From: Pseudomonas sp. WS 5079
Lineage (GTDB): Bacteria; Pseudomonadota; Gammaproteobacteria; Pseudomonadales; Pseudomonadaceae
Length of the DNA: 64,000 nt
Direction of reading: 5' to 3'
Assembly (NCBI RefSeq): GCF_012985465.1
Contig: NZ_JAAQWN010000014.1
Span: 62,001-126,000, forward strand
The position numbers and the translations under genes were made by a program. The notes under the pieces were generated by a model, which made no database searches, was not told where the DNA came from, and was given only the letters and a program-made list of their open reading frames with translations. Below are positions 1-64,000 of this stretch, one piece after another (positions within the stretch are counted from its first letter, which is position 1; each line of letters opens with the position of its first letter).

Positions 1-86
1 TCGCCCTGTACGTGCTGGCGCTGTTTATCGCCCTTGGCGGCCTGCTGGTGTTGCGCACCAACGCCGCCATCGTCAACCCTCAGTAA
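1..86 (+). CDS. C-terminal end of a transporter, probably the MFS 4-hydroxyphenylacetate permease HpaX (5' cut by window)
   Basis: Only the last 27 codons are present, read in the frame starting at base 3 and ending in TAA at 84-86. They encode a hydrophobic segment rich in Leu, Val and Ala, then a short polar tail ending VNPQ, as in the last helix of an MFS permease. It sits 12 bases upstream of hpaH, the place hpaX holds in Pseudomonas homoprotocatechuate clusters. The identity as HpaX is inferred from position only. Confidence 0.55.
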   Translation, partial: ALYVLALFIALGGLLVLRTNAAIVNPQ

Positions 87-98
87 GAGACCCTTGTC

Positions 99-902
99 AT
101 GCTCGATCCACAGCTCATCCTGCAAGCCGCTGCCCAACTGGACCATGCCGAACGCAGCCGCGAACAGGTACGCCAGTTTTCCCTCGATCATCCGGCGATC
201 ACGATCGAGGACGCCTACGCCATCCAGCGCGCCTGGGTCGCCCAGAAGATCAAGGGCGGGCGCAAGCTGGTCGGGCACAAGATCGGCCTGACCTCGCGGG
301 CGATGCAGGTGTCGTCGAACATCACCGAACCGGACTACGGTGCGCTGCTCGATGACATGCTGTTTGAGGAAGGCACCGACATTCCATTCGAGCGCTTTAT
401 CGTGCCGCGGGTCGAGGTCGAACTGGCCTTCATCCTCGGCAAGCCGCTCAAGGGCCCCAACTGCACGATTTTCGATGTGCTCGACGCCACCGAGTGGGTG
501 ATCCCGGCCCTGGAGATCATCGACGCGCGCATCCAGCAGGTCGACCCGCACACCAAGGCCACGCGCAAGGTGTTCGACACCATCTCCGACAACGCCGCGA
601 ATGCCGGCGTGGTCATGGGCGGCCGCGCGGTGCGGCCAACCGAGATCGACCTGCGCAAAGTGCCGGCGGTGCTGTATCGCAACGGCGTGATCGAAGAGTC
701 CGGGGTCTCGGCCGCCGTGCTCAACCACCCGGCCAAGGGCGTGGCGTGGCTGGCGAACAAGCTGGCGCCCTACGACGTCACCTTGCTGCCAGGGCAGATC
801 ATCCTCGGCGGCTCGTTTACCCGGCCGGTGGCGGCCAGCCCGGGCGATACCTTCCATGTCGACTACGACATGCTCGGCTCGATTTCCTGCCGATTCGTCT
901 GA
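99..902 (+). CDS. hpaH: 2-oxo-hepta-3-ene-1,7-dioate hydratase HpaH
   Basis: 267 aa, the usual family length. It belongs to the fumarylacetoacetate-hydrolase/2-hydroxypentadienoate-hydratase fold. Visible features are the [11 protein letters not shown] segment (about residues 58-68), the acidic [11 protein letters not shown] stretch (about 103-113) that supplies metal-binding Glu residues, and the C-terminal ILGGSFTRP (about 235-243). The enzyme adds water to 2-oxohept-3-ene-1,7-dioate, the penultimate step of 4-hydroxyphenylacetate/homoprotocatechuate meta-cleavage. The product is the substrate of HpaI, encoded 18 bases downstream in the same operon. The Shine-Dalgarno (SD) sequence is weak (AAGAGA). 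Cytoplasmic. Confidence 0.93.
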
Positions 903-920
903 CACCTGGAGGACTGATTC

Positions 921-1721
921 ATGGACATGCCTGTCAACCGCTTCAAACAGCGGCTCACCTGCGGGGAGCCGCAGATCGGCCTGTGGCTGGGCCTGGCGCA
1001 CGCGTACTGCGCGGAACTGGCGGCCAATGCCGGTTTCGATTGGCTGCTGATCGACGGCGAACACGCCCCCAACGACTTGCGCGGCATGCTCGGCCAATTG
1101 CAGGCCGTGGCGCCCTACGCCAGCGAGGCGGTGATTCGTCCGGTCCTTGGCGACACCGCATTGATCAAGCAGGTGCTGGATATCGGCGCGCAAACCTTGT
1201 TGGTGCCGATGGTCGAAAGCGCCACCCAGGCCCGGGAACTGGTGCGCGCCATGCGCTATCCACCCCAGGGCATCCGCGGCGTGGGCAGCGCCCTGGCGCG
1301 GGCTTCACGCTGGAACAGCATCGACGGCTACCTGGACCAGGCCGACGCACAGATGTGCCTGCTGGTGCAGATCGAAAGCTTGCAAGGGCTGGCCAACCTC
1401 GACGCGATAGCGGCTGTCGAAGGCGTGGATGGCGTGTTTATCGGCCCGGCGGACTTGAGTGCATCCATGGGCCACCGGGGCAATCCGGGGCACCCTGACG
1501 TGCAAGCGGCAATCGAAGATGCCATTGCGCGGATCCGCCAGGCGGGCAAGGCGGCGGGGATTCTCAGTGCCGATGAGAAACTCGCCCGGCGGTACATCGA
1601 GCTGGGCGCGGGGTTTGTCGCAGTGGGGGTGGATACCACGGTGCTGATGCGTGGGTTGCAGGGGTTGGTGGGCAAGTTCAAAGACAAACCCGCGCCAGCG
1701 AGCACTGGCGGCGTCTACTAA
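921..1721 (+). CDS. hpaI: 4-hydroxy-2-oxoheptane-1,7-dioate aldolase HpaI
   Basis: 266 aa class II (metal-dependent) pyruvate aldolase of the HpcH/HpaI family. The [12 protein letters not shown] motif near residue 41 carries the conserved His. The [12 protein letters not shown] segment and the [30 protein letters not shown] block hold the metal-binding Glu and Asp. It splits 4-hydroxy-2-oxoheptanedioate into pyruvate and succinic semialdehyde, the last Hpa step. A strong SD (GGAGG) precedes ATG 921. The 18-base gap to hpaH implies co-transcription. Confidence 0.93.
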
Positions 1722-1748
1722 TCACCTTCAAACGCCGCAGGACCCGAT

Positions 1749-1837
1749 GTGAGAGCGGGCTTGCTCGCGAAAGCGGTGTGTCAGTCAATATATTCGGTGA
1801 CTGAACCACTGCTTTCGCGAGCAAGCCCGCTCCCACA
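1749..1837. repeat. REPIN (paired inverted REP sequences)
   Basis: Two inverted copies of an imperfect REP palindrome face each other. The left copy carries GAGCGGGCTTGCTCGCGAAAG and the right copy its complement, separated by about 30 AT-richer bases. This is the GAGCGGGCTTGCTCGCGA class common in P. fluorescens-group genomes. It lies between the converging hpaI and hpaR, the usual extragenic position, and could also act as a 3' mRNA stabiliser or terminator. Confidence 0.85.
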
Positions 1838-1869
1838 TTTTGGATGTGTGGTGTTTGAGAGATCGTGTT

Positions 1870-2292
1870 TCAGCGCCTGATGTTTTTCAGCTCATCCAAC
1901 AACCCCAGCAAGGTCTGCAACTTTTCCTCCCCCAACTGCTCCTGCAAACGCTGGTAGTTGGCCTCCATGCACTGGCTCATGGACGCAAAACTCGCCCGGC
2001 CCTTGTCCGCCAGGGTCACCAGTACCCGTCGCTGATCCTGCTCGGCCTTGCGCCGATGGATCATCCCCGCCGCTTCCATGCGTACCAGCACGCCAGTCAT
2101 GCTCGGCTTGAGGATGCAGGCCAGTTCCGCCAGTTGGTAAATCTCCAGTTCGTCGTGTTGATTGAGGATGCGGATCACCCGCCATTGCTGCTCGGTCAGG
2201 CCGTGTTCGTTCAGCGAGGGGCGGAAAAAACTCATGGCCGCTTCGCGGGCCTGTAACAGGGTGAGGGTCAGGGACTGCCGGGGTTTGAGCAT
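1870..2292 (-). CDS. hpaR: MarR-family repressor HpaR of the homoprotocatechuate operon
   Basis: 140 aa. MarR winged-helix repressor: recognition-helix region LAELACILKPSMTGVLVRME (about 55-74) and wing KAEQDQRRVLVTLADKG. The family member HpaR represses hpa meta-cleavage genes and is released by 4-hydroxyphenylacetate or homoprotocatechuate. It converges on hpaHI and diverges from the amine-oxidation genes, so it may read the pathway intermediate that links the two clusters. Start ATG at 2292 has no clear SD. An imperfect operator-like dyad lies at 2317-2330. Confidence 0.9.
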   Translation of the reverse strand: MLKPRQSLTLTLLQAREAAMSFFRPSLNEHGLTEQQWRVIRILNQHDELEIYQLAELACILKPSMTGVLVRMEAAGMIHRRKAEQDQRRVLVTLADKGRASFASMSQCMEANYQRLQEQLGEEKLQTLLGLLDELKNIRR

Positions 2293-2316
2293 AGAGTCAG
2301 GGTCACGTGATATTTA

Positions 2317-2330
2317 GTTAATGTTTTAAC
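2317..2330. promoter_or_regulatory. Candidate HpaR operator (short inverted repeat)
   Basis: GTTAA-TGTT-TTAAC forms a 5-base dyad in an AT-rich patch, 25 bases upstream of the hpaR start. MarR regulators typically bind such short AT-rich dyads and autoregulate. This is inference from position and symmetry only. Confidence 0.35.
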
Positions 2331-2406
2331 GAAACTCTAACATCCCCGCTCCACGCTCGCGCTATAACTTAAGGGTCGCGCACGTCCATGGCGCGCTGAA
2401 TCAAAA

Positions 2407-2427
2407 GCCCCGGCAGGCAGGATCAAG
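2407..2427 (+). promoter_or_regulatory. Shared motif copy 1, candidate FeaR-type operator
   Basis: GCCCCGGCAGGCA-N3-TCAAG, 72 bases upstream of the FAD oxidoreductase start. The same 13+5 bases recur at 11505-11525 before the aldehyde dehydrogenase gene, and a 13/15 match to the core lies at 9884-9898. All three precede units of the same amine catabolic cluster, which also encodes a FeaR-like AraC regulator. Confidence 0.5.
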
Positions 2428-2498
2428 ACATTGATCGCGCCAAGGCCCCTAATGAAGACATCTGCTTTAGAGCCTTCCTTCACTTTTCAGGCTGCGCC

Positions 2499-3797
2499 AT
2501 GATCACTATTGAAACCCCCACGTATTACACCGCTACCAAGAAGTACAACCTGAGCTTTCCCACCCTGGAACAGGACATCGAGGCCGACATCGTGGTAATT
2601 GGCGGCGGCTTTTCCGGGATCAACACGGCTCTGGAACTGGCAGAAAAGGGCATCACCAATATCGTCGTACTGGAGGCGCGCTACCTGGGTTTTGGCGGCA
2701 CCGGGCGCAATGGCGGGCAGATCATGGCCGGCATTGGCCACGACCTCGAGAAGATCAAGCAAGACGTCGGCGAGGATGGCCTGCGCCAGGTGTTCGAGAT
2801 CAGCGACCTGGGCGCCGACATCATCAAAGACCGGATCGCCAAGTACAACATCGATGCCGACTTTTGCCACGGCTACGGCTATATGGGCTTCAACGCCCGC
2901 CAGGAAAAAACCCTGCGGGCCTGGGAAAAAGACTTCAAGTCGATCAACAGCAAGCACGAAATCCGCTTCCTCGGCGGCTCCGACGTGAAGCAGATCATCG
3001 GCTCCGACGCCTACGGCAGCGCCCTGCTGCATATGGGCGGCGGGCATGTGCATTCGCTGAACCTGCTGCTGGGCGAAGCCAGCGCCCTGGCTGGCCTTGG
3101 CGTGCGGATCTTCGAGAACAGCCCGGCGCTGGAAGTCAGCTATGGCGAGCGCATCACCGTGCGCACCGGACGCGGCTCGGTCAAGGCCAGCAAGCTGTTG
3201 TGGGCGTGTGACAGTTTTCTCAACAAGCTGGAGCCGGAGCTGCATCGCTCGACCATCAACACCTACGCGTTCCAGATGATGACCGAGCCGTTGAGCGAAG
3301 AGCTGATCCAGCGGATAAGCCCGATTCGCGGGGCCTACAGCGATATCCGCCCGGTGATCGACTACTACCGCGTGACCAATGAAAACCGCCTGCTGTTCGG
3401 CGCCGCCACGCCATTGGTCGAGCACATTCCCGGCGATTTGAAAGCCTGGAACCGCAAGCTGATGCTGAAGATTTTCCCCTACCTCAAGGACGTGAAGATC
3501 GACCTCGCCTGGGGCGGCCCGATGGCCTGCAGCCCCAACCTGTTCCCACAGATCGGCACCTTGCCGGGGCGCAGCAATGCGTTCTTTGTCCAGGGTTACT
3601 CGGGCTTTGGCGTCACCCCCAGCCACATCATCTGCAAGGTCCTGGCCGAAGGCATGAGCGAAGGCTCGGCGCGCTATGACCTGGTCAGTTCGATCCACCG
3701 TCCGACGATCATCGGCAAGGACGCAATCCGCCCCTTGCTGCTGACCGCCGGCAAATCCTGGCACCAACTGTCCGGTTACTGGAATGGTCGCCGCTAA
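2499..3797 (+). CDS. FAD-dependent amine oxidoreductase (DadA/PuuB-like), probable tyramine/dopamine oxidation enzyme
   Basis: 432 aa flavoprotein. The Rossmann GGGFSGINTALELAEKG motif (about 32-48) is followed by Glu of LEARYLGFGGTGRNGGQ, the GG/GRNGGQ motif typical of DAO-superfamily proteins such as PuuB. The C-terminal FFVQGYSGFGVTPSH segment completes the FAD site. No signal peptide. It is first in an operon with cupin, moaF and SDR genes and next to hpaR, so deamination of an aryl-ethylamine to its aldehyde is the likely job, replacing the copper amine oxidase used by E. coli. P. putida U has a comparable tyn pathway. The substrate is inferred. Confidence 0.75.
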   Translation: MITIETPTYYTATKKYNLSFPTLEQDIEADIVVIGGGFSGINTALELAEKGITNIVVLEARYLGFGGTGRNGGQIMAGIGHDLEKIKQDVGEDGLRQVFEISDLGADIIKDRIAKYNIDADFCHGYGYMGFNARQEKTLRAWEKDFKSINSKHEIRFLGGSDVKQIIGSDAYGSALLHMGGGHVHSLNLLLGEASALAGLGVRIFENSPALEVSYGERITVRTGRGSVKASKLLWACDSFLNKLEPELHRSTINTYAFQMMTEPLSEELIQRISPIRGAYSDIRPVIDYYRVTNENRLLFGAATPLVEHIPGDLKAWNRKLMLKIFPYLKDVKIDLAWGGPMACSPNLFPQIGTLPGRSNAFFVQGYSGFGVTPSHIICKVLAEGMSEGSARYDLVSSIHRPTIIGKDAIRPLLLTAGKSWHQLSGYWNGRR

Positions 3798-3827
3798 CCC
3801 CGTTTTTATCCCTATGGAGCAACTGCC

Positions 3828-4193
3828 ATGACCCTCGTCACCCTCAAGAAAGATATCCAACTGTCTGAACTCGATGCCTGGGGCACCGTTGCCGATCTCG
3901 GCAGCGAAATCCTCGCCGGCGAACTCAAGGCCTTCGGCAAAATGACCTTCGGCGCGCCGACCGACCCGGTCAGCAGCGCCTACTTCGGCACCACCCAGGG
4001 CACGTTCCGCATGGTCTACCCCTTTAACGAACAGGCCACCGTGGTCACCGGCGAGGTGCGCCTGACCGACGAGTCCAGCGGCCAAACCACCACCTATAAG
4101 GCGGGCGACAGCTGGTTCGTGACCAAGGGCACGCCAGTGCTGTGGGAAGTGCTCAGCGCAAGTTTCGTCAAACACTACTTCGCGGTCGTATGA
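3828..4193 (+). CDS. Cupin-domain protein (ureidoglycine-aminohydrolase-type cupin)
   Basis: 121 aa, a single small beta-barrel cupin. Motif-2-like pieces are seen in GEVRLTDESSGQTTTYKAGDSWFVTKGTPVLWEV (about 78-111), but the usual cupin His ligands are sparse, so metal binding is uncertain. It follows the FAD oxidoreductase by 30 bases with SD GGAG and precedes moaF by 13 bases. Operon membership suggests an accessory role in amine oxidation or protection from reactive intermediates. Function is not established. Confidence 0.75.
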   Translation: MTLVTLKKDIQLSELDAWGTVADLGSEILAGELKAFGKMTFGAPTDPVSSAYFGTTQGTFRMVYPFNEQATVVTGEVRLTDESSGQTTTYKAGDSWFVTKGTPVLWEVLSASFVKHYFAVV

Positions 4194-4206
4194 ACGGAGG
4201 CCGGTG

Positions 4207-5028
4207 ATGACTCACCCATCTGACTGGATCACCGTCGGCGCCCTCGCCGACGGCTTTGCCCCCCAGGCCTTTATCCTGCCCAACCTGGCAGACCTGGACG
4301 GCAAGACGTTCACCCTGCACTTCGCCAATGGCTGGCAGATAGCGCATCATTTCGCTCAGCAGAGCCTGTCCTGGAGCGCCCTGGACGGGCACTCCAGCGG
4401 CACGGCGCCCTACCGTGCCACGTCGATCCGCCCCGGCCTGTACCTGGTGGACTTCATCAAGCATGAAGGCGGGCAGGACTGGTCCATCAGCCTGGTGCTC
4501 GACACCCACAGTGCCTCGTTCACCGCCGTCATCGGCCGCCTGCCCTCCCCGGCAGACACCGCCGAGGGCCTGTACAGCCGCGCCCTGGCGGGCAAGCCGT
4601 TAACCGCGGTGGCCGTGGACTTCCTGCATGGCAGCCTCGACCGCCCGTGGCAGGAAGGGTTGTGCCCCCACACGCCGACACGCGAGTTGGTGGGCCTGCG
4701 CAACCAATACCGCTACAGCCCGAGCGAGGTCTACGAGCACCTCTACCTCAACGACCAGTTCTATGCCTGGCAGTGCCTCAAGGGTGTCGAGCAAGGCCTG
4801 TGCGACACCGATCGCTGCCATTACTACAAGATTGCCGATGAGCTGTACCTATTTGTCTGGCGCGAAAAAATCATTCCCACCCTGGGCCTGGTGCTGATTG
4901 ACCTGCAACAGCACCGCAGCGACGGCAAGATCTTCGGCTACGCCGGTTCCTCGTTCGATGCGCTGTCGAACTTCCCCATCAGTTCCTATTGCCAGGTGCT
5001 CAACCGCACGGAGTATGCCGATGACTGA
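4207..5028 (+). CDS. moaF: MoaF-like protein of the monoamine regulon
   Basis: 273 aa with an N-terminal MoaF half (about 10-115) and a MoaF C-terminal half (about 150-270) with conserved aromatic and acidic residues (YRYSPSEVYEHLYLND, HYYKIADELYLFVWREK). MoaF is named from the Klebsiella monoamine regulon (moaEF), where it is induced with tyramine oxidation. Its reaction is unknown and the fold is lipocalin-like. It is unrelated to molybdopterin MoaA-E. ATG 4207 is preferred over GTG 4204 because GGAGG lies 6 bases upstream. The stop overlaps the next start (ATGACTGA). Confidence 0.8.
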   Translation: MTHPSDWITVGALADGFAPQAFILPNLADLDGKTFTLHFANGWQIAHHFAQQSLSWSALDGHSSGTAPYRATSIRPGLYLVDFIKHEGGQDWSISLVLDTHSASFTAVIGRLPSPADTAEGLYSRALAGKPLTAVAVDFLHGSLDRPWQEGLCPHTPTRELVGLRNQYRYSPSEVYEHLYLNDQFYAWQCLKGVEQGLCDTDRCHYYKIADELYLFVWREKIIPTLGLVLIDLQQHRSDGKIFGYAGSSFDALSNFPISSYCQVLNRTEYADD

Positions 5029-5824
5029 GCCACGCACGGTGCTGATCACCGGGGCCGGCACCGGTATCGGCGCCGCGTGTGCCCGGCTGTATGCGGGCGA
5101 AAAGACACAACTGGTACTGATCGGCCGGCGTCGCGAACCGCTGGAGCAGGTGGCCGCAGACACCGGCGGGCTGATCCTGGTGGGCGACGCGGCCTGCCCC
5201 GTGACCTGGGAAGGGTTCATCACGCAGATCCGCCAGCGCTATGGGCGTCTCGATGTGCTGCTGGCCTGCGCCGGCGGCCATGGCGTGGGCAGTGCCACGC
5301 AAACCCCACCGGCCACCTGGGAAGCAGCGTTGCGCGGCAATCTCGACAGCGCCTTCTACAGCGCGCGGGCCTGCCTGCCGCTGTTGCTGGAAAGCGCTGG
5401 CAATATTGTGCTGATCGGCTCCATCGCCTCACTAGCGGCAGGCCCCGAGGTGTGCGGCTACACCACCGCCAAACATGCGCTGCTGGGGCTCAACCGCTCG
5501 TTGGCCCGGGATTACGGGCCGCGCGGGGTGCGGGTCAATGCGGTGTGTCCGGGCTGGGTGCGCACGCCCATGGCGGATCAGGAAATGCAGCCGTTGATGC
5601 AGGCCTATGACGAGAGCCTGCAGCAAGCCTATGCCCGCGTGTGCGCCGATGTACCGCTGCGCCGCCCGGCCAGTGCCGACGAGATCGCCAAGGTCTGTCG
5701 CTTCCTGGCATCGGCTGACGCGTCGATCATCACCGGCGCAGCCCTGGTGGCCGACGGCGGTTCAAGCATTGTCGATGTGCCGACACTGGCCTTCGCCCAT
5801 CTGGAGCCCACTCATGCCCCATGA
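5021..5824 (+). CDS. Short-chain dehydrogenase/reductase (SDR), MoaE-like position
   Basis: 267 aa classical SDR: nucleotide motif TGAGTGIGAACARLY (about 11-25), catalytic YTTAK (Tyr-x-x-x-Lys, about 147-151) and PGWVRTPM. A basic residue pair after the second strand (IGRRREP) hints at NADP. ATG 5021 is chosen because GGAG lies 7 bases upstream and it overlaps the moaF stop by 8 bases. Pairing of an SDR with moaF repeats the Klebsiella moaEF arrangement. The substrate is unknown; an aryl aldehyde, alcohol or ketone is plausible. Confidence 0.82.
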   Translation: MTEPRTVLITGAGTGIGAACARLYAGEKTQLVLIGRRREPLEQVAADTGGLILVGDAACPVTWEGFITQIRQRYGRLDVLLACAGGHGVGSATQTPPATWEAALRGNLDSAFYSARACLPLLLESAGNIVLIGSIASLAAGPEVCGYTTAKHALLGLNRSLARDYGPRGVRVNAVCPGWVRTPMADQEMQPLMQAYDESLQQAYARVCADVPLRRPASADEIAKVCRFLASADASIITGAALVADGGSSIVDVPTLAFAHLEPTHAP

Positions 5825-6569
5825 CCTGGACTTCAGCGGCCAAGTGGTTCTGGTCACTGGCGGCGCCCAGGGCATCGGTCGTGGGATTGTCGAAGGGTTT
5901 GCCAGGCGCGGCGCCCAGGTGCTGATTGCCGACCGACAAATCGCCACGGCCCAGGCCCTGGCTGACGAACTTATAGCCCATGGTTGCCAAGTCGCGGCCG
6001 TTGGTATCGACCTGGCGGATGCCAGCGCGGTGTTCGCGCTGATGCAACGCCAGGAACGACTCGACGTACTGGTCCACAACGCCGGGTATTTCCCGCTGAC
6101 CTGCTTTGAGGACATCACCCCGGCCATTCTCGAGCGCACCCTGGCGGTGAATCTCTCGGCCCTGTTCTGGCTGACCCAAGGCGCCCTGCCGATGTTCCGC
6201 CGCCAGGGCCGCGGCTGTGTACTGGTGACTTCATCAGTGACCGGCCCCAGGGTGGCGTACCCCGGGCTGAGCCACTATGCGGCGTCCAAGGCCGGGGTCA
6301 ACGGCTTCATTCGCAATGCTGCGCTGGAACTGGCGGGGTTGAATGTACGGGTCAACGGGGTTGAACCGGGCATGATCGCGACACCGGCAATGAGTAACCT
6401 GGGAGATGGCCAACTCAACGCCAGTATTGCCAGCCGCGTGCCGTTGGGACGCTTGGGCAGCGCCGCCGATATCGCCGGGGCCATGCTGTTTCTGGCTTCG
6501 GGGCTGGCCACCTATATCACCGGGCAAACGCTGGTGGTAGATGGCGGCTCAACCCTGCCGGAAGTCTGA
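5814..6569 (+). CDS. Second short-chain dehydrogenase/reductase of the amine cluster
   Basis: 251 aa. Classical SDR with TGGAQGIGRGIVEGF (about 15-29), DRQIATA suggesting NAD (Asp after beta-2), NNAG equivalent HNAG, catalytic Tyr and Lys in YAASK (about 151-155), and C-terminal GQTLVVDGGST. The start overlaps the previous stop by 11 bases with GGAG upstream, so the two SDRs are translationally coupled. Having two paralogous but divergent SDRs suggests handling of an alcohol side product (such as tyrosol) as well as the aldehyde. That is inference. Confidence 0.82.
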   Translation: MPHDLDFSGQVVLVTGGAQGIGRGIVEGFARRGAQVLIADRQIATAQALADELIAHGCQVAAVGIDLADASAVFALMQRQERLDVLVHNAGYFPLTCFEDITPAILERTLAVNLSALFWLTQGALPMFRRQGRGCVLVTSSVTGPRVAYPGLSHYAASKAGVNGFIRNAALELAGLNVRVNGVEPGMIATPAMSNLGDGQLNASIASRVPLGRLGSAADIAGAMLFLASGLATYITGQTLVVDGGSTLPEV

Positions 6570-6578
6570 AACCCAACC

Positions 6579-6627
6579 TGTAGGAGCCGGCTTGCCGGTG
6601 ATGGCAGTCTGTCAGCCGGCTCCTACG
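6579..6627. repeat. REP-like hairpin (compact pair)
   Basis: GTAGGAGCCGGCT and its exact reverse complement AGCCGGCTCCTAC flank about 21 bases. It belongs to the GGAGCCGGCTTGCCGGY REP type. It lies between the converging SDR and feaR-like genes and may also terminate both. Confidence 0.75.
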
Positions 6628-6656
6628 TTCCATCTACTGGGCGGGTCAGATCCTGT

Positions 6657-7592
6657 TCAGGCCATTCGGCTGGATCGAAACGCCTTGGGTGACTGCTCGA
6701 ACTGCTTCTTGAACGAGCGGCTGAAATGCGCCGAATCGGTAAAACCCCACTTATAGGCAATCGAGGTAATCGATTCGCTACGCAGGAACGGGTTGGTCAA
6801 GTCATCGGCGCTGCGCTTGAGCCTTGCGCGCTGGATGTAGCGGCAGACGCTGTCGTCCTGTTCTTCGAACAGCCGGTACAAATGGCGTACCGAGATGTTC
6901 AAGCGGCTGGCCAGGCCGACGGGGCTCAGGCCAGGCTGGCTGAGGGACTCATCAATGACCTTCTGCACGTAGCTGCGCAGGTTGTTACCTTGCAACGCGC
7001 CGGTGTCATCGCGCGCGTCGTCGTCCTGCTCCAGGGCGGAGCCCAGCAGCGACACAAAGGCACACTGCAACGCCTCGACCTCATCCTCGGCACCTTCGCC
7101 GCCCTTGCACAATTGGTCCATCAACACATGCAGCATGCGCCCACAGGCTTTGCTGGAGGAAATCTTGCCAAAGGTTTTTGCTTGGCTGCCCATCTGCTTG
7201 CACACCTGGGCGCGCGGCAACGACAGCGAGATATGTTCGATCAAGCCGAACGGGGTGATTTCAATGGAGCCCACCGAGTCCATCAGCAGCAGTTCGCCAG
7301 GGGCCAGTTGCACGCGCTGGCCGTTCTGCACGACCTGCGAATAGCCGCTGCGCTGGCTGACCAAAAAGCAATCCTGGTCATTGTCATGGTCGGGGTTGCT
7401 GACCTGGCGCTTGATCAGGCCGGCGTTGGTACGCAGGCTGGCCAGGGGCAACCCGCCGTTTGAAAGCATGGAAAACTCGCCGATAAACAGCGAACGATTA
7501 AAGGCCAGTTCGGTGTCGAAGTGGCCGCACATCGCACGCAAGTCGCGGTTCCAGGTGTCGAGCCCCTGTTGTGCACTCTGTTGGATACCCAT
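6657..7592 (-). CDS. feaR: AraC-family activator FeaR-like (amine catabolism regulator)
   Basis: 311 aa. The N-terminal AraC-binding-like domain (about 1-190) resembles FeaR/AraC-binding-like regulators such as those for tyramine and phenylethylamine. The C-terminal AraC HTH (about 205-305) shows the LASRLNISVRHLYRLFEEQD first helix-turn-helix and ITSIAYKWGFTDSAHFSRSFKKQF second. In E. coli, FeaR activates the amine oxidase and phenylacetaldehyde dehydrogenase genes. Here it sits in the middle of the corresponding cluster. Start ATG 7592 has GGAG 8 bases upstream; an upstream in-frame GTG at 7604 lacks an SD. Confidence 0.85.
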   Translation of the reverse strand: MGIQQSAQQGLDTWNRDLRAMCGHFDTELAFNRSLFIGEFSMLSNGGLPLASLRTNAGLIKRQVSNPDHDNDQDCFLVSQRSGYSQVVQNGQRVQLAPGELLLMDSVGSIEITPFGLIEHISLSLPRAQVCKQMGSQAKTFGKISSSKACGRMLHVLMDQLCKGGEGAEDEVEALQCAFVSLLGSALEQDDDARDDTGALQGNNLRSYVQKVIDESLSQPGLSPVGLASRLNISVRHLYRLFEEQDDSVCRYIQRARLKRSADDLTNPFLRSESITSIAYKWGFTDSAHFSRSFKKQFEQSPKAFRSSRMA

Positions 7593-7700
7593 GGGTGTCT
7601 CCACAATGGCTTATTGTTTTTGTCGGGCAATAGTTAACATGTTATCTATATGCGCGCAACAAGTACCTGTCCACCCTTGTGTTTGCACTAATGATGCCAA

Positions 7701-8321
7701 TCAGAGCGTGCGCAATACGCGCTGCAAGCCGAGCAGCGCTGCCAGCAGCACGTCCCGCTGTTCGCGGCTCAGGGCGATGTAGCGGCGAAAGGCAGGCATG
7801 CGGTTGACCACCTCGCTGCCGCCCATGTGTTCCAGGCGCACGTGCCAGTGCCGGGCGTGCAGTTCAATGTGCAGGTGCTTGAAATCCAGGGGCATCAATG
7901 CCTGGTGCAAGGCACTGTCCTGTTGCAAGCGCACCTGCAGCTGCCCCAGCAATGCACCCTCGCCCGAGCGTTGCCGGCAGCGGATCCCGGTACGTCGAAC
8001 GGCCCCGCCATGGTGCAATTCAAAGCGTGCCGCGCCCTCTGTCGAGGCGGGCAGGCACAAGCTGAACTCGGTCATGACCAGGTGCATCAACAGCTGCGAT
8101 TCGGTGCGCTCGCGGATTTCCAGGTGCAGGCTGCCATCGTCCAGGGCAGCCCGCGCCAAGGTCGGCGACACCTGCTCGAAACGCGCCAGCCCCAAATTGC
8201 GCCGCAGTTGCCCCAGGGTGCGCCCCGGCTGATAGCCCGCTGGCGCCCGTTGTGCGCTGAACAGCTCAGACAGCTTTTGCCGCAGTGCTGACATAGCCGT
8301 TGTGAGAGTGACCCGGTTCAT
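7701..8321 (-). CDS. Conserved hypothetical protein, probably DUF3156 family
   Basis: 206 aa, no signal peptide or membrane segment. It is rich in Arg, His and Leu. A block about residues 95-165 (FELHHGGAVRRTGIRCR, HIELHARHWHVRLEHMGGSEVVNRMPAFRRYI) looks conserved-domain-like. I recognise it only as the DUF3156 type seen with Pseudomonas amine permeases. Start ATG 8321 has AAGGAG 7 bases upstream and overlaps the permease 3' end by 56 bases in another frame, so the two are likely coupled. Function unknown. Confidence 0.7.
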   Translation of the reverse strand: MNRVTLTTAMSALRQKLSELFSAQRAPAGYQPGRTLGQLRRNLGLARFEQVSPTLARAALDDGSLHLEIRERTESQLLMHLVMTEFSLCLPASTEGAARFELHHGGAVRRTGIRCRQRSGEGALLGQLQVRLQQDSALHQALMPLDFKHLHIELHARHWHVRLEHMGGSEVVNRMPAFRRYIALSREQRDVLLAALLGLQRVLRTL

Positions 8322-9765
8322 TGGCAAACTCCTTGGCCAGCACGTCTTCCACCGACGCCGGCGTGAATGGATTGACCTTCTGCACCACCAGGGTCCAGAA
8401 CAGCGCATACACCGCAGTGCCGCCCAGCATCACGCCGAACGGGACATAAATATCCGCCGGGTCCATCCCCGGCGGTGTGATAAACCACATCCCCAGCAGG
8501 ATGCCGGCGCTGGACAGCAGCTGCGGCAGCGGGAACCACGGCGAGCGGTAGGCCCGTGGCAAATCGGGGCGACGAATGCGCAGGATCACCACCGACACCG
8601 TGACCAACAGGTAAGCGAAACTCCACGCACACACCGCCGCCAGCACCAGGTGCATGATGTTGTCGGTGTTGCCGCCCAGGTACAGCGCGTGCAGGCAGGG
8701 AATCAGCATCGCCACCAGGATGCACAGCACCGGGGTCTTGAAGCGTGGGTGCAGGTAGGTGAACACCTTGGGCAACGCGCCATCCACCGCCATGCCGTAG
8801 AGAATCCTTGGCACGCCGGCCATCAAGGTATTGATGGTGGCGGCGCCGGCAAACAGAAAGCCGATCCCCAGCCACAGCGGCCCGACCTGCCCCATCACCT
8901 GCTCGGCAAAGCGTGGAATGGCCATGGGCGTATCCAGCAAATGCACGCCGCTGGCCGCGTCCAGCACTACGTTTTGCACCTGGCGCTTCATGGCCGCGCC
9001 GTAGATGAACATGCACGTCGCCACCCCCATCAGGCCGAGCATCATCGCCCGCGGCATGACCTTGGCCGACTGGCGCAGGTCCGGCGCCAGCGGGGTGACG
9101 AATTCGCAGCCGACAAACATGAACATCGCCATGCCCACCAGGGACAACACCGTCACCAGGTCGCTGCCCACCATGGACTGGCCAAACCAGCCGTCCAGTT
9201 GTACCGCTGGCGCGGCGATCAGGCCGAGCACGCCAAACACCATCAAGGTGGTCCACATGCCGAAAGTGAGGATGATCTCGGCGCGGCCAAAGGCACTGAC
9301 GCCAAACACATTGAGCAGGCCGAACACCAGCACGAAGCCCACCCCCAGCAACCAGGAGCCACCGGCGGATTCGGCCAGGGTATTGAGGTGTTCAAAGTTC
9401 ACCAGGGCCATGACCCCGGCCAGGATGGTTTCAGCGGTGCCGGCAAACACGTGCACGATCAAATAGGCCGACAAGGTGCCGGTGATCGCAAAAAAACGCC
9501 CCATGCCGCAATTGATGTAGTCGTACACCGAGCCGGTGGTGGGCAGTATCGAGGCGGCCTCGGCGAAGGTCGTGGCCTGGGCCAGCATCATCACCACGGC
9601 AATCAGCATGGCCAGCGCAAACGCGCTGCCGCCGATGCCAAAGCCCATGGTCGCGGTAAGGATCACCGGGCTTGCCATGATCAGGCCAATGGTGCTGGCC
9701 AATGCGGTGGGGAAACCCACCGTACCCCGGTTCAGGTGCGCGGTGAGTCTGTCATTGATCGACAT
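8266..9765 (-). CDS. APC-superfamily amine/amino-acid permease
   Basis: 499 aa with about 12 hydrophobic segments. TM1 bears the unwound-helix pattern (TALASTIGLIMASPVILTA, about 19-37). This fits a tyramine/amine importer (tynD or AAT-type) serving the oxidation genes. ATG 9765 has GAGG upstream. It diverges from the porin gene, with a 215-base intergenic region that holds one copy of the cluster motif, so both uptake layers (outer-membrane porin and inner-membrane permease) could share one regulator. Substrate inferred from context. Confidence 0.82.
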   Translation of the reverse strand: MSINDRLTAHLNRGTVGFPTALASTIGLIMASPVILTATMGFGIGGSAFALAMLIAVVMMLAQATTFAEAASILPTTGSVYDYINCGMGRFFAITGTLSAYLIVHVFAGTAETILAGVMALVNFEHLNTLAESAGGSWLLGVGFVLVFGLLNVFGVSAFGRAEIILTFGMWTTLMVFGVLGLIAAPAVQLDGWFGQSMVGSDLVTVLSLVGMAMFMFVGCEFVTPLAPDLRQSAKVMPRAMMLGLMGVATCMFIYGAAMKRQVQNVVLDAASGVHLLDTPMAIPRFAEQVMGQVGPLWLGIGFLFAGAATINTLMAGVPRILYGMAVDGALPKVFTYLHPRFKTPVLCILVAMLIPCLHALYLGGNTDNIMHLVLAAVCAWSFAYLLVTVSVVILRIRRPDLPRAYRSPWFPLPQLLSSAGILLGMWFITPPGMDPADIYVPFGVMLGGTAVYALFWTLVVQKVNPFTPASVEDVLAKEFANEPGHSHNGYVSTAAKAV

Positions 9766-9883
9766 GGTGCAGATCCTCGAAAGGGATTTTTTAGAAGTGT
9801 TTGCACTGTGCGCCCCGCCCAACCTGATCGTCTTGCCCCTGGCTGCCGCCGGTTTTGTTGCTCCCTGCCAGGGCCTGCGGCCT

Positions 9884-9898
9884 GGCGGCCAGGATCAA
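9884..9898 (+). promoter_or_regulatory. Shared motif copy 2 (13/15 to the core), candidate FeaR-type operator
   Basis: GGCGGCCAGGATCAA differs at two bases from GGCAGGCAGGATCAA at 2412-2426. It lies between the divergent permease and porin genes, 82 bases before the porin start, where a shared activator site would be expected. Confidence 0.4.
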
Positions 9899-9980
9899 TT
9901 GCCTGGCACGCAGGTGAAAGACTTGCGCCGCCGACGCTCGCCCTAATGTGCCCTCAACTTAACCCTTGGGGACTATAACA

Positions 9981-11309
9981 ATGGAGCACACACTAAAAAC
10001 CCGCCACCTGCGCCCGGCTGTCGGCCTGGGTCTTGCGCTGTTGATCGGCCAACCGGCGGCCCAGGCGATTGAACTGTATGCCGACGACGACACCACCGTC
10101 ACCGGCAACTTCCTGGCCGTTTACGGCATGTTCAATAGCCGCAAGAACTACGAAGGCAGCCAGGGCGGTTCGACCTGGCGTGAAGGCTTCATCAAGTACG
10201 GCTTGAGCATCGACCAGACCCTGGCTGGCCTGGGCAGTGTGTACGGCACCGCCAACCTGGTGAGCTCCGGCACCTGGGGCGATGGCGATGCCTCCCGCGT
10301 GACCGACGGCAGCGAGCGCACCACCAAGTTCGAGGAAGCCTTTGCCGGCTGGCGCTCCGGGGACCTGTTGCCAGCACTGGGCAAGGATGGCCTGGACCTG
10401 TCGTACGGGCGCCAGATCATTACCGTGGGCGACGGTTTTATCATCAACGACGACGGCCCGAACCTGGGCAATGGCGTGGCCGACGGTCAGTTCGACCGCG
10501 GCGGGGCCTATTACATCGCGGCCCGGCATGCCTTCGACAAGGCAGCCGTGGTACGCCTGGGCGGCAAGGACGGCCTGCACGGCAGCCTGATGTGGATCGA
10601 GTCCGACAACCGCGCCCAGGCCCTGACCGAAATGGCCATCGGCACCCTGGAGTACAGCGCTGCGCCAGGCACCCTGGGCCTGACCTACCTGCATGGCATC
10701 GATGTGGATGAGCGCTTTGCCAACGACCTGCAAAAGCAACGCAAGGGCATGAATCTCTACAGCCTGCGCGGCACCGGCAACGCCGGGATCGACAACGCGC
10801 ACTTCTCGTTCGAGTACGCCTGGCAAGACAAAGACCCCGGCCCGGAAAAAGCCTGGTACGCCGAGGCCGGCTACACCTTCGCCGACCTGCCCTGGTCGCC
10901 GGACCTGACCTACCGTTATGCGCGCTACTCGAAAAACTGGGACGCGCTGTTCGCTGGCTTCAATCGAGGGTTTGGCACCTGGGTCCAGGGCGAAGTGGCG
11001 GGCAACTACTCCGGGCCCTACAACAGCAACACCTCGGTGCAGCACGTGGCGCTCAAGGTCAAGCCGCTGGACAACCTGACCCTCGGCGCGCTGTTCTTCG
11101 ACTACCAGACCGTCAGCAAGCGCAACATGCTCGACCTCGATGGCCGCGAGCTGGACCTGTATGCCGAATGGGCGGTGAACGAGCACCTGATCATCACGCC
11201 ATTGATTGGCCTGTACCAACCGGACAAGGACCAGGACACCGGCGGCAACCAGGTCGGTGGCAACGGCACCAACGTCTATAGCCAGTTGGTGGTGGCGGTG
11301 CCGTTCTAA
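9981..11309 (+). CDS. Outer-membrane porin of the amine cluster (alginate-export/OprD-like beta-barrel)
   Basis: 442 aa with a signal peptide (basic MEHTLKTRHLRP, hydrophobic core, cleavage near AQA-IELYADDD). The rest alternates hydrophobic and polar strands with many aromatic residues and ends in F (VVAVPF), the outer-membrane barrel signature. Start ATG 9981 has GGGGA 8 bases upstream. It probably admits the aromatic amine into the periplasm for the divergently encoded permease. Assignment to a precise porin family is uncertain. Confidence 0.78.
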   Translation: MEHTLKTRHLRPAVGLGLALLIGQPAAQAIELYADDDTTVTGNFLAVYGMFNSRKNYEGSQGGSTWREGFIKYGLSIDQTLAGLGSVYGTANLVSSGTWGDGDASRVTDGSERTTKFEEAFAGWRSGDLLPALGKDGLDLSYGRQIITVGDGFIINDDGPNLGNGVADGQFDRGGAYYIAARHAFDKAAVVRLGGKDGLHGSLMWIESDNRAQALTEMAIGTLEYSAAPGTLGLTYLHGIDVDERFANDLQKQRKGMNLYSLRGTGNAGIDNAHFSFEYAWQDKDPGPEKAWYAEAGYTFADLPWSPDLTYRYARYSKNWDALFAGFNRGFGTWVQGEVAGNYSGPYNSNTSVQHVALKVKPLDNLTLGALFFDYQTVSKRNMLDLDGRELDLYAEWAVNEHLIITPLIGLYQPDKDQDTGGNQVGGNGTNVYSQLVVAVPF

Positions 11310-11343
11310 GACCTGGGTTGCCCCTGAACCACCGCACTTCCCC

Positions 11344-11435
11344 TGTAGGAGCGGGCTTGCCCGCGATAGCGGTAGTTCATCCGCCGAATGTATCGACTGA
11401 CACTCAGCCATCGCGGGCAAGCCCGCTCCTACAGG
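11344..11435. repeat. REPIN, plus a solitary REP tail just downstream
   Basis: TGTAGGAGCGGGCTTGCCCG opens the element and its reverse complement closes it, flanking about 45 bases. This is the GTAGGAGCGGGCTTGCYCGCGA family. A further half copy (GCCCGCTCCTACAGGGGC) follows at about 11468-11485. It separates the porin from the aldehyde dehydrogenase gene. Confidence 0.85.
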
Positions 11436-11504
11436 GGATCCGCGCTTAACTGAATGGCATAAGGCCGGCCCGCTCCTACAGGGGCATGGCAGCCACAGAC
11501 ATAC

Positions 11505-11525
11505 GCCCCGGCAGGCACAGTCAAG
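11505..11525 (+). promoter_or_regulatory. Shared motif copy 3, candidate FeaR-type operator
   Basis: GCCCCGGCAGGCA-N3-TCAAG, identical in all 18 fixed positions to the copy at 2407-2427. It lies 57 bases upstream of the aldehyde dehydrogenase start, just after the REPIN, so it is not part of that repeat. Confidence 0.5.
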
Positions 11526-11582
11526 CTCTAGCTACCCGCGTTGGTTAGCCTCGGGTTTTCCTTTCTGATCAGGAACACCCCC

Positions 11583-13070
11583 ATGAGCGATATCGCGCTG
11601 CTGCCCACCGTCGAAGCCTTCTTGCGTCGAGACCACGGCCTGTTTATCGACGGTGGCTACGTCCCCAGCCAGTCCAGCCAGACCCTGGAGGTGATCAACC
11701 CAGCCACCGGCCAGGCCATCGCCACGGTCGCCGATGCGCAAGCCAGTGATATCGAGCGGGCCGTGGCCTCGGCGCGGCGCGGCTTCAAACAGTGGTCGCA
11801 GACCGCTCCGGCGGTCCGTGGCAATGTGCTGCTCAAACTCGCCGACCTGCTGGAGCGCAACCGCGAGGAACTGGCGCAGATCGAGACCTGCCAGTCAGGC
11901 AAGATCATCCAGATTTCCCGCGCCTTTGAAGTGGACCAGGCCGCGCATTTTTTGCGTTATTACGCGGGCTGGGCAACCAAGATCAGCGGCCAGACCCTCA
12001 CCCCGTCACTGCCCTCGTTTGCCGGCGAGCGCTACAGCGCCTTCACCCTGCGCGAACCGGTGGGCGTGGTGGTGGGCATCGTGCCGTGGAATTTCTCGAC
12101 CATGATCGCCATCTGGAAACTCGCCTCGGCCCTGGTGACCGGTTGCAGCATCATCATCAAGCCCAGCGAATTCACGCCGCTGACCCTGCTGCGCATTGCC
12201 GAACTGGCGGTGCAAGCCGGCCTGCCCGCTGGGGTACTGAACGTGCTGACCGGCGGCGGCCAGGTGGGCAAGGGGCTGATCGAACACCCAGGCACTGACA
12301 AGGTGTCGTTCACCGGCTCGGTGCCCACCGGCATTGCGGTCGGCCGCGCGGCCATGGGCGCCGGCCTGACGCGCGCGACCCTGGAGTTGGGTGGCAAGAA
12401 CGCGGCGGCGTTCCTGCGCGATGTGAAGCTGGAAACCGCCGTCAACGGCATTATCGAAGCGGGTTTCCTGCACTCGGGGCAAATCTGCGCGGCGGCCGAG
12501 CGGTTTTTCGTCCACCGCTCGCAGATCAACCCGGTCATGGAAGCCCTGGCCCAGCGTTTGAGCCGCCTGAATATCGGCTCGCCACTGGATGAGCGCACCG
12601 AGTTTGGCCCGGTTACCCATCGCCAGCACCAATTGAAGCTGGAAGGTTTTTTTGCCACCGCCCGCGCCGAAAACAACACGATCATCCACGGCGGCCAACC
12701 GATGGAGCGGCCCGGTTGCTATGTGCAACCCACGATCATTCTCGCCAACAGCATCAACGACACGCTGCTCACCGAAGAAACCTTCGGCCCCATCGCCACG
12801 TTCCTGCCCTACGACGACGAGGACGAGTTGCTGGCGTTGATGAACCACACCGCCAGCGGCCTCAGCGCCAGCCTGTGGACCAACGACCTGGGCAAGGCCC
12901 TGCGCATGGTCCCGGCGATCAACGCCGGCACGGTGTGGGTGAACATGCACACCCTGCTCGACCCCGCCGTGCCGTTCGGTGGCAACAAGTCCTCGGGGAT
13001 TGGCCGGGAGTTCGGCAGCGCCTTTATCGAGGACTACACCGAGCTCAAGTCGGTGATGATGCGTTACTGA
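11583..13070 (+). CDS. NAD(P)-dependent aldehyde dehydrogenase, probable (hydroxy)phenylacetaldehyde dehydrogenase (FeaB/PadA-like)
   Basis: 495 aa ALDH. The cofactor loop FTGSVPTGIAVG, the catalytic Glu in LELGGKNAAAF and the catalytic Cys in GFLHSGQICAAAERFF (about residue 301) are all present. It would oxidise the aldehyde from amine deamination to 4-hydroxyphenylacetate or 3,4-dihydroxyphenylacetate, the entry compounds of the Hpa route. Start ATG 11583 is chosen because the MSDIALLPTVEAFL N-terminus aligns with the family and no SD supports the upstream codons. Its stop abuts the convergent Rid gene. Confidence 0.85.
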   Translation: MSDIALLPTVEAFLRRDHGLFIDGGYVPSQSSQTLEVINPATGQAIATVADAQASDIERAVASARRGFKQWSQTAPAVRGNVLLKLADLLERNREELAQIETCQSGKIIQISRAFEVDQAAHFLRYYAGWATKISGQTLTPSLPSFAGERYSAFTLREPVGVVVGIVPWNFSTMIAIWKLASALVTGCSIIIKPSEFTPLTLLRIAELAVQAGLPAGVLNVLTGGGQVGKGLIEHPGTDKVSFTGSVPTGIAVGRAAMGAGLTRATLELGGKNAAAFLRDVKLETAVNGIIEAGFLHSGQICAAAERFFVHRSQINPVMEALAQRLSRLNIGSPLDERTEFGPVTHRQHQLKLEGFFATARAENNTIIHGGQPMERPGCYVQPTIILANSINDTLLTEETFGPIATFLPYDDEDELLALMNHTASGLSASLWTNDLGKALRMVPAINAGTVWVNMHTLLDPAVPFGGNKSSGIGREFGSAFIEDYTELKSVMMRY

Positions 13071-13472
13071 TCACTGCGGGATCAGCGCCTCCGCCTCGAT
13101 CTCGATCAACCATTCAGGCAGCGACAAGCCGCTGACGATGATCCACGACGAGGGCGGCGGGTTTTCGGGAAACCGCTCGCGCAACGCGGCAGCGATAGGC
13201 TCCTGCTGATCGCGGGCGGACTCGACGATATACAGGCGCAGCATGATCACATGGGACAGATCGCCCTCGGCCGCCGCCAGGACTTTTTCGATATTGTCCA
13301 GGGCGGTCGCGGTCTGTTCGGCGATGCCAGGGCCGACGGTACGCTCGTCAGCGTCCACGCCCACCTGGCCGGACAGCAGAATCCGCCGACCATCGCGCAC
13401 TTCCATGGCCTGGCTGAAACCGTATTGCAGGGAGTTGAAGACGGTCGGAGGGTTGAGGGTTTTTCGCTGCAT
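13071..13472 (-). CDS. Rid (YjgF/YER057c/UK114) family protein
   Basis: 133 aa Rid fold with the substrate-pocket region ILLSGQVGVDADERTVG and the C-terminal SLPEWLIEIEAEALIP. RidA proteins hydrolyse reactive enamine/imine intermediates. Close to an amine oxidoreductase this could quench imines released during deamination. The Arg typical of active RidA (about 105) is not obvious here, so the subfamily is unsure. A strong AAGGAG precedes ATG 13472. The gene converges on the ALDH with no gap. Confidence 0.82.
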   Translation of the reverse strand: MQRKTLNPPTVFNSLQYGFSQAMEVRDGRRILLSGQVGVDADERTVGPGIAEQTATALDNIEKVLAAAEGDLSHVIMLRLYIVESARDQQEPIAAALRERFPENPPPSSWIIVSGLSLPEWLIEIEAEALIPQ

Positions 13473-13710
13473 GACGACTCCTTGTTATCTGTAGGAAACA
13501 AGGCTACCCCAAGGGTTTTGCCAACTCCTGGAGAAACTGCACATTTCAACATCCAGAAACAGAACGCCTTGCAATCAACCGTGCAAGGGCCGCGCCCAGG
13601 ACATGCCTGCAGACCTCATCACCACGACTCCCAACCTTAAAGCGCGCAAGGTTTGTGCAAGCAGATCGTGCCCGGCCACTTGCTGACGCGGGCGTGCCAA
13701 CCTGGCGAGG

Positions 13711-14598
13711 CTAACGCCCCTGGCTGAGCATCTGCAGGGTATAGCGCAAGGACGCCGGCAACATCGGCCCATGCCCCAACCCGGCAAAGGTCAGGTGGCG
13801 CACCTGTAGCCCATCCACCTGATGCAGTGTGCCCAGCAGCGCCTTGAATGCCGTGTCACTGGCCTCTTTGGCCGGCGCCGCGGCGGCCGGGCTGGCCGGT
13901 TCCTGGTCGCCACGCATCAGCAGCAAGCGGGGCTGGCTGCCCCGCAGGCGTTGCGCCAGGCCGTGGGCCTCTGCCGTCACCACCCCTCGGTTCCACCACA
14001 ACGAAGGGCTCGCCGCCGCGTAGTCATCAAAGGCATGCGGGCGTGTCATCAACGCATGCAGCACCAGCAAACCACCGTAGGAGTGGCCCCACAGCAATTG
14101 CCGCTGCGGGGTGATGCCCAGGCGCTGATTGACCAGCGGGCGAATGTTCTGCGTGAGCAAGTCAAGAAACACATCCGCACCGCCACTGGGCACCGCAGTC
14201 AACGGGTCCCGTTGTTCCACGGCGCTGCCGACGCTTGGCGTGTAGTCAAAGGTGCGCGCCGTGCGCTCGATCCGCAGTGGCGTGGCATAGCCCACGGCAA
14301 CCAGCACCGGCGGCGCCACACTGTGCGCCAGTTGCTCCAGGCCCTGGTGGTCCAGCGCGGCCATCGCGGCGTTGCCATCGAGCAAGTACGCCACCGGGGT
14401 GGCCGCACTCACGGCAGGCGGCTGCCCCAGCCAGATCCGGTAATGGCGCGCGCCATCGGCCGAATCCAGCTCCAGGGTGCTGAAACTATAGGCGCTGGCT
14501 TCGCGCAACACCTTCGCATCCATCAACTGGTCCGGCGCAGGCCGGGCGACGGCGGCCTGGGCGATCAACAGCAGCGCCAGGCTGATTAAGCGCCCCAT
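13711..14598 (-). CDS. pfeE: Periplasmic siderophore esterase PfeE (IroE/Fes-like)
   Basis: 295 aa with signal peptide (MGRLISLALLLIAQAAVA) and alpha/beta-hydrolase fold. The nucleophile elbow is GHSYGG (about 169-174), and the C-terminal catalytic His is in LGHGPM. In P. aeruginosa the pfeA-linked esterase PfeE hydrolyses ferric enterobactin in the periplasm to free iron. Its ATG overlaps the pfeA stop (TGATG), so uptake and hydrolysis are co-translated. Confidence 0.85.
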   Translation of the reverse strand: MGRLISLALLLIAQAAVARPAPDQLMDAKVLREASAYSFSTLELDSADGARHYRIWLGQPPAVSAATPVAYLLDGNAAMAALDHQGLEQLAHSVAPPVLVAVGYATPLRIERTARTFDYTPSVGSAVEQRDPLTAVPSGGADVFLDLLTQNIRPLVNQRLGITPQRQLLWGHSYGGLLVLHALMTRPHAFDDYAAASPSLWWNRGVVTAEAHGLAQRLRGSQPRLLLMRGDQEPASPAAAAPAKEASDTAFKALLGTLHQVDGLQVRHLTFAGLGHGPMLPASLRYTLQMLSQGR

Positions 14599-16829
14599 CA
14601 GAAGGATGCCGTCAGGCTGGTGTACAAGGTACGGCCGGACTGGTTATAGGTCGCAGCCCCCGCCCCTTCGATATTGGCCACGCCCTGGGCGTTGCCTTCA
14701 CGCCACAGGCGTTTGTCGAACAGGTTATCGACGCCGGCCGTCAGACTCAGGTTCTTGCTCAAAGCGTACGTTCCGCTGACGCCGGCGATGGCATAGGGCG
14801 ACAACTGGTTATTGCCCGAACCCGTCACGCGGTTGCCGTGGTAATCGTATTTTTTCGGGGTTTGCTTGCCGTACCAGGCCACGCTCATTTGCAAGGACAG
14901 GTCATCTGTGGCCTGCCAGTCGAGCATCGAGTTCAGGGTGTACTTGGGCGCGACGGACAGCACATCGCCGGTCTGCTTGTTTTTCGATTGCAGCATGTAG
15001 GTGAAGTTGTTGGTCCAGTTCAGTTGTTCGGTCAGTGGCAGGGCCAGGGTGCCTTCCAGCCCTTCGACCAGAGCCTTGGGCACGTTCTCCCAGCGGAAGA
15101 TGCTGGCGTTGGCCGTGCTGCCGGTGCCGCCGCTGGCGTTGCCGACCGGGGTCAGGCCCGACTCGATTTTGTTTTTGTAGTCATTACGAAAGTACGTCAG
15201 GCCGGCCACGACCCCGTCATTGCGGTACTCGATCCCCAGTTCCTTGTTGACGCTGGTTTCGGCGTCCAGCTCGGCGTTGCCTTGCAGGTAGCAACTGGTG
15301 GTTTGCCCGTAGCAACCCTGGCCGTTGCTGTACAGCAGGTAGTTGGGGTTGAGCTGGTAGAGGTTGGGCGCCTTGTAGGAGCGGGCGATCCCGGCTTTCA
15401 GGGTCAGGGTGTCGGTGAGCACCTGGGACAGGTTCAGCGACGGGCTCCAGTTGTCGCCCACGATGTCGTGGTGATCCAGGCGCAGGCCGGGGGTCAGGCG
15501 TGTGCCGGGGCGCAGTTCGATATTGTCCTCGACAAATACCGAGAAGATCCGCGCCGAGGAAGAGCTGCTGCGGTTGGTCCCGGCAAGCCCGGCGACGTTG
15601 CCGCCGGCAGTGGTGGTTTGCCCGTTGGAACTTGGGTCATCGAGTTGCTGCTCGACCCACTCGGTGCCCACGGTCAGCACCTGGTCCACCCCGGCATGCA
15701 ACGGCAGACTGACTTCGCCATGGGCGGTCAGGTCGCGCAACACCGTGGTGTTGAAATTGCTGCTGGAGAAGATCCCTTCGGTACCGCCCGCCAGGCCCTC
15801 GCTGATCCGGCTGTTGCGGGTCTTTTCGTATTGCAGGTAGGCCAGGCTGGTGCCCAGCTCCCAGTCGCCGCGATGGGTCACGGCGTAGGTCTCGCGGTAC
15901 AGCACATTGGTCTCGTGGCCGAGCAGTTTTTTCACGTTGGCGTTGCTGTTGGTGTTCTGCGTATCGCCGGTATAAATGTTGCCCTGGCGGCTGAAACCGG
16001 CTTCCAGGTCGAGGGTTTGTTCGGGCGTGATTTTCCAGCTCAACAGGCCGTTGATGTCCTTGTTGCGCACCCCTTCGCGCCCCGCAGGCAAGGTGCCGAT
16101 CTGGTTCCCGGTGCGTCTGGATTCATGGCCGCTGTTGATATCGGCGTCGTCGGCATTGGTTTTCGCCACATTGCCGTACACCCGGTAGCTGAGGGTGTCG
16201 GTGAGCGGGCCGTTCAGGCCGAAGTTCATGCGCTCGGTCTCGCCTTCGGCGCTGTGCTGGGCGAAGTTGTGATAGATCGTCGCCGAGCCGTGGGTCTCGG
16301 TGCCGGGTTGCTGGGTGATGATGTTCACCACGCCACCGGCGGCGCCGTTACCGTAACGGGCGGCAGCCGGGCCACGGATGACCTCGATACGCTCGACCTG
16401 GTCGGCGGGCACCCAGTTGCTGTCGCCACGGCTGTCACGCTCGCCGCGCCAGCCATAGCGCACGGAGTTGCGGCTGCCCACCGGCTTGCCATCGATGAGG
16501 ATCAGGGTGTTTTCCGGGCCCATGCCACGGATATCGATCTGCCGGTTGTTGCCTCGCTGGCCGCTGCTGGAATTGCCCGTGAGGTTGACGCCGGGCATGG
16601 TGCGGATGATGTCCGACAGGTCGTTGGCCGGTGGGCGCTTCTTGATGTCTTCGGCGGTGATGATCGACACACCGGGCGCCTGCTTGATCTCTTCCTGCGC
16701 CGTGCCCAGGACGGTCTGGGTTTGCAGTTCAAGACGCGCAGGGGTCTCGGGCTCGGCAGCAAAGCCGCTGGCGGGCAGCAGGCTGCAAATACTCAGGGCA
16801 AGCAGGGACAGGGGCGGCAGGCGGTGCAT
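14598..16829 (-). CDS. pfeA: TonB-dependent ferric enterobactin receptor PfeA
   Basis: 743 aa outer-membrane receptor with signal peptide cleaved near GFAA-EPE. A TonB box-like segment (QTVLGTAQEE) is followed by the plug (about 45-165) and a 22-strand barrel ending TASF. The Cys pair region GQGCYGQTTSCYLQGNAELD is the loop characteristic of FepA/PfeA. ATG 16829 has GGAG 8 bases upstream; an ATG at 16856 lacks one. It sits between pfeS and pfeE, as in P. aeruginosa. Confidence 0.92.
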   Translation of the reverse strand: MHRLPPLSLLALSICSLLPASGFAAEPETPARLELQTQTVLGTAQEEIKQAPGVSIITAEDIKKRPPANDLSDIIRTMPGVNLTGNSSSGQRGNNRQIDIRGMGPENTLILIDGKPVGSRNSVRYGWRGERDSRGDSNWVPADQVERIEVIRGPAAARYGNGAAGGVVNIITQQPGTETHGSATIYHNFAQHSAEGETERMNFGLNGPLTDTLSYRVYGNVAKTNADDADINSGHESRRTGNQIGTLPAGREGVRNKDINGLLSWKITPEQTLDLEAGFSRQGNIYTGDTQNTNSNANVKKLLGHETNVLYRETYAVTHRGDWELGTSLAYLQYEKTRNSRISEGLAGGTEGIFSSSNFNTTVLRDLTAHGEVSLPLHAGVDQVLTVGTEWVEQQLDDPSSNGQTTTAGGNVAGLAGTNRSSSSSARIFSVFVEDNIELRPGTRLTPGLRLDHHDIVGDNWSPSLNLSQVLTDTLTLKAGIARSYKAPNLYQLNPNYLLYSNGQGCYGQTTSCYLQGNAELDAETSVNKELGIEYRNDGVVAGLTYFRNDYKNKIESGLTPVGNASGGTGSTANASIFRWENVPKALVEGLEGTLALPLTEQLNWTNNFTYMLQSKNKQTGDVLSVAPKYTLNSMLDWQATDDLSLQMSVAWYGKQTPKKYDYHGNRVTGSGNNQLSPYAIAGVSGTYALSKNLSLTAGVDNLFDKRLWREGNAQGVANIEGAGAATYNQSGRTLYTSLTASF

Positions 16830-16886
16830 GAGGTATCTCCGAAACGTCAAGCCCACCGATAGCGGTAGGCCAGCAAAGATCGCAGA

Positions 16887-16901
16887 TGATAATCAGATGC
16901 A
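16887..16901 (-). promoter_or_regulatory. Weak Fur-box-like sequence upstream of pfeA
   Basis: TGATAAT-C-AGATGCA keeps one perfect 7-base Fur half site (TGATAAT) and 3 of 7 bases in the other. It lies 58 bases upstream of the pfeA start, in an AT-rich patch between pfeS and pfeA. A Fur site is expected here, but this match alone is weak. Confidence 0.35.
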
Positions 16902-16926
16902 ATTGCGAGTAAAGAACATTAACTTT

Positions 16927-18270
16927 CTAAACATTTGCCGCCGCCACCCGCAGGTTCATGCGCAAACCCTGCGTGCCGTGGCTGGCCCATAGCTGCCCGC
17001 CCTGCAACTGGAGGGCGCGGCGGGCAATGCTCAAGCCCAGGCCAAAGCCAGTGCCGGGTGCGCCGTCCAGGCGCAGGTAGGGTTCAAAAATCCGCTCCAG
17101 ATCGGCTTCATCGACGCCCGGGCCCTGGTCCTCGACGGTCAACAGCCACGTATCCCCTTCACGCTCGCCGCTCAAGCGGATGACGCCCCCTGGAGGTGAA
17201 TGGCGGATCGCGTTGCGCAAGACGTTTTCCAGGGCCTGGGCGAAACTGTTGAGATGGACCCTGATTTCACAATCACCGCCGACTTCGCACACCAGCGCCT
17301 GCAATGGCCAGTCCGTTTCGAAATGCGCGTCCTGCACCAGCGCTTCCCACACCGAGGCCACCCGCACGTCCTCAGACTGCAACCGGGGCTTTTCGGTATC
17401 CAGCCAGGCCAGGTTGAGGGAGTCATCCACCAGGCGCCGCATCTCCTCGACTTCCCGCGCCAGCCGTTGCTCCAACTGCTGGCGCGCCAGGCCGCTTTCG
17501 CTGGCGATTTTCAAACGGGCCAAGGGCGTGCGGATTTCATGGGACAGGGTGCGCAGCAGTTGGCGTTGCTGCTGCAGGCTCTGGCGCAGGCGTTCGGCCA
17601 TGTGCTCGTAGGCTCGCGCCAACTCACCCAGCTCATCGCCGCGTCGGGTCACCGAACTGCTGGCCAGCGGCGCCAGGTCACCGGCACTCAGGGCGTTCGC
17701 GCGCTCGCGCAATTCGTTCAATGGCAACACCAGGTGGCGATACAGCAACAGCCCCAGGCCCAAGGCCAACACCACCGGCACCACGCCGTGGGTAAACAGG
17801 TGCGTCCAAGGCGTGAGCCCCGGTGGCAGCAAGCGCTCGGGCAACTGCATGACCAAACGGCCGCGCTCCGGGTGCTGGGGGAAGGCGATGCTGACATAGG
17901 GCAGTTCATCCTCCAGACGCTTGCTCATGGGCCAACTGGGCTTGCGCATAAAGGTCAGGTGACTGACTTCGGCCGCCGTCAGCGGTTGGGTGCCGAGGCT
18001 TTGCAGGAACGGATCGAGCACACCGACCCAGGTCTGCTCGCGCTGTTGCAGGGCGAGTCGCCATTGCTCCACGGCCCGGGCATCGCCGGTGGCGGCCACC
18101 TCTTCGGCCTGGGCGGCGTAGGCACTCAGGGCATCGCGGTCGGGTTGTTCAAGAAAGTAAGTACTGCGCTCGACCTGCAAGCCCCAGCCCCACACCAACC
18201 ACACCAGCAGCAGGCAGAAACACACTTGCAGCAGTGCCATTTTCCACAGCAGTGGGTGCCGGCGCTGCAT
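16927..18270 (-). CDS. pfeS: Sensor histidine kinase PfeS
   Basis: 447 aa. Two membrane segments (about 12-32 and 180-200) enclose a periplasmic sensor. Then come HAMP (about 200-255), HisKA with the phospho-acceptor LSHEIRTPLARLKIA (His about 267), and HATPase with NAIRHSPPGG, DQGPGVDEADLERIFEPY and GTGFGLGLSI. It detects periplasmic ferric enterobactin and phosphorylates PfeR. The ATG shares one base with the pfeR stop (TAATG). Confidence 0.88.
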   Translation of the reverse strand: MQRRHPLLWKMALLQVCFCLLLVWLVWGWGLQVERSTYFLEQPDRDALSAYAAQAEEVAATGDARAVEQWRLALQQREQTWVGVLDPFLQSLGTQPLTAAEVSHLTFMRKPSWPMSKRLEDELPYVSIAFPQHPERGRLVMQLPERLLPPGLTPWTHLFTHGVVPVVLALGLGLLLYRHLVLPLNELRERANALSAGDLAPLASSSVTRRGDELGELARAYEHMAERLRQSLQQQRQLLRTLSHEIRTPLARLKIASESGLARQQLEQRLAREVEEMRRLVDDSLNLAWLDTEKPRLQSEDVRVASVWEALVQDAHFETDWPLQALVCEVGGDCEIRVHLNSFAQALENVLRNAIRHSPPGGVIRLSGEREGDTWLLTVEDQGPGVDEADLERIFEPYLRLDGAPGTGFGLGLSIARRALQLQGGQLWASHGTQGLRMNLRVAAANV

Positions 18271-18992
18271 TAGCTCAAGCCTTCGCACAGCAACACATAC
18301 CCCTGATGCCGCACCGCTTCGATGCGCACCCCTTGCAGGTTGATCGCCGCGAGCTTGCGCCGCACATTGCACACATGCACATCCAGGCCGCGATCCAGCC
18401 GGGTATAGGCGCGGTGCAACACATGCTGGTACAGGAACGCCTTGGACAAGGGTTCGCCGGCGTGTTCATGCAGGGTGCACAGCAAGCGGAACTCCGAACC
18501 GGTCAGGCCTGCCGGGCAGCCGTTGAACATGAGATCCCGGGCGCCTGCATCCAGGTCCAGCAATGGCGGCCTGCTGGCGGGTGCGCCGCGATCAAGTGCC
18601 ACACGCCGCAGCAACGCGTCGATACGCACATCCAGTTCGGCGAGGCTGAAAGGCTTGGGCAGGTAGTCGTCCGCGCCCTGGCTGAAACCGGTGATGCGAT
18701 CCTGCTCGGCGCCCAGTGCCGACATCAGAATCACCGGCGTACCCCGCTCGCTGCGCAAGCGCGCCAGTACTTTCAGGCCGTTTTCGTTGGGCAGCATGAT
18801 ATCCAGCAGGACCAGCTCGACCGCTGGATCCAGGGCCATGCTCAAGCCTTCATCGCCACGATGAGCACTGCTCAAAATGAAGCCGCGCCGGCTCAGATGG
18901 CTACAAAGGTGGGCGCACAGTTCGACGTCATCCTCGATGACCAGGATGCGTGCGGAAGAAGATGGTTTAGGTAGTGGATGATAACTGTTCAC
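18270..18992 (-). CDS. pfeR: OmpR-family response regulator PfeR
   Basis: 240 aa. The receiver domain has acidic EDD (about 20-22), phospho-Asp in LVLLDIMLPNENG (about 63-66), Ser switch and Lys in DDYLPKPF. The C-terminal winged helix ends RLDRGLDVHVCNVRRKLAAINLQGVRIEAVRHQGYVL. In P. aeruginosa it activates pfeA with ferric enterobactin. The start is GTG 18992, with only a poor SD; an upstream ATG is out of frame. It diverges from the coupled lipoprotein unit. Confidence 0.87.
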   Translation of the reverse strand: MNSYHPLPKPSSSARILVIEDDVELCAHLCSHLSRRGFILSSAHRGDEGLSMALDPAVELVLLDIMLPNENGLKVLARLRSERGTPVILMSALGAEQDRITGFSQGADDYLPKPFSLAELDVRIDALLRRVALDRGAPASRPPLLDLDAGARDLMFNGCPAGLTGSEFRLLCTLHEHAGEPLSKAFLYQHVLHRAYTRLDRGLDVHVCNVRRKLAAINLQGVRIEAVRHQGYVLLCEGLS

Positions 18993-19025
18993 AATTAGGC
19001 CAGTTTCTCATCCGGAGAAACATTG

Positions 19026-19041
19026 CGCAACGAACGTTGCG
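19026..19041. promoter_or_regulatory. Perfect short palindrome upstream of pfeR (candidate operator)
   Basis: CGCAACG-AA-CGTTGCG, a perfect 7-base dyad, lies 34 bases before the pfeR start in the divergent region shared with the lipoprotein unit. Its symmetry and position suggest a regulator site for one or both. No regulator is identified. Confidence 0.35.
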
Positions 19042-19175
19042 TGTTGAGCTGCTTGGGCGCGGATTATCAATAATTTGAAGAAACTGAATCCGTGGAACCT
19101 GGGCTTTTTCAGTTAAACACCAACAATCAAGCTATCTCCTCGTTAGGTCACTTCACCGGATGCAGGAGAATCATC

Positions 19176-19274
19176 ATGTCCAAAGCCACCGTCAGCCAGT
19201 TCATGCACACCCTCCATCAACGTCTCACCGAGTTGTGGGATACCTGTGCCCGCGCAGGGGGCGCTCGCTCATGA
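19176..19274 (+). CDS. 32-aa micro-ORF translationally coupled to the downstream lipoprotein gene
   Basis: A very good SD (AGGAG, 7 bases before ATG 19176) starts a 32-codon frame whose TGA overlaps the ATG of the next gene (ATGA at 19271-19274). The peptide is basic and amphipathic (MSKATVSQFMHTLHQRLTEL), with one Cys and no membrane segment. The downstream gene has no SD of its own, so this frame probably supplies its translation initiation. Whether the peptide itself functions is unknown. Confidence 0.6.
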   Translation: MSKATVSQFMHTLHQRLTELWDTCARAGGARS

Positions 19275-20344
19275 CCCGCTTGCTGCTGGGCGCAGCGATG
19301 CTGGCACTGCTTGCCGGGTGCAGCACCGTCAAACAGCCCGAGCTGGACGTTGCGGTCCAAAGCTCCGGGCAGATCTGGAACGCCGTAGCGCACTACAGCG
19401 GCCGCACGTTTCTCTCTGGGCCACGCTGGACCGGGACCCAGGGGCCACAACTGACGGCAATCGACCAAAATGGCCAGCGCGCTGCCTATCCAAGCGGCGC
19501 CTGGAACAGCTGGGCGCCAGGGCGGGATGCTGCCAACGTCTTCGTGAACATCAATGCCCTGCGCCTGGAAGGCGACAAACTGTGGGTCGTGGACACCGGC
19601 TCGCCCGAGTTCGGCGGCAACCCCGTCAGCCAGGGTGCGAAACTGGTGTGTATCGACCTGCGTACCAACCAGGTGGTTCGCACCTACTTCTTCGGGCCGG
19701 ATATCGCCATAGCGGGCAGCTACGTGGATGACGTCCGCTTCAGCGCCGGTAAGGCCTTCCTCACCGATGCGGGCAATGCCGGCATTATTGTCGTCGACCT
19801 GGAGACCGGCGCGGCCCGGCGCGTGCTGGACCAACACACCTCAGTGGTCGCCCGGCCTGACCGGGACTTGATCCTCAGCAACCAGGTGGTCAAGGCCCCC
19901 GACGGCCAACCCCTGCGCGTCAACGCCGACCCGCTGGAAGTCAGCATTGACGGCGTCTGGCTGTATTACGGCGCGCTGCAAGGCCCGTGGTTCAAGGTGC
20001 GGATCCAAGACCTTACGAACCCGGCCCTGCCCCCGGAACAACTGGCTGCACGGGTGGAGTTCTTTGCCGACATCCCGGCAACCGGCGGGTCGGTCATGGA
20101 TGCACAGGGCAACCTGTACTTTTCCGACCTGGCCCACGACGCCATGCGGGTACGCCGACCTGACGGACAGATCGACACCCTGATCGTGGACGAGCGCCTG
20201 CATTGGGTTGATGCGCCCTTCCTGGACAAGGATGGGACGTTGTGGCTACCCACCCCACAGATGGACCGGGTAGCGCTGTTCAACAAGGGTAAATCCCTGG
20301 TGCAGTGGCCAGTGGCGGTTTATCGCTTATCGACACAGCGCTGA
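19271..20344 (+). CDS. Major-royal-jelly/yellow-type beta-propeller lipoprotein
   Basis: 357 aa. Signal peptide MTRLLLGAAMLALLAGC with lipobox LLAGC, Cys about residue 17. The body resembles the MRJP/yellow family: SGPRWTG, ALRLEGDKLWVVDTGSP, VDDVRFSAGKAFLTDAG, VSIDGVWLYYGALQG, ATGGSVMDAQGNLYFSDLAHDAM. The family has a six-bladed propeller that binds small amines or aromatics in insects; bacterial roles are poorly known. It is tethered to a membrane in the envelope. It follows the 32-aa frame with a 4-base overlap and ends at a clear terminator. Confidence 0.78.
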   Translation: MTRLLLGAAMLALLAGCSTVKQPELDVAVQSSGQIWNAVAHYSGRTFLSGPRWTGTQGPQLTAIDQNGQRAAYPSGAWNSWAPGRDAANVFVNINALRLEGDKLWVVDTGSPEFGGNPVSQGAKLVCIDLRTNQVVRTYFFGPDIAIAGSYVDDVRFSAGKAFLTDAGNAGIIVVDLETGAARRVLDQHTSVVARPDRDLILSNQVVKAPDGQPLRVNADPLEVSIDGVWLYYGALQGPWFKVRIQDLTNPALPPEQLAARVEFFADIPATGGSVMDAQGNLYFSDLAHDAMRVRRPDGQIDTLIVDERLHWVDAPFLDKDGTLWLPTPQMDRVALFNKGKSLVQWPVAVYRLSTQR

Positions 20345-20357
20345 TCGCCTAGCGCTT

Positions 20358-20588
20358 TCACATCCCTTTCACAGTCGGGCGCCTAGGGTGGTCCCAGCTC
20401 CTAGTGAAACCCTTTAAGCCCGCACTCCCCATCGCGGGCTTTTCTTTGTCTGTAGGGTTTGGCTGAAAGCTGGGTGAACCGTCGCCGGCATGGGCCAGCC
20501 TGGCGGTGACTACCTCGCTGTAGATTGCACAAAACTCACCGATCACCATCAACCCTAGCGCAAAAACTCCGAGTAGTTCTTTGGACAT
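20358..20588 (-). CDS. Small single-pass membrane protein, hypothetical
   Basis: 76 aa. ATG 20588 has AAGGAG 9 bases upstream. Residues 5-25 are a hydrophobic helix (ELLGVFALGLMVIGEF), followed by a charged Pro-rich tail. The last third of the frame runs through the hairpin at 20416-20441 that terminates the opposing lipoprotein gene, so the true C-terminus or the reality of the tail is uncertain. No family recognised. Confidence 0.45.
   Translation of the reverse strand: MSKELLGVFALGLMVIGEFCAIYSEVVTARLAHAGDGSPSFQPNPTDKEKPAMGSAGLKGFTRSWDHPRRPTVKGM
20416..20447 (+). terminator. Rho-independent terminator of the lipoprotein gene
   Basis: AAGCCCGC - 10-base loop - GCGGGCTT followed by TTTCTTT, 71 bases after the lipoprotein stop. 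Confidence 0.8.
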
Positions 20589-20823
20589 ATCAAAAACTCC
20601 TTCGTATTCAGCGCAATGTTTTTCAGCTCCCAGCGCGCGATGCCGCTCACCAGGGAGTTGTTGCAGTGATACGAAGCAGCCTTGAACAGGCCTGGAATTA
20701 CCGAAGTGCTTTTCCATGCCCATGTCCTTCAACGGGTGTGAGTCGGCGCAGCCCTAACAAAGGACGGCTGGCTCAGCGATCATACGTTCCGTTGAACGGC
20801 GTGAACAACCAGCACTAGAGCGC

Positions 20824-21153
20824 CTATAGCGGTGAAGCTGCAATCGCCAGGGCCAGTTGTGCGTCGGACATCAGCGGTGGCGTGTAGGTCGAGCGGTAAA
20901 ACCTGCACGCCTGCTCGAACTGTGCCCCACGGATCTCGCCATCGGAGCCGATGAACGCCAGGGCATCGCTTTTGGATGATTTGAAAAGCTCTGGAATGTA
21001 TGAAGTTCCTGCGGTGGCACCCGAGGTAATCACGAAGGGCGCTACCGAGGTGAGCATAAGCGCCCCCTGGAACGGGTTGTTGTTTTCCGCGGCTACCGCC
21101 AGATTGCCAACCGATGCCAGGAGGACGATTGCCAGGGATTTGCGCAAATGCAT
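20824..21153 (-). CDS. DUF2388 family secreted protein
   Basis: 109 aa with signal peptide (MHLRKSLAIVLLASVGNLAVAA). The mature part has the SSKSDALAFIGSDGEIRGAQFEQACRFYR block typical of the Pseudomonas DUF2388 family (often ASFVASEGEIRGA). It is a periplasmic or secreted protein of unknown function, often multi-copy in Pseudomonas. ATG 21153 has AAGGAAG upstream. Confidence 0.7.
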   Translation of the reverse strand: MHLRKSLAIVLLASVGNLAVAAENNNPFQGALMLTSVAPFVITSGATAGTSYIPELFKSSKSDALAFIGSDGEIRGAQFEQACRFYRSTYTPPLMSDAQLALAIAASPL

Positions 21154-21272
21154 GGGTGATTGCTTCCTTGCGTTCAGAGGGGCGCCACGATAACAGAGTT
21201 GGGCCATCCACCACGCAGGTGTCGCAGGAGCATGCCCGGGAACGTGTACGACACGCCCCCGGGCACGCTAGG

Positions 21273-22346
21273 TCACGGCTTGAGTTCAAACAACGCCGGC
21301 ATCGGCGGCCATTCGGAAGGCACCTTGCGAAAGTGGCTGAACCCGGCGGCTTGCGCCATTTGCCGTGCGCGCTTCTCGCCCATGAACGCCCCCAGCCCTG
21401 CCCCGCCGTGGGACAGTGAACAGGTCATGCAGTACAGGGTGCTCTGCGGGTACATCACTCGACCGAACAGGTTCATGTTCTCGTGAAGCTCATCGGACAG
21501 GTTGAGCTCAACCATCAGGTAGGTGCCGTCTTCGGCCGTCGCTGCGCGCAGGTCCTTGAGCATCTGCTGGGGATCGGTGGCATCGTGGATCACCACAAAG
21601 GTGGTCACAAAGTCGAATTGCTGGCCTCGCAGGGCATCCGAATCGTTCACTTCAAATTGCACCCGGTCACCGACCCCGGCGGCCTTGGCGTTGGCACGTG
21701 CCAGTTCGATGGAAGGCAGGTGGAAGTCGCAGCCGACAATACGGGCCTCGGGGTACGCCTTGGCCATGGTGATCGCCGCCAGGCCAGCACCACAGCCGAA
21801 ATCCAGCACGCTGCCGCCGGTCTTGAGTTTTTCTTCAACGCCGTCCAGGGAGGGAATCCAGTGTTGGACCAGGTAGTGCTTGTACCAAGGCATGGTCATG
21901 CGTTCCATGCCTTTCCAGGTTTCCAGCGGAAACGCCTCTTCGGCGCAACCACCGCCATGGCGAAAGGCTTCGATGACCTTGGGTGCCATGCTCACGAACG
22001 GCACACTCAGCTGGATGATCCCCCCGGCAAAATACGGCGAGTCTTCGTCGGCGAGTACCGGCACAAACTCGGCGGGCATCTGGTAGCGGCGGGTTTGCGC
22101 GTCGTACGTCACATAATTGCCGGTAACCATGCTGCCCAGCCATTCGCGCAAATAGCGTTGGTTGTAGCCACTCTTTTGCGCCAGTTGCTCCAGGGTCACG
22201 GCCTCGCCGTCGGCCAGTGTCTTGAACAAGCCAAGCTGGTCGCCGATGTAGAGCATCGCACCGCGCAGCGTGTTGCCGTAATCCTCCATGATCCGTGCGG
22301 AAAACTGCTGGACCTTGGATTTATCAACTTCCATAACGTTTGACAT
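21273..22346 (-). CDS. flcA: SAM-dependent methyltransferase, FlcA-like (fluopsin C biosynthesis)
   Basis: 357 aa. N-terminal winged-helix dimerisation domain (about 12-100, GDQLGLFKTLADGEAVTLEQLAQ) then a class I Rossmann methyltransferase with motif I VLDFGCGAG (about 180-188) and the acidic GCDFHLPSIELA. In fluopsin C synthesis a methyltransferase N-methylates the thiohydroxamate. It is last of five co-directional genes whose enzyme types and order match P. aeruginosa PA3515-PA3519. ATG 22346 has AAGGAG 6 bases upstream. The symbol is assigned by gene order. Confidence 0.82.
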   Translation of the reverse strand: MSNVMEVDKSKVQQFSARIMEDYGNTLRGAMLYIGDQLGLFKTLADGEAVTLEQLAQKSGYNQRYLREWLGSMVTGNYVTYDAQTRRYQMPAEFVPVLADEDSPYFAGGIIQLSVPFVSMAPKVIEAFRHGGGCAEEAFPLETWKGMERMTMPWYKHYLVQHWIPSLDGVEEKLKTGGSVLDFGCGAGLAAITMAKAYPEARIVGCDFHLPSIELARANAKAAGVGDRVQFEVNDSDALRGQQFDFVTTFVVIHDATDPQQMLKDLRAATAEDGTYLMVELNLSDELHENMNLFGRVMYPQSTLYCMTCSLSHGGAGLGAFMGEKRARQMAQAAGFSHFRKVPSEWPPMPALFELKP

Positions 22347-22391
22347 CTGTCTCTCCTTGATAAGATTGCAAGCCTTCTCAGTAAGCAATAG

Positions 22392-23840
22392 TCAGCGGGC
22401 CGTCACGTTGGACAGCACGTTATCGACAATGCGTTCGGACATCCCCAGATGGCTTCGGGGCTCGAACAGCCGCGCCAGGACGCCCGCATCCATGACAGCG
22501 ACAACCCGGGCATCGGCCTCGATCGCCGTGCGGATCGACACGTGATCGCGCTGGCTCGCCTGGGACACTTCGAAGATGATCTGGTAGGCACTGCTCTTGC
22601 CGAGCTTGCGGGCCATTTCGAACACCACGGCTTCGGTGCAGATCGCATCGCCATAGGCCTGGGCGGTGCATTCCATCTTCTTGACGTTAACGGTCAGCCC
22701 GTCGATGGTCTCGGTCAGGATCGAGAGTGCCATCAACGCATAGTGCGAAACGTCCGCCACCGCACACCATTCCAGGCGTGTGCCACGGTAATCGCGCTCG
22801 TGTTCGAGGATCATCGCATCCAGCGCCAACATGACCTGGGCCTTGGCCAACCGCGCCAGGACCACGACCTGCTCGCAGCCTTCGGGGTTGCGCTTGTGGG
22901 GCATGGTGCTGCTGCCAATCTGCTGGTCGCTCCAGCCCACTTCAACTTCGCCGATTTCCCAGCGATTGAGCGTGCGGATTTCGTCGGCCACGCGAGCCAG
23001 CGATGCCGTGACCATGGCCAAGGTGCTGACGAACTCTGCGACACGGTCTCGGGACACATGCCATCCCGCCAGGGGCACTTGCAGCGACAAGCGCTGCGCG
23101 AAGCGCTCAAGCATAGGCATCGCGTGCGGACCAAACGCTGCCATCGTGCCCACCCCACCAAACAGCTGCACCACCAGCACTCGCTGGCGGGCCTCGGCCA
23201 GGCGCTGGCGGTGGCGCAACAGTTCGTCGATCCAGCCGGCGACCTTGAGTCCGAAGGTGGTCGGCAACGCAGGGATCGAATGGGTCCTGGCGACCATCAG
23301 CGAATCCCGGTGCGCATCGGCCAGCGTCGACAGTTTGCCCAGCAAGGTCTCCAGGGCCAGGTCCATCGCGTCGAGGACGTCGCGCATTTCCAGGGACTGG
23401 GCGGTGTCCTGGATGTCCTGGGTGGTGGCGCCGTAGTGCACGAATTCACGGGCACTCGGGCTGCAGTTTTTTTGCAGGGCGCTCAGCAATGGCATCAGCG
23501 AATGGCCGGTGGCAGCCACGCCCTCGGCCAGCTGGCGCACATTGATACCCGACAGCAAGGCGGCTTTTTCGATTTCCAGGGCCGCCTCGCGCGGGATGAT
23601 ATTGACATCGGCCTGGGCCATGGCCAGCGCGGCTTCCACATCCAGCCAGCGCTGCAAGCGGCAGTGACTGCAGAAAATCTTGCGGCTCTGCGGGCCGGCA
23701 TAGCCTGAGCCATGGGTTTTCGAGTCGAGAATGTGGCTGTGTTCGTGGCGGCATTGCTCGCCGTCATGACCAAGGCCGAGGTGTTCAGAACGTGCGGTGC
23801 AAGACGCACGGGCTGCCATTTCCATCGTTTGCGAATCCAT
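22392..23840 (-). CDS. flcB: Fumarase/aspartase-superfamily lyase, FlcB-like (fluopsin C biosynthesis)
   Basis: 482 aa adenylosuccinate-lyase-type enzyme. The HYGATTQD motif (135-142), ARTHSIPALPTTFG (184-197) and flexible signature loop SSTMPHKRNP (310-319) are intact, so catalysis is expected. In the fluopsin route two such lyases act on a cysteine-fumarate conjugate: one forms it and one releases the product. The first about 35 residues are an unusual Cys/His-rich extension relative to its neighbour. ATG 23840 overlaps the upstream stop (TGATG). Confidence 0.83.
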   Translation of the reverse strand: MDSQTMEMAARASCTARSEHLGLGHDGEQCRHEHSHILDSKTHGSGYAGPQSRKIFCSHCRLQRWLDVEAALAMAQADVNIIPREAALEIEKAALLSGINVRQLAEGVAATGHSLMPLLSALQKNCSPSAREFVHYGATTQDIQDTAQSLEMRDVLDAMDLALETLLGKLSTLADAHRDSLMVARTHSIPALPTTFGLKVAGWIDELLRHRQRLAEARQRVLVVQLFGGVGTMAAFGPHAMPMLERFAQRLSLQVPLAGWHVSRDRVAEFVSTLAMVTASLARVADEIRTLNRWEIGEVEVGWSDQQIGSSTMPHKRNPEGCEQVVVLARLAKAQVMLALDAMILEHERDYRGTRLEWCAVADVSHYALMALSILTETIDGLTVNVKKMECTAQAYGDAICTEAVVFEMARKLGKSSAYQIIFEVSQASQRDHVSIRTAIEADARVVAVMDAGVLARLFEPRSHLGMSERIVDNVLSNVTAR

Positions 23841-25273
23841 CACATACCCTCCATCGCGTACTGGGGCTGACCGGGGTTTCCTTGGGGTGCCATCACCGCT
23901 TCAAGGCCTTCGCTTGAACAGCGGGGTATTGCTTTGTTCGCCACCAGGTCGACCATCTGTGCTGCAAGCCCGGTGTAGGTGGTCGGGTCAAGCAGGTCGT
24001 CGAGCGCTTGGCGGGTAAAACAGCCGTGCAGACGCTTGTCGTTGAGCAGGGCCTGGCGAAAAGAAGCGCCCGCGCCCTGGGCCTGCTGGGCGATTTCGTG
24101 GACCAGGTGATGGGCCGTCTGCTTGCCCAAGCGAGGCGCCAGCGCGAGCATCACCCGTTCCGACAGGATCAGCCCGCCCAGCAAATCCAGGTTGCTGCGC
24201 ATGCGCGCTTCGCGTACATCCAGCCCGGCCAGCAGCACGCCCTCCATACGGGCGAGCAAGGCACCGGCGTAGATGAACAGCTCCGGCAAGGCCGCCCATT
24301 CGATGCGCCACGTGGTGCCGTCGCGTTCATGCAGTTGGAACGCCGCATCGGTCAGCGCGAGCATCTGTGCGCGCACCAGCCGCGAAAGCGCGCTGATCAG
24401 ATCCACCGTCGACGGGTTTTGCTTGTGGGGCATGGTGCTGCTGCCCACCTGCCCTGCCCGGCGGCCTTCGCGCACTTCATCAATCTCGGTGCGCTGCAGG
24501 TGGTAGATCTCATTGGCGACCCGGCCCAAGGTCGCCGAAGCCTGGACCAGCAGCCAGGCCGCCTCCAGGATCCGGTCGCGGGCGCTGTGCCAACTGCTCA
24601 ACGGCGCCCCCAGGCCAAGGCTTTCCAGGGTCCGGCGCTGCACCTCAAGCCCCTGTGGGCCAAACGCCGCCAGGGTGCCCACCGCGCCGGTCAGGTTGCC
24701 CACCATTACCCGGGCATAGGCCTCATCGAAGCGCTCAAGGTGTCGATCGATTTCATCGACCCACACCGCGACCTTGTAGCCGAACGTGGTGGGCAGTGCT
24801 TGCTGCCCGTGGGTCCTGGCGACCATCGGAGTGTGCTTGTGCCGCAGGGCGAGCGTGAGCAAATGCCCACGAATCCCCCGCAGGCGCTGCAACACCAGGC
24901 CCCAGGCATCGCGGACCTGCAAGATAAGCCCGGTGTCGAGGATGTCCTGGGTGGTCACGCCGTAATGCACGTACTCACCCAAGCCATCGGCACACAAGGC
25001 CTCCAGGGCGCGAATGGTCGGCACCAGGATGTGCCCGGTTTCCATGCTCTCGCGCCCCAAGGCGTCAAGGTCGAGCAGCTCCACACTGGCCACCCGGGCG
25101 ATTTCCCGTGCCGCTTCGTGAGGGATGATGCCCATCTGCGCCTGGGTCGCCGCCAGCGCGGTTTCAACATCGAGCCACTTCTGCACCTGATTGGCATCAG
25201 AGAAGATCGCGGCAAATTCCGGGGACGAGTAAGCGCCCCCGTGGATACGGGACTCTGTTATATGACTCGGCAT
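23840..25273 (-). CDS. flcC: Fumarase/aspartase-superfamily lyase, FlcC-like (fluopsin C biosynthesis)
   Basis: 477 aa. It starts in the normal family way (ESRIHGGAYSSPEFAAIFSD), with HYGVTTQD (103-110), ARTHGQQALPTTFG and SSTMPHKQNP (278-287). It is a clear but diverged paralogue of the next gene, with which it overlaps. True purine PurB is unlikely because two copies lie beside diiron oxidases. Which of the pair condenses and which eliminates fumarate cannot be read from sequence. Thirty bases downstream of flcD. Confidence 0.83.
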   Translation of the reverse strand: MPSHITESRIHGGAYSSPEFAAIFSDANQVQKWLDVETALAATQAQMGIIPHEAAREIARVASVELLDLDALGRESMETGHILVPTIRALEALCADGLGEYVHYGVTTQDILDTGLILQVRDAWGLVLQRLRGIRGHLLTLALRHKHTPMVARTHGQQALPTTFGYKVAVWVDEIDRHLERFDEAYARVMVGNLTGAVGTLAAFGPQGLEVQRRTLESLGLGAPLSSWHSARDRILEAAWLLVQASATLGRVANEIYHLQRTEIDEVREGRRAGQVGSSTMPHKQNPSTVDLISALSRLVRAQMLALTDAAFQLHERDGTTWRIEWAALPELFIYAGALLARMEGVLLAGLDVREARMRSNLDLLGGLILSERVMLALAPRLGKQTAHHLVHEIAQQAQGAGASFRQALLNDKRLHGCFTRQALDDLLDPTTYTGLAAQMVDLVANKAIPRCSSEGLEAVMAPQGNPGQPQYAMEGM

Positions 25274-25302
25274 GTCTGGGTACTCGCGTTGTCCAGGGAG
25301 GG

Positions 25303-26289
25303 CTACTTAACGCGCTGCACGTGTGCCCAGACAGCGTCGTAATAAGCCCTCTCGAGCCGGAAATGCTGGGCCAGGGAGGTCAGGAATGAATTCTGGAACG
25401 CGAGGTCCGGAATACGCCGTGAGATCAGCGCCCACTCACGCTTGGCCCGCGGCGGGACCAGGCTGATATGCACCTCGTAGTACTCCGCGTCGTCCTGGCT
25501 CAGGCCAGCGTTGCGCAAGGCGTTGTACAGCTTGCCGTGATTGCCGGGGACCACCAGTTCGGTGATGTAGAACACCGCCAGGCCCCAGCCGACATCCGGG
25601 TTGCGAAAGCATCGGGCCCGGTTGTTCAGGTAGGCGACTTCCTCGGGCATGGTCGAGATGGCCTCGAAATCGGCAGACAAGCCCACGGCGCCGAGGAGCT
25701 TGGCCAACAGCCGGGGGTGGGAGCGCTGCTCGTCCTCTTCGCCCAGCTCGCCGTACAGGTAACGGCCAAGCGCGGCCGCCTCGTCCACGTCGGTCAGGTT
25801 GACCAGCAGGTCTGCGGCATCGCGGTACAGGCGGAAGGTGCGGAACCACTGGTGATGCAGGAACACCTGCAGTTGATCACGGGAGGCCTTGCCTTCAAAT
25901 ATGTACTGCGACATCGGGTGGTTTTCCCGCGACTGCGCGGCGATCTCTTCTTCCAGGCGCTGCTGGAAACCGGCTTCGGACAGGGGCGATGCCAGGTCCG
26001 CAGACGGCATGAAGCGCTCTTGCACGCTATAGATGGCATTGGCCAGCCAGCGCCGGGTCGAGGCTGTCGCAACGTCATCGCTCAGCGACAGGATGTACAA
26101 CAGTTGCTGGCACTGCGCGGCGTTCGCAGCATCGCCCTGGTGGCCCGATTCACACAGGGCGCGCAGCATATTGGCAGCGATTTCGATGCGGTTGAACGTC
26201 GCATCGGGTTTGAGCGCCTCGGCCAACAGGCGGGCTTCAGCGGTGTGAATATTCTGCAATTGCGGCAACGAGAAATTACGTGGGCTCAT
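25303..26289 (-). CDS. flcD: Heme-oxygenase-like diiron enzyme, FlcD-like (fluopsin C biosynthesis)
   Basis: 328 aa, all-helical HDO/iron-containing redox enzyme family. Probable metal ligands lie in FLHHQWFRTFRLY, in YGELGEEDEQRSHPRLL and in FYITELVVPGNHGKLYNAL (a Glu and a His four to eight residues on). The known pathway uses two such enzymes for decarboxylation/N-hydroxylation and methylene excision from the cysteine unit. ATG 26289 is chosen since GGAG lies 6 bases upstream; 26292 and 26301 are in-frame alternatives. Confidence 0.82.
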   Translation of the reverse strand: MSPRNFSLPQLQNIHTAEARLLAEALKPDATFNRIEIAANMLRALCESGHQGDAANAAQCQQLLYILSLSDDVATASTRRWLANAIYSVQERFMPSADLASPLSEAGFQQRLEEEIAAQSRENHPMSQYIFEGKASRDQLQVFLHHQWFRTFRLYRDAADLLVNLTDVDEAAALGRYLYGELGEEDEQRSHPRLLAKLLGAVGLSADFEAISTMPEEVAYLNNRARCFRNPDVGWGLAVFYITELVVPGNHGKLYNALRNAGLSQDDAEYYEVHISLVPPRAKREWALISRRIPDLAFQNSFLTSLAQHFRLERAYYDAVWAHVQRVK

Positions 26290-26328
26290 CATGTGCTCCA
26301 TTTTTTTGTTCTGGGGTCGCTGGGAGGA

Positions 26329-27324
26329 TCACGCGGACAGGCGTTGTGCCTGCATCTGCTGCCACAGGCTGTCGAAGTAGGCCTTGTTGATCTCGAAGTG
26401 ACGCTTGAGCGCACGCATGAACGTGCGCTGGAAGCCGTCATCGCTGGCGAACTTGGCAATCAGAGCCCACATTTCCTCGGTATCGATCTCATCCTGGGTG
26501 CCGTGCAGGCGGTGGAATTCACTAGGCCCCTCTGGCGCATCGAGGCGCTGCAACAGCTCATAGATGCGCCGATGGTTGACGCAACTGACCGACTCGACGG
26601 CGTACAGCAGCGCCAGTCCCCAGGCCACATCGGTGTGGCGCACACAACGAATGCGATTGTTCAGGTAGGCCTTTTCCAGGGGATGCAGTGCCGGGAAATC
26701 GATTGCCAACGGAATATCGAAATACTCCATGAGGTGGGCCAGCATCGCCGGGTGCGAGCGCTCAGGTGTCTCCGCCCCCGCTTCGCCGTAGAGGTTGCGG
26801 TAAAACACCGAGGCGTCCTCGATGGCTTCGAAGCGAAAGGCCAGTTCCGCCAACAGGCTGTAGAAGTTGTAGGAGCGGGTCCAGTGGTGTTCCAGGAAGA
26901 AACGCACGTCTTGCGCAGGCGGCGTGCCCTGGAACAGGTGCAGCGACATGGGGTGGTTGACCCGGCTGCGAGCGGCGATTTCAGCGTCGACCTGCTTGCG
27001 GAACTCATCCACCGGCAGCGCGGTGAAACTTGGCAGGTCGGCGGCGAACTCATCTTCGACGCGGTACACCTCACTGGCCATCCAGCGCCGGGTCGGCTCG
27101 GTGCGCGGATCGCCGGGAATGTGCAGTTGCAGCAGTGCTGACTGGTAGTGGGCGTAGGCGCCGGTGTCTCCCGACAGGCCTTGGCGGGTCAGGGCGAGCA
27201 GCGCGTCCAGCGCGCCAGTGACTTGGGCGTATTGCGCGCCGGGCTTTAAAGCATCAGCCATCAGCGCCGAAGCGTTGTTGCACTGATGGGCGTCCGAGCG
27301 TTGTTGCAGGGTAGCAGTATCCAT
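26329..27324 (-). CDS. flcE: Heme-oxygenase-like diiron enzyme, FlcE-like (fluopsin C biosynthesis)
   Basis: 331 aa paralogue of flcD. Shared positions include FFLEHHWTRSYNFY (about 142-155), YGEAGAETPERSHPAML (179-195) and LLYAVESVSCVNHRRIYELL (239-258), giving the same ligand spacing. First gene of the five-gene unit, 51 bases downstream of a CueR-type promoter. Proposed role: oxidation and decarboxylation of the conjugated cysteine. Four of the five genes downstream are separated by at most 46 bases. Confidence 0.83.
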   Translation of the reverse strand: MDTATLQQRSDAHQCNNASALMADALKPGAQYAQVTGALDALLALTRQGLSGDTGAYAHYQSALLQLHIPGDPRTEPTRRWMASEVYRVEDEFAADLPSFTALPVDEFRKQVDAEIAARSRVNHPMSLHLFQGTPPAQDVRFFLEHHWTRSYNFYSLLAELAFRFEAIEDASVFYRNLYGEAGAETPERSHPAMLAHLMEYFDIPLAIDFPALHPLEKAYLNNRIRCVRHTDVAWGLALLYAVESVSCVNHRRIYELLQRLDAPEGPSEFHRLHGTQDEIDTEEMWALIAKFASDDGFQRTFMRALKRHFEINKAYFDSLWQQMQAQRLSA

Positions 27325-27375
27325 TGATAACCCCTTGATCCTTGTTTTTATGATTTTTTGCGTACTCGAAAAAAA

Positions 27376-27406
27376 AGCCTAAAGGTTCCTCCAGTGGCAA
27401 GGTCAA
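27376..27406 (-). promoter_or_regulatory. MerR/CueR-type copper-responsive promoter of the flc operon
   Basis: Read on the minus strand: -35 TTGACC, 19-base spacer, -10 TAGGCT. The spacer is 2 bases longer than normal, the hallmark of MerR-family activation. It contains the imperfect dyad ACCTTGCC-ACTG-GAGGAACCT, close to the CueR pattern ACCTTCC-N-GGAAGGT. It ends 51 bases before flcE. In P. aeruginosa the equivalent unit belongs to the CueR regulon. Confidence 0.75.
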
Positions 27407-27502
27407 TACCTGTAGGACAATTCTTTTTAATAGAGTTGAAACAGCCAGCATCCATTGGTGATTCACTCGCCGATGGCTGACCAACGGCGAGGTGAACAGG
27501 CT

Positions 27503-28345
27503 TCAGGACGCCGCGGGAACCGTCACAAGAAATGGCACGGTACGAATCTGGTCGCCGCCCTTGAATTGAATCCACAGGGCGTAAGGGCCCGCATGCGCAG
27601 GTTTGGCATGCAGCATCAACTGCGCCGACACCGCGCCTGGCTCGCCATGCCCGGCGTGGGCGGCCTGCCCTGGCATTGGCGCCGCCATGGCATGCGCGTG
27701 CACGTAGTCCAGCTCATCGGTACTGACGAACACCGCATGGGCCGCCACCCCCAGGTAGGTGTCCAGGTCCTGGGCCGGCTTGCCATCCTTGAGCACCGTC
27801 AGCGACATCATGCTTTCGCTGCCGGCACGCAGGGCCGAAGTGTCCAACTTGACCGTGTAGGGCCCATCGCTACCTTGCTCCGGTTTGGCCGGCGCCTGGG
27901 CCACCGCCTCGGTGGCGCCCTGCACCGGCACCTCGAAGCGCACCACCTGCTGGCCGAGCCCGCTCGGTACGGCATCGGCATAGACGTAATAGGTGCCCGG
28001 CCGAGGAAACTTCATCGCGACCTTGAAACGACCGTCAGCGCCCAGCTTGGCCGCATGCTCATGGATAAAGCTGGTGAAATGGCTGTCGGTCGCCAGCACA
28101 TGAAGGCGCTGGGTCAGTTCTTCGTCAAACTGCACAATCGGTTGCCCGGTGGCCTTGTCGGTAAAGGCGATCGACAACTCACGTGTCAGCGGCCCGGTTT
28201 CCTTGACGATCAGCGCTCCCACGGCCTTTTCACTCTCGCCGGGCAAGGCGAACGTGCCTTTGATACTTTCCTGGGCAGCCATCGACGGCATTGCCGCCGC
28301 GCCTAGCACCGCCAGGCCAACGGTCAGAACCTGCTTGGTATCCAT
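27503..28345 (-). CDS. Periplasmic His/Met-rich protein of the copper island, hypothetical
   Basis: 280 aa with signal peptide (cleavage near SMA-AQES). Two Ig-like repeats of the type seen in secreted metal-operon proteins: repeat 1 around residues 75-140 (HFTSFIHEHAAKLG, GTYYVYADAVPSG) and repeat 2 around 160-275 (AHAVFVSTDELDYVHAHAM, PYALWIQFKGGDQIRTVPFLVTV). Between them is a His/Met/Pro stretch (AMAAPMPGQAAHAGHG) fit for copper binding. It follows opmE by 107 bases with no separate TTGACC-N19 promoter, so it probably reads from mexP. P. aeruginosa has a much smaller protein here. Confidence 0.75.
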   Translation of the reverse strand: MDTKQVLTVGLAVLGAAAMPSMAAQESIKGTFALPGESEKAVGALIVKETGPLTRELSIAFTDKATGQPIVQFDEELTQRLHVLATDSHFTSFIHEHAAKLGADGRFKVAMKFPRPGTYYVYADAVPSGLGQQVVRFEVPVQGATEAVAQAPAKPEQGSDGPYTVKLDTSALRAGSESMMSLTVLKDGKPAQDLDTYLGVAAHAVFVSTDELDYVHAHAMAAPMPGQAAHAGHGEPGAVSAQLMLHAKPAHAGPYALWIQFKGGDQIRTVPFLVTVPAAS

Positions 28346-28452
28346 ATGGGTAACTCCTCATTCGATAAATGGTGGCTTGCGCCAGGAAATCTGCCGCCTC
28401 GCCGTCCTTCGCCGAACACCGCAAGCACAGCGCTTGCGTACAACAACGGCGT

Positions 28453-29904
28453 CTAACGCAGCGCCGCAGCGCCGCTGCACACCTGCCCCGCCTGCTCGCA
28501 GATCTGCCAGCCACCGCCGAGCGCCTTGTAGATGCCGACCACCGCCAAGCGCTGCTCGGTGCGCGCCACGGTCAGTGCGCGGCGGCTGGTGAAGTCCGCG
28601 CGCTCTGCCTCCAGTACGTCCAGGTACACCCCCTCACCGTCCGTGAAGCGCGTGCGGGCCAACCTCGCCGCCTCGCGATTGGCCGCCGCCTCCAGCAGTC
28701 GCAGGCCCAGGGTGCTGCCCGCCGCACTGTTGGCCTGGAACGCGTCATCGGTTTCCTGCAGGGCGCGTAATACGGTCTGGTCGTAGCTGATCAATGCCGC
28801 CTGGGTGCGCGCCTCGCTGGCGGCAATCCGCGCACGTACGCGCCCAGTGTCCAGCAGCGACCAGCGAATGACTGGTGCAATAAAGTTCGACTGCATGCCC
28901 GAATCGCCCAAGGCGCCGAGGCTTCCGGCCAGCAGGCCGATGGAGCCCTGCACCTGGATGTCCGGATACAGACCGGCTGTTTCCACGCCGATCTGCGCGG
29001 TCTCGGCCGCCAGCACACGTTCGGCTGCGGCGATATCGGCGCGCCGGGCCAGCAAGCCGGCCGGGTCACCCACCTGCAGGGTGCGCAGGTTCAAGGTCTC
29101 ACGACCGGGCCTGGCCTGCGGTGGCTTGAACCCTTGCGGCGCCTGCCCCAGCAAGACCGCCAGTGCATTGGTAGTGGTTGCGCGACGCCGCTCAAGGCCG
29201 GGGGCGACCGCCTCGACATTGCGCAGCAAGGCCTCGGCTCGCAGCCGATCGAACTCGGTGGCGGCCCCCACACTGACCAAGTGCTCCACCAGGCCCAGGC
29301 TGTCGCGCTGGCTTTGACTGATGTCCGCCACCACCGCCTGCTCGGCTTCGACCCCTTGCAGCTCGAACCAGGTCGCGGCAACCGTGGCGGCAACGCTCGC
29401 CTGTACGCTGCGCAGCAACGCCTGGCGCGAGCCCGCCTGGGCCTGCGCGGCCTCCACCGAGCGCCGGACGCGGCCAAACAAGTCGATTTCCCAGGCGGCA
29501 TCCAGCGCTGCGCGCGTGGTTTCAAGGGAGCGCTGCTGGCCGGACGGCGTCTCGACTTCGCTGCGCTGTCGGTGCTCATACCCTAACGCGGCACCGCCGC
29601 TGGGCAAGAAGCCCTGGCGGCTCTCGCGCAGCATCGCCTTGGCTTCGTCGAGCCGCGCGGTGGCGATGCCGATATCGTGGTTGGCCGCCAGCGCCTGCTG
29701 GATCAGTTGGCTGAGGGCCGGCTCATCGAACACACGCCACCACTGCACCTCGACATCGCCCGTACCGAGACCGGCGATGGGTGCGCCGAAGCTCGCCGGC
29801 CGTTGCGCGGCGGGCAGCACCGGCGCGGAATAATCGGGCCCGACTGCGGTGCAGCCAGTCACCAGGAGCGACGACAACAGAAACGCTTGATAGGCCAATC
29901 TCAT
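28453..29904 (-). CDS. opmE: Outer-membrane efflux lipoprotein OpmE-like
   Basis: 483 aa TolC/NodT-family channel. Lipobox LLVTGC (Cys about 18) after a short signal peptide, then two repeats of the outer-membrane efflux fold (about 60-250 and 270-460: LIQQALAANHDIGIATARLDEAKAML and its counterpart). It completes the MexPQ pump. ATG overlaps the mexQ stop by 4 bases (ATGA), with GGAG upstream. Confidence 0.88.
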   Translation of the reverse strand: MRLAYQAFLLSSLLVTGCTAVGPDYSAPVLPAAQRPASFGAPIAGLGTGDVEVQWWRVFDEPALSQLIQQALAANHDIGIATARLDEAKAMLRESRQGFLPSGGAALGYEHRQRSEVETPSGQQRSLETTRAALDAAWEIDLFGRVRRSVEAAQAQAGSRQALLRSVQASVAATVAATWFELQGVEAEQAVVADISQSQRDSLGLVEHLVSVGAATEFDRLRAEALLRNVEAVAPGLERRRATTTNALAVLLGQAPQGFKPPQARPGRETLNLRTLQVGDPAGLLARRADIAAAERVLAAETAQIGVETAGLYPDIQVQGSIGLLAGSLGALGDSGMQSNFIAPVIRWSLLDTGRVRARIAASEARTQAALISYDQTVLRALQETDDAFQANSAAGSTLGLRLLEAAANREAARLARTRFTDGEGVYLDVLEAERADFTSRRALTVARTEQRLAVVGIYKALGGGWQICEQAGQVCSGAAALR

Positions 29905-32900
29905 GACGCGCTCTCCTCCAATTGCAGCTTGGGACTCGCGCCCTTGCGCTGCAAACGCAGGGCAAGGCTGCGCATCACCACATAGAACACCGGCGTCAGG
30001 AACAGACCGAACAGCGTCACCCCCAGCATCCCGGCAAACACCGCAACCCCCATGGCATGGCGCATCTCGGCCCCGGCTCCGCTGGCAAATACCAGCGGCA
30101 CCACGCCAGCGATGAACGCCAGTGAGGTCATCAGGATCGGCCGCAAGCGCAGTTGGCACGCGTGGATAACCGCTTCCAGCGGGCTGGCGCCTTCGGCTTC
30201 AAGGCTGCGGGCAAACTCGACAATCAGGATCGCGTTTTTCGCCGCCAGCCCCACCAGCACCACCAACCCGATCTGCACGAACACGTTGTTGTCGCCGTCC
30301 ACCAACCAGACGCCAATGATCGCGCTGAGCAGACACATGGGCACAATCAGCAAGACCGCCAGGGGCAGCAGCCAGCTGTTGTACTGCGCGGCCAGGATCA
30401 GGTAGGCCAGCAACACACACAGCGGGAAAATAAACAGAGCCGATGACCCGGCGAGCTTTTGCTGGTAGGTCAAGTCCGTCCATTCAAAGGTCACGCCCTC
30501 GGGCAGCACCTCCTGCGCCAGGCGCTCCATGAGCGCGACGGCCTGCCCCGAACTGACCCCCGGCATCGCTCCGCCGGAGATGTCGGCCGAGGGGTAGCCA
30601 TTGTAGTGAATCACCCGATCGGGTCCGGAACTCGGTGTGACGGTGACAAACGCCGACAACGGCAGCATGTCCCCGGCCGCGTTGCGCACCTGCAGGCGGC
30701 CGATGGCTTCGGCCTGCATGCGGTGGTCCGCGTCGGCCTGGGCCGTCACCTTGTAGGTGCGGCCGAAACGGTTGAAGTCGTTGACATACAGCGAACCGAG
30801 GTAGACCTGCAAGGACTCGAACACATCGGCCAGCCGCACCCCCTGGCTCTTGACCTGGGTGCGGTCGATATCGACATTCAACTGAGGCGCGTTGACGTCA
30901 AGGCTGGTCATCAACCCAGCGACCTGGCCCGACTCGGTGGCTTTGGTCATCAGCACCTGGGTCTGCTGCACCAGAGCCTGGAGCCCGACCCCGCCACGGT
31001 CCTCGACCTGCAGCTTGAAGCCGCCGGTCACCCCAAGGCCGGGCACTGGCGGCGGTGGGAATACGCCGAGGAAACCGTCGGGAATGTTCGCGAACTTGGC
31101 TTGCAGGCGCCCGGCGATGGCAACCGCCGCCATGTCCGCAGAGGTACGCTCTTTGAACGGATCAAGCATGATGAACATCACGGCGGCATTCGGTACGTTA
31201 ACGAAGCCGTTGACCGACAACCCAGGGAATGCCACCACGCTTTCGACCCCTGGTTCATCCAGGGCGATTTTCGACATTTGCCGCACCACTGCGTCGGTAC
31301 GATCCAGGGAGGCCGCGTTGGGCAATTGGGCGATGCCTACCAGGTAGTACTTGTCTTGCATCGGTACGAAGCCCGCCGGTACAGCACTGAAGCCGAACCA
31401 GGTCAGCGCCAGCAACCCACCATAAACCAACAGCGCCACGCCGCGACGGCCCACCACCTTGCGCACCGTGTTGCCATACGCCTGCGGTGCCCGCTGGAAC
31501 GGCCGGCTCAGCACCTGCACCATGTGCGCGGCGCGACCGCGCAGGCTACGCGGATCATGTACCACGGCGGCACCGCGCGGGCGCAGCAACAGTCCGGCGA
31601 GTGCCGGGCTGAGGGTCAGGGAGTTGACCGCCGACAGGATCGTGGAAATCGCGATGGTCAGCGCGAACTGCCGATAAAACTCACCTTGCAAGCCACTGAG
31701 GAAGGCCGTGGGGATGAACACCGCAGCCAGTACCGAGGTGATCGCAATGATCGGCCCGGTCACCTCGCCCATCGCTCGTCGCGCAGCCTGCGTCGGCTCC
31801 TCGCCGTTCTCGATATGCCGCTCGACGTTCTCCACCACCACGATTGCATCGTCGACCACGATCCCGATGGACAGCACCAGGCCGAACAACGACAGGGTAT
31901 TGAGGGAAAAGCCCATCAGATGCATGACCGCAAAGGTGCCGATAATCGACACCGGCACGGCCATCAACGGGATCAGGGATGCGCGCCAGTTACGCAGGAA
32001 CACCACCACCACCAGGACCACCAGTAGGATCGCTTCCATCAGGGTGATGGCCACTGACTCCAGCGATGCACGCACAAACACTGTCGGGTCATAGGCAATC
32101 CGCGACACCATCCCCTCGGGGAAGTTGGCCTCCAGGCGCTGCATGGTATCGCGCACCGCCTGCGCCACATCGAGCGCGTTGGCGCCCGGGCTCTGGATGA
32201 TCTGCAAGGCAACGGCCGGCTCGCCATCCAACAGGCTGCGCAACGCGTACGCATCGGCGCCCATTTCCACACGGGCCACATCGCGCAGGCGCGTCACCTG
32301 GCCGTTATCGCCGGTGCGGATGATGATGTCGCCAAACTGCTCCTCGTCCGTCAGGCGCCCGAGGGTATTGACCGTGACCTGGAATGCCGCACTGGAGTCA
32401 GGCGCCTGGCCGACCGAGCCGGCCGCCACTTGCACGTTCTGCTCACGCACGGCGCTGATCACGTCGCCTGCGGTCAAGCCACGGGCGGCGATCAGGTCCG
32501 GGTCGAGCCACAGACGCATGCTGTACTCGCCCGCACCCCACACCAGCACGTCGTTGATCCCCGGAATCCGCGACAGCTCATCGCGCACCTGGAGGTAGGC
32601 ATAGTTGGAGATATAGAGCGGGTCATAACGTTGGTCAGGCGACAGCAGGTGGACCACCATGAGGATGTCCGGGGAGGTCTTCTGCGTGACCACGCCGAGG
32701 CGCTGTACCTCTTCGGGCAAACGCGGCAGGGCCCGCGAGACGCGGTTTTGCACCTGGATCTGCGCCATGTCCGCGTTGGTGCCCTGGGCAAAGGTTGCGG
32801 TCAGGATCATGCGGCCGTCGGTCGCCGATTGCGACGTCATGTACAGCATGCCCTCGACCCCGGTGATCACCTGCTCAAGTGGCGCCGCCACCGTCTCGGC

Positions 32901-33077
32901 GATCACCTGGGGGTTGGCGCCCGGATAGGATGCGGTCACTTGCACGGTGGGCGGCGTCACGGCGGGGTATTCGCTGAGCGGCAAATGAAAGAAGGCCACG
33001 ATGCCAGCGATCATCATCAACACCGACAGCACGATGGCGAAGATCGGCCGGTCAATGAAAAAGCGTGGGAAGCTCAT
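29901..33077 (-). CDS. mexQ: RND multidrug/metal efflux transporter MexQ-like
   Basis: 1058 aa HAE1-type RND pump. N-terminal MSFPRFFIDRPIFAIVLSVLMM, two large periplasmic loops and 12 membrane helices. Proton-relay Asp pair in GIVVDDAIVVVENVERH (about 405-421) and the Lys-bearing GLAAKNAILIVEFARSLE (about 955). In P. aeruginosa MexPQ-OpmE is copper induced by CueR. Here its proximity to flc genes suggests export of the copper complex or of the free thiohydroxamate. Overlaps mexP by 4 bases. Confidence 0.9.
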   Translation of the reverse strand: MSFPRFFIDRPIFAIVLSVLMMIAGIVAFFHLPLSEYPAVTPPTVQVTASYPGANPQVIAETVAAPLEQVITGVEGMLYMTSQSATDGRMILTATFAQGTNADMAQIQVQNRVSRALPRLPEEVQRLGVVTQKTSPDILMVVHLLSPDQRYDPLYISNYAYLQVRDELSRIPGINDVLVWGAGEYSMRLWLDPDLIAARGLTAGDVISAVREQNVQVAAGSVGQAPDSSAAFQVTVNTLGRLTDEEQFGDIIIRTGDNGQVTRLRDVARVEMGADAYALRSLLDGEPAVALQIIQSPGANALDVAQAVRDTMQRLEANFPEGMVSRIAYDPTVFVRASLESVAITLMEAILLVVLVVVVFLRNWRASLIPLMAVPVSIIGTFAVMHLMGFSLNTLSLFGLVLSIGIVVDDAIVVVENVERHIENGEEPTQAARRAMGEVTGPIIAITSVLAAVFIPTAFLSGLQGEFYRQFALTIAISTILSAVNSLTLSPALAGLLLRPRGAAVVHDPRSLRGRAAHMVQVLSRPFQRAPQAYGNTVRKVVGRRGVALLVYGGLLALTWFGFSAVPAGFVPMQDKYYLVGIAQLPNAASLDRTDAVVRQMSKIALDEPGVESVVAFPGLSVNGFVNVPNAAVMFIMLDPFKERTSADMAAVAIAGRLQAKFANIPDGFLGVFPPPPVPGLGVTGGFKLQVEDRGGVGLQALVQQTQVLMTKATESGQVAGLMTSLDVNAPQLNVDIDRTQVKSQGVRLADVFESLQVYLGSLYVNDFNRFGRTYKVTAQADADHRMQAEAIGRLQVRNAAGDMLPLSAFVTVTPSSGPDRVIHYNGYPSADISGGAMPGVSSGQAVALMERLAQEVLPEGVTFEWTDLTYQQKLAGSSALFIFPLCVLLAYLILAAQYNSWLLPLAVLLIVPMCLLSAIIGVWLVDGDNNVFVQIGLVVLVGLAAKNAILIVEFARSLEAEGASPLEAVIHACQLRLRPILMTSLAFIAGVVPLVFASGAGAEMRHAMGVAVFAGMLGVTLFGLFLTPVFYVVMRSLALRLQRKGASPKLQLEESAS

Positions 33078-34240
33078 TGCACGCCCCCCATGACCAGCGG
33101 TGCATCCAACGGCGCGCCGTCGATGTTGGCGGCCAGCGGCGTCACCTGCATGCCGGGGCGCACCAGCCCCTTGACCACAATGCGCTCACCCGGCTGCAGG
33201 CCCTGCTCAATCACCCGCAGGCCGTTGGCCATCGGCCCCAGCTCGACGGGGCGGTATTCGGTCTTGTCGCCTGCGCCGACCACCAATACATAGCGGCGAC
33301 CCTGGTCAGTGCCGATGGAGTGGTCGGCCACCAACACCCGGGGTTGCGGCGCGCCGGTGTCCAGCTTGACCTTGGCGAACAGCCCCGGCGTCAGGCGCCC
33401 GTCGGGGTTATCGACCACTGCACGCGCACGCACTGTGCCGGTCTTGCGGTCGGCCGCATTCGCCAGGAAGTCCACCCGCCCGGCCCGCGCATAGTTTGCG
33501 TCGTTAAGCATCGCCACCATGACCTTGGCGGCCTTTTCCCCCTTGGACGCGGCATCCTCCCGAGTCGCGGCGAGCGAGCGCAGGTAGGTGCGTTCATCGA
33601 CATCGAAATACACATGCAACGGGTCAATGGAGACGATCGTCGTCAGCGGCGTCACCCCACGGGTGACGTAGTTGCCCTCGGTGACAAGGGCACGGTCCAC
33701 GCGACCGCTGATGGGCGCGGTGACACGGGTGTAACTCAAATCCAGTTGGGCGGCGTCCAGCGCTGCCCTGGCGGCATCAACCTGGGCCCTGCCGGCGTTC
33801 AGCGAAGCAATGGCAGTGTCGAGCCGATCACGCGCCACCACTTTTTTGGCGAACAGTTGCTCGGCTCGGCCATGCTCGGCCTGGGCCAGCAATGCGTTGG
33901 CCTGCGCCTCACGCAAGCGCCCCTTGGCAGCGTTCAGCGCGGCCTGGAATTCCCGTGGGTCAATCACAAACAAAAGACTGCCCTTGGCCACGGATTGGCC
34001 TTCGGGCACGCTGACCTGCTGCAGGTAACCACTGACACGCGGGCGCAGCTCAACCTGCTCAATCGCGGTCAAGGAACCGGTGTATTCGACAAACGGAGTC
34101 ACCGGCTGCGCAACCACCTCGGCCACCGGCACACCAGGCGGCTTGGCGGCATCAGCCACAGGCGCGCTCTCATTACAGCCACCCAACGTGAACACGACAG
34201 CTATCGCCACGGCGCCCAGGGTTATTCGCTTGCCGTACAT
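33074..34240 (-). CDS. mexP: RND membrane-fusion protein MexP-like
   Basis: 388 aa periplasmic adaptor and lipoprotein: lipobox TLGGC (Cys about 22). Order: lipoyl half, coiled-coil hairpin rich in Ala and Leu (about 95-165, QAALNAAKGRLREAQANALLAQAEHGRAEQ region), lipoyl half (TRVTAPISGRVDRALV), beta-barrel and membrane-proximal domain. First gene of mexPQ-opmE, 44 bases from a CueR-type promoter. Confidence 0.9.
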   Translation of the reverse strand: MYGKRITLGAVAIAVVFTLGGCNESAPVADAAKPPGVPVAEVVAQPVTPFVEYTGSLTAIEQVELRPRVSGYLQQVSVPEGQSVAKGSLLFVIDPREFQAALNAAKGRLREAQANALLAQAEHGRAEQLFAKKVVARDRLDTAIASLNAGRAQVDAARAALDAAQLDLSYTRVTAPISGRVDRALVTEGNYVTRGVTPLTTIVSIDPLHVYFDVDERTYLRSLAATREDAASKGEKAAKVMVAMLNDANYARAGRVDFLANAADRKTGTVRARAVVDNPDGRLTPGLFAKVKLDTGAPQPRVLVADHSIGTDQGRRYVLVVGAGDKTEYRPVELGPMANGLRVIEQGLQPGERIVVKGLVRPGMQVTPLAANIDGAPLDAPLVMGGVQ

Positions 34241-34272
34241 CGTGTACCTCCTTGTAATTTTCAGGACAAACC

Positions 34273-34320
34273 AACACTTGAGGTTTTATCCGGCTTGCCA
34301 TGAGGGGAAGGTCAAGTGTT
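34273..34320. repeat. 9-base inverted repeat bracketing the mexP promoter
   Basis: AACACTTGA (34273-34281) and its exact complement TCAAGTGTT (34312-34320) enclose the -10 element and 19-base spacer. The right arm overlaps most of the -35. This could be a second regulator site or a cruciform. It is not seen around the flc promoter. Confidence 0.6.
34285..34315 (-). promoter_or_regulatory. MerR/CueR-type copper-responsive promoter of mexPQ-opmE
   Basis: Minus-strand -35 TTGACC, 19-base spacer, -10 GATAAA. The spacer carries ACCTTCCCC-TCAT-GGCAAG, a good CueR dyad. It ends 44 bases before the mexP ATG. Confidence 0.78.
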
Positions 34321-34534
34321 ATGAAAATGACAGGTGGGGTTTGTTTGAGGCTTGAGCGTGCGGGGTGATTTTCGAGCACATGCAATCTCGGGTGCGCGGC
34401 TGCGGGGGCTAGACGCAGATCGATGAGAGATATCTGACGCGCGCGCTCAAGGAGGATCGGGAGGAGGCGGTTGTTATAAGGGATGGAAGGCTCAAGAGAT
34501 GCCGGATAGTTTTGCGCGGGTTTTGTGCAGGCAC

Positions 34535-34560
34535 AAAAAAGCCGATCTAGCTGATCGGCT
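34535..34560 (-). terminator. Rho-independent terminator of tRNA-Pro
   Basis: AGCCGATC-TAGCT-GATCGGCT stem on the minus strand (8 bp counting the closing A-T), followed by six T. It lies 28 bases after the tRNA 3' end. Confidence 0.85.
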
Positions 34561-34587
34561 TAAGTGTCTGACTTTAGTCAGGAAATA

Positions 34588-34664
34588 TGGTCGGGACGGA
34601 GTGATTCGAACACTCGACCCCTAGCACCCCATGCTAGTGCGCTACCGGACTGCGCTACGCCCCG
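34588..34664 (-). tRNA. tRNA-Pro (anticodon GGG)
   Basis: 77 nt on the minus strand. Acceptor arm CGGGGCG pairs with CGTCCCG, then discriminator A and an encoded CCA. D-loop GCAGTCCGGTAGCGC, anticodon stem CTAGC/GCTAG with loop ATGGGGT (anticodon GGG at loop positions 3-5), T-arm GAGTGTTCGAATCACTC. Position after ihfA and a MerR gene matches other pseudomonads. Confidence 0.97.
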
Positions 34665-34754
34665 ACTAGGCGTGAAACTGGGTTCGCTTCATAACGAAGC
34701 GATCAGGAATATACCGCAAGCATTTGAAATGTGGAAGTATTTTAAAGGCTTGTT

Positions 34755-35111
34755 TCACTTTTTCAAAACCACCAGTACATCTTCCAATTCGGAGATCATC
34801 TGGCGTATCAGTTGCTTGTATTGGGTGGTGTCGTCTTTGGCTTCATCACCGGACATACGCTGGCGTGCGCCGCTGATGGTGAACCCCTGGTCGTACAGCA
34901 ACGCGCGGATCTGTCGGATCATCAGCACATCCTGGCGCTGATAATACCGACGGTTCCCGGTGCGTTTGACGGGGTTGAGTTGAGGAAACTCCTGCTCCCA
35001 ATAGCGCAACACATGCGGTTTTACCGCACAGAGTTCGCTGACTTCACCAATGGTGAAGTAGCGTTTGCCTGGGATGACGGGTAGCTCGTCGTTATGACTT
35101 GGTTCCAGCAT
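34755..35111 (-). CDS. MerR-family regulator of the ihfA-linked type
   Basis: 118 aa. N-terminal Mer[36 protein letters not shown] (about 16-47), [35 protein letters not shown], then a short coiled coil. It lacks the C-terminal Cys pair of metal sensors, so it is not CueR. ATG 35111 gives the common 118-aa form; it lies within the end of ihfA (20-base overlap). The conserved neighbour of ihfA; target unknown. Confidence 0.88.
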
Positions 35112-35394
35112 AAGCCTCAACTCGGGCCTTCAACTTCTGCCCTGGACGAAAGGTGACCACACGGCGAGCCGTGATCGGGATTTCTTCTCCCGTTTTTGGA
35201 TTGCGGCCAGGCCGCTGGCGTTTGTCCCGCAGGTCAAAATTGCCGAAACCGGACAATTTGACCTGTTCGTTGTCTTCCAGAGCGTGCCTGATTTCTTCAA
35301 AAAACAGCTCGACCAATTCCTTGGCCTCGCGCTTGTTCAGACCCAACTCTTCGTACAGACGTTCCGCCATCTCAGCTTTCGTCAAAGCCCCCAT
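35092..35394 (-). CDS. ihfA: Integration host factor subunit alpha
   Basis: 100 aa, the exact family length. HU/IHF fold with [69 protein letters not shown] region (about 20-88) and the Pro of RPGRNPKTG that intercalates into DNA. Sits 3 bases after pheT in the usual order. Confidence 0.97.
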
Positions 35395-35397
35395 ACG

Positions 35398-37776
35398 TCA
35401 CTTCCTTAACGTGGCGTTCAACCTTTGTTCGAGCGAGGTGAGGATATTTTGCGTCGTGGTATTCACCTCATCGTCATTAAGAGTGCGCGATGGATGCTGC
35501 CAGGTCAAGCCAACTGCAAGGCTTTTTCTATGCGGATCAATGCCTTTACCCTGATAGACGTCAAATAGCCTGAGGTCCGTCAGCCATTCGCCTGCATTTT
35601 CTCGGATTACTTGCAGCACGGCGCTGGCCGCGACATCACGATCCGCCACCAGGGCCAGGTCACGACGCACTTCCGGGAAACGCGACAGCTCGCTGAATTT
35701 AGGCATCTTGCCCGCAGCGACTTCAGCCAACACCAGCTCGAAGACGAACACAGGACGGTCGAGACCGAGGGTTTTCGACAGTTCAGGGTGGATCGCACCG
35801 ACGAAACCGACCAGGCGACCTTCGCGCTCGATGCGCGCAGTCTGGCCTGGATGCAAGGCCGGGTGGCTGCCAGGGACAAACGCGAAGGCATCCAGCGCGC
35901 CGGCAAAGCCCAGCACCGCTTCCACGTCCGCCTTGACGTCAAAGAAGTCCACTGGGTCGCGACCCTGCGCCCAACCTTCCGGCAAACGGCTGCCGCAGAC
36001 CACACCAGCCAGCATCGGCTCTTGCTTCAGGCCGTCCAGTTGGCCGACAAAGCGCAGGCCGCTTTCGAACATGCGCACGCGGTCCTGCTGACGGTTCAGG
36101 TTGTGGGAAAGTGCTTTCACCAGGCCTGGCCACAGGGACGAGCGCATGGCTGCCATGTCGTTGGAGATCGGGTTGGCCAGCAACAGCGGCTCGACACCCG
36201 GGGTGAACAGTTCGAACTGCTTGGGATCAATGAAGCTGTAGGTCACCGCTTCCTGATAACCACGGGCGACCAGCAGGCGACGCAGCTCAGGCAGGTGTGC
36301 ACGGGCTTCGGTCTTGGGTTGCGGGGCCAGGCGCGCTTGCGGGTAACGAACCGGAAGGCGATTGTAGCCGTACAGACGGGCCAGCTCTTCGATCAGGTCG
36401 ACTTCAAGGCTGATATCAAAGCGATGGCTTGGCACTTCTACACGCCATTGCCCTTCCCCATCAGCGCTGACGCCCAGGCCCAGACCGGTCAGCAGGCGCA
36501 CGATTTGCGCCTCTTCAATCACCAGGCCGAGCATTTGCTCGACGCGCTGAGCGCGCAACGTCACCGGTGCAATCGACGGCAAATACTGCTCGCTGACCGT
36601 CTCGGTGATCGGGCCAGCTTCACCGCCGGTGATTTCCAGCAGCAGGCCGGTGGCGCGCTCCATGGCTTCACGGGCCAGTTGCCAGTCCACGCCACGCTCG
36701 TAGCGGTGCGAGGCATCGGTGTGCAAGCCGTAAGAACGAGCCTTGCCCGCCACAGCGATCTGGTCGAAGAACGCGCTTTCAAGGAACACGTCACGGGTCG
36801 TCGCGGACACACCACTGTGCTCACCGCCCATCACACCGGCAATGGCCAGGGCGCGGGAATGATCAGCAATCACCAGGGTATCGCTGCGCAGGGTGACTTC
36901 CTGGCCATCGAGCAAGACCAGCTTTTCGCCTTCCTCGGCCATACGCACGCGGATCCCACCGTTGATCTCGGCCAGATCGAAGGCGTGCAGCGGTTGACCC
37001 AGCTCCAGCATCACGTAGTTGGTAATGTCGACAGCGGCATCAATGCTGCGCACGTCGGCACGACGCAGGCGCTCGACCATCCACAGCGGGGTCGGCCGGG
37101 ACAGGTCGACATTGCGGATCACACGACCCAGGTAGCGCGGGCACGCGTTTGGTGCCAGCACTTCGATGGAACGCACTTCGTCGTGGACTGCTGGGACCGC
37201 TGTCACTACCTGACGCGTGACAGGCACGCCGTACAGCGCACCGACTTCACGGGCCAGGCCAGCCAGGGACAGGCAGTCGCCGCGGTTCGGAGTCAGGTCG
37301 ACTTCGATGCTGGCGTCTTCCAGGTCCAGATAGACACGGATGTCCTGGCCTACTGGCGCATCAGCCGGCAGCTCCATCAAGCCATCATTGCCTTCGCCAA
37401 CCTGCAACTCCGCCTGGGAGCACAGCATGCCGTTGGACTCGACGCCACGCAGCTTGGCTTTCTTGATCTTGAAGTCACCGGGCAGCTCGGCACCGATCAT
37501 CGCAAACGGGATTTTCAGGCCCGGGCGCACGTTTGGCGCACCGCACACGACCTGGAAAGTTTCCGCGCCATTGCTGACCTGGCACACACGCAGCTTGTCG
37601 GCGTCCGGGTGCTGCTCGGTGCTCAGCACCTCGCCCACTACCACGCCACTGAAAACACCGGCGGCCGGCGTAACGCTATCGACCTCAAGACCGGCCATCG
37701 ACAGACGAGCAACCAGCTCATCGCGATTTACCTGCGGGCTTACCCAACCACGCAGCCATTGTTCACTGAATTTCAT
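35398..37776 (-). CDS. pheT: Phenylalanyl-tRNA synthetase beta subunit
   Basis: 792 aa. N-terminal tRNA-binding (EMAP-like) domain about 40-150, B3/B4 editing and B5 domains (about 210-475), and a C-terminal ferredoxin-fold anticodon-binding domain (about 700-792, FSELSRFPEVRRDLALVADRDV). Pairs with PheS as alpha2-beta2. Start ATG 37776 with AGGAG upstream. 26 bases after pheS. Confidence 0.97.
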   Translation of the reverse strand: MKFSEQWLRGWVSPQVNRDELVARLSMAGLEVDSVTPAAGVFSGVVVGEVLSTEQHPDADKLRVCQVSNGAETFQVVCGAPNVRPGLKIPFAMIGAELPGDFKIKKAKLRGVESNGMLCSQAELQVGEGNDGLMELPADAPVGQDIRVYLDLEDASIEVDLTPNRGDCLSLAGLAREVGALYGVPVTRQVVTAVPAVHDEVRSIEVLAPNACPRYLGRVIRNVDLSRPTPLWMVERLRRADVRSIDAAVDITNYVMLELGQPLHAFDLAEINGGIRVRMAEEGEKLVLLDGQEVTLRSDTLVIADHSRALAIAGVMGGEHSGVSATTRDVFLESAFFDQIAVAGKARSYGLHTDASHRYERGVDWQLAREAMERATGLLLEITGGEAGPITETVSEQYLPSIAPVTLRAQRVEQMLGLVIEEAQIVRLLTGLGLGVSADGEGQWRVEVPSHRFDISLEVDLIEELARLYGYNRLPVRYPQARLAPQPKTEARAHLPELRRLLVARGYQEAVTYSFIDPKQFELFTPGVEPLLLANPISNDMAAMRSSLWPGLVKALSHNLNRQQDRVRMFESGLRFVGQLDGLKQEPMLAGVVCGSRLPEGWAQGRDPVDFFDVKADVEAVLGFAGALDAFAFVPGSHPALHPGQTARIEREGRLVGFVGAIHPELSKTLGLDRPVFVFELVLAEVAAGKMPKFSELSRFPEVRRDLALVADRDVAASAVLQVIRENAGEWLTDLRLFDVYQGKGIDPHRKSLAVGLTWQHPSRTLNDDEVNTTTQNILTSLEQRLNATLRK

Positions 37777-37802
37777 CCTGCTCTCCTAAAGGTTCGTTAC
37801 GA

Positions 37803-38873
<1,071 letters not shown>

Positions 38874-38927
38874 ATGACGTTTACCACCTTGGACTACGGC
38901 GTAGCCCAGGGTGACTGTCGGGGGTAC

Positions 38928-39284
38928 TTAAGCCAAGGTGGCTTTAGCTTTCTCGACAATCGCAGCAAACACCGCTTTTTCGTTCACGGCCAGTTCAGCC
39001 AGAACCTTACGGTCGATTTCGATGGACGCTTTTTTCAGGCCAGCGATGAAACGGCTGTAGGACAGACCGTTAACACGAGCACCAGCATTGATACGAGCGA
39101 TCCACAGAGCGCGGAACTGACGTTTTTTCTGACGACGGTCACGGTAGGCGTATTGGCCTGCCTTGATTACCGCTTGCTTGGCAACACGGAATACGCGTGA
39201 ACGCGCGCCGTAGTAGCCTTTAGCGAGTTTCAGAATTTTTTTGTGACGCTTACGGGCAATGACGCCACGCTTTACACGAGCCAT
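38928..39284 (-). CDS. rplT: 50S ribosomal protein L20
   Basis: 118 aa, basic. [51 protein letters not shown] is the diagnostic L20 N-terminal extension; the globular part follows. L20 also represses its own mRNA in other bacteria. Twenty-nine bases after rpmI. Confidence 0.98.
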
Positions 39285-39313
39285 GAGTTACTTCCTCTAT
39301 TCTTGATCCAAAA

Positions 39314-39508
39314 TTAACGAAGGCGCAGCATGCGCTCGACTTTTGCCACGTCAGACGGATGCAGCAAGCTGCTACCGCGCAGTTGACGCTTACGCTTGGT
39401 CGACATTTTGGTCAGGATGTGGCTCTTGAAAGCGTGCTTGTGCTTGATACCGTTAGCAGTTTTCAGAAACCGCTTAGCAGCACCACTTTTAGTCTTCATC
39501 TTTGGCAT
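39314..39508 (-). CDS. rpmI: 50S ribosomal protein L35
   Basis: 64 aa, very basic. [34 protein letters not shown] and [22 protein letters not shown] are the L35 signature. Sixty bases after infC in the standard operon. Confidence 0.98.
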
Positions 39509-39568
39509 GTTCGGATACTCCGCATTCAGTTGATAAACATAATCAGAAGGCCTGCCGTGCCCTATTGA

Positions 39569-40114
39569 TTACTTCTTCTTTTTCGGGGCGATGACCATGA
39601 TCAGCTGGCGTCCTTCCATCTTAGGATGCTGTTCGACGGAACCGTACTCCAGCAGGTCAGCTTCAACCCGCTTGAGGAGTTCCATACCCAGCTCCTGGTG
39701 GGCCATCTCACGGCCGCGGAATCGCAAGGATACCTTGGCCCTGTCCCCATCACTCAGGAAACGTACCAGGTTGCGCAGTTTTACCTGGTAATCCCCTTCC
39801 TCCGTCCCTGGACGAAACTTGATTTCTTTAACCTGGATCTGCTTCTGGTTCTTCTTGGCTGCGGCAATCTGCTTCTTCTTTTCGAAGATCGATTTGCCGT
39901 AGTCCATCAGCTTGCAGACAGGAGGTACAGCATCGGCGGAAATCTCCACCAAATCGAGCTTGGCTTCTTCAGCCTTAAGAAGCGCGTCTTCAATTGACAC
40001 AATCCCAAGCTGCTCACCCTCAGCCCCAATTAACCGAACCTCGCGTGCCGAGATATTCTCGTTGATCGGGGCTTTCGGTGCAGCTCGTTTATCTTGTCTC
40101 ATTTCACGCTTAAT
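39569..40114 (-). CDS. infC: Translation initiation factor IF-3 (non-AUG start)
   Basis: About 181 aa. N-domain ([15 protein letters not shown]... [32 protein letters not shown]), linker, and C-domain ([25 protein letters not shown]) ending PKKKK. Upstream of the first ATG (40102) lie AAG-CGT-GAA and three ATT codons. A GGAG sits 8 bases before the third ATT (40114), so an AUU start is expected, as in E. coli where it gives autoregulation through IF3 itself. ATT at 40117 or 40120 is possible. Confidence 0.93.
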
Positions 40115-40119
40115 AATAA

Positions 40120-42042
40120 TTACTCCGAATCTGGGCGACCACGCCGGGAAACCGCTTGCGCGAGGAACTCAGCGAACTGGGCGACGGGCATCGAGCCCAG
40201 GTCAGCACCTTCACGAGTACGCACAGCGACAGTCTGCATCTCGACTTCCCGATCTCCGATAACCAAAAGATAGGGAACCTTGAGCAAAGTATGCTCGCGG
40301 ATTTTAAAGCCGATCTTTTCATTTCTCAAGTCGGACTTGGCACGAAATCCGCTTTCGTTGAGTGTTTTTTCAACTTCAGCGGCAAAATCGGCCTGTTTAT
40401 CAGTGATATTCATGATCACTGCCTGGGTCGGAGCCAACCACGCAGGGAAAGCGCCCTCGTAGTGCTCGATCAGGATCCCGACGAACCGTTCGAACGAACC
40501 GAGGATCGCCCGGTGCAGCATAACCGGGTGTTTACGGCTGTTGTCTTCGGAGACGTATTCGGCTCCCAAACGGATCGGCAGGTTAAAATCGAGCTGCAAG
40601 GTACCACATTGCCAGACACGGCCAAGGCAATCTTTCAGCGAGAACTCGATTTTAGGACCGTAGAACGCGCCCTCGCCCGGCTGCAGATCGTACGCAAGGC
40701 CCGCACTGTCTAGCGCTGCGGCCAGTGCAGCTTCGGCGCGATCCCACAGCTCGTCGGAGCCAACGCGTTTTTCCGGACGAGTGGACAGTTTCATTTCCAC
40801 TTCGGTAAAGCCGAAATCGCGATAAACGTCCATGGTCAGCTTGATGAACGCGGCGGACTCGGCCTGCATCTGCTCTTCAGTGCAGAAGATGTGGGCGTCG
40901 TCCTGGGTGAAGCCGCGCACGCGCATGATGCCGTGCAGCGCACCTGATGGCTCGTTACGGTGGCAGGCACCGAATTCGGCCAGGCGCATCGGCAGCTCGC
41001 GGTAGCTCTTCAGGCCCTGGTTGAACACCTGCACATGGCACGGGCAGTTCATCGGCTTGATGGCGTAGTCGCGGTTTTCCGACTGGGTCGTGAACATGTT
41101 GTCGGCGTAGTTGGCCCAGTGCCCGGACTTTTCCCACAGGCTACGGTCAACGACCTGCGGAGTCTTGATCTCCAGGTAGCCGTTTTCGCGCTGAACCTTG
41201 CGCATGTATTGCTCAAGCACCTGGTACAGGGTCCAGCCGTTCGGGTGCCAGAACACCATGCCCGGCGCTTCTTCCTGGAGGTGGAACAGGTTCAGGCGCT
41301 TGCCGATCTTGCGATGGTCACGTTTTTCGGCTTCTTCGATGCGCTGGATGTAGGCAGCCAGCTGCTTCTTGTCAGCCCAGGCAGTGCCGTAGATCCGCTG
41401 CAGTTGCTCGTTCTTCGCATCGCCGCGCCAGTAGGCACCGGACAACTTGGTCAGTTTGAACGACTTGAGGAAGCGCGTGTTCGGCACGTGCGGACCCCGG
41501 CACATGTCGACATATTCTTCGTGGTAATACAGGCCCATGGCCTGCTCGTCCGGCATGTCTTCCACCAGACGCAGCTTGTAGTCCTCGCCACGGGCGGTGA
41601 ACACGTCGATCACCTCGGCGCGCGGCGTGACTTTCTTGATGACGTCGTAATCTTTCTCGATCAGTGCGTGCATGCGCTGTTCGATGGCTGCCAGGTCGTC
41701 CGGAGTGAAAGGACGCTCGTAGGCGATGTCGTAATAGAAGCCTTCGTCGATGACCGGGCCGATCACCATCTTCGCGGTGGGGTACAGCTGCTTGACCGCA
41801 TGGCCAATCAGGTGCGCGCAAGAGTGGCGAATGATCTCCAGCCCCTCTTGATCCTTGGGCGTGATGATTTGCAGGCTGGCATCGGAGGTGACCAGGTCGC
41901 TGGCATCAACCAGCTTGCCGTCGACCTTGCCGGCCACGGTGGCCTTGGCCAGGCCTGCACCGATGGATGCGGCGACCTCGGCTACGGAAACCGGATGATC
42001 GAATGAACGTTGACTGCCGTCGGGAAGAGTAATAGTTGGCAT
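40120..42042 (-). CDS. thrS: Threonyl-tRNA synthetase
   Basis: 640 aa. TGS domain ([24 protein letters not shown]), editing domain with [16 protein letters not shown] (about 73-88) and CRGPHVPNT (about 181), class II core with motif 2 [21 protein letters not shown] and motif 3, then anticodon domain. ATG 42042 has GGAGG upstream. Its TAA overlaps the first ATT before infC. Confidence 0.98.
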
Positions 42043-42392
42043 GGCGCCTCCTCTCCTAGTGGTGACCCCTACCAAAGGTCACGTGGGTTGGGATGAGCCA
42101 GTACAAGATCCAACACCAGGCCGCTCATTGCTGAGCGCCTGCCTTACAGCGGCAGGAGCCTTTCGGCCAACCGATAATCGAACCAGAGTGACTGGAGTTA
42201 AACAAAAGAAGCCTGGCATGAAAAAAGCCAGGTCGTGGATGCTAGCACAGATGAACGGTCATGGCGCTGCCCTACCGCCTTGTAGCGACAAACTCCAGGC
42301 TTTTGCAGCCAAAAGTGAACTTGGGCTGTACGACGGGCCTCAAACACACTGAAAATCGCCGTTCGTCATATCGACTCAAGGAGCATCTAACC
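42043..42392. promoter_or_regulatory. 350-base divergent region with the structured thrS leader
   Basis: Reading toward thrS, hairpins are CCTGGC-TTTTTTCAT-GCCAGG (42216-42236, followed by a T-rich CTTCTTTT) and CCTGCCGC-TGTAA-GGCAGG (about 42138-42156). These could form an attenuator or the structured leader that ThrRS binds to repress itself in E. coli. The opposite gene start at 42393 has its own AAGGAG. Confidence 0.4.
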
Positions 42393-42704
42393 ATGCGCAG
42401 CACCTCGATCTTCGCCCTTGCCGCTTCCCTGGCCCTGTTCTCCATCGGCGCACAAGCCGCCGCGCCCTCCAACTGGCCTGCCGGCGCCCGGGACAGCTTT
42501 GTTCAGGACTGCAGCGCTGCTGCAAGCCAGAACGTTGATGCCAAAACCGCCAAAGCCCATTGCGAATGTGGCGCGGACAAGATCAACGCAGAATTGAGCA
42601 CTGCGGAAATCAAGGAGCTGATGACCAACCAGAACGCCAGCCCAGAGCTTAGAAACAAAGCAGTCGCGGCTATTTCGTCCTGCAAGGTCGTAAAGAAAAA
42701 GTAA
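42393..42704 (+). CDS. Small secreted four-Cys protein, hypothetical
   Basis: 103 aa with signal peptide (cleavage near AQA-AAPSN). Mature part has Cys in FVQDCSAAA, CECGADK and SSCKV, suggesting two disulfides, and helical charged segments (TAEIKELMTN). AAGGAG precedes ATG 42393. It resembles small periplasmic proteins of the same neighbourhood in other pseudomonads; function unknown. Confidence 0.75.
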   Translation: MRSTSIFALAASLALFSIGAQAAAPSNWPAGARDSFVQDCSAAASQNVDAKTAKAHCECGADKINAELSTAEIKELMTNQNASPELRNKAVAAISSCKVVKKK

Positions 42705-42993
42705 GCACGACGAGAATTCAGTCCATCAAAAAGACCTGAAAACCCTGTGAAAACTGCTATTTCGCACAATTTACACAGCTTTTACGGCTTTTTTTACTAG
42801 CGGATATTTCGTGCTAAAGCCCCGTAACCCGGGGCTTACAGCCAGCCAGGGCACTGAAGAAAACGCGATTGATTAGCAAACAGTGCCTTGGGGGGGCTCC
42901 CAAGCCGAACATTTCGACTATGATAGCCCAGTGTGCCCAGTTGGCCTGAGCAGCACAGTACTACTGAAAATATATGTTTCTTGGAGATACACC

Positions 42994-43206
42994 ATGTCTA
43001 ATCGCCAAACCGGCACCGTTAAATGGTTCAACGATGAAAAAGGCTTCGGCTTCATCACTCCTCAAGGTGGCGGTGACGACCTGTTCGTACACTTCAAAGC
43101 TATCGAAAGCGACGGTTTCAAAAGCCTGAAAGAAGGCCAAACCGTTTCCTTCGTGGCTGAGAAAGGCCAAAAGGGTATGCAAGCTGCACAGGTTCGCGGC
43201 GAGTAA
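42994..43206 (+). CDS. Cold-shock/cold-acclimation protein (CspA/CapB family)
   Basis: 70 aa OB fold with both RNA-binding motifs: KGFGFITP (RNP1) and DLFVHF (RNP2). Sequence is of the Pseudomonas CapB type. GGAG 8 bases before ATG 42994 and a long 5' leader after -10-like TATGAT at 42919-42924 fit typical csp control. Ends at a bidirectional terminator. Confidence 0.95.
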
Positions 43207-43220
43207 TTCTCCGCTGAGCT

Positions 43221-43251
43221 AAAAAACCCCGTCCATGTGACGGGGTTTTTT
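43221..43251. terminator. Bidirectional Rho-independent terminator
   Basis: AAAAAACCCCGTC-CATGT-GACGGGGTTTTTT lies between the cold-shock gene and the convergent I78 lipoprotein gene and has U-tracts in both directions. Confidence 0.92.
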
Positions 43252-43277
43252 ATGGGCGATACAAAAGCGCTGCGTTA

Positions 43278-43592
43278 TCAGCCGCAGTTGACGCGGGTGA
43301 TCACCAGGTTGTCATCGGTATTGAGGTTCAGGCGATCGGAGCGGTATTCAAGGGTGATCATATCGTTGGGCTTGAGAATGCGTGCATTCTGCGCACCTGC
43401 GCGGGTACGGGCCTGCTCCAGCAATTGCGGCGAGGCTTTCTGCCCGATTGCAAACTCCGCAGCCTTCGATTCACAGCGTGTATGAACAGCCGCAGCCGTG
43501 TCTTTGGCCGGCTCAGAGGTACCCGAAGTGCTGCAGCCCGCCAGGACGGTTGCCGCCAACAAAGTACCGAATGATGCGAGCTTCCAAGGCAT
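43278..43592 (-). CDS. Lipoprotein with peptidase-inhibitor I78 domain
   Basis: 104 aa. Lipobox VLAGC (Cys about 19). The I78 region is RCESKAAEFAIGQKASPQLLEQARTRAGAQNARILKPNDMITLEYRSDRLNLNTDDNLVITRVNCG; the family inhibits serine proteases in the periplasm. ATG 43592 has GGAGG upstream. An in-frame ATG at 43664 would precede the signal peptide and is rejected. Confidence 0.82.
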   Translation of the reverse strand: MPWKLASFGTLLAATVLAGCSTSGTSEPAKDTAAAVHTRCESKAAEFAIGQKASPQLLEQARTRAGAQNARILKPNDMITLEYRSDRLNLNTDDNLVITRVNCG

Positions 43593-43739
43593 GAAGCCTC
43601 CTATGATAAAAATGGACAGAGATCGTGCGACCGTGATTTGGCCAATTGGTTTCAGAATTGTCACAATTGGCCGTAAGCGAGTCTGCCTGACTCGGCCCTA
43701 CGGCCGGATGAATCATTCGTCACCAGATATGAACAAGTG

Positions 43740-44045
43740 TCAGTAGACGTCGATGTAGTCAAACGGCGGATTCGGCCAATTCTGTTTCAGCGCGTTATAA
43801 ATCTGTGTCACCCATACCTCATCACTGGCCGCTATCCGGCCCACATAGCCCGACCCTGCCGCCCAGGTCTCCAGGCGAAACAACAGGCCATTGACGTCCA
43901 TCCCGCCCACCACGCAGGAGGAGATATAGGCGATACCAGCCTTGGTCACCCGCAATTGGGTGTGCTGGTCGTCGCTGGCACTGGCAATCATTTGGCGAAC
44001 GGCTTCCAATGTGAGGCTCTTGGGGTTGGTCAAATCGATGTGCAC
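43740..44045 (-). CDS. Conserved hypothetical protein, 101 aa
   Basis: 101 aa, acidic, soluble. The segment QLRVTKAGIAYISSCVVGGMDVNGLLFRLETW is beta-rich; the end is QNWPNPPFDYIDVY. GTG start at 44045 with AGGA 8 bases upstream. No family recognised and no operon partner. Confidence 0.6.
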   Translation of the reverse strand: MHIDLTNPKSLTLEAVRQMIASASDDQHTQLRVTKAGIAYISSCVVGGMDVNGLLFRLETWAAGSGYVGRIAASDEVWVTQIYNALKQNWPNPPFDYIDVY

Positions 44046-44180
44046 GTGGCTTGTCCTGGCAATTAAACAAAGTACCAGTGTCGCACAGCCCTCCCCTCAT
44101 GCCTAAGTAGCAGTGCCAAACGCGGCGCAAGATGGTTAACTCTGCAGGCCATTCCAGCCTTTGCGAACCGCGAGAACCCG

Positions 44181-44393
44181 ATGACCATCGTTACCATCAA
44201 TGCCGATATCAAAGCCAAGTGGCCCCAAGGGCAAAGCTCCTACAGCCCAGGCAGCCCGGAAGAATTGGCAATCATCGGCATAGACCTGCTGGTCAAGGAA
44301 CTGGGCACCCAGGCCGCACAAGCCTTTATCGGCCAGATATTCGAAAAATACCCGGCCGACCATATGGGCGTCGAAGACCCCCAGCGCGAATAG
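44181..44393 (+). CDS. Conserved hypothetical protein, 70 aa
   Basis: 70 aa, no signal peptide or membrane segment. Begins MTIVTINADIKAKWPQG and ends HMGVEDPQRE. No motif recognised. SD is weak. It converges on the nucleoside hydrolase gene with a 19-base gap. Confidence 0.55.
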   Translation: MTIVTINADIKAKWPQGQSSYSPGSPEELAIIGIDLLVKELGTQAAQAFIGQIFEKYPADHMGVEDPQRE

Positions 44394-44412
44394 AAACCCG
44401 CCAACAGGCCGC

Positions 44413-45441
44413 TTACTTCAGGCGCGCCAGGCGTTCGGTGAGCAGGTCGAAGAAGCCCTGGGCATCACCGCTTTCCACCCAGAACACGTTCTTGTCGTGC
44501 TTGAGGCCATCGTACCAATCGACGATGGTCTGGCCGAACGTCGGGCCTTCGCGGCTATCAACCACCATATTGGCCTGGCGCCCGGTGAACAGCTCAGGCT
44601 TGAGCAGGTAGCCGATCACGGTGGCATCATGCACCGGGCCGCCGCTCATACCGTAGTGCTCCATATCGCCTTTGACGTATTCATTGAGAATATCGCCCAC
44701 CACTTTGCTGGCGTTGTTGTTCAGGTCGGCGATCTTCTTCAGGCGCGCGTCGCTGGTGAGTATCTTGTGGGTCACGTCCAGCGGCAGGTAGGTCAGCTTG
44801 ACGCCACTTTTGAGGACAATTTCAGCAGCCGCCGGATCGGCAAACAGGTTGAACTCGGCCACCGGGGTAATGTTGCCGCCATTAAAATGCGCGCCGCCCA
44901 TGACCACCACCTCCTTGATGCCCTGGGTGATTTGCGGCGCCTGGGTCAGTGCCAGCGCCAGGTTGGTCTGCGGGCCGAGCATGGCAATGGTGATGCTATG
45001 GGGCTTGGCGGTGCTCAGGGTCTTGATCAGGTAGTCCACCGCATTGCCTTCGGCCAGGCCTTTTTTCGGCTCATGCACGGTGACCCCGGAAATGCCTTCC
45101 TTGCCATGAATATTCTCGGCATAGATCGGCGTGCGCAGCAGCGGCTGCGGCGCGCCGGCATACACCGGAATCTCTTCACGGCCCGCCCACTCACGGGCCA
45201 ACCGGGCATTGCGTGAGGTCTTGTCCAGGCGCACGTTGCCGGCCACGGTGGTCAATGCCCGGATATTCAGTTCCTGTGGCGACGCCATCGCAAACAGCAG
45301 CGCGACCACATCGTCTGCGCCCGGATCGGTATCAATGATCAGGTCGATTTTTTCCGCCGCCTGGGCGCTTGCAGCAGTTAGTACGGACAAAAGCAGCACA
45401 CTCCGAAACAGGTGTCGCAGGGTTGGGGTTCTACGTTGCAT
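44413..45441 (-). CDS. Secreted nucleoside hydrolase (inosine-uridine preferring family)
   Basis: 342 aa with signal peptide (cleavage about AQA-AEKID). The Asp cluster DTDPGADDVVAL (about 37-48) binds catalytic calcium, and conserved GGAHFNGGNITPVAEFN and PVHDATVIG follow. It splits nucleosides to base and ribose. As it is exported and ends the rbs operon, it should release ribose in the periplasm for RbsB to capture. 28 bases after rbsD. Confidence 0.88.
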   Translation of the reverse strand: MQRRTPTLRHLFRSVLLLSVLTAASAQAAEKIDLIIDTDPGADDVVALLFAMASPQELNIRALTTVAGNVRLDKTSRNARLAREWAGREEIPVYAGAPQPLLRTPIYAENIHGKEGISGVTVHEPKKGLAEGNAVDYLIKTLSTAKPHSITIAMLGPQTNLALALTQAPQITQGIKEVVVMGGAHFNGGNITPVAEFNLFADPAAAEIVLKSGVKLTYLPLDVTHKILTSDARLKKIADLNNNASKVVGDILNEYVKGDMEHYGMSGGPVHDATVIGYLLKPELFTGRQANMVVDSREGPTFGQTIVDWYDGLKHDKNVFWVESGDAQGFFDLLTERLARLK

Positions 45442-45469
45442 GACGCACTCCTTGTCATTGTGGGAAATG

Positions 45470-45871
45470 CTAGAAAGTCACGCCAGACACCAGCGCGATA
45501 TTACAGTAGGGCTGGCACTCGCCTGTACGCACCACCGCGCGTGCCTTGTGGCTGAGCAACTTGAATTGTTCATGACTGAGCAGGCGACGCTCACCCAGGC
45601 CACCCTGGTCGAGCGCGTTGAGATCCGCCAGCGCCGGCGGCTGCTTGAGCAGGATTTCCTCGGCCAATACGTGGCTTTCAACCTGCATCTCGCTGAGCAC
45701 CACGCGCAGGGTGCTGATGAAATCGGGAATGCCCTGGGTCAGCGCCAGATCGATCAGTTCCACGCCCGGCGGCACTGGCAGACCGGCATCACCGATCACC
45801 AGGATGTCGCCGTGGCCAAGAGAGGCAATCAGCCGCGACAGGGCAATGTTGAGCAATGGAGTCTTTTTCAT
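45470..45871 (-). CDS. rbsD: D-ribose pyranase
   Basis: 133 aa. [34 protein letters not shown] (His about 20) is the RbsD signature. Interconverts beta-pyranose and furanose ribose for RbsK. ATG overlaps the rbsK stop by 4 bases. Confidence 0.95.
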
Positions 45872-46785
45872 GGGCGAGCAACGCCTTGAACGTCATGCAG
45901 TGTAGGAATGGAGGGTTGCGCACCGGCACGGGTGACCGACAGGGCCGCCGCGACCTGGCCGAAACGAATGGCCTCGGCCTCACCCTGACCATTGGCCAGT
46001 GCCGCGGCAAAACCACCGACAAAGGTGTCGCCCGCCGCTGTGGTATCCACGGCCTGCACCTTGGGCGCCAGCAAATGCTCGAAGCCCTGGCCATCGGCGA
46101 ACAGTGCGCCCTGCGAGCCAAGGGTCACAATGACCTTGCCTGCCCCGGCTTTTAGCAAATGGGCAGCCGCGACCTTGGCTGTTTCCAGCGAGTCCACCGG
46201 CACACCGCTCAAGGCCGACGCTTCACTCTCGTTGGGGATCAGGTAATCGATCGCGGCGTACCAGTCTGCCGGTAACGGGCCACTGGCGGGCGCGGGGTTG
46301 AGGATTACCGTCTTGCCCAGTTCACGACCGCGCTTGAGGGCATACCCCACGGTATCCATCGGCACTTCGAGCTGGCAGACAATCACCTGCGCCGCCTGCA
46401 GCACGGCGTCGAACGCCAGCAGCGACGCGGGTGTCAGTTGGCCGTTGCTACCAGCGACAATCACAATCGCATTCTGGCTGCTGTCATCGACCACAATCAG
46501 CGCGACGCCACTGGAGCCCTGCACCTCACTGACCGCCTGGCAGTCGATACCCTCCACCACCAGCGCATCGCGCAGTTGGGCGCCGTAGGCATCACTGCCC
46601 ACACAGCCAATCATCGCAACGTCAGCCCCCAGACGCGCCGCAGCGACCGCCTGATTGGCGCCCTTGCCGCCCGGCACGGTGGCAAACGACTGGCCCACCA
46701 GGGTTTCACCGCCGCGAGGCAGCCGGCTGGCCCGGGTCACCAGGTCCATGTTCAAACTGCCTACTACCACTACTGTTGCTGGCAT
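45868..46785 (-). CDS. rbsK: Ribokinase
   Basis: 305 aa PfkB-family kinase. [15 protein letters not shown] (about 37-51) substrate motif and [17 protein letters not shown] (about 246-262) with the catalytic Asp. Phosphorylates ribose at O5. 22 bases after rbsR. Confidence 0.96.
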
Positions 46786-46807
46786 ACATCAATACTCGTC
46801 AATTCGT

Positions 46808-47830
46808 TCAGCGGTTTGAGGCAAACACGCCAGCCAACGGCGCCGTTGACTCACGCAAGACAATGCTCGGCGTGACAATGCGCTGGTCAGCCGGCAATTG
46901 TGGTGTCGCAATCCGTCGCAATAACAACTCCGCCGCCGTTTCCCCCAATTGCAGGATCGACTGGCCCACGGTGGTCAACGCGGGGTACACATAGCGGCTC
47001 ATTTGAATGTCATCAAAACCAATCACCGACAGCTCGGCAGGCACCCGCAGGTTGCGCTCGGCGGCCGCGCGCAGCACACCGAAACCGATCATGTCGTTGC
47101 CGGCGAATATCGCGCTGGGCGGTTGGTCCGCCAACAACTGCACCGCCGCCGCATAGCCGCCGGTACTGGTAAAATCGCTCTCCAGCACGCGACTGGCAGA
47201 CACGACAATCCCGGCCTCCTGCAACGCACGCTGGTAACCGGCCAGGCGCATCTGCGCGACACGCGTGTGCGCGGGCCCACCGATACAGGCGATATCCCGG
47301 TGCCCCAGCTCCAGCAAATGCCGGGTTGCCAGGTACGCGCCCTGCTCGTGATCGATGCGCACCAGATCCACATCAACGCCCTCCAGGCCCCGGTCGACAA
47401 TGACCATGGGCGTGCGCACCGCCTTGAGGCCCGTGGCCAGGCCACTGTCATCGCCGCCGACCGAGGTGACGATCAAGCCGTCGACACGCTTCTCCAGCAG
47501 CACCCGCAAATAGTTGCGCTGCTTCTCGGCGTTATCGTCGGAATTGCACAGGATCACGCAGTAGCCATTGCGCTCGCAGTAGTCCTCGATGCCCCTGGCC
47601 AGCTCAGCGAAATACGGGTTGAGGCTGTTGGGCACCAGCAAGCCGATGGTCGCGGTGGTCTTGGCCTTCAGCGAGCGGGCGACCGCACTGGGTACATAGT
47701 CCAGCTGCTTGATCGCAGCTTCGACCTTGAGCCGCACGGGCTCGCTGACCGGACGGGTCCTGTTCACCACATGGGATACCGTGGTGTAGGAAATGCCCGC
47801 CAGCGCCGCCACATCCTTGATGGTTGCCAT
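46808..47830 (-). CDS. rbsR: LacI-family ribose operon repressor RbsR
   Basis: 340 aa. N-terminal HTH MATIKDVAALAGISYTTVSHVVNRTRPVSEPVRLKVEAAI, then hinge and sugar-binding domain. In this genus the repressor lies inside the rbs operon; the operator is at 51458-51471. 3 bases after rbsC. Confidence 0.93.
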   Translation of the reverse strand: MATIKDVAALAGISYTTVSHVVNRTRPVSEPVRLKVEAAIKQLDYVPSAVARSLKAKTTATIGLLVPNSLNPYFAELARGIEDYCERNGYCVILCNSDDNAEKQRNYLRVLLEKRVDGLIVTSVGGDDSGLATGLKAVRTPMVIVDRGLEGVDVDLVRIDHEQGAYLATRHLLELGHRDIACIGGPAHTRVAQMRLAGYQRALQEAGIVVSASRVLESDFTSTGGYAAAVQLLADQPPSAIFAGNDMIGFGVLRAAAERNLRVPAELSVIGFDDIQMSRYVYPALTTVGQSILQLGETAAELLLRRIATPQLPADQRIVTPSIVLRESTAPLAGVFASNR

Positions 47831-47833
47831 GGC

Positions 47834-48811
47834 TCAGCCCCGCCGACTGGCGCGTTGACTGCGGTAGGTGTCGAGCACCACTGCAATCACGATCACGGCG
47901 CCGGTAATGATGCGCTTGGTCGGTTCGGTCGCGCCGATCTGCGCCAGGCCGGCCGCCAATACCGAAATGATCAGCACCCCGAAGAACGTGCTGATCACCG
48001 AGCCACGCCCGCCCATCAGGCTGGTGCCGCCGATCACCACTGCGGCAATCACCTGCAGCTCCAGGCCGGAGCCCGCATTCGGGTCAGCCGCTTCCAGGCG
48101 GGAAATCTGGAACAATGCTGCCACCCCAGCCAACAGCCCCATCAGGCTGAACACCAGGATCTTGTAGGGTTTTGGATTGATCCCCGCCAGACGCACCGCT
48201 TCTTCATTGGTGCCGATGCCGATCAGGTAGCGCCCAAAGACGGTACGCGTCAGCACTGCCTGGGCGACGATAATCACCAGCAGCGCAATGATGAATGATG
48301 GTGAGATACCAAAGGCCACCGGGTTGGACAGCCAGGCGAAAGAGTCGCCGATATAGGCAGTGCGCGACCCGGTCATCTGGTAGGCCGCGCCACGGGCCAT
48401 TTCCAGCACGCCCAGGGACACAATGAACGACGGAATCCGCCAGGCCACGGTGATCGAGCCGGTGATGGTCCCCGCCAGTGCCGCGCAACCCATGCCGAGC
48501 AGCGCTGCCGGGACCACGCTCCAGCCCCAGCCGAGGATCGCCACGCTGACCGCAGACGCGGCCAGGGCCAGCACCGAACCCACCGACAGGTCGATGCCGC
48601 CAATGATCAGGATGAACGTCATGCCCACCGCCAGCACCATCAGGTCGGGAATCTGGTTGGCGATGGTGCTGAACGTGTCATAGGACCAAAAGTGGCTGCT
48701 CAGAGCCGAGAACAGCGCGATCATGGCCAGCAAGGCGCCGGCCAGGCCCAGGTAAGTGCCCAGGCCGTAGAAATTACCGCCGGCTTTTGCGGTTGGAGTA
48801 GCTGTTTTCAT
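47834..48811 (-). CDS. rbsC: Ribose ABC transporter permease
   Basis: 325 aa, about nine membrane segments with the conserved GGIDLSVGSVLALAA permease motif (about 69-83) and NEEAVRLAGINPKPYKI coupling loop. Overlaps rbsA by 4 bases. Confidence 0.95.
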   Translation of the reverse strand: MKTATPTAKAGGNFYGLGTYLGLAGALLAMIALFSALSSHFWSYDTFSTIANQIPDLMVLAVGMTFILIIGGIDLSVGSVLALAASAVSVAILGWGWSVVPAALLGMGCAALAGTITGSITVAWRIPSFIVSLGVLEMARGAAYQMTGSRTAYIGDSFAWLSNPVAFGISPSFIIALLVIIVAQAVLTRTVFGRYLIGIGTNEEAVRLAGINPKPYKILVFSLMGLLAGVAALFQISRLEAADPNAGSGLELQVIAAVVIGGTSLMGGRGSVISTFFGVLIISVLAAGLAQIGATEPTKRIITGAVIVIAVVLDTYRSQRASRRG

Positions 48812-50361
48812 GGGGTTGTCCTGGGCGCCGCTTCATTGAGCAGCGCATCACGTTTCTGATAGCCGGCAAATGCGGCGGCAAGCAATTCGTCCTGGGTCCA
48901 GCTGTCCCGCTCAAAGGTCTCGATCAGGCGCCCGGCAGACAGCACCCCGATGCGGTCGCAGATCAGCATCAGCTCGCGCAGGTCACTGGACACCACCACC
49001 AGCGCCTTGCCCTGGCGGGTCAAGTCGCCAAGCAGCGCATAGATATCGAACTTGGCGCCCACGTCGATGCCACGGGTCGGTTCATCAAACAGCATCACCG
49101 CACAATCGCGCTCCAGCCAGCGGCCAATCACCACCTTTTGCTGATTGCCGCCCGACAACTCGGACACCAATTGCGCCGGGCTGGAACTGCGGATACGCAT
49201 CGCGTCGATCTGGCGCTTGGCCAGGGTCGCTTCATCGCGGCCATTGACCAGGCCGGCGCTGGACACTTTGGCCATATTGCCCAGGGCCGTGTTGGCGCTG
49301 ATGGACTGGCTGAGCAACAGGCCCTCGCCCTTGCGATCCTCGGTGATCAGCGCAATGCCATGCCCCACCGCGTCCACCGGCGAGCGAATGCTCACCACCC
49401 GCGCCGGCGAGCCAAGGGCGACCGTGCCACTGTCGGCCAGGTCGGCACCAAAGATCAGGCGCAGCAACTCAGTACGGCCGGCGCCGATCAACCCAGAGAT
49501 GCCGTAGATTTCACCGGCCCGCACTTCAAAGGACACATCACGAACCTTGTCCGAACGGGTCAGGCCCGTCACCGTCAAGGCCGGCGCGCCGATGGTGCGC
49601 GGGCCGAGGTCGATGTGCTCGCCCAGTTCGCGACCGACCATCAACGTGACCAGTTGCTCGCTGTTGTAATTGGCCATCGGCTCGACACATACCAACTGGC
49701 CGTCACGCAGCACCGCAATGCGCTGGGCTACCCGCGCCAGTTCTTCCAGCCGATGGGAAATATAGATAATTGCCACCCCCCGGGCCTGCAGGCGGGTGAT
49801 TTGCTCGAACAGCATCTCGACTTCACGGGCGGTGAGCATCGCCGTCGGCTCGTCGAGGATCAGTACATGACAGTCGCCGATCAGGTTACGGGCGATCTCG
49901 ACCATCTGTTGATGGCCGATGCCCAGGCTGCCGACCAGGGTGTCTGGATCGATGGCATCCAGGCCCACTTGCGCCATGGCCTCGATCGCGGCCTTGCGCA
50001 GTTGCTTGCGGCTGATCCAGCCACCACGGCTGGGCAGGTTGTCGAGGAACAGGTTTTCGGCCACGGTCAGGGTCGGCAGCAGGTTGAGCTCCTGCATCAC
50101 CATGCGAACCCCCTGCTTTTCTGCCTGGGTGCGGCTGGCCGGGGCATAGTCCTGGCCGTTGAACTGCATCTGCCCAGTGGTTGGCGTGACCAGGCCGCCG
50201 ATGATCTTCGACAGGGTGCTTTTGCCCGCGCCATTCTCGCCGGTCAGTGCCAGCACCTCGCCGCGATTGAGCGTCAGGGTGATGTCGGACAGGACGGGCT
50301 GGGCATAGGTCTTACCGATACCGCTGACCGAGAGGACAGTGGCCGGTGCGGAAGATGACAT
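48808..50361 (-). CDS. rbsA: Ribose ABC transporter ATP-binding protein
   Basis: 517 aa with two ABC domains. First Walker A GENGAGKST (about 41-49), signature LGIGHQQMVEIA and Walker B LILDEPTA; second half has degenerate Walker A GLIGAGRTEL, signature SGGNQQK and VMLFDEPTRGIDVG. Start ATG 50361 has GGAG 8 bases upstream. Confidence 0.95.
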   Translation of the reverse strand: MSSSAPATVLSVSGIGKTYAQPVLSDITLTLNRGEVLALTGENGAGKSTLSKIIGGLVTPTTGQMQFNGQDYAPASRTQAEKQGVRMVMQELNLLPTLTVAENLFLDNLPSRGGWISRKQLRKAAIEAMAQVGLDAIDPDTLVGSLGIGHQQMVEIARNLIGDCHVLILDEPTAMLTAREVEMLFEQITRLQARGVAIIYISHRLEELARVAQRIAVLRDGQLVCVEPMANYNSEQLVTLMVGRELGEHIDLGPRTIGAPALTVTGLTRSDKVRDVSFEVRAGEIYGISGLIGAGRTELLRLIFGADLADSGTVALGSPARVVSIRSPVDAVGHGIALITEDRKGEGLLLSQSISANTALGNMAKVSSAGLVNGRDEATLAKRQIDAMRIRSSSPAQLVSELSGGNQQKVVIGRWLERDCAVMLFDEPTRGIDVGAKFDIYALLGDLTRQGKALVVVSSDLRELMLICDRIGVLSAGRLIETFERDSWTQDELLAAAFAGYQKRDALLNEAAPRTTP

Positions 50362-50419
50362 AGGAAAATCTCCAGGCGCCCGCTCGACCTGAGCGGGCGC
50401 TGTAGTGCGCAGCCAGGGA

Positions 50420-51379
50420 TTATTGCTTGAGGACGAGTTCAACCGGTGTTTCGATCACACCGTCCACGGACTCGACTTTTTCACCCTTGACCAGCTTCAG
50501 CGCATTCTGGATACCAAACACTGCTTGTTGTGCAGCCGCCTGGTCGGCGGTAGCCAGGACGCGACCGTCGTTGAGCATCGGCTTGATCGCGGCAATGTTG
50601 TCGTAGCCAACCACCTGCACCTTGCCCGCCTTGCCCGCCGCACGCACCGCAGAAACGGCGCCCAAAGCCATATTGTCGTTACCGGCCAGCAGTGCCTTGA
50701 GGTCCGGGTATTCGCTCAACATGGCCGCCGCGACCTTGTTGCCCTGGTCAATTTCCCAGTTACCGGACTGCACGGAGACAATCTTCATGCCGGCCGCATC
50801 CATCGCATCCTTGAACCCGGCGGTGCGTTGCTGGGCGTTGGTGGTGGTCGGCACACCTTCGATGATCCCAACCTTGTCACCGCTCGCCAGTTGCTTGGCC
50901 AGGTACTCGCCGACCAGGCGCGAACCCTTGCGGTTATCCGGGCCGACAAAGGGAACGTCGAGGTTTTTGCTTTTCAGCACTTCAGGGTCGAGGCGGTTAT
51001 CGATGTTGACCACCTTGATCCCGGCGTCGGAGGCTTTCTTCAGCACGTTGACCAACGCCTTGGAGTCGGCGGGCGCGATGACGATGGCGTTGACTTTGGC
51101 GAGAATCATTTGGTTGACGATATCGATCTGCGCCGAGGTATCGGTTTCGTTCTTGATGCCGTTGGTGATCATGTCGAAATCAGCGGCGTGGGCTTTCTGA
51201 TAGTCCTTGGCACCGTCTTGCATGGTGACGAAAAACTCGTTGGCCAAAGACTTCATCACCAGGCCGACCTTGGGTTTGACGGCGGTGTCATCAGCGAATG
51301 CAGAGGAGAGAGGCAGGGCAGCGGATGCGGCAGCCAGCACAGCGGCAGCCAGTAAACGTCCAGCGAATGGCAGCTTCAT
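50420..51379 (-). CDS. rbsB: Ribose-binding periplasmic protein
   Basis: 319 aa type I periplasmic binding protein with signal peptide cleaved near AFA-DDTA. Ligand residues in VIAPADSKALVNVLKKASDAG and VNIDNRLDPEVLKS. First gene of the operon behind the promoter at 51480-51508. GGAG before ATG 51379. Confidence 0.95.
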   Translation of the reverse strand: MKLPFAGRLLAAAVLAAASAALPLSSAFADDTAVKPKVGLVMKSLANEFFVTMQDGAKDYQKAHAADFDMITNGIKNETDTSAQIDIVNQMILAKVNAIVIAPADSKALVNVLKKASDAGIKVVNIDNRLDPEVLKSKNLDVPFVGPDNRKGSRLVGEYLAKQLASGDKVGIIEGVPTTTNAQQRTAGFKDAMDAAGMKIVSVQSGNWEIDQGNKVAAAMLSEYPDLKALLAGNDNMALGAVSAVRAAGKAGKVQVVGYDNIAAIKPMLNDGRVLATADQAAAQQAVFGIQNALKLVKGEKVESVDGVIETPVELVLKQ

Positions 51380-51457
51380 GGGTTCACTCCGATCTTATGA
51401 TTATTGTGAGCAACGCCTGCACCTTCACCTCACTCATGGAGTGCTCGTGAAACAGCT

Positions 51458-51471
51458 CGCAAACGTTTGCG
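51458..51471. promoter_or_regulatory. RbsR operator
   Basis: CGCAAACGTTTGCG is a perfect 14-base palindrome of LacI-family type with central CG, 8 bases downstream of the -10 element of the rbs promoter, a position that blocks transcription. Confidence 0.85.
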
Positions 51472-51479
51472 CTAAACAA

Positions 51480-51508
51480 ACTATGCGAAGACTGCTGAAT
51501 TTTGTCAA
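51480..51508 (-). promoter_or_regulatory. Sigma-70 promoter of the rbs operon
   Basis: Minus-strand TTGACA, 17-base spacer, CATAGT. The operator follows directly. Confidence 0.8.
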
Positions 51509-51670
51509 CGAGAGAAATGTGCTTTTCCTGCGCAGGCTCTAGCGCCTGCCTTACAACTTGACCGCGTGCGGGCTAAACATTCGGGTTGGGTAATCGTTCT
51601 CCAAAACGACAGTTGCGCAGGAACACTTCAGGAGGGTGACGCTGATTTTTCCAGGGTGATTTTCGGACAA

Positions 51671-51697
51671 CCGAACGCCGAAGCCGCCAGCGTTCGG
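51671..51697. repeat. Inverted repeat upstream of ansB
   Basis: CCGAACGC (51671-51678) and GCGTTCGG (51690-51697) form an exact 8-base hairpin with an 11-base loop; further TTCGGA copies lie around it at about 51662 and 51701. No T-tract, so not a terminator. A regulator site is possible. Confidence 0.45.
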
Positions 51698-51744
51698 AAA
51701 TTCGGACACGAGTTAAAGCCAGCAAATTTTCTTAATGTAAAAAA

Positions 51745-51758
51745 ATGATTTAAATCAA
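51745..51758 (+). promoter_or_regulatory. Anr/FNR-like box of ansB
   Basis: ATGAT-TTAA-ATCAA matches TTGAT-N4-ATCAA in 9 of 10 positions. Its centre is 30-35 bases before the -10-like CAAAAT at 51781-51786, the class II activator geometry. Confidence 0.6.
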
Positions 51759-51778
51759 TAAGTTAAAATCAAACCTAG

Positions 51779-52984
<1,206 letters not shown>

Positions 52985-52999
52985 GTCACTGATATAACC

Positions 53000-53053
53000 C
53001 TTGCCGGCGATGGTGGTCCCAGGGATGCCATCGCCGGCAAGCCGGCTCCTACA
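53000..53053. repeat. REP-like hairpin
   Basis: CTTGCCGGCGATGG and complement CCATCGCCGGCAAG face each other, followed by GCCGGCTCCTACA, the GCCGGCTCCTACA REP core. It lies after ansB and could be its terminator or 3' stabiliser. Confidence 0.75.
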
Positions 53054-53144
53054 AAAAATCCTCGCTGTACACCAATCCGCGTAAACCGTTGTCACACGGA
53101 CTTCTTGAATTTTAAGCAGTTGCGAATTTCCTCACAGTTAAATA

Positions 53145-53160
53145 CTGTATGTTCGTACAG
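53145..53160 (+). promoter_or_regulatory. LexA box upstream of the DUF1654-endA pair
   Basis: CTGT-ATGTTCGT-ACAG, a perfect CTGT-N8-ACAG. It overlaps the promoter zone after TTGCGA at 53121 and includes an ATG at 53149, which therefore cannot be the gene start if the box is used. Confidence 0.72.
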
Positions 53161-53178
53161 CTAATTAAGGACTCCTCC

Positions 53179-53430
53179 GTGGCCAAGCCCTCCTCCGCAG
53201 CACCGACACCTCCCGACGCCTATCAACGCCTGGCGATCCGCGTGCAAAAAATCATCAATTCCACCAACGCGCAAAAAAACAAGGCCGCGCTGATTTTTCG
53301 CCTGCCCGAGGAACCCGAGGACGAATGGGCACGACTACTGGAGGAAATCGCAGAAAACGACAACGTCACCCTCGCCTATCGCGATGATGGCGGCGTGCAG
53401 ATTTTCTGGGTCGTACCGAAGGAAGATTGA
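53179..53430 (+). CDS. DUF1654 family protein
   Basis: 83 aa, acidic, no signal peptide. Contains YQRLAIRVQKIINSTNAQKNKAALIFRLPEEPEDEWARLLEEIAENDNVTLAYRDDGGVQIFW, the core of the Pseudomonas DUF1654 family, often carried with DNA-damage genes. GTG 53179 with AAGGA 8 bases upstream is the start; ATG 53149 lies in the LexA box. Four bases before endA. Confidence 0.78.
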   Translation: MAKPSSAAPTPPDAYQRLAIRVQKIINSTNAQKNKAALIFRLPEEPEDEWARLLEEIAENDNVTLAYRDDGGVQIFWVVPKED

Positions 53431-53434
53431 GTCA

Positions 53435-54124
53435 ATGAGTGTCCGTTTTATCGCCCTGTTCTGTGTGTTTTTTGCCACCACTGCCCACGCCCAAGCCCCA
53501 CGCACCTTCAGTGAAGCCAAGAAAATCGCCTGGAAACTCTACGCCCCGCAATCCACGGAGTTTTATTGCGGCTGCAAATACACGGGTAACCGGGTAGACC
53601 TGAAAGCCTGCGGCTACATTCCCCGTAAAAACGCCAACCGCGCGGCGCGCATCGAGTGGGAGCACATTGTCCCGGCGTGGCAGATCGGCCATCAACGCCA
53701 GTGCTGGCAGGACGGTGGTCGCAAGAACTGCACACGTACCGATAGCGTCTTCAAACGCGCCGAAGCTGACCTGCACAACCTGGTGCCGAGCATCGGCGAG
53801 GTCAATGGTGACCGCAACAACTTCAGTTTTGGCTGGTTGCCGGTGCAGGGTGGGCAATATGGTTCATGCCTGACCCAGGTGGACTTCAAGGCCAAGAAGG
53901 TCATGCCCAGGCCATCCATCCGCGGCATGATTGCCCGGACGTACTTTTACATGAGCAAACAATACGGCCTGCGCCTGTCGAAACAGGACCGCCAGTTGTA
54001 TGAAGCCTGGAACCGTACCTATCCCGTTCAGCCCTGGGAGCGCCAGCGCAATCAGACCGTGGCCTGCGTGATGGGGCGTGGCAATGAGTTCGTCGGCCCG
54101 GTGAACCTCAAGGCCTGCGGATAA
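53435..54124 (+). CDS. endA: Periplasmic endonuclease I
   Basis: 229 aa with signal peptide (MSVRFIALFCVFFATTAHAQ). EndA/Dns fold with catalytic His in IEWEHIVPAWQIGHQ (about 69-83) and ENDO_1 motifs DLHNLVPSIGEVNGDRNNFSFG, with four Cys pairs typical of the family. Degrades double-stranded DNA outside the cytoplasm. In an operon with DUF1654 and likely SOS controlled. Confidence 0.92.
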   Translation: MSVRFIALFCVFFATTAHAQAPRTFSEAKKIAWKLYAPQSTEFYCGCKYTGNRVDLKACGYIPRKNANRAARIEWEHIVPAWQIGHQRQCWQDGGRKNCTRTDSVFKRAEADLHNLVPSIGEVNGDRNNFSFGWLPVQGGQYGSCLTQVDFKAKKVMPRPSIRGMIARTYFYMSKQYGLRLSKQDRQLYEAWNRTYPVQPWERQRNQTVACVMGRGNEFVGPVNLKACG

Positions 54125-54130
54125 ACGCGA

Positions 54131-54150
54131 GCGGGATCCACGGATCCCGC
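54131..54150. terminator. Palindrome between convergent endA and SPOR genes
   Basis: GCGGGATCC-AC-GGATCCCGC, a nearly perfect 20-base palindrome. With a 2-base centre it may need a few pairs to open, and it lacks a T-tract, so it is only a candidate bidirectional terminator. Confidence 0.4.
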
Positions 54151-54161
54151 CAACCACCGTA

Positions 54162-54536
54162 TTACGGGCGGGCCTTGTGCTCGATCACCAGCGACTCGGC
54201 GTCAGTTTTCTTCTTTTTCACCAGCCTTTCCTGCAATTGGGCCTGCTTTGCTTCGGCCTCGGCCTTGCTGGCGAACGGCCCTAACAGCACCAGGTCCTTG
54301 CCGTCTTCCTTGGCCAGATAGAACGTGAAGCCGTTTTCCAGCAACCAGGCGGTCAGGTCACTCAGCGCCTGCAGCTTGTTGTCGGGCGAGCGCACCAGGA
54401 TGTCCCACTGCACAGCGGCAACCGCAGGAGCCTGGGCCTTGGCGGCTTCAGCCTTGTCTCGGGGGGTGTCGAGATTGGGCCCGTCACCGCATCCGGCCAA
54501 CGCCAATACCACAAATGCCATCGCTACTTTACGCAC
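54162..54536 (-). CDS. SPOR-domain lipoprotein
   Basis: 124 aa. Lipobox ALAGC (Cys about 16). The SPOR region is WDILVRSPDNKLQALSDLTAWLLENGFTFYLAKEDGKDLVLLGPFASKAEAEAKQAQL (about 44-101), a peptidoglycan-binding fold. GTG start at 54536; ATG 54521 is possible. Ends in a lysine-rich tail. Confidence 0.78.
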   Translation of the reverse strand: MRKVAMAFVVLALAGCGDGPNLDTPRDKAEAAKAQAPAVAAVQWDILVRSPDNKLQALSDLTAWLLENGFTFYLAKEDGKDLVLLGPFASKAEAEAKQAQLQERLVKKKKTDAESLVIEHKARP

Positions 54537-54783
54537 TGCCCTGCCCCTTTAAGGATCAAAGAGGCAACTTTATCATTCACTGTCTATTCTGGCCGTCATA
54601 AACGTTGGCTTAAACATTGCGAAGGATGTTTCCCAGACCTGTATGATGGCGCCATGGGAATTAATGCCGCCTCCATGCGTCCTAAAGAGGCAGCCACAGG
54701 GAAGCGCTTCACAGTAAGCTACACACAACCGACATCCGCCCTGTTAGAAACATGCGTCCTTCAAAGCAATCAAGGAGAAGTCC

Positions 54784-54978
54784 ATGCTGATACTCACCCG
54801 CAAAGTCGGTGAAAGCATAAATATCGGTGATGACATTACTATCACCATTCTGGGCGTTAGCGGCCAGCAAGTAAGAATCGGCATCAATGCTCCCAAGGAT
54901 GTTGCCGTGCATCGCGAAGAGATTTACCAGCGCATCCAGGCAGGCCTGACTGCACCGGACAAACGCGAAACACCTTGA
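54784..54978 (+). CDS. rsmE: CsrA/RsmA-family translational regulator, RsmE type
   Basis: 64 aa. [55 protein letters not shown] is the RsmE form known in P. protegens and relatives, distinct from RsmA (which begins MLILTRRCAESL). Residues Leu4, Arg44-region and the GxNAPKxVxVHREEI motif contact RNA. The SD CAAGGAG itself has the A-GGA motif that the protein binds, so autoregulation is likely. Confidence 0.93.
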
Positions 54979-55187
54979 AGCCTCCCCAGTAGCCAGCCCG
55001 CTCGCCCCTGTAACGGCTGGCGAAAGCCCCTTGGCCTGCCCACGGAATCCCGTGATCCGCGCAACTTGCGCCAGGCCCCGCCACCAGTGGTCAGCACACA
55101 GGTTCAGCCACGGAACTTGCTGCACATTTAGCAGACAAATCTCTCCAGGAACGTAACAAAACCTTACGGTGCATTCGGAGCGCGTTG

Positions 55188-55454
55188 ATGAGGCGATCCC
55201 TCAAAGAGCCTTATGCCTACAAATCCTGGATGATTGCCCTACTGATTGCCCTTGCTTTCGTGACAATCGGATACGGCCTCAGGTTTTACATGGAAGGCAG
55301 TACCCCCGCGCAGGATGCCGATTCTTGGCCTGACCTGGCGCTGTTTCTCGGTGGCTATCTGTTCTGCTTCTGCCTCAAGCCCCTTCAGGCTGCGATCCAG
55401 CGCAAACTCAACCGCCGCGCATTTGGGCGTGGTCACCAGAAAACCCCCTCTTGA
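55188..55454 (+). CDS. Small two-helix membrane protein, hypothetical
   Basis: 88 aa. Hydrophobic segments about 13-30 (WMIALLIALAFVTIGYGL) and 47-64 (LALFLGGYLFCFCLKPLQ), cytoplasmic ends basic. ATG 55188 has GGAG 7 bases upstream. No family recognised. Confidence 0.6.
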   Translation: MRRSLKEPYAYKSWMIALLIALAFVTIGYGLRFYMEGSTPAQDADSWPDLALFLGGYLFCFCLKPLQAAIQRKLNRRAFGRGHQKTPS

Positions 55455-55544
55455 AGCACCGATTGGATCCTATATTCAAACTATGAGGAACTATCCACGT
55501 CGGTAGCACCCATACCCATATCTTTCATAAAAAACATTATCGAT

Positions 55545-55796
55545 ATGGACATAGAACATAACGCCAAGCACCTACAGTCCCTGATCGAACAACTCTCGGT
55601 AGATAACCCGAAATCCTCCAGCGAACTGCGGGGCAAGCCCGAAGAAATCCTCGCAGGCCTGCGCGAGCTTTATCTGCTGAAACTGATCACCGGCACCTTC
55701 ACCCTTGGGCACATTGTCGACCCTCTGGGCCACCAGTGGATTGGCGCGCAAAACATCCTGCTGACCCGGCGCGGCATGGCATTCAAGCCGTTGTAG
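55545..55796 (+). CDS. Conserved hypothetical protein, 83 aa
   Basis: 83 aa, soluble; C-terminal VDPLGHQWIGAQNILLTRRGMAFKPL. No clear SD before ATG 55545, so the start is uncertain. The 3' end overlaps the convergent HAD gene by 14 bases. Confidence 0.5.
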   Translation: MDIEHNAKHLQSLIEQLSVDNPKSSSELRGKPEEILAGLRELYLLKLITGTFTLGHIVDPLGHQWIGAQNILLTRRGMAFKPL

Positions 55797-56463
55797 ACGG
55801 CAGCAGGCGCAGCCGGCCATCAGCATCGCACTGGGCACGCACGTCGTTATAATTTGCAATAGCCCCATGCTCCGTCAGCATCGGCTCGCCATGGGTGGAT
55901 GTCACCACTACCACGTCCGCGCCCGCCGCCTCGCCTGCACGAATGCCCGCCGCTGCATCCTCGAACACCAGGCACTCGCCTATCGGCACTCCCAAACGCC
56001 GCGCGCCGAGCAGATAACAGGTCGGGTCCGGCTTGCCATTGGTCACATCCTCAGCCGTAACCATGACGGCCGGCGGGACCAGGCCTGCGGCGTGCATACG
56101 GCTCAACGCAAGGGCCTTGGGCGCAGAAGTGACCACGGCCCAGCAGTGCGCAGGCAAGCTCTGCAAAAAGGCCACGGCACCTGGGATTGCCACCACGCCC
56201 TCCACGTCCTCGATCTCTGCCTCGGTAATAGCGCGCGCTTGCGCGTGCGCGTCCACCCCTGGCAAGGCCTGGCGGCTGATCGTGTCGATGGCCCGCACGC
56301 CATGGATGGTGGTCAGGAACGCCTCGACGTCCAGGCCATGGCGCAGCGCCCAGGCAGCCCAGACCCGCTCTGCGGCGGCGATGGAGTTAAGGAGCGTGCC
56401 ATCCATATCAAACAGAAATGCACGGTACTGGCGATCAAATACGGCCGGATGTTTGGCGGACAC
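55783..56463 (-). CDS. HAD-superfamily phosphatase (sugar-phosphatase type)
   Basis: 226 aa. Motif I FLFDMDGTLLNS (about 16-27), motif II TSAPKA (about 114), Lys in DVTNGKPDPTCYL and motif III VFEDAAAGIRAGEAAG. The C1 cap with HGLDVEAFLTTIHGVRA resembles the GPP/YfbT/sugar-phosphatase branch. Substrate not readable. No co-directional partner. Confidence 0.82.
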   Translation of the reverse strand: MSAKHPAVFDRQYRAFLFDMDGTLLNSIAAAERVWAAWALRHGLDVEAFLTTIHGVRAIDTISRQALPGVDAHAQARAITEAEIEDVEGVVAIPGAVAFLQSLPAHCWAVVTSAPKALALSRMHAAGLVPPAVMVTAEDVTNGKPDPTCYLLGARRLGVPIGECLVFEDAAAGIRAGEAAGADVVVVTSTHGEPMLTEHGAIANYNDVRAQCDADGRLRLLPSTTA

Positions 56464-56556
56464 TGCTGGGTTTCCTCGTGCGCTCGTCGCCCGTGGTTGG
56501 GCCGTGATGCAATCTACGGATCAGCCCAGGCGTTGTAAACGGCGGATCGGCCATCA

Positions 56557-57195
56557 TCAACAGACCTGGCCAGCGCTCTCGGCGATGTCACGTGGAGTAT
56601 TCCAGGCGGCCAGGATTGCCACCCGCAGCCCTTCAACCGTTGTCGCCAACGCCATCGAGGGCTGAGGCTCGGCCGCCTGCCCTGGCAGAAAAGGCACATG
56701 GATAAACCCACTGCGCACTCCCGACCCCGCCAACGCATGCTGCAAGCTGTAGAACACCTGATTGCATACGAAAGTGCCCGCTGTGTGCGAGACCGAGGCG
56801 GCAATTCCGGCCGTGCGTAGCGCCTTGACCATGGCCTTGACCGGCAAGGTGCTGAAGTAGGCAGCAGGCCCCCCAGGAATCACTGCCGTATCCACGGGCT
56901 GGGCACCGAGGTTGTCCGGGATCCGTGCATCGTTGAGATTGATCGCAACCCGCTCGATGGAAATATCACTGCGCCCAGGTCCCAGCCCGGTAGCAATCAC
57001 CAGTTGCGGTCGATGCTCGGCCAATAACTGTTCCAGGCAGGCGCCGGCAGTGGCGAAGGCACAGGGCAATTGGCGGGCGACGATTGTCACCCCGTCTTGC
57101 AGTTGCACCCCATCCAGCAGGCGCACTGCCTCCCAGGACGGGTTGATCAAGTCTTGATCGAACGGCTCGAAACCCGTCAGCAGCACAGTCCCCAT
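56557..57195 (-). CDS. pcp: Pyrrolidone-carboxylate peptidase
   Basis: 212 aa. Catalytic triad Glu in GLGPGRSDISIERVAINL, Cys in GTFVCNQVFY (about 141) and His in GFIHVPFLPGQ (about 164). Removes N-terminal pyroglutamate from peptides. ATG 57195 preferred (GAGG 5 bases upstream) over GTG 57198/57201. Downstream of the two membrane genes of the same operon. Confidence 0.93.
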   Translation of the reverse strand: MGTVLLTGFEPFDQDLINPSWEAVRLLDGVQLQDGVTIVARQLPCAFATAGACLEQLLAEHRPQLVIATGLGPGRSDISIERVAINLNDARIPDNLGAQPVDTAVIPGGPAAYFSTLPVKAMVKALRTAGIAASVSHTAGTFVCNQVFYSLQHALAGSGVRSGFIHVPFLPGQAAEPQPSMALATTVEGLRVAILAAWNTPRDIAESAGQVC

Positions 57196-57202
57196 CACCA
57201 CC

Positions 57203-58153
57203 TCACATCAATACATAAAGAAGGACGATATTGACCAGCAACATCATCAACGCTGTGGGCATCTGCGCCTTGATCACCGCGTTTTTGTCCGGTAACTCCA
57301 GGAGCGCCGCAGGCACAATATTGAAGTTCGCCGCCATCGGGGTCATCAGCGTGCCGCAGTACCCGGAAAACATGCCGATGGCCGCCATCACCGCCGGGTT
57401 GCCGCCATAAATGCCCACCAGTACCGGCACCCCAACCCCGCCGGTCATGACCGGGAAGGCGGCGAAGCCGTTACCCATGATCACGGTGAACAGCGCCATG
57501 CCCAGCACGTAGACCATCACCGCCACCAACTTGTAATCCAGGTTGATGTAGGTGGTGGTGACATGAGCCACGGCCGTGCCAACGCCGGCTTCGTTGAACA
57601 GCAGGCCGAGCATGGCCAGCATCTGCGGCAGCACCATGGCCCAGCCCAGGGCTTCGGTCAGGCGTCGCGATTCACGCAAGGCCTGCACCGGCGTATCGCG
57701 GGTCAGCCAGCAGGCCAACCCCAGGGCAATCAGGCAACCGAGCCCCAGGGACACGAACGTGGTGTTCTTCGGATCCAGCAGCGGCACGCCACCAATCTCG
57801 GTGTTCTTGAGCAGCACCGAGCCAATCACCGTGGTCAACGGAATGGCCAGGGCCGGAATAAATAGTTTATGGCCCAGCCGGCCAGCGCTGGCGCGGGACG
57901 CCTTGTCATGCAACTCGGCATGGGTGCCACGCCCTACACCGCCGAGCCCGGCGATCAGTGCCATCAGCACCACGCCAACACCCACCACCACCGACGGCAG
58001 GTGCTCGCCCACCAAAAACGGAATGGCGAACAGCAACCAGAACAACGCGCTTGACCAACGCTTGGGATGGGTCCGGTCAGCCAGGATCATGCCCGCCGTA
58101 ATCAGCAACAAAACGCCGGCGAGCCAGTACAGGTATTGGATGGAAATGATCAT
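57203..58153 (-). CDS. DUF979 membrane protein, probable 5-oxoproline transporter subunit
   Basis: 316 aa, about nine membrane segments. GNGFAAFPVMTGGVGVP and FSGYCGTLMTPMAANFNIVPAALLELPDKNAVIKAQ are conserved regions. It pairs with a DUF969 protein and pcp, an arrangement suggesting uptake of 5-oxoproline or pyroglutamyl peptides. Overlaps DUF969 by 4 bases. Confidence 0.82.
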   Translation of the reverse strand: MIISIQYLYWLAGVLLLITAGMILADRTHPKRWSSALFWLLFAIPFLVGEHLPSVVVGVGVVLMALIAGLGGVGRGTHAELHDKASRASAGRLGHKLFIPALAIPLTTVIGSVLLKNTEIGGVPLLDPKNTTFVSLGLGCLIALGLACWLTRDTPVQALRESRRLTEALGWAMVLPQMLAMLGLLFNEAGVGTAVAHVTTTYINLDYKLVAVMVYVLGMALFTVIMGNGFAAFPVMTGGVGVPVLVGIYGGNPAVMAAIGMFSGYCGTLMTPMAANFNIVPAALLELPDKNAVIKAQMPTALMMLLVNIVLLYVLM

Positions 58154-58875
58154 TGCGCGGCCTCCGACTGAGCGGTGACTGGCGCAGTGGCCGTCAGTTC
58201 ACGCGTCAGCCTTCGGTCAAAGCGATGCAAGCGTATGGCATGCACAATGAACGCACAAATCGCCGTGGGGATGCCCCACACCGCAATATGCAGCGGCTCG
58301 ACATCAATACCCGAACCCAGCAGGAAGGTATGCATCAGGGCAATCGCACCAAAGGCCACGAAGATGTCTTCACCAAAAAACAGCCCCACGTTGTCTGTGG
58401 CGGCGCACATCGCCAGGACCTTGTGCCGCACCTTGTCCGGCAGTTTTCCGAAGCGTTTCTCGGCAGCGCCTTCCGCCATGGGCGCCAGCAACGGGCGCAC
58501 CATTTGCGGGTGCCCGCCAAGGCTGGTCAGGCCCATGGCCGCCGTGGACTCACGAACAAACAGATAGATGATCAACAGGCGCCCGACGGTGGCGCGCTCG
58601 AAGCGCGCAATCCAGTTCTGCGCGTGCAGGCGCAGGCCATGGCGCTCCAGCAGGCCGATGACGGCCAGGGGCAGCAACAGGATCAGTTGCAAGGCGCGGG
58701 TCTGCAGGAAGCCATCGCCCATGGTGGCGAGGATTTTTTCCAGGGGGAAGTGCGCGGCAAATCCGGTGGCAATCGCCGCCGCCGTTACCACCAGCAACGG
58801 ATTGAAGCGCAACACAAAGCCGACCACGATGACGAGCACGCCAATCAGCGGCCACAGGTTCACAACAGTTTGCAT
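58150..58875 (-). CDS. DUF969 membrane protein, probable 5-oxoproline transporter subunit
   Basis: 241 aa, about six membrane segments. Conserved YLFVRESTAAMGLTSLGGHPQMVRPLLAPMAEGAAEKRFG and ATDNVGLFFGEDIFVAFGAIAL. First gene of the DUF969-DUF979-pcp operon. AAGGA before ATG 58875. Substrate inferred from linkage to pcp. Confidence 0.82.
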   Translation of the reverse strand: MQTVVNLWPLIGVLVIVVGFVLRFNPLLVVTAAAIATGFAAHFPLEKILATMGDGFLQTRALQLILLLPLAVIGLLERHGLRLHAQNWIARFERATVGRLLIIYLFVRESTAAMGLTSLGGHPQMVRPLLAPMAEGAAEKRFGKLPDKVRHKVLAMCAATDNVGLFFGEDIFVAFGAIALMHTFLLGSGIDVEPLHIAVWGIPTAICAFIVHAIRLHRFDRRLTRELTATAPVTAQSEAAQ

Positions 58876-59075
58876 GGCGTTGAGTCCTTGATTGCGTGCT
58901 GCGACGCCTGCATCGCCGATAAACGATAACGGGCAGCCCGACGCGGATTTTTATTATTGACCGGGTAGGTCGAGGGTCACTGGCGGGCATCTTTGCCGCT
59001 TGGAGCGGAGGGTGTCCAACAAGAAAAATTGTTGCTGCAAATCAATAAAGTTTGTGAGGGGATGTAATCCAATCA

Positions 59076-59116
59076 GGGCTTGCCACGATGTGCAAGGCTC
59101 AAACCGTGGCAAGCCC
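59076..59116 (+). terminator. 12-base-stem hairpin with T-tract
   Basis: GGGCTTGCCACG and CGTGGCAAGCCC are exact complements with a 17-base loop, followed by TTTT in the plus direction. No plus-strand gene precedes it within 250 bases, so it may end a small RNA or serve the minus-strand phosphatase. Confidence 0.6.
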
Positions 59117-59136
59117 TTTTGGGTCAACCTGCTTGA

Positions 59137-59985
59137 TCAGGGCTGCCAAGCCTTGGAGCCGGCTGCAGCCTTGAATTTGGCGCTGTTTTGCGGTGTGGCG
59201 GGCGGCTCGGAATCACCAAAGATGGCTTTGAGCCAATGCCCATCGGTGGGGTTGGGGAAGAGAATAAACTTGCGCCCGAACTGTTGTTTATCCTCGGTCA
59301 TCAACGCCATGCGTTGCTGCACATCAGACACGTAGTACTTGCGTTTGAAGTCATTGAGGTTGTCGCCCAGCATCACGACCACCTCATAATCCTTGGCAAT
59401 TTCTATCTGCCGGGGCTCTTTATTGGAAGAGTCGCGATAAACCGTCAGGTGCTTTTCATCGGCAAAGGGCAGCTTGTTCTTACGCAGGTTGGCCAAGGCG
59501 TACTCATAGGTTTTTTCGCCCTGGTCACGGCTCGTGACGTAGAAAACCTCGACCCCTTTGGCTTGCGCATAACTCAAGAACTCCACTGCACCGGGGGTGG
59601 CCACCGGGCCGTTTTCAGCCACCCATTGGTCCCAGGCGGCATCATCGAAGAACTCTTTGTCCGAATTGATCATGTAGCCCCAATAGCTATTGCTGCTCAA
59701 CACGGTGTCGTCGATGTCACTGATGATCGCCAACGGCCGATCACCGGCCTTATGCGCTTGCAGAGCGCTGTCCAGGCGCATCTTGGCGACGTTGAAACCT
59801 TGATAGTAGAGCGCCTCGAATTCAGCAGCCGTCTGCCTCCAGGCAACGGCTGCCGTCAAATCATTGGAAACAGCGCCTGTGACTTGCCCGGACCATGCGG
59901 GCGCGCACTGAAGCATCAAAAGCGAGAAGAGAATGGGAGCGGCCAGGATCTTGTTGGTTTTCTCTACTTTCATTTTCAAACCCAT
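59137..59985 (-). CDS. Secreted HAD acid phosphatase (e(P4)/class C type)
   Basis: 282 aa with signal peptide (MKVEKTNKILAAPILFSLLMLQ..., cleavage near WSG). Motif I is ISDIDDTVLSSN (about 88-99) with Asp nucleophile, plus PGAVEFLSYAQAKGVEVFYVTSRDQGEK (motif II) and VVVMLGDNLNDF (motif III). It frees phosphate from nucleotides in the periplasm. ATG 59985 or the in-frame 59973 could start it. Confidence 0.88.
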   Translation of the reverse strand: MGLKMKVEKTNKILAAPILFSLLMLQCAPAWSGQVTGAVSNDLTAAVAWRQTAAEFEALYYQGFNVAKMRLDSALQAHKAGDRPLAIISDIDDTVLSSNSYWGYMINSDKEFFDDAAWDQWVAENGPVATPGAVEFLSYAQAKGVEVFYVTSRDQGEKTYEYALANLRKNKLPFADEKHLTVYRDSSNKEPRQIEIAKDYEVVVMLGDNLNDFKRKYYVSDVQQRMALMTEDKQQFGRKFILFPNPTDGHWLKAIFGDSEPPATPQNSAKFKAAAGSKAWQP

Positions 59986-60112
59986 AGTTAAGCTCTAGAC
60001 AGCCTCAGCAGGCACTGCAAGGGTGTTGTTCTATAACACCCGGCAGGCCGGCTCAATATGGGTGTCGCGATCATGGATCAATCAGACGCAACTTGCGCAC
60101 ACACTGTGCGGT

Positions 60113-62575
60113 TTACCACTGATGTGTGTAGCTTGCCGTCAGTACGGTGCCTGGCGCAGGCAGGTGGCTGGTGTTGTTGCTGCTACGCATCAGTTGACTG
60201 TAAAGCGGGTAGTAACTGCGATTGAACAGGTTCTGGACCCCCATGCTGACCTGATCATTTTCACTGAGTTGGTATTGGCTGATCATATCGACGGTGGTGT
60301 AACTGTCGACCTTGCGTCGCCCAAAGCTGGCAACACCATCCAGGCGATAGTCGGCGCCGTCAAAAAAGTTGGCCTGCAAGCGGTTGCTCCAGGCTTCAGT
60401 CGGCTTGAACTCCAGGTACGCGGTCAGTTTGAGCGGCGGGATGCGATACCCGGTCATGTCTTGCCAGCCACGGCCTTCGGGCTGCTCCCGGCCTTTGATC
60501 CAGGTAAAGGTGCCGCCGGCGCCCCAGCGCTCATCGTCGGTCAGCCAGTCGGCACTGCCTTCCACACCGTAGATTCGCTCTTGGGTGCGGGTCAGGATCA
60601 GGCCATTGTTGAAACTCTGCACATCCCCAAGCTTGGACGTGGTGTAGAACACGGCCAGCGAGGCCAATGTCTGCTCGCCCAGCGCGCCGCGCCAGCCCAG
60701 TTCGTAGTTGTTGGTTTTCACCGGCTCCAGGTTGGAGGAGCCGATATCGAATCCACGCCGGGCATTGCGCATTTGCACCCCGATATCGGGCAACTGGAAG
60801 CCCTGGCTGAACGCCGCGTAGACCTCCTGGCCCGCTACCGGCGAGTAGGTCAGGCTGATGTTGGACAGCACCGAATCATAGTGCACCTTGCCCCCGCGAA
60901 CAGTGGCCGGCTGGGTCGCTGCCGACTCCGAGAGCGGGATAAAGTCATCGTACTGGGCAGTGGCATATTCGTAGCGTACGCCGCCTTCCACCGACCATTG
61001 TTCGTTGAGCTTATGCTGCAACTGTGCAAAGCCGCCGAGGCTGCGGGTTGTCAGGTCGGGCATGTAGGTGAGCTTGCCGATCTTGTCAAACACCCTGCCG
61101 CCGCTGGCGTCAAAGGCTCGCGGGTCGAAGATGTCGATGGGCATGTCGCTGCGCTCCTGGTTGAAGTCAGCGCCCCATAACAACTCTGTGTTGCCCAGGC
61201 TCCCCAGCGGCGTGCGTAGCGTGACCCGGCTGCCAAACACTTCACTGTTCTGCATGACCTGGTCGACATTGCGTCCACGGGTCGCCACTGCGCGGGCATC
61301 GAACGGCGTGAACCGGGTGAAGTAGTCCCGGTAGTAGATCTGCGCATTGAGCGTGCCGCCCAGCACGTCGGCATGGGCGTACTCCAGGTTGAGCAGGGTG
61401 TTCTTGATCTGGTTCTGCTCCTCCAACGACAGGCCGGACAACGGGCGCGCAGGCACCGAGCCCGCAGGAAGCCTGGCCACGGACGGGTCGGAGGTGTAGT
61501 CGCTGTTTTGCTCGGCGTTGTAATGGCTGGCAGAAAGCTGGATGCGCTGCACATCATCAAGGCGCAAGCCCAACTTGCCGCCGACATTGAAGGTGTTGGA
61601 GTCGAACAGATCGCCCTGGCTTGGCTCTGGCGCAAGGCGGTGCCCCTTGGCGTCGTAGGAGGCGCCAATGTGGCGGGCACCAAAGTCCAGTGCGTAATCC
61701 ACCCGGCCCTGGGACCCGGCAACATGATGCTGCAACTGGCCGCCCAGGCCATCGCTACCCAGTTTGCTCAAGGGCGAGACGGCGCTCAGGCTGGTGGTCG
61801 CTCGCGGCTCGCCGCCTGCCGGACGCGTCGTGATGGAGATGATGCCTCCAGTCGCACCGGCGCCGTAGATCGCACTGCTGCCACGGATCACTTCGATACG
61901 CTCGATCAGCGCGGGGTCGATGTTCGCCAGGTTGCGCGAGGAATCGCGGTTGGTATTGAGCGGAACACCGTCGACCAGCACCAGCATCGTCCGCCCGCGC
62001 AAGGTTTGCCCGTAGTCGGTAATGGTCCGGCTTGAGTCGGCCATGCCCGGGATGCTCTTGGCCAGCAAGGTGGCCAGGCTGTCCGAGCCCTGACGCAGTT
62101 GCTCCAACTGTTTGTGTTCGATGACATTGACCTGGCGAGCCTGGGGCACCAGGTCGCTGTCGAGCCGCGAGGCGCTGATGGTCAGGCTGGCCAGCTCCAT
62201 TGTGCCTGGCGTGGGGGCTGGCGCCTGGGAGGTGTTGGCGGTATGCCCCTGGACCACCAGGAACGTTTGCTCATCACGCGCCTGCACCGTCAGCCCGCTT
62301 TGGCCGAGCAACCGTTCAAGTGCTTCCTGCAATGTGTAGCGCCCGCGCAAGGCCGGTGCGGTCTTGCCGGCCGTGATTTCACTGGCGAACAGGATCTGTG
62401 CCGAAGATTGCCGGGCTACGGCATTCAGGGATTTCTCCAGCGATGCGGCCGGAACATCGAAATCAACCGGGGCAGACTCTGCCAACGACCATTGGCTCAG
62501 GAGCAAGCTGCTGGCCAGCAAGGACATGCGCACCGGCGCGCGCAGGAAGGACTGACTCACGTTTTTATTCTCCAC
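60113..62575 (-). CDS. TonB-dependent siderophore receptor with signalling domain (Fec type)
   Basis: 820 aa. Signal peptide, then STN domain (about 36-110: FDVPAASLEKSLNAVARQSSAQILF, LRGRYTLQEALERLLGQSGLTVQ) that talks to FecR, TonB box region LASLTISASR, plug and 22-strand barrel ending YTHQW. The barrel sequence looks closer to hydroxamate/citrate-siderophore receptors such as IutA than to FecA, but the ligand is not certain. Confidence 0.88.
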   Translation of the reverse strand: MENKNVSQSFLRAPVRMSLLASSLLLSQWSLAESAPVDFDVPAASLEKSLNAVARQSSAQILFASEITAGKTAPALRGRYTLQEALERLLGQSGLTVQARDEQTFLVVQGHTANTSQAPAPTPGTMELASLTISASRLDSDLVPQARQVNVIEHKQLEQLRQGSDSLATLLAKSIPGMADSSRTITDYGQTLRGRTMLVLVDGVPLNTNRDSSRNLANIDPALIERIEVIRGSSAIYGAGATGGIISITTRPAGGEPRATTSLSAVSPLSKLGSDGLGGQLQHHVAGSQGRVDYALDFGARHIGASYDAKGHRLAPEPSQGDLFDSNTFNVGGKLGLRLDDVQRIQLSASHYNAEQNSDYTSDPSVARLPAGSVPARPLSGLSLEEQNQIKNTLLNLEYAHADVLGGTLNAQIYYRDYFTRFTPFDARAVATRGRNVDQVMQNSEVFGSRVTLRTPLGSLGNTELLWGADFNQERSDMPIDIFDPRAFDASGGRVFDKIGKLTYMPDLTTRSLGGFAQLQHKLNEQWSVEGGVRYEYATAQYDDFIPLSESAATQPATVRGGKVHYDSVLSNISLTYSPVAGQEVYAAFSQGFQLPDIGVQMRNARRGFDIGSSNLEPVKTNNYELGWRGALGEQTLASLAVFYTTSKLGDVQSFNNGLILTRTQERIYGVEGSADWLTDDERWGAGGTFTWIKGREQPEGRGWQDMTGYRIPPLKLTAYLEFKPTEAWSNRLQANFFDGADYRLDGVASFGRRKVDSYTTVDMISQYQLSENDQVSMGVQNLFNRSYYPLYSQLMRSSNNTSHLPAPGTVLTASYTHQW

Positions 62576-62636
62576 GAAGTAGGGTTACAGGGAGATAGCC
62601 GTCAGCACTGCGGCGCAACCCTACCTCGGTTGAAGA

Positions 62637-63479
62637 TTATTTTTTCTGGCCGGGGGAATCGATCAGGACCGAGCCATCGGCCGCAGTGGAAACGCGCACC
62701 GGCAGGATCCCGGGCAACAGCGCCAGCAAGCGATCAACGTGACCACTGTCAAACACACCGGAAACCGGCAGGCGCGCAAGCCGGGGGTCCATGAGCCTTA
62801 TGGGCTGGCGGTGATAGCGCTGCAGTGTGTCGATGACGTCTTCGAGCGGAGTGCTTTCAAAGACCAGCCGGCTTTGTTGCCAGGCGGTGACGTCATCCAC
62901 GTCCACCCGTCCCAACCGAGCCTCTTGCCCCTTATGCACACGCAACTGCTGCCCGGGCTCCAGCGCAGCCACTGCCCCCGTAGCGGCCGCACGCACGGCG
63001 ACCCTGCCTTCAGCCACCGTGATCTGCACATCCTGTTCCTGACGCCTGACGTTAAAACGGGTGCCCACCACTCGCACCACAGCCAACCCGGCATCGACCA
63101 GAAACGGCCGGTAGACCATCGGCGACACTTCAAACAACGCCTGCCCCGCCTTCAGCTCGACCTGGCGGCTGCGCAGGTGCCAACTGATCGTCATCTCGGT
63201 GTTGCTGTCGAGCAACACCTGAGTGCCATCAGCCAGCAGCAGCGCCTGGCGCTGCCCTACCTGGCTGGCAACGTGCTCGCTGCGGTAGGCAGGATCAATC
63301 CAGGCCACACCTGCAACAATCGCCAACAGCAGCAGCCCGAGGGTTTTTCCTGCCGGGCGTTTGTTTTTCGCGGGCGTCGGCGGGGGCAACGGAAATCGTT
63401 GCTTGAGGTCCTCACGAACCCGCGCGATGGCCTCGTCTTCCTGGCTGAAGTCCTTGCTCTTGTGCGGGTCGCGACTCAT
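62637..63479 (-). CDS. FecR-type anti-sigma/signal transducer, short N-terminus
   Basis: 280 aa. One membrane segment (about 49-65), periplasmic FecR domain (DGTQVLLDSNTEMTISWHLRSRQVELKAGQALFEV, VVGTRFNVRRQEQDVQITVAEGRVAVRA) and a C-terminal STN-binding part. The cytoplasmic part is only about 45 residues, lacking a normal DUF4880 segment. Overlaps the sigma gene by 4 bases. Confidence 0.88.
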   Translation of the reverse strand: MSRDPHKSKDFSQEDEAIARVREDLKQRFPLPPPTPAKNKRPAGKTLGLLLLAIVAGVAWIDPAYRSEHVASQVGQRQALLLADGTQVLLDSNTEMTISWHLRSRQVELKAGQALFEVSPMVYRPFLVDAGLAVVRVVGTRFNVRRQEQDVQITVAEGRVAVRAAATGAVAALEPGQQLRVHKGQEARLGRVDVDDVTAWQQSRLVFESTPLEDVIDTLQRYHRQPIRLMDPRLARLPVSGVFDSGHVDRLLALLPGILPVRVSTAADGSVLIDSPGQKK

Positions 63480-63997
63480 GGCAAGACCTCCGAGCCTAGA
63501 TGTGCGCGGCAGATCCCCATACCCAGGCGCAGGTGCTTTTCGACGGTTTTCAGGGAAATACCCAGGCGCGCAGCCACTTCGGCCTGGGGCAGTTCATGCA
63601 CTTTGTGCATGACAAACACCATTTGGCAGCGCGGCGGCAGACTGGCAATCGCCTCGGTCAGCAGCTCCAGGGCCCTTTCCCCATCAAGATGACGCTCCTG
63701 GCTCGGCGCACCGCAGACCACTTGTGGCAACACCGAAACACCGACCACCCAACCCTGGCGCCGACGCTCGCTGCGATACCGGCTGATCGCCATATCGCTG
63801 GCGATCTTGCGCAACAAGGCCACTGGCGTGCGCACACCTTGCTTTTCATCCTGCTCAAGCAACTGCAGGCACAAGTCGTGTATCACCTCACGAGCGAAAA
63901 TCCGTTCGCCAAAACGCCGGCGCACATGATCCACCAACTCGTCGTAGTGCCGAACCAATGCTGCCAGCAGTGTGGGTTTTGGAGGGTCGGCCTGCAC
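63476..63997 (-). CDS. FecI-type ECF sigma factor (start near the window edge)
   Basis: 173 aa as far as visible. Sigma-2 about 20-85 (ALVRHYDELVDHVRRRFGERIFAREVIHD) and sigma-4 about 118-165 (LPPRCQMVFVMHKVHELPQAEVAARLGISLKTVEKHLR). The first available start is GTG 63997, 3 bases from the end of the window, so a longer N-terminus is possible. Drives receptor expression with FecR. Confidence 0.87.
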   Translation of the reverse strand: MQADPPKPTLLAALVRHYDELVDHVRRRFGERIFAREVIHDLCLQLLEQDEKQGVRTPVALLRKIASDMAISRYRSERRRQGWVVGVSVLPQVVCGAPSQERHLDGERALELLTEAIASLPPRCQMVFVMHKVHELPQAEVAARLGISLKTVEKHLRLGMGICRAHLGSEVLP

Positions 63998-64000
63998 AAT

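Follow-up and report, generated by a model that had tools for sequence, protein, structure and literature searches.

A probable intact flc operon, orthologous to the fluopsin C pathway, next to a MexPQ-OpmE-type pump in a Pseudomonas fluorescens-group strain

The window, which is the whole 64,000-nucleotide stretch of DNA analyzed here, contains five co-directional open reading frames (ORFs) on the minus strand at 21273-27324, all open and free of internal stops, in the order flcE-flcD-flcC-flcB-flcA. The first two, flcE (26329..27324) and flcD (25303..26301), encode HDO enzymes of 331 and 332 residues, respectively, both matching Pfam HOASN and Haem_oxygenas_2. They are followed by two aspartase/fumarase-type lyases with the Pfam domains Lyase_1 and ADSL_C, flcC (23840..25273, 477 residues) and flcB (22392..23840, 482 residues from its ATG), the start of flcB overlapping the stop of flcC (TGATG), and by flcA (21273..22346), a SAM methyltransferase that matches Methyltransf_31 among other Pfam families and has a winged-helix N-terminus. 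The methyltransferase ORF (21273-22388) opens at TTG 22388, and conservation makes the conserved ATG at 22346 the more likely start. A first-pass annotation of this DNA had described the same co-directional set of a methyltransferase, two lyases, and two HDOs, which the ORF reading and the Pfam families confirm.

The locus L049, a P. aeruginosa-type copy from a genome of the same family as the window strain and a different genus, has the five genes in identical order and on the same strand, each protein being 77-83% identical to that of the window (79% for FlcE, 77% for FlcC, 77% for FlcB, and 83% for FlcA). Furthermore, window FlcD matches the solved P. aeruginosa FlcD (3bjd/8w1q) at 541 bits. 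Our comparison with P. aeruginosa was made through these two, and it bears out the earlier statement that the gene order equals that of the P. aeruginosa pathway. The five enzymes, their order and strand, the FlcD motif, the SS-loop lyases, a CueR-type promoter, and an adjacent mexPQ-opmE are all common to the window and P. aeruginosa flcABCDE (PA3515-PA3519). On sequence grounds, five such genes in order exclude a chance result. Together, the gene order, the 77-83% identity, the FlcD structure match, the intact residues, and the CueR-type promoters support the proposed fluopsin C-type identity, and we consider it probable (about 0.9) that this is an intact flc operon, orthologous to the published fluopsin C pathway and switched by copper along with the pump, in a Pseudomonas fluorescens-group host. 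The operon is best read as one for fluopsin C synthesis. The pathway itself, which converts cysteine to the copper antibiotic fluopsin C, is already described in P. aeruginosa, and the window is an ordinary new example in a soil-type Pseudomonas; fluopsin C was isolated earlier from Pseudomonas spp. and Streptomyces, according to PMC6824035.

Following the P. aeruginosa literature for each step and product, FlcB would add cysteine to fumarate, thereby committing cysteine to the pathway, and FlcE, probably a dimetal HDO, would convert the resulting S-succinyl-cysteine to an oxime, releasing CO2. FlcD, with its mononuclear iron, would remove the oxime carbon in the form of formate, FlcC would cleave the C-S bond to give the thiohydroxamate and return fumarate, and FlcA would N-methylate the thiohydroxamate with SAM. 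Two of these ligands would then chelate copper to form fluopsin C, copper bis(N-methyl thiohydroxamate). The two lyases are provisionally assigned as FlcC and FlcB by operon order.

Window FlcD carries the motif E185-H195-E248-H278-V282-R285 (P. aeruginosa numbering plus 4). P. aeruginosa FlcD is a mononuclear-iron dioxygenase with E-H-E-H-V-R, a motif strongly predicted in only 1 of 150 HDO groups (PMC11363339). Across the 15 residues examined at the metal, substrate, and active sites (E-H-E-H-V-R and R121, Q147, R150, Y177, Y220, R224, H251, Y270, and Y271, in P. aeruginosa numbering), window FlcD is identical to P. aeruginosa FlcD (PMC11363339). The first-pass annotation had taken both HDOs to be diiron enzymes. 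We reject a diiron FlcD, as its last two ligand places are V282 and R285 and the P. aeruginosa enzyme is mononuclear (PMC11363339), and thus at most FlcE is dimetal. It had also held that missing diiron ligands in FlcD would refute the pathway; V and R do occupy the last two places, yet this argument misfires because the FlcD motif is a mononuclear-iron one. In the HDO segments YGE...RSHP...NH that it quoted, the His of "NH" is the FlcD substrate-site residue H251 and no metal ligand (PMC11363339).

In FlcE, the ligand positions are E181-H191-E244-H274-D278-D281 (FlcE numbering). By register with FlcD, five of the six ligands of the E-H-E-H-(D/E)-H motif are in place, and the enzyme, like its L049 ortholog, departs from the motif at the sixth, Asp281. 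Asp is able to bind metal. Profile alignments place H191, E244, H274, and the +4 acid in register with BesC (7twa), 4-aminobenzoate synthase (9pj4), and HrmI (9n1a), and E181 in register with HrmI only among the three; the last ligand is His in all three, whereas it is Asp in FlcE, and the last two places in FlcD are V and R. Both the FlcE and the FlcD motifs are constant in 17/17 loci. The sixth-position Asp, found in all 17 (16 distinct, window included), is a testable lead on how FlcE works.

The SS-loop GSSxxPxKxN, named in PMC13411527, is present in both lyases as GSSTMPHK(R/Q)NP, in keeping with the SSTMPHK loop noted earlier (GSSTMPHK is read in each). Both lyases exceed the NCBIfam "adenylosuccinate lyase" subfamily cut-off (743 and 714 versus 626 bits) and the one in the FlcC position also exceeds that of purB (337 versus 326); the NCBIfam matches of the cluster proteins include no flc-specific model. 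The lyases also score on the XcbD (447-479 bits) and nitrosuccinate lyase (217-280 bits) models, as might be expected if the operon encoded a different HDO/lyase pathway resembling flc, such as a route of the coenzyme M or nitrosuccinate type. However, these scores fall below the cut-offs of 600 and 650, the operon has the set of five genes, the gene order, and the E-H-E-H-V-R motif in common with flc, and plasmid-borne FlcB relatives are <39% identical among the 40 of 193 matches listed. We regard such a route as highly improbable, and a different thiol/fumarate pathway is rejected, being largely refuted by synteny.

Within the fluopsin C pathway, FlcB has a Cys/His segment, C30-x-HEHSH...C57-S-H-C60, that is invariant in 17/17 loci and complete in none of nine aligned relatives. 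It is conceivable, though we hold it only tentatively, that C30, H32, H34, H36, C57, H59, and C60 form a lineage-specific metal site, serving either Zn(II) thiol activation of cysteine or Cu(I) gating such that flux as well as transcription would follow copper, with FlcE in parallel using a modified E-H-E-H-D-D center for the oxime-forming oxidation. The predicted FlcB structure (11-sequence model) has a mean pLDDT of 49.1, which is too poor to judge the putative site; the conserved segment is a testable lead on pathway control.

Upstream of flcE lies a candidate CueR-type promoter (27376..27406, minus strand) with TTGACC, a 19-bp spacer with a dyad, and TAGGCT, and a second one (34285..34315, minus strand; TTGACC, 19-bp spacer, GATAAA) precedes mexPQ-opmE. 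Copper control of flc, which the first-pass annotation had assumed, thereby gains putative cis evidence. The pattern TTGACC-19-TANNNT is found at 17/17 loci (16 distinct), 69-384 bp upstream of the approximate flcE start, and the mexP promoter is found at 8/8 loci with the upstream region in view, the mexP start lying outside the locus in three more. A strict CueR box has three sites in the 6.33 Mb genome, those of flcE and mexP plus one at a copZ-like gene, and none in a reversed-pattern control; only the copZ match is independent, since the pattern was composed after inspection of the two window sites. CueR boxes are not enriched in the window at ≤3 mismatches (4 versus 10.0 expected) or at ≤2 (2 versus 1.0, with 23 of 100 shuffles reaching that count), and the weight of the promoters therefore rests on their place, spacing, conservation, and the copZ match. 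The genome has a cueR gene (175.7 bits against a cut-off of 147.4), adjoining copA- and copZ-like genes. The published CueR regulon comprises copZ1/2, mexPQ-opmE, copA1, and PA3515-3519, as given in PMC7922089 and PMC12833586. By extension from P. aeruginosa, Cu(I)-loaded CueR would act at the flcE and mexP promoters and switch on flc and the neighboring MexPQ-OpmE pump together.

The pump genes, also on the minus strand, encode a mexP-type membrane fusion protein (33074..34240, 69% identical to L049), a mexQ-type RND transporter (29901..33077, 86%), and an opmE-type outer membrane factor (ORF 28453..30159, 69%; likely start near 29904). Given its adjacency and predicted co-regulation, MexPQ-OpmE may export the compound. 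Between pump and flc, the slot held by copZ1 (PA3520) in P. aeruginosa is occupied in the window by orf280 (27503..28345, minus strand, 280 residues). It has no Pfam or NCBIfam match at E≤0.001, its weak YtkA likeness (E=0.0067) falls short of the cut-off, and its single-sequence structure model (mean pLDDT 50.4) is too poor to use. An N-terminus that looks signal-like by eye suggests that the protein is probably secreted. The gene is rare (4/398 sampled family genomes); distant homologs adjoin copper/heavy-metal P-type ATPases in three of four neighborhoods viewed, the fourth having a cation efflux protein and no such ATPase, and orf280 is probably copper-linked. We reject it as a PA3520 (CopZ1) ortholog, as it has 280 residues, while a separate CopZ-like ORF of 71 residues (MTCGGC) adjoins the orf280 homolog in L053.

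The promoter type common to flc and the copZ-like gene, together with the adjacent and probably copper-linked orf280, would also fit a homeostatic role. The flc genes dictate which ligand is made but leave the choice of metal free, and the iron complex of the same ligand is fluopsin F. The same enzymes, with compatible chemistry, might therefore mainly serve to release the free thiohydroxamate or its iron complex, or the ligand might mainly bind surplus copper instead of acting as an antibiotic. We consider this unlikely: the P. aeruginosa flc enzymes yield the copper complex (PMC11363339), PA3515-3519 are CueR-induced in P. aeruginosa (PMC7922089), and copper induction favors the copper complex, fluopsin C.

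The operon is patchily distributed, FlcD being found at E below 1e-100 in 4/199 sampled genus genomes and FlcE in 7/398 sampled family genomes, own genome included in both. A wider sample of 398 phylum genomes has flc in the own genome only and none outside the family, and FlcD has no match on plasmids at E≤1e-20. This patchiness, and possible damage in some relatives (the flcA match of L009 has an internal stop, and the N-terminus of FlcC in L006 is odd), could point to a silent or decaying copy, open yet unexpressed or with one step dead; we consider this improbable, as all five window genes are open, with conserved active-site residues and promoter elements. A predicted complete fluopsin C pathway with copper-switch promoter signals is now placed in environmental fluorescent pseudomonads, which are possible non-aeruginosa strains for its study. 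Among the papers listed by our literature searches, which covered few subscription papers, none deals with flc in strains of the fluorescens group.

Ten further loci (L005-L014), from P. haemolytica, P. lactis, P. khavaziana, P. libanensis, P. paracarnis, P. gessardii, P. fontis, P. spelaei, and two P. fluorescens strains, all have the five flc genes in the window order, and orf280 is found in none of the ten. The fetched upstream stretches of L006, L009, and L014 contain no mexPQ-opmE, and across the relatives the pump and the pathway form cassettes that can be separated. In L010, L011, and L012, the ORF between pump and flc resembles a Cu P-type ATPase (MTCASC motif), and L013 has a similar gap.

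The window spans positions 62001–126000 of contig C5 in a 6.33-Mb genome. Its five flc ORFs are all open and lie on the minus strand, and they are transcribed in the order HDO (flcE, 26329–27324), HDO (flcD, 25303–26301), lyase (flcC, 23840–25273), lyase (flcB, 22392–23840) and methyltransferase (flcA, 21273–22346). The stop codon of the first lyase and the start codon of the second overlap (TGATG, 23840), and the conserved ATG at 22346 is the more likely start of the methyltransferase. Gene order is the same in L049, a P. aeruginosa-type flc copy from G317, a genome of the same family as our strain and a different genus, and identities to it over near full length are 79% for FlcE, 77% for FlcD, 77% for each lyase and 83% for the methyltransferase. 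Furthermore, the 332-aa HDO matches the P. aeruginosa FlcD structures 3bjd and 8w1q with 541 bits. Together, the order, the identity to L049 and the FlcD match bear out the first-pass annotation of a five-gene set, and argue for its reading as a fluopsin C pathway, which is already known. Like the first-pass annotation, we take PA3515-3519 to be the flc genes of P. aeruginosa; one report describes them as CueR-regulated hypothetical proteins (PMC7922089). Both lyases pass only the general "adenylosuccinate lyase" models of NCBIfam, so plain annotation would hide the pathway. The closest named flc loci, with FlcD 94–95% identical, are from P. haemolytica, P. lactis, P. khavaziana, P. libanensis and one P. 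fluorescens strain, and the host is therefore taken for a P. fluorescens-group strain. In the P. paracarnis contig L009 the flcA match has an internal stop, and in P. lactis L006 FlcC has an odd N-terminus; these are possibly decaying or mis-assembled copies, and some other loci have intact ones.

In the published biochemical work, FlcB joins cysteine and fumarate, FlcE yields the oxime and CO2, FlcD, whose P. aeruginosa structure was solved there, removes the oxime carbon as formate, FlcC cleaves the C-S bond, and FlcA carries out the N-methylation (PMC11363339); a second source agrees on FlcB and FlcC (PMC13411527). Here, we infer which lyase is FlcB and which is FlcC from operon order.

The first-pass annotation regarded both HDOs as diiron enzymes. 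For FlcD this is wrong. The 15 positions compared cover the metal ligands, V278/R281 and active-site or substrate residues, in P. aeruginosa numbering; every one is identical to P. aeruginosa FlcD, with a numbering offset of four. With its E-H-E-H-V-R set, FlcD should thus be a mononuclear-iron dioxygenase. FlcE retains E181, H191, E244 and H274, in register with FlcD, and D278 is also present. The sixth ligand place is D281, where a profile alignment has His in BesC (7twa), 4-aminobenzoate synthase (9pj4) and HrmI (9n1a); among these three, E181 is in register with HrmI alone. Both E-H-E-H-D-D in FlcE and E-H-E-H-V-R in FlcD are constant in 17 of 17 loci, our window included; sequence is shared between L013 and L054, which leaves 16 distinct loci. 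Since the L049 ortholog also has D281, this residue is no sign of decay. Two more heme-oxygenase-like (PF14518) genes lie elsewhere in the genome (C14:10759–11211 and C34:174980–175477).

FlcB carries a Cys/His segment, C-x-HEHSH-x20-CSHC, at residues 30–60 in all 17 flc-linked copies, preceded by variable residues. None of nine aligned relatives has the complete segment. These are FlcC, two lyases judged XcbD-type from their place beside phosphosulfolactate synthase, single lyases from a Salmonella plasmid, from Pantoea and from the strain's own genome, and three encoded by genomes within the family or order. The Salmonella lyase, which has the top bit score (334) among the 40 plasmid matches listed, has the C30, H36 and C57 positions, and the own-genome lyase has C57, so part of the Cys/His set is older than flc. 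The segment could be a candidate metal site in a cysteine-handling enzyme of a copper-induced pathway; a literature search, which covered work other than the original pathway paper, listed no paper that describes it. In the Salmonella plasmid cluster (L075, 4323–10644), the FlcB relative, the best-scoring among the plasmid matches listed, adjoins ThiF/HesA and MoaD/ThiS sulfur-carrier genes, possibly representing another thiol-fumarate chemistry.

Two sources assign copZ1/2, copA1, mexPQ-opmE and PA3515-3519 to the CueR regulon of P. aeruginosa (PMC7922089, PMC12833586). In our window, CueR-type dyads lie upstream of flcE (27383–27403) and mexP (34292–34312), each with TTGACC and a −10-like hexamer 19 bp apart. 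The lenient pattern is not enriched in the window over chance (with ≤3 mismatches, 4 sites where 10.0 are expected; with ≤2, 2 against 1.0). The case for promoters rests on spacing, conservation and the strict pattern genome-wide. TTGACC-19-TANNNT precedes flcE in 17 of 17 loci, 69–384 bp before the approximate start and farthest in loci L010 and L052. The mexP element is present in all 8 loci whose mexP upstream region could be inspected, the mexP start falling outside the locus in three more, and the L049 site is identical to the published P. aeruginosa site over TTGACC through GATAAC (PMC12833586). Genome-wide, the strict pattern, derived from both window sites, has three matches and its reversed control none; the third site is ~40 bp upstream of a copZ-like ORF adjoining a copA-like ORF (both labelled from MTCGHC/MTCASC motifs) and cueR (labelled from its model). 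The copper link proposed earlier is now backed by these predicted promoters. The two-component system nearby (16927–18992) scores far under the cut-offs of heavy-metal and copper sensor models; it is largely without match in the closely related L050.

Between opmE and flcE, in the slot of P. aeruginosa copZ1 (PA3520), lies orf280 (27503–28345; 280 aa), which is probably secreted, as judged from its sequence. It matches no Pfam or NCBIfam family at E≤0.001, and a weak YtkA-like match (E=0.0067) falls under the cut-off. It is uncommon, occurring in 4 of the 398 family genomes sampled, and three of these four are among the seven of 398 that are FlcE-positive. In comparison locus L053 its homolog follows Cu-ATPase-like and CopZ-like ORFs. 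Homologs also matched in 120 plasmid records; of the four neighbourhoods inspected there, three have a copper or heavy-metal P-type ATPase beside the homolog, and the fourth has a cation efflux protein without such an ATPase. We read orf280 as a putative periplasmic copper-linked protein.

MexPQ-OpmE-type genes (28453–34240) lie immediately upstream of flc, and pump and pathway behave as separate cassettes. In nucleotide comparison, L006 shares only 21273–27426 with the window, and mexPQ-opmE was not found in the sequence retrieved for L006, L009 and L014. L068, from a genome (G491) outside the FlcE-positive set, shares 27498–34317, that is, mexPQ-opmE and orf280 without flc. A tRNA-Pro(GGG) gene (34588–34664) lies ~270 bp from the mexP promoter, and tRNA-linked acquisition, or an integration hotspot beside the pump cassette, is plausible. 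An ARAGORN scan of 17 loci, L068 included, detected no tRNA; L068 matches the 3′ part of this tRNA exactly over 52 bp. At 16885–18013 of L068, the partial tRNA match is accompanied by an ORF that by eye resembles a piece of an integrase.
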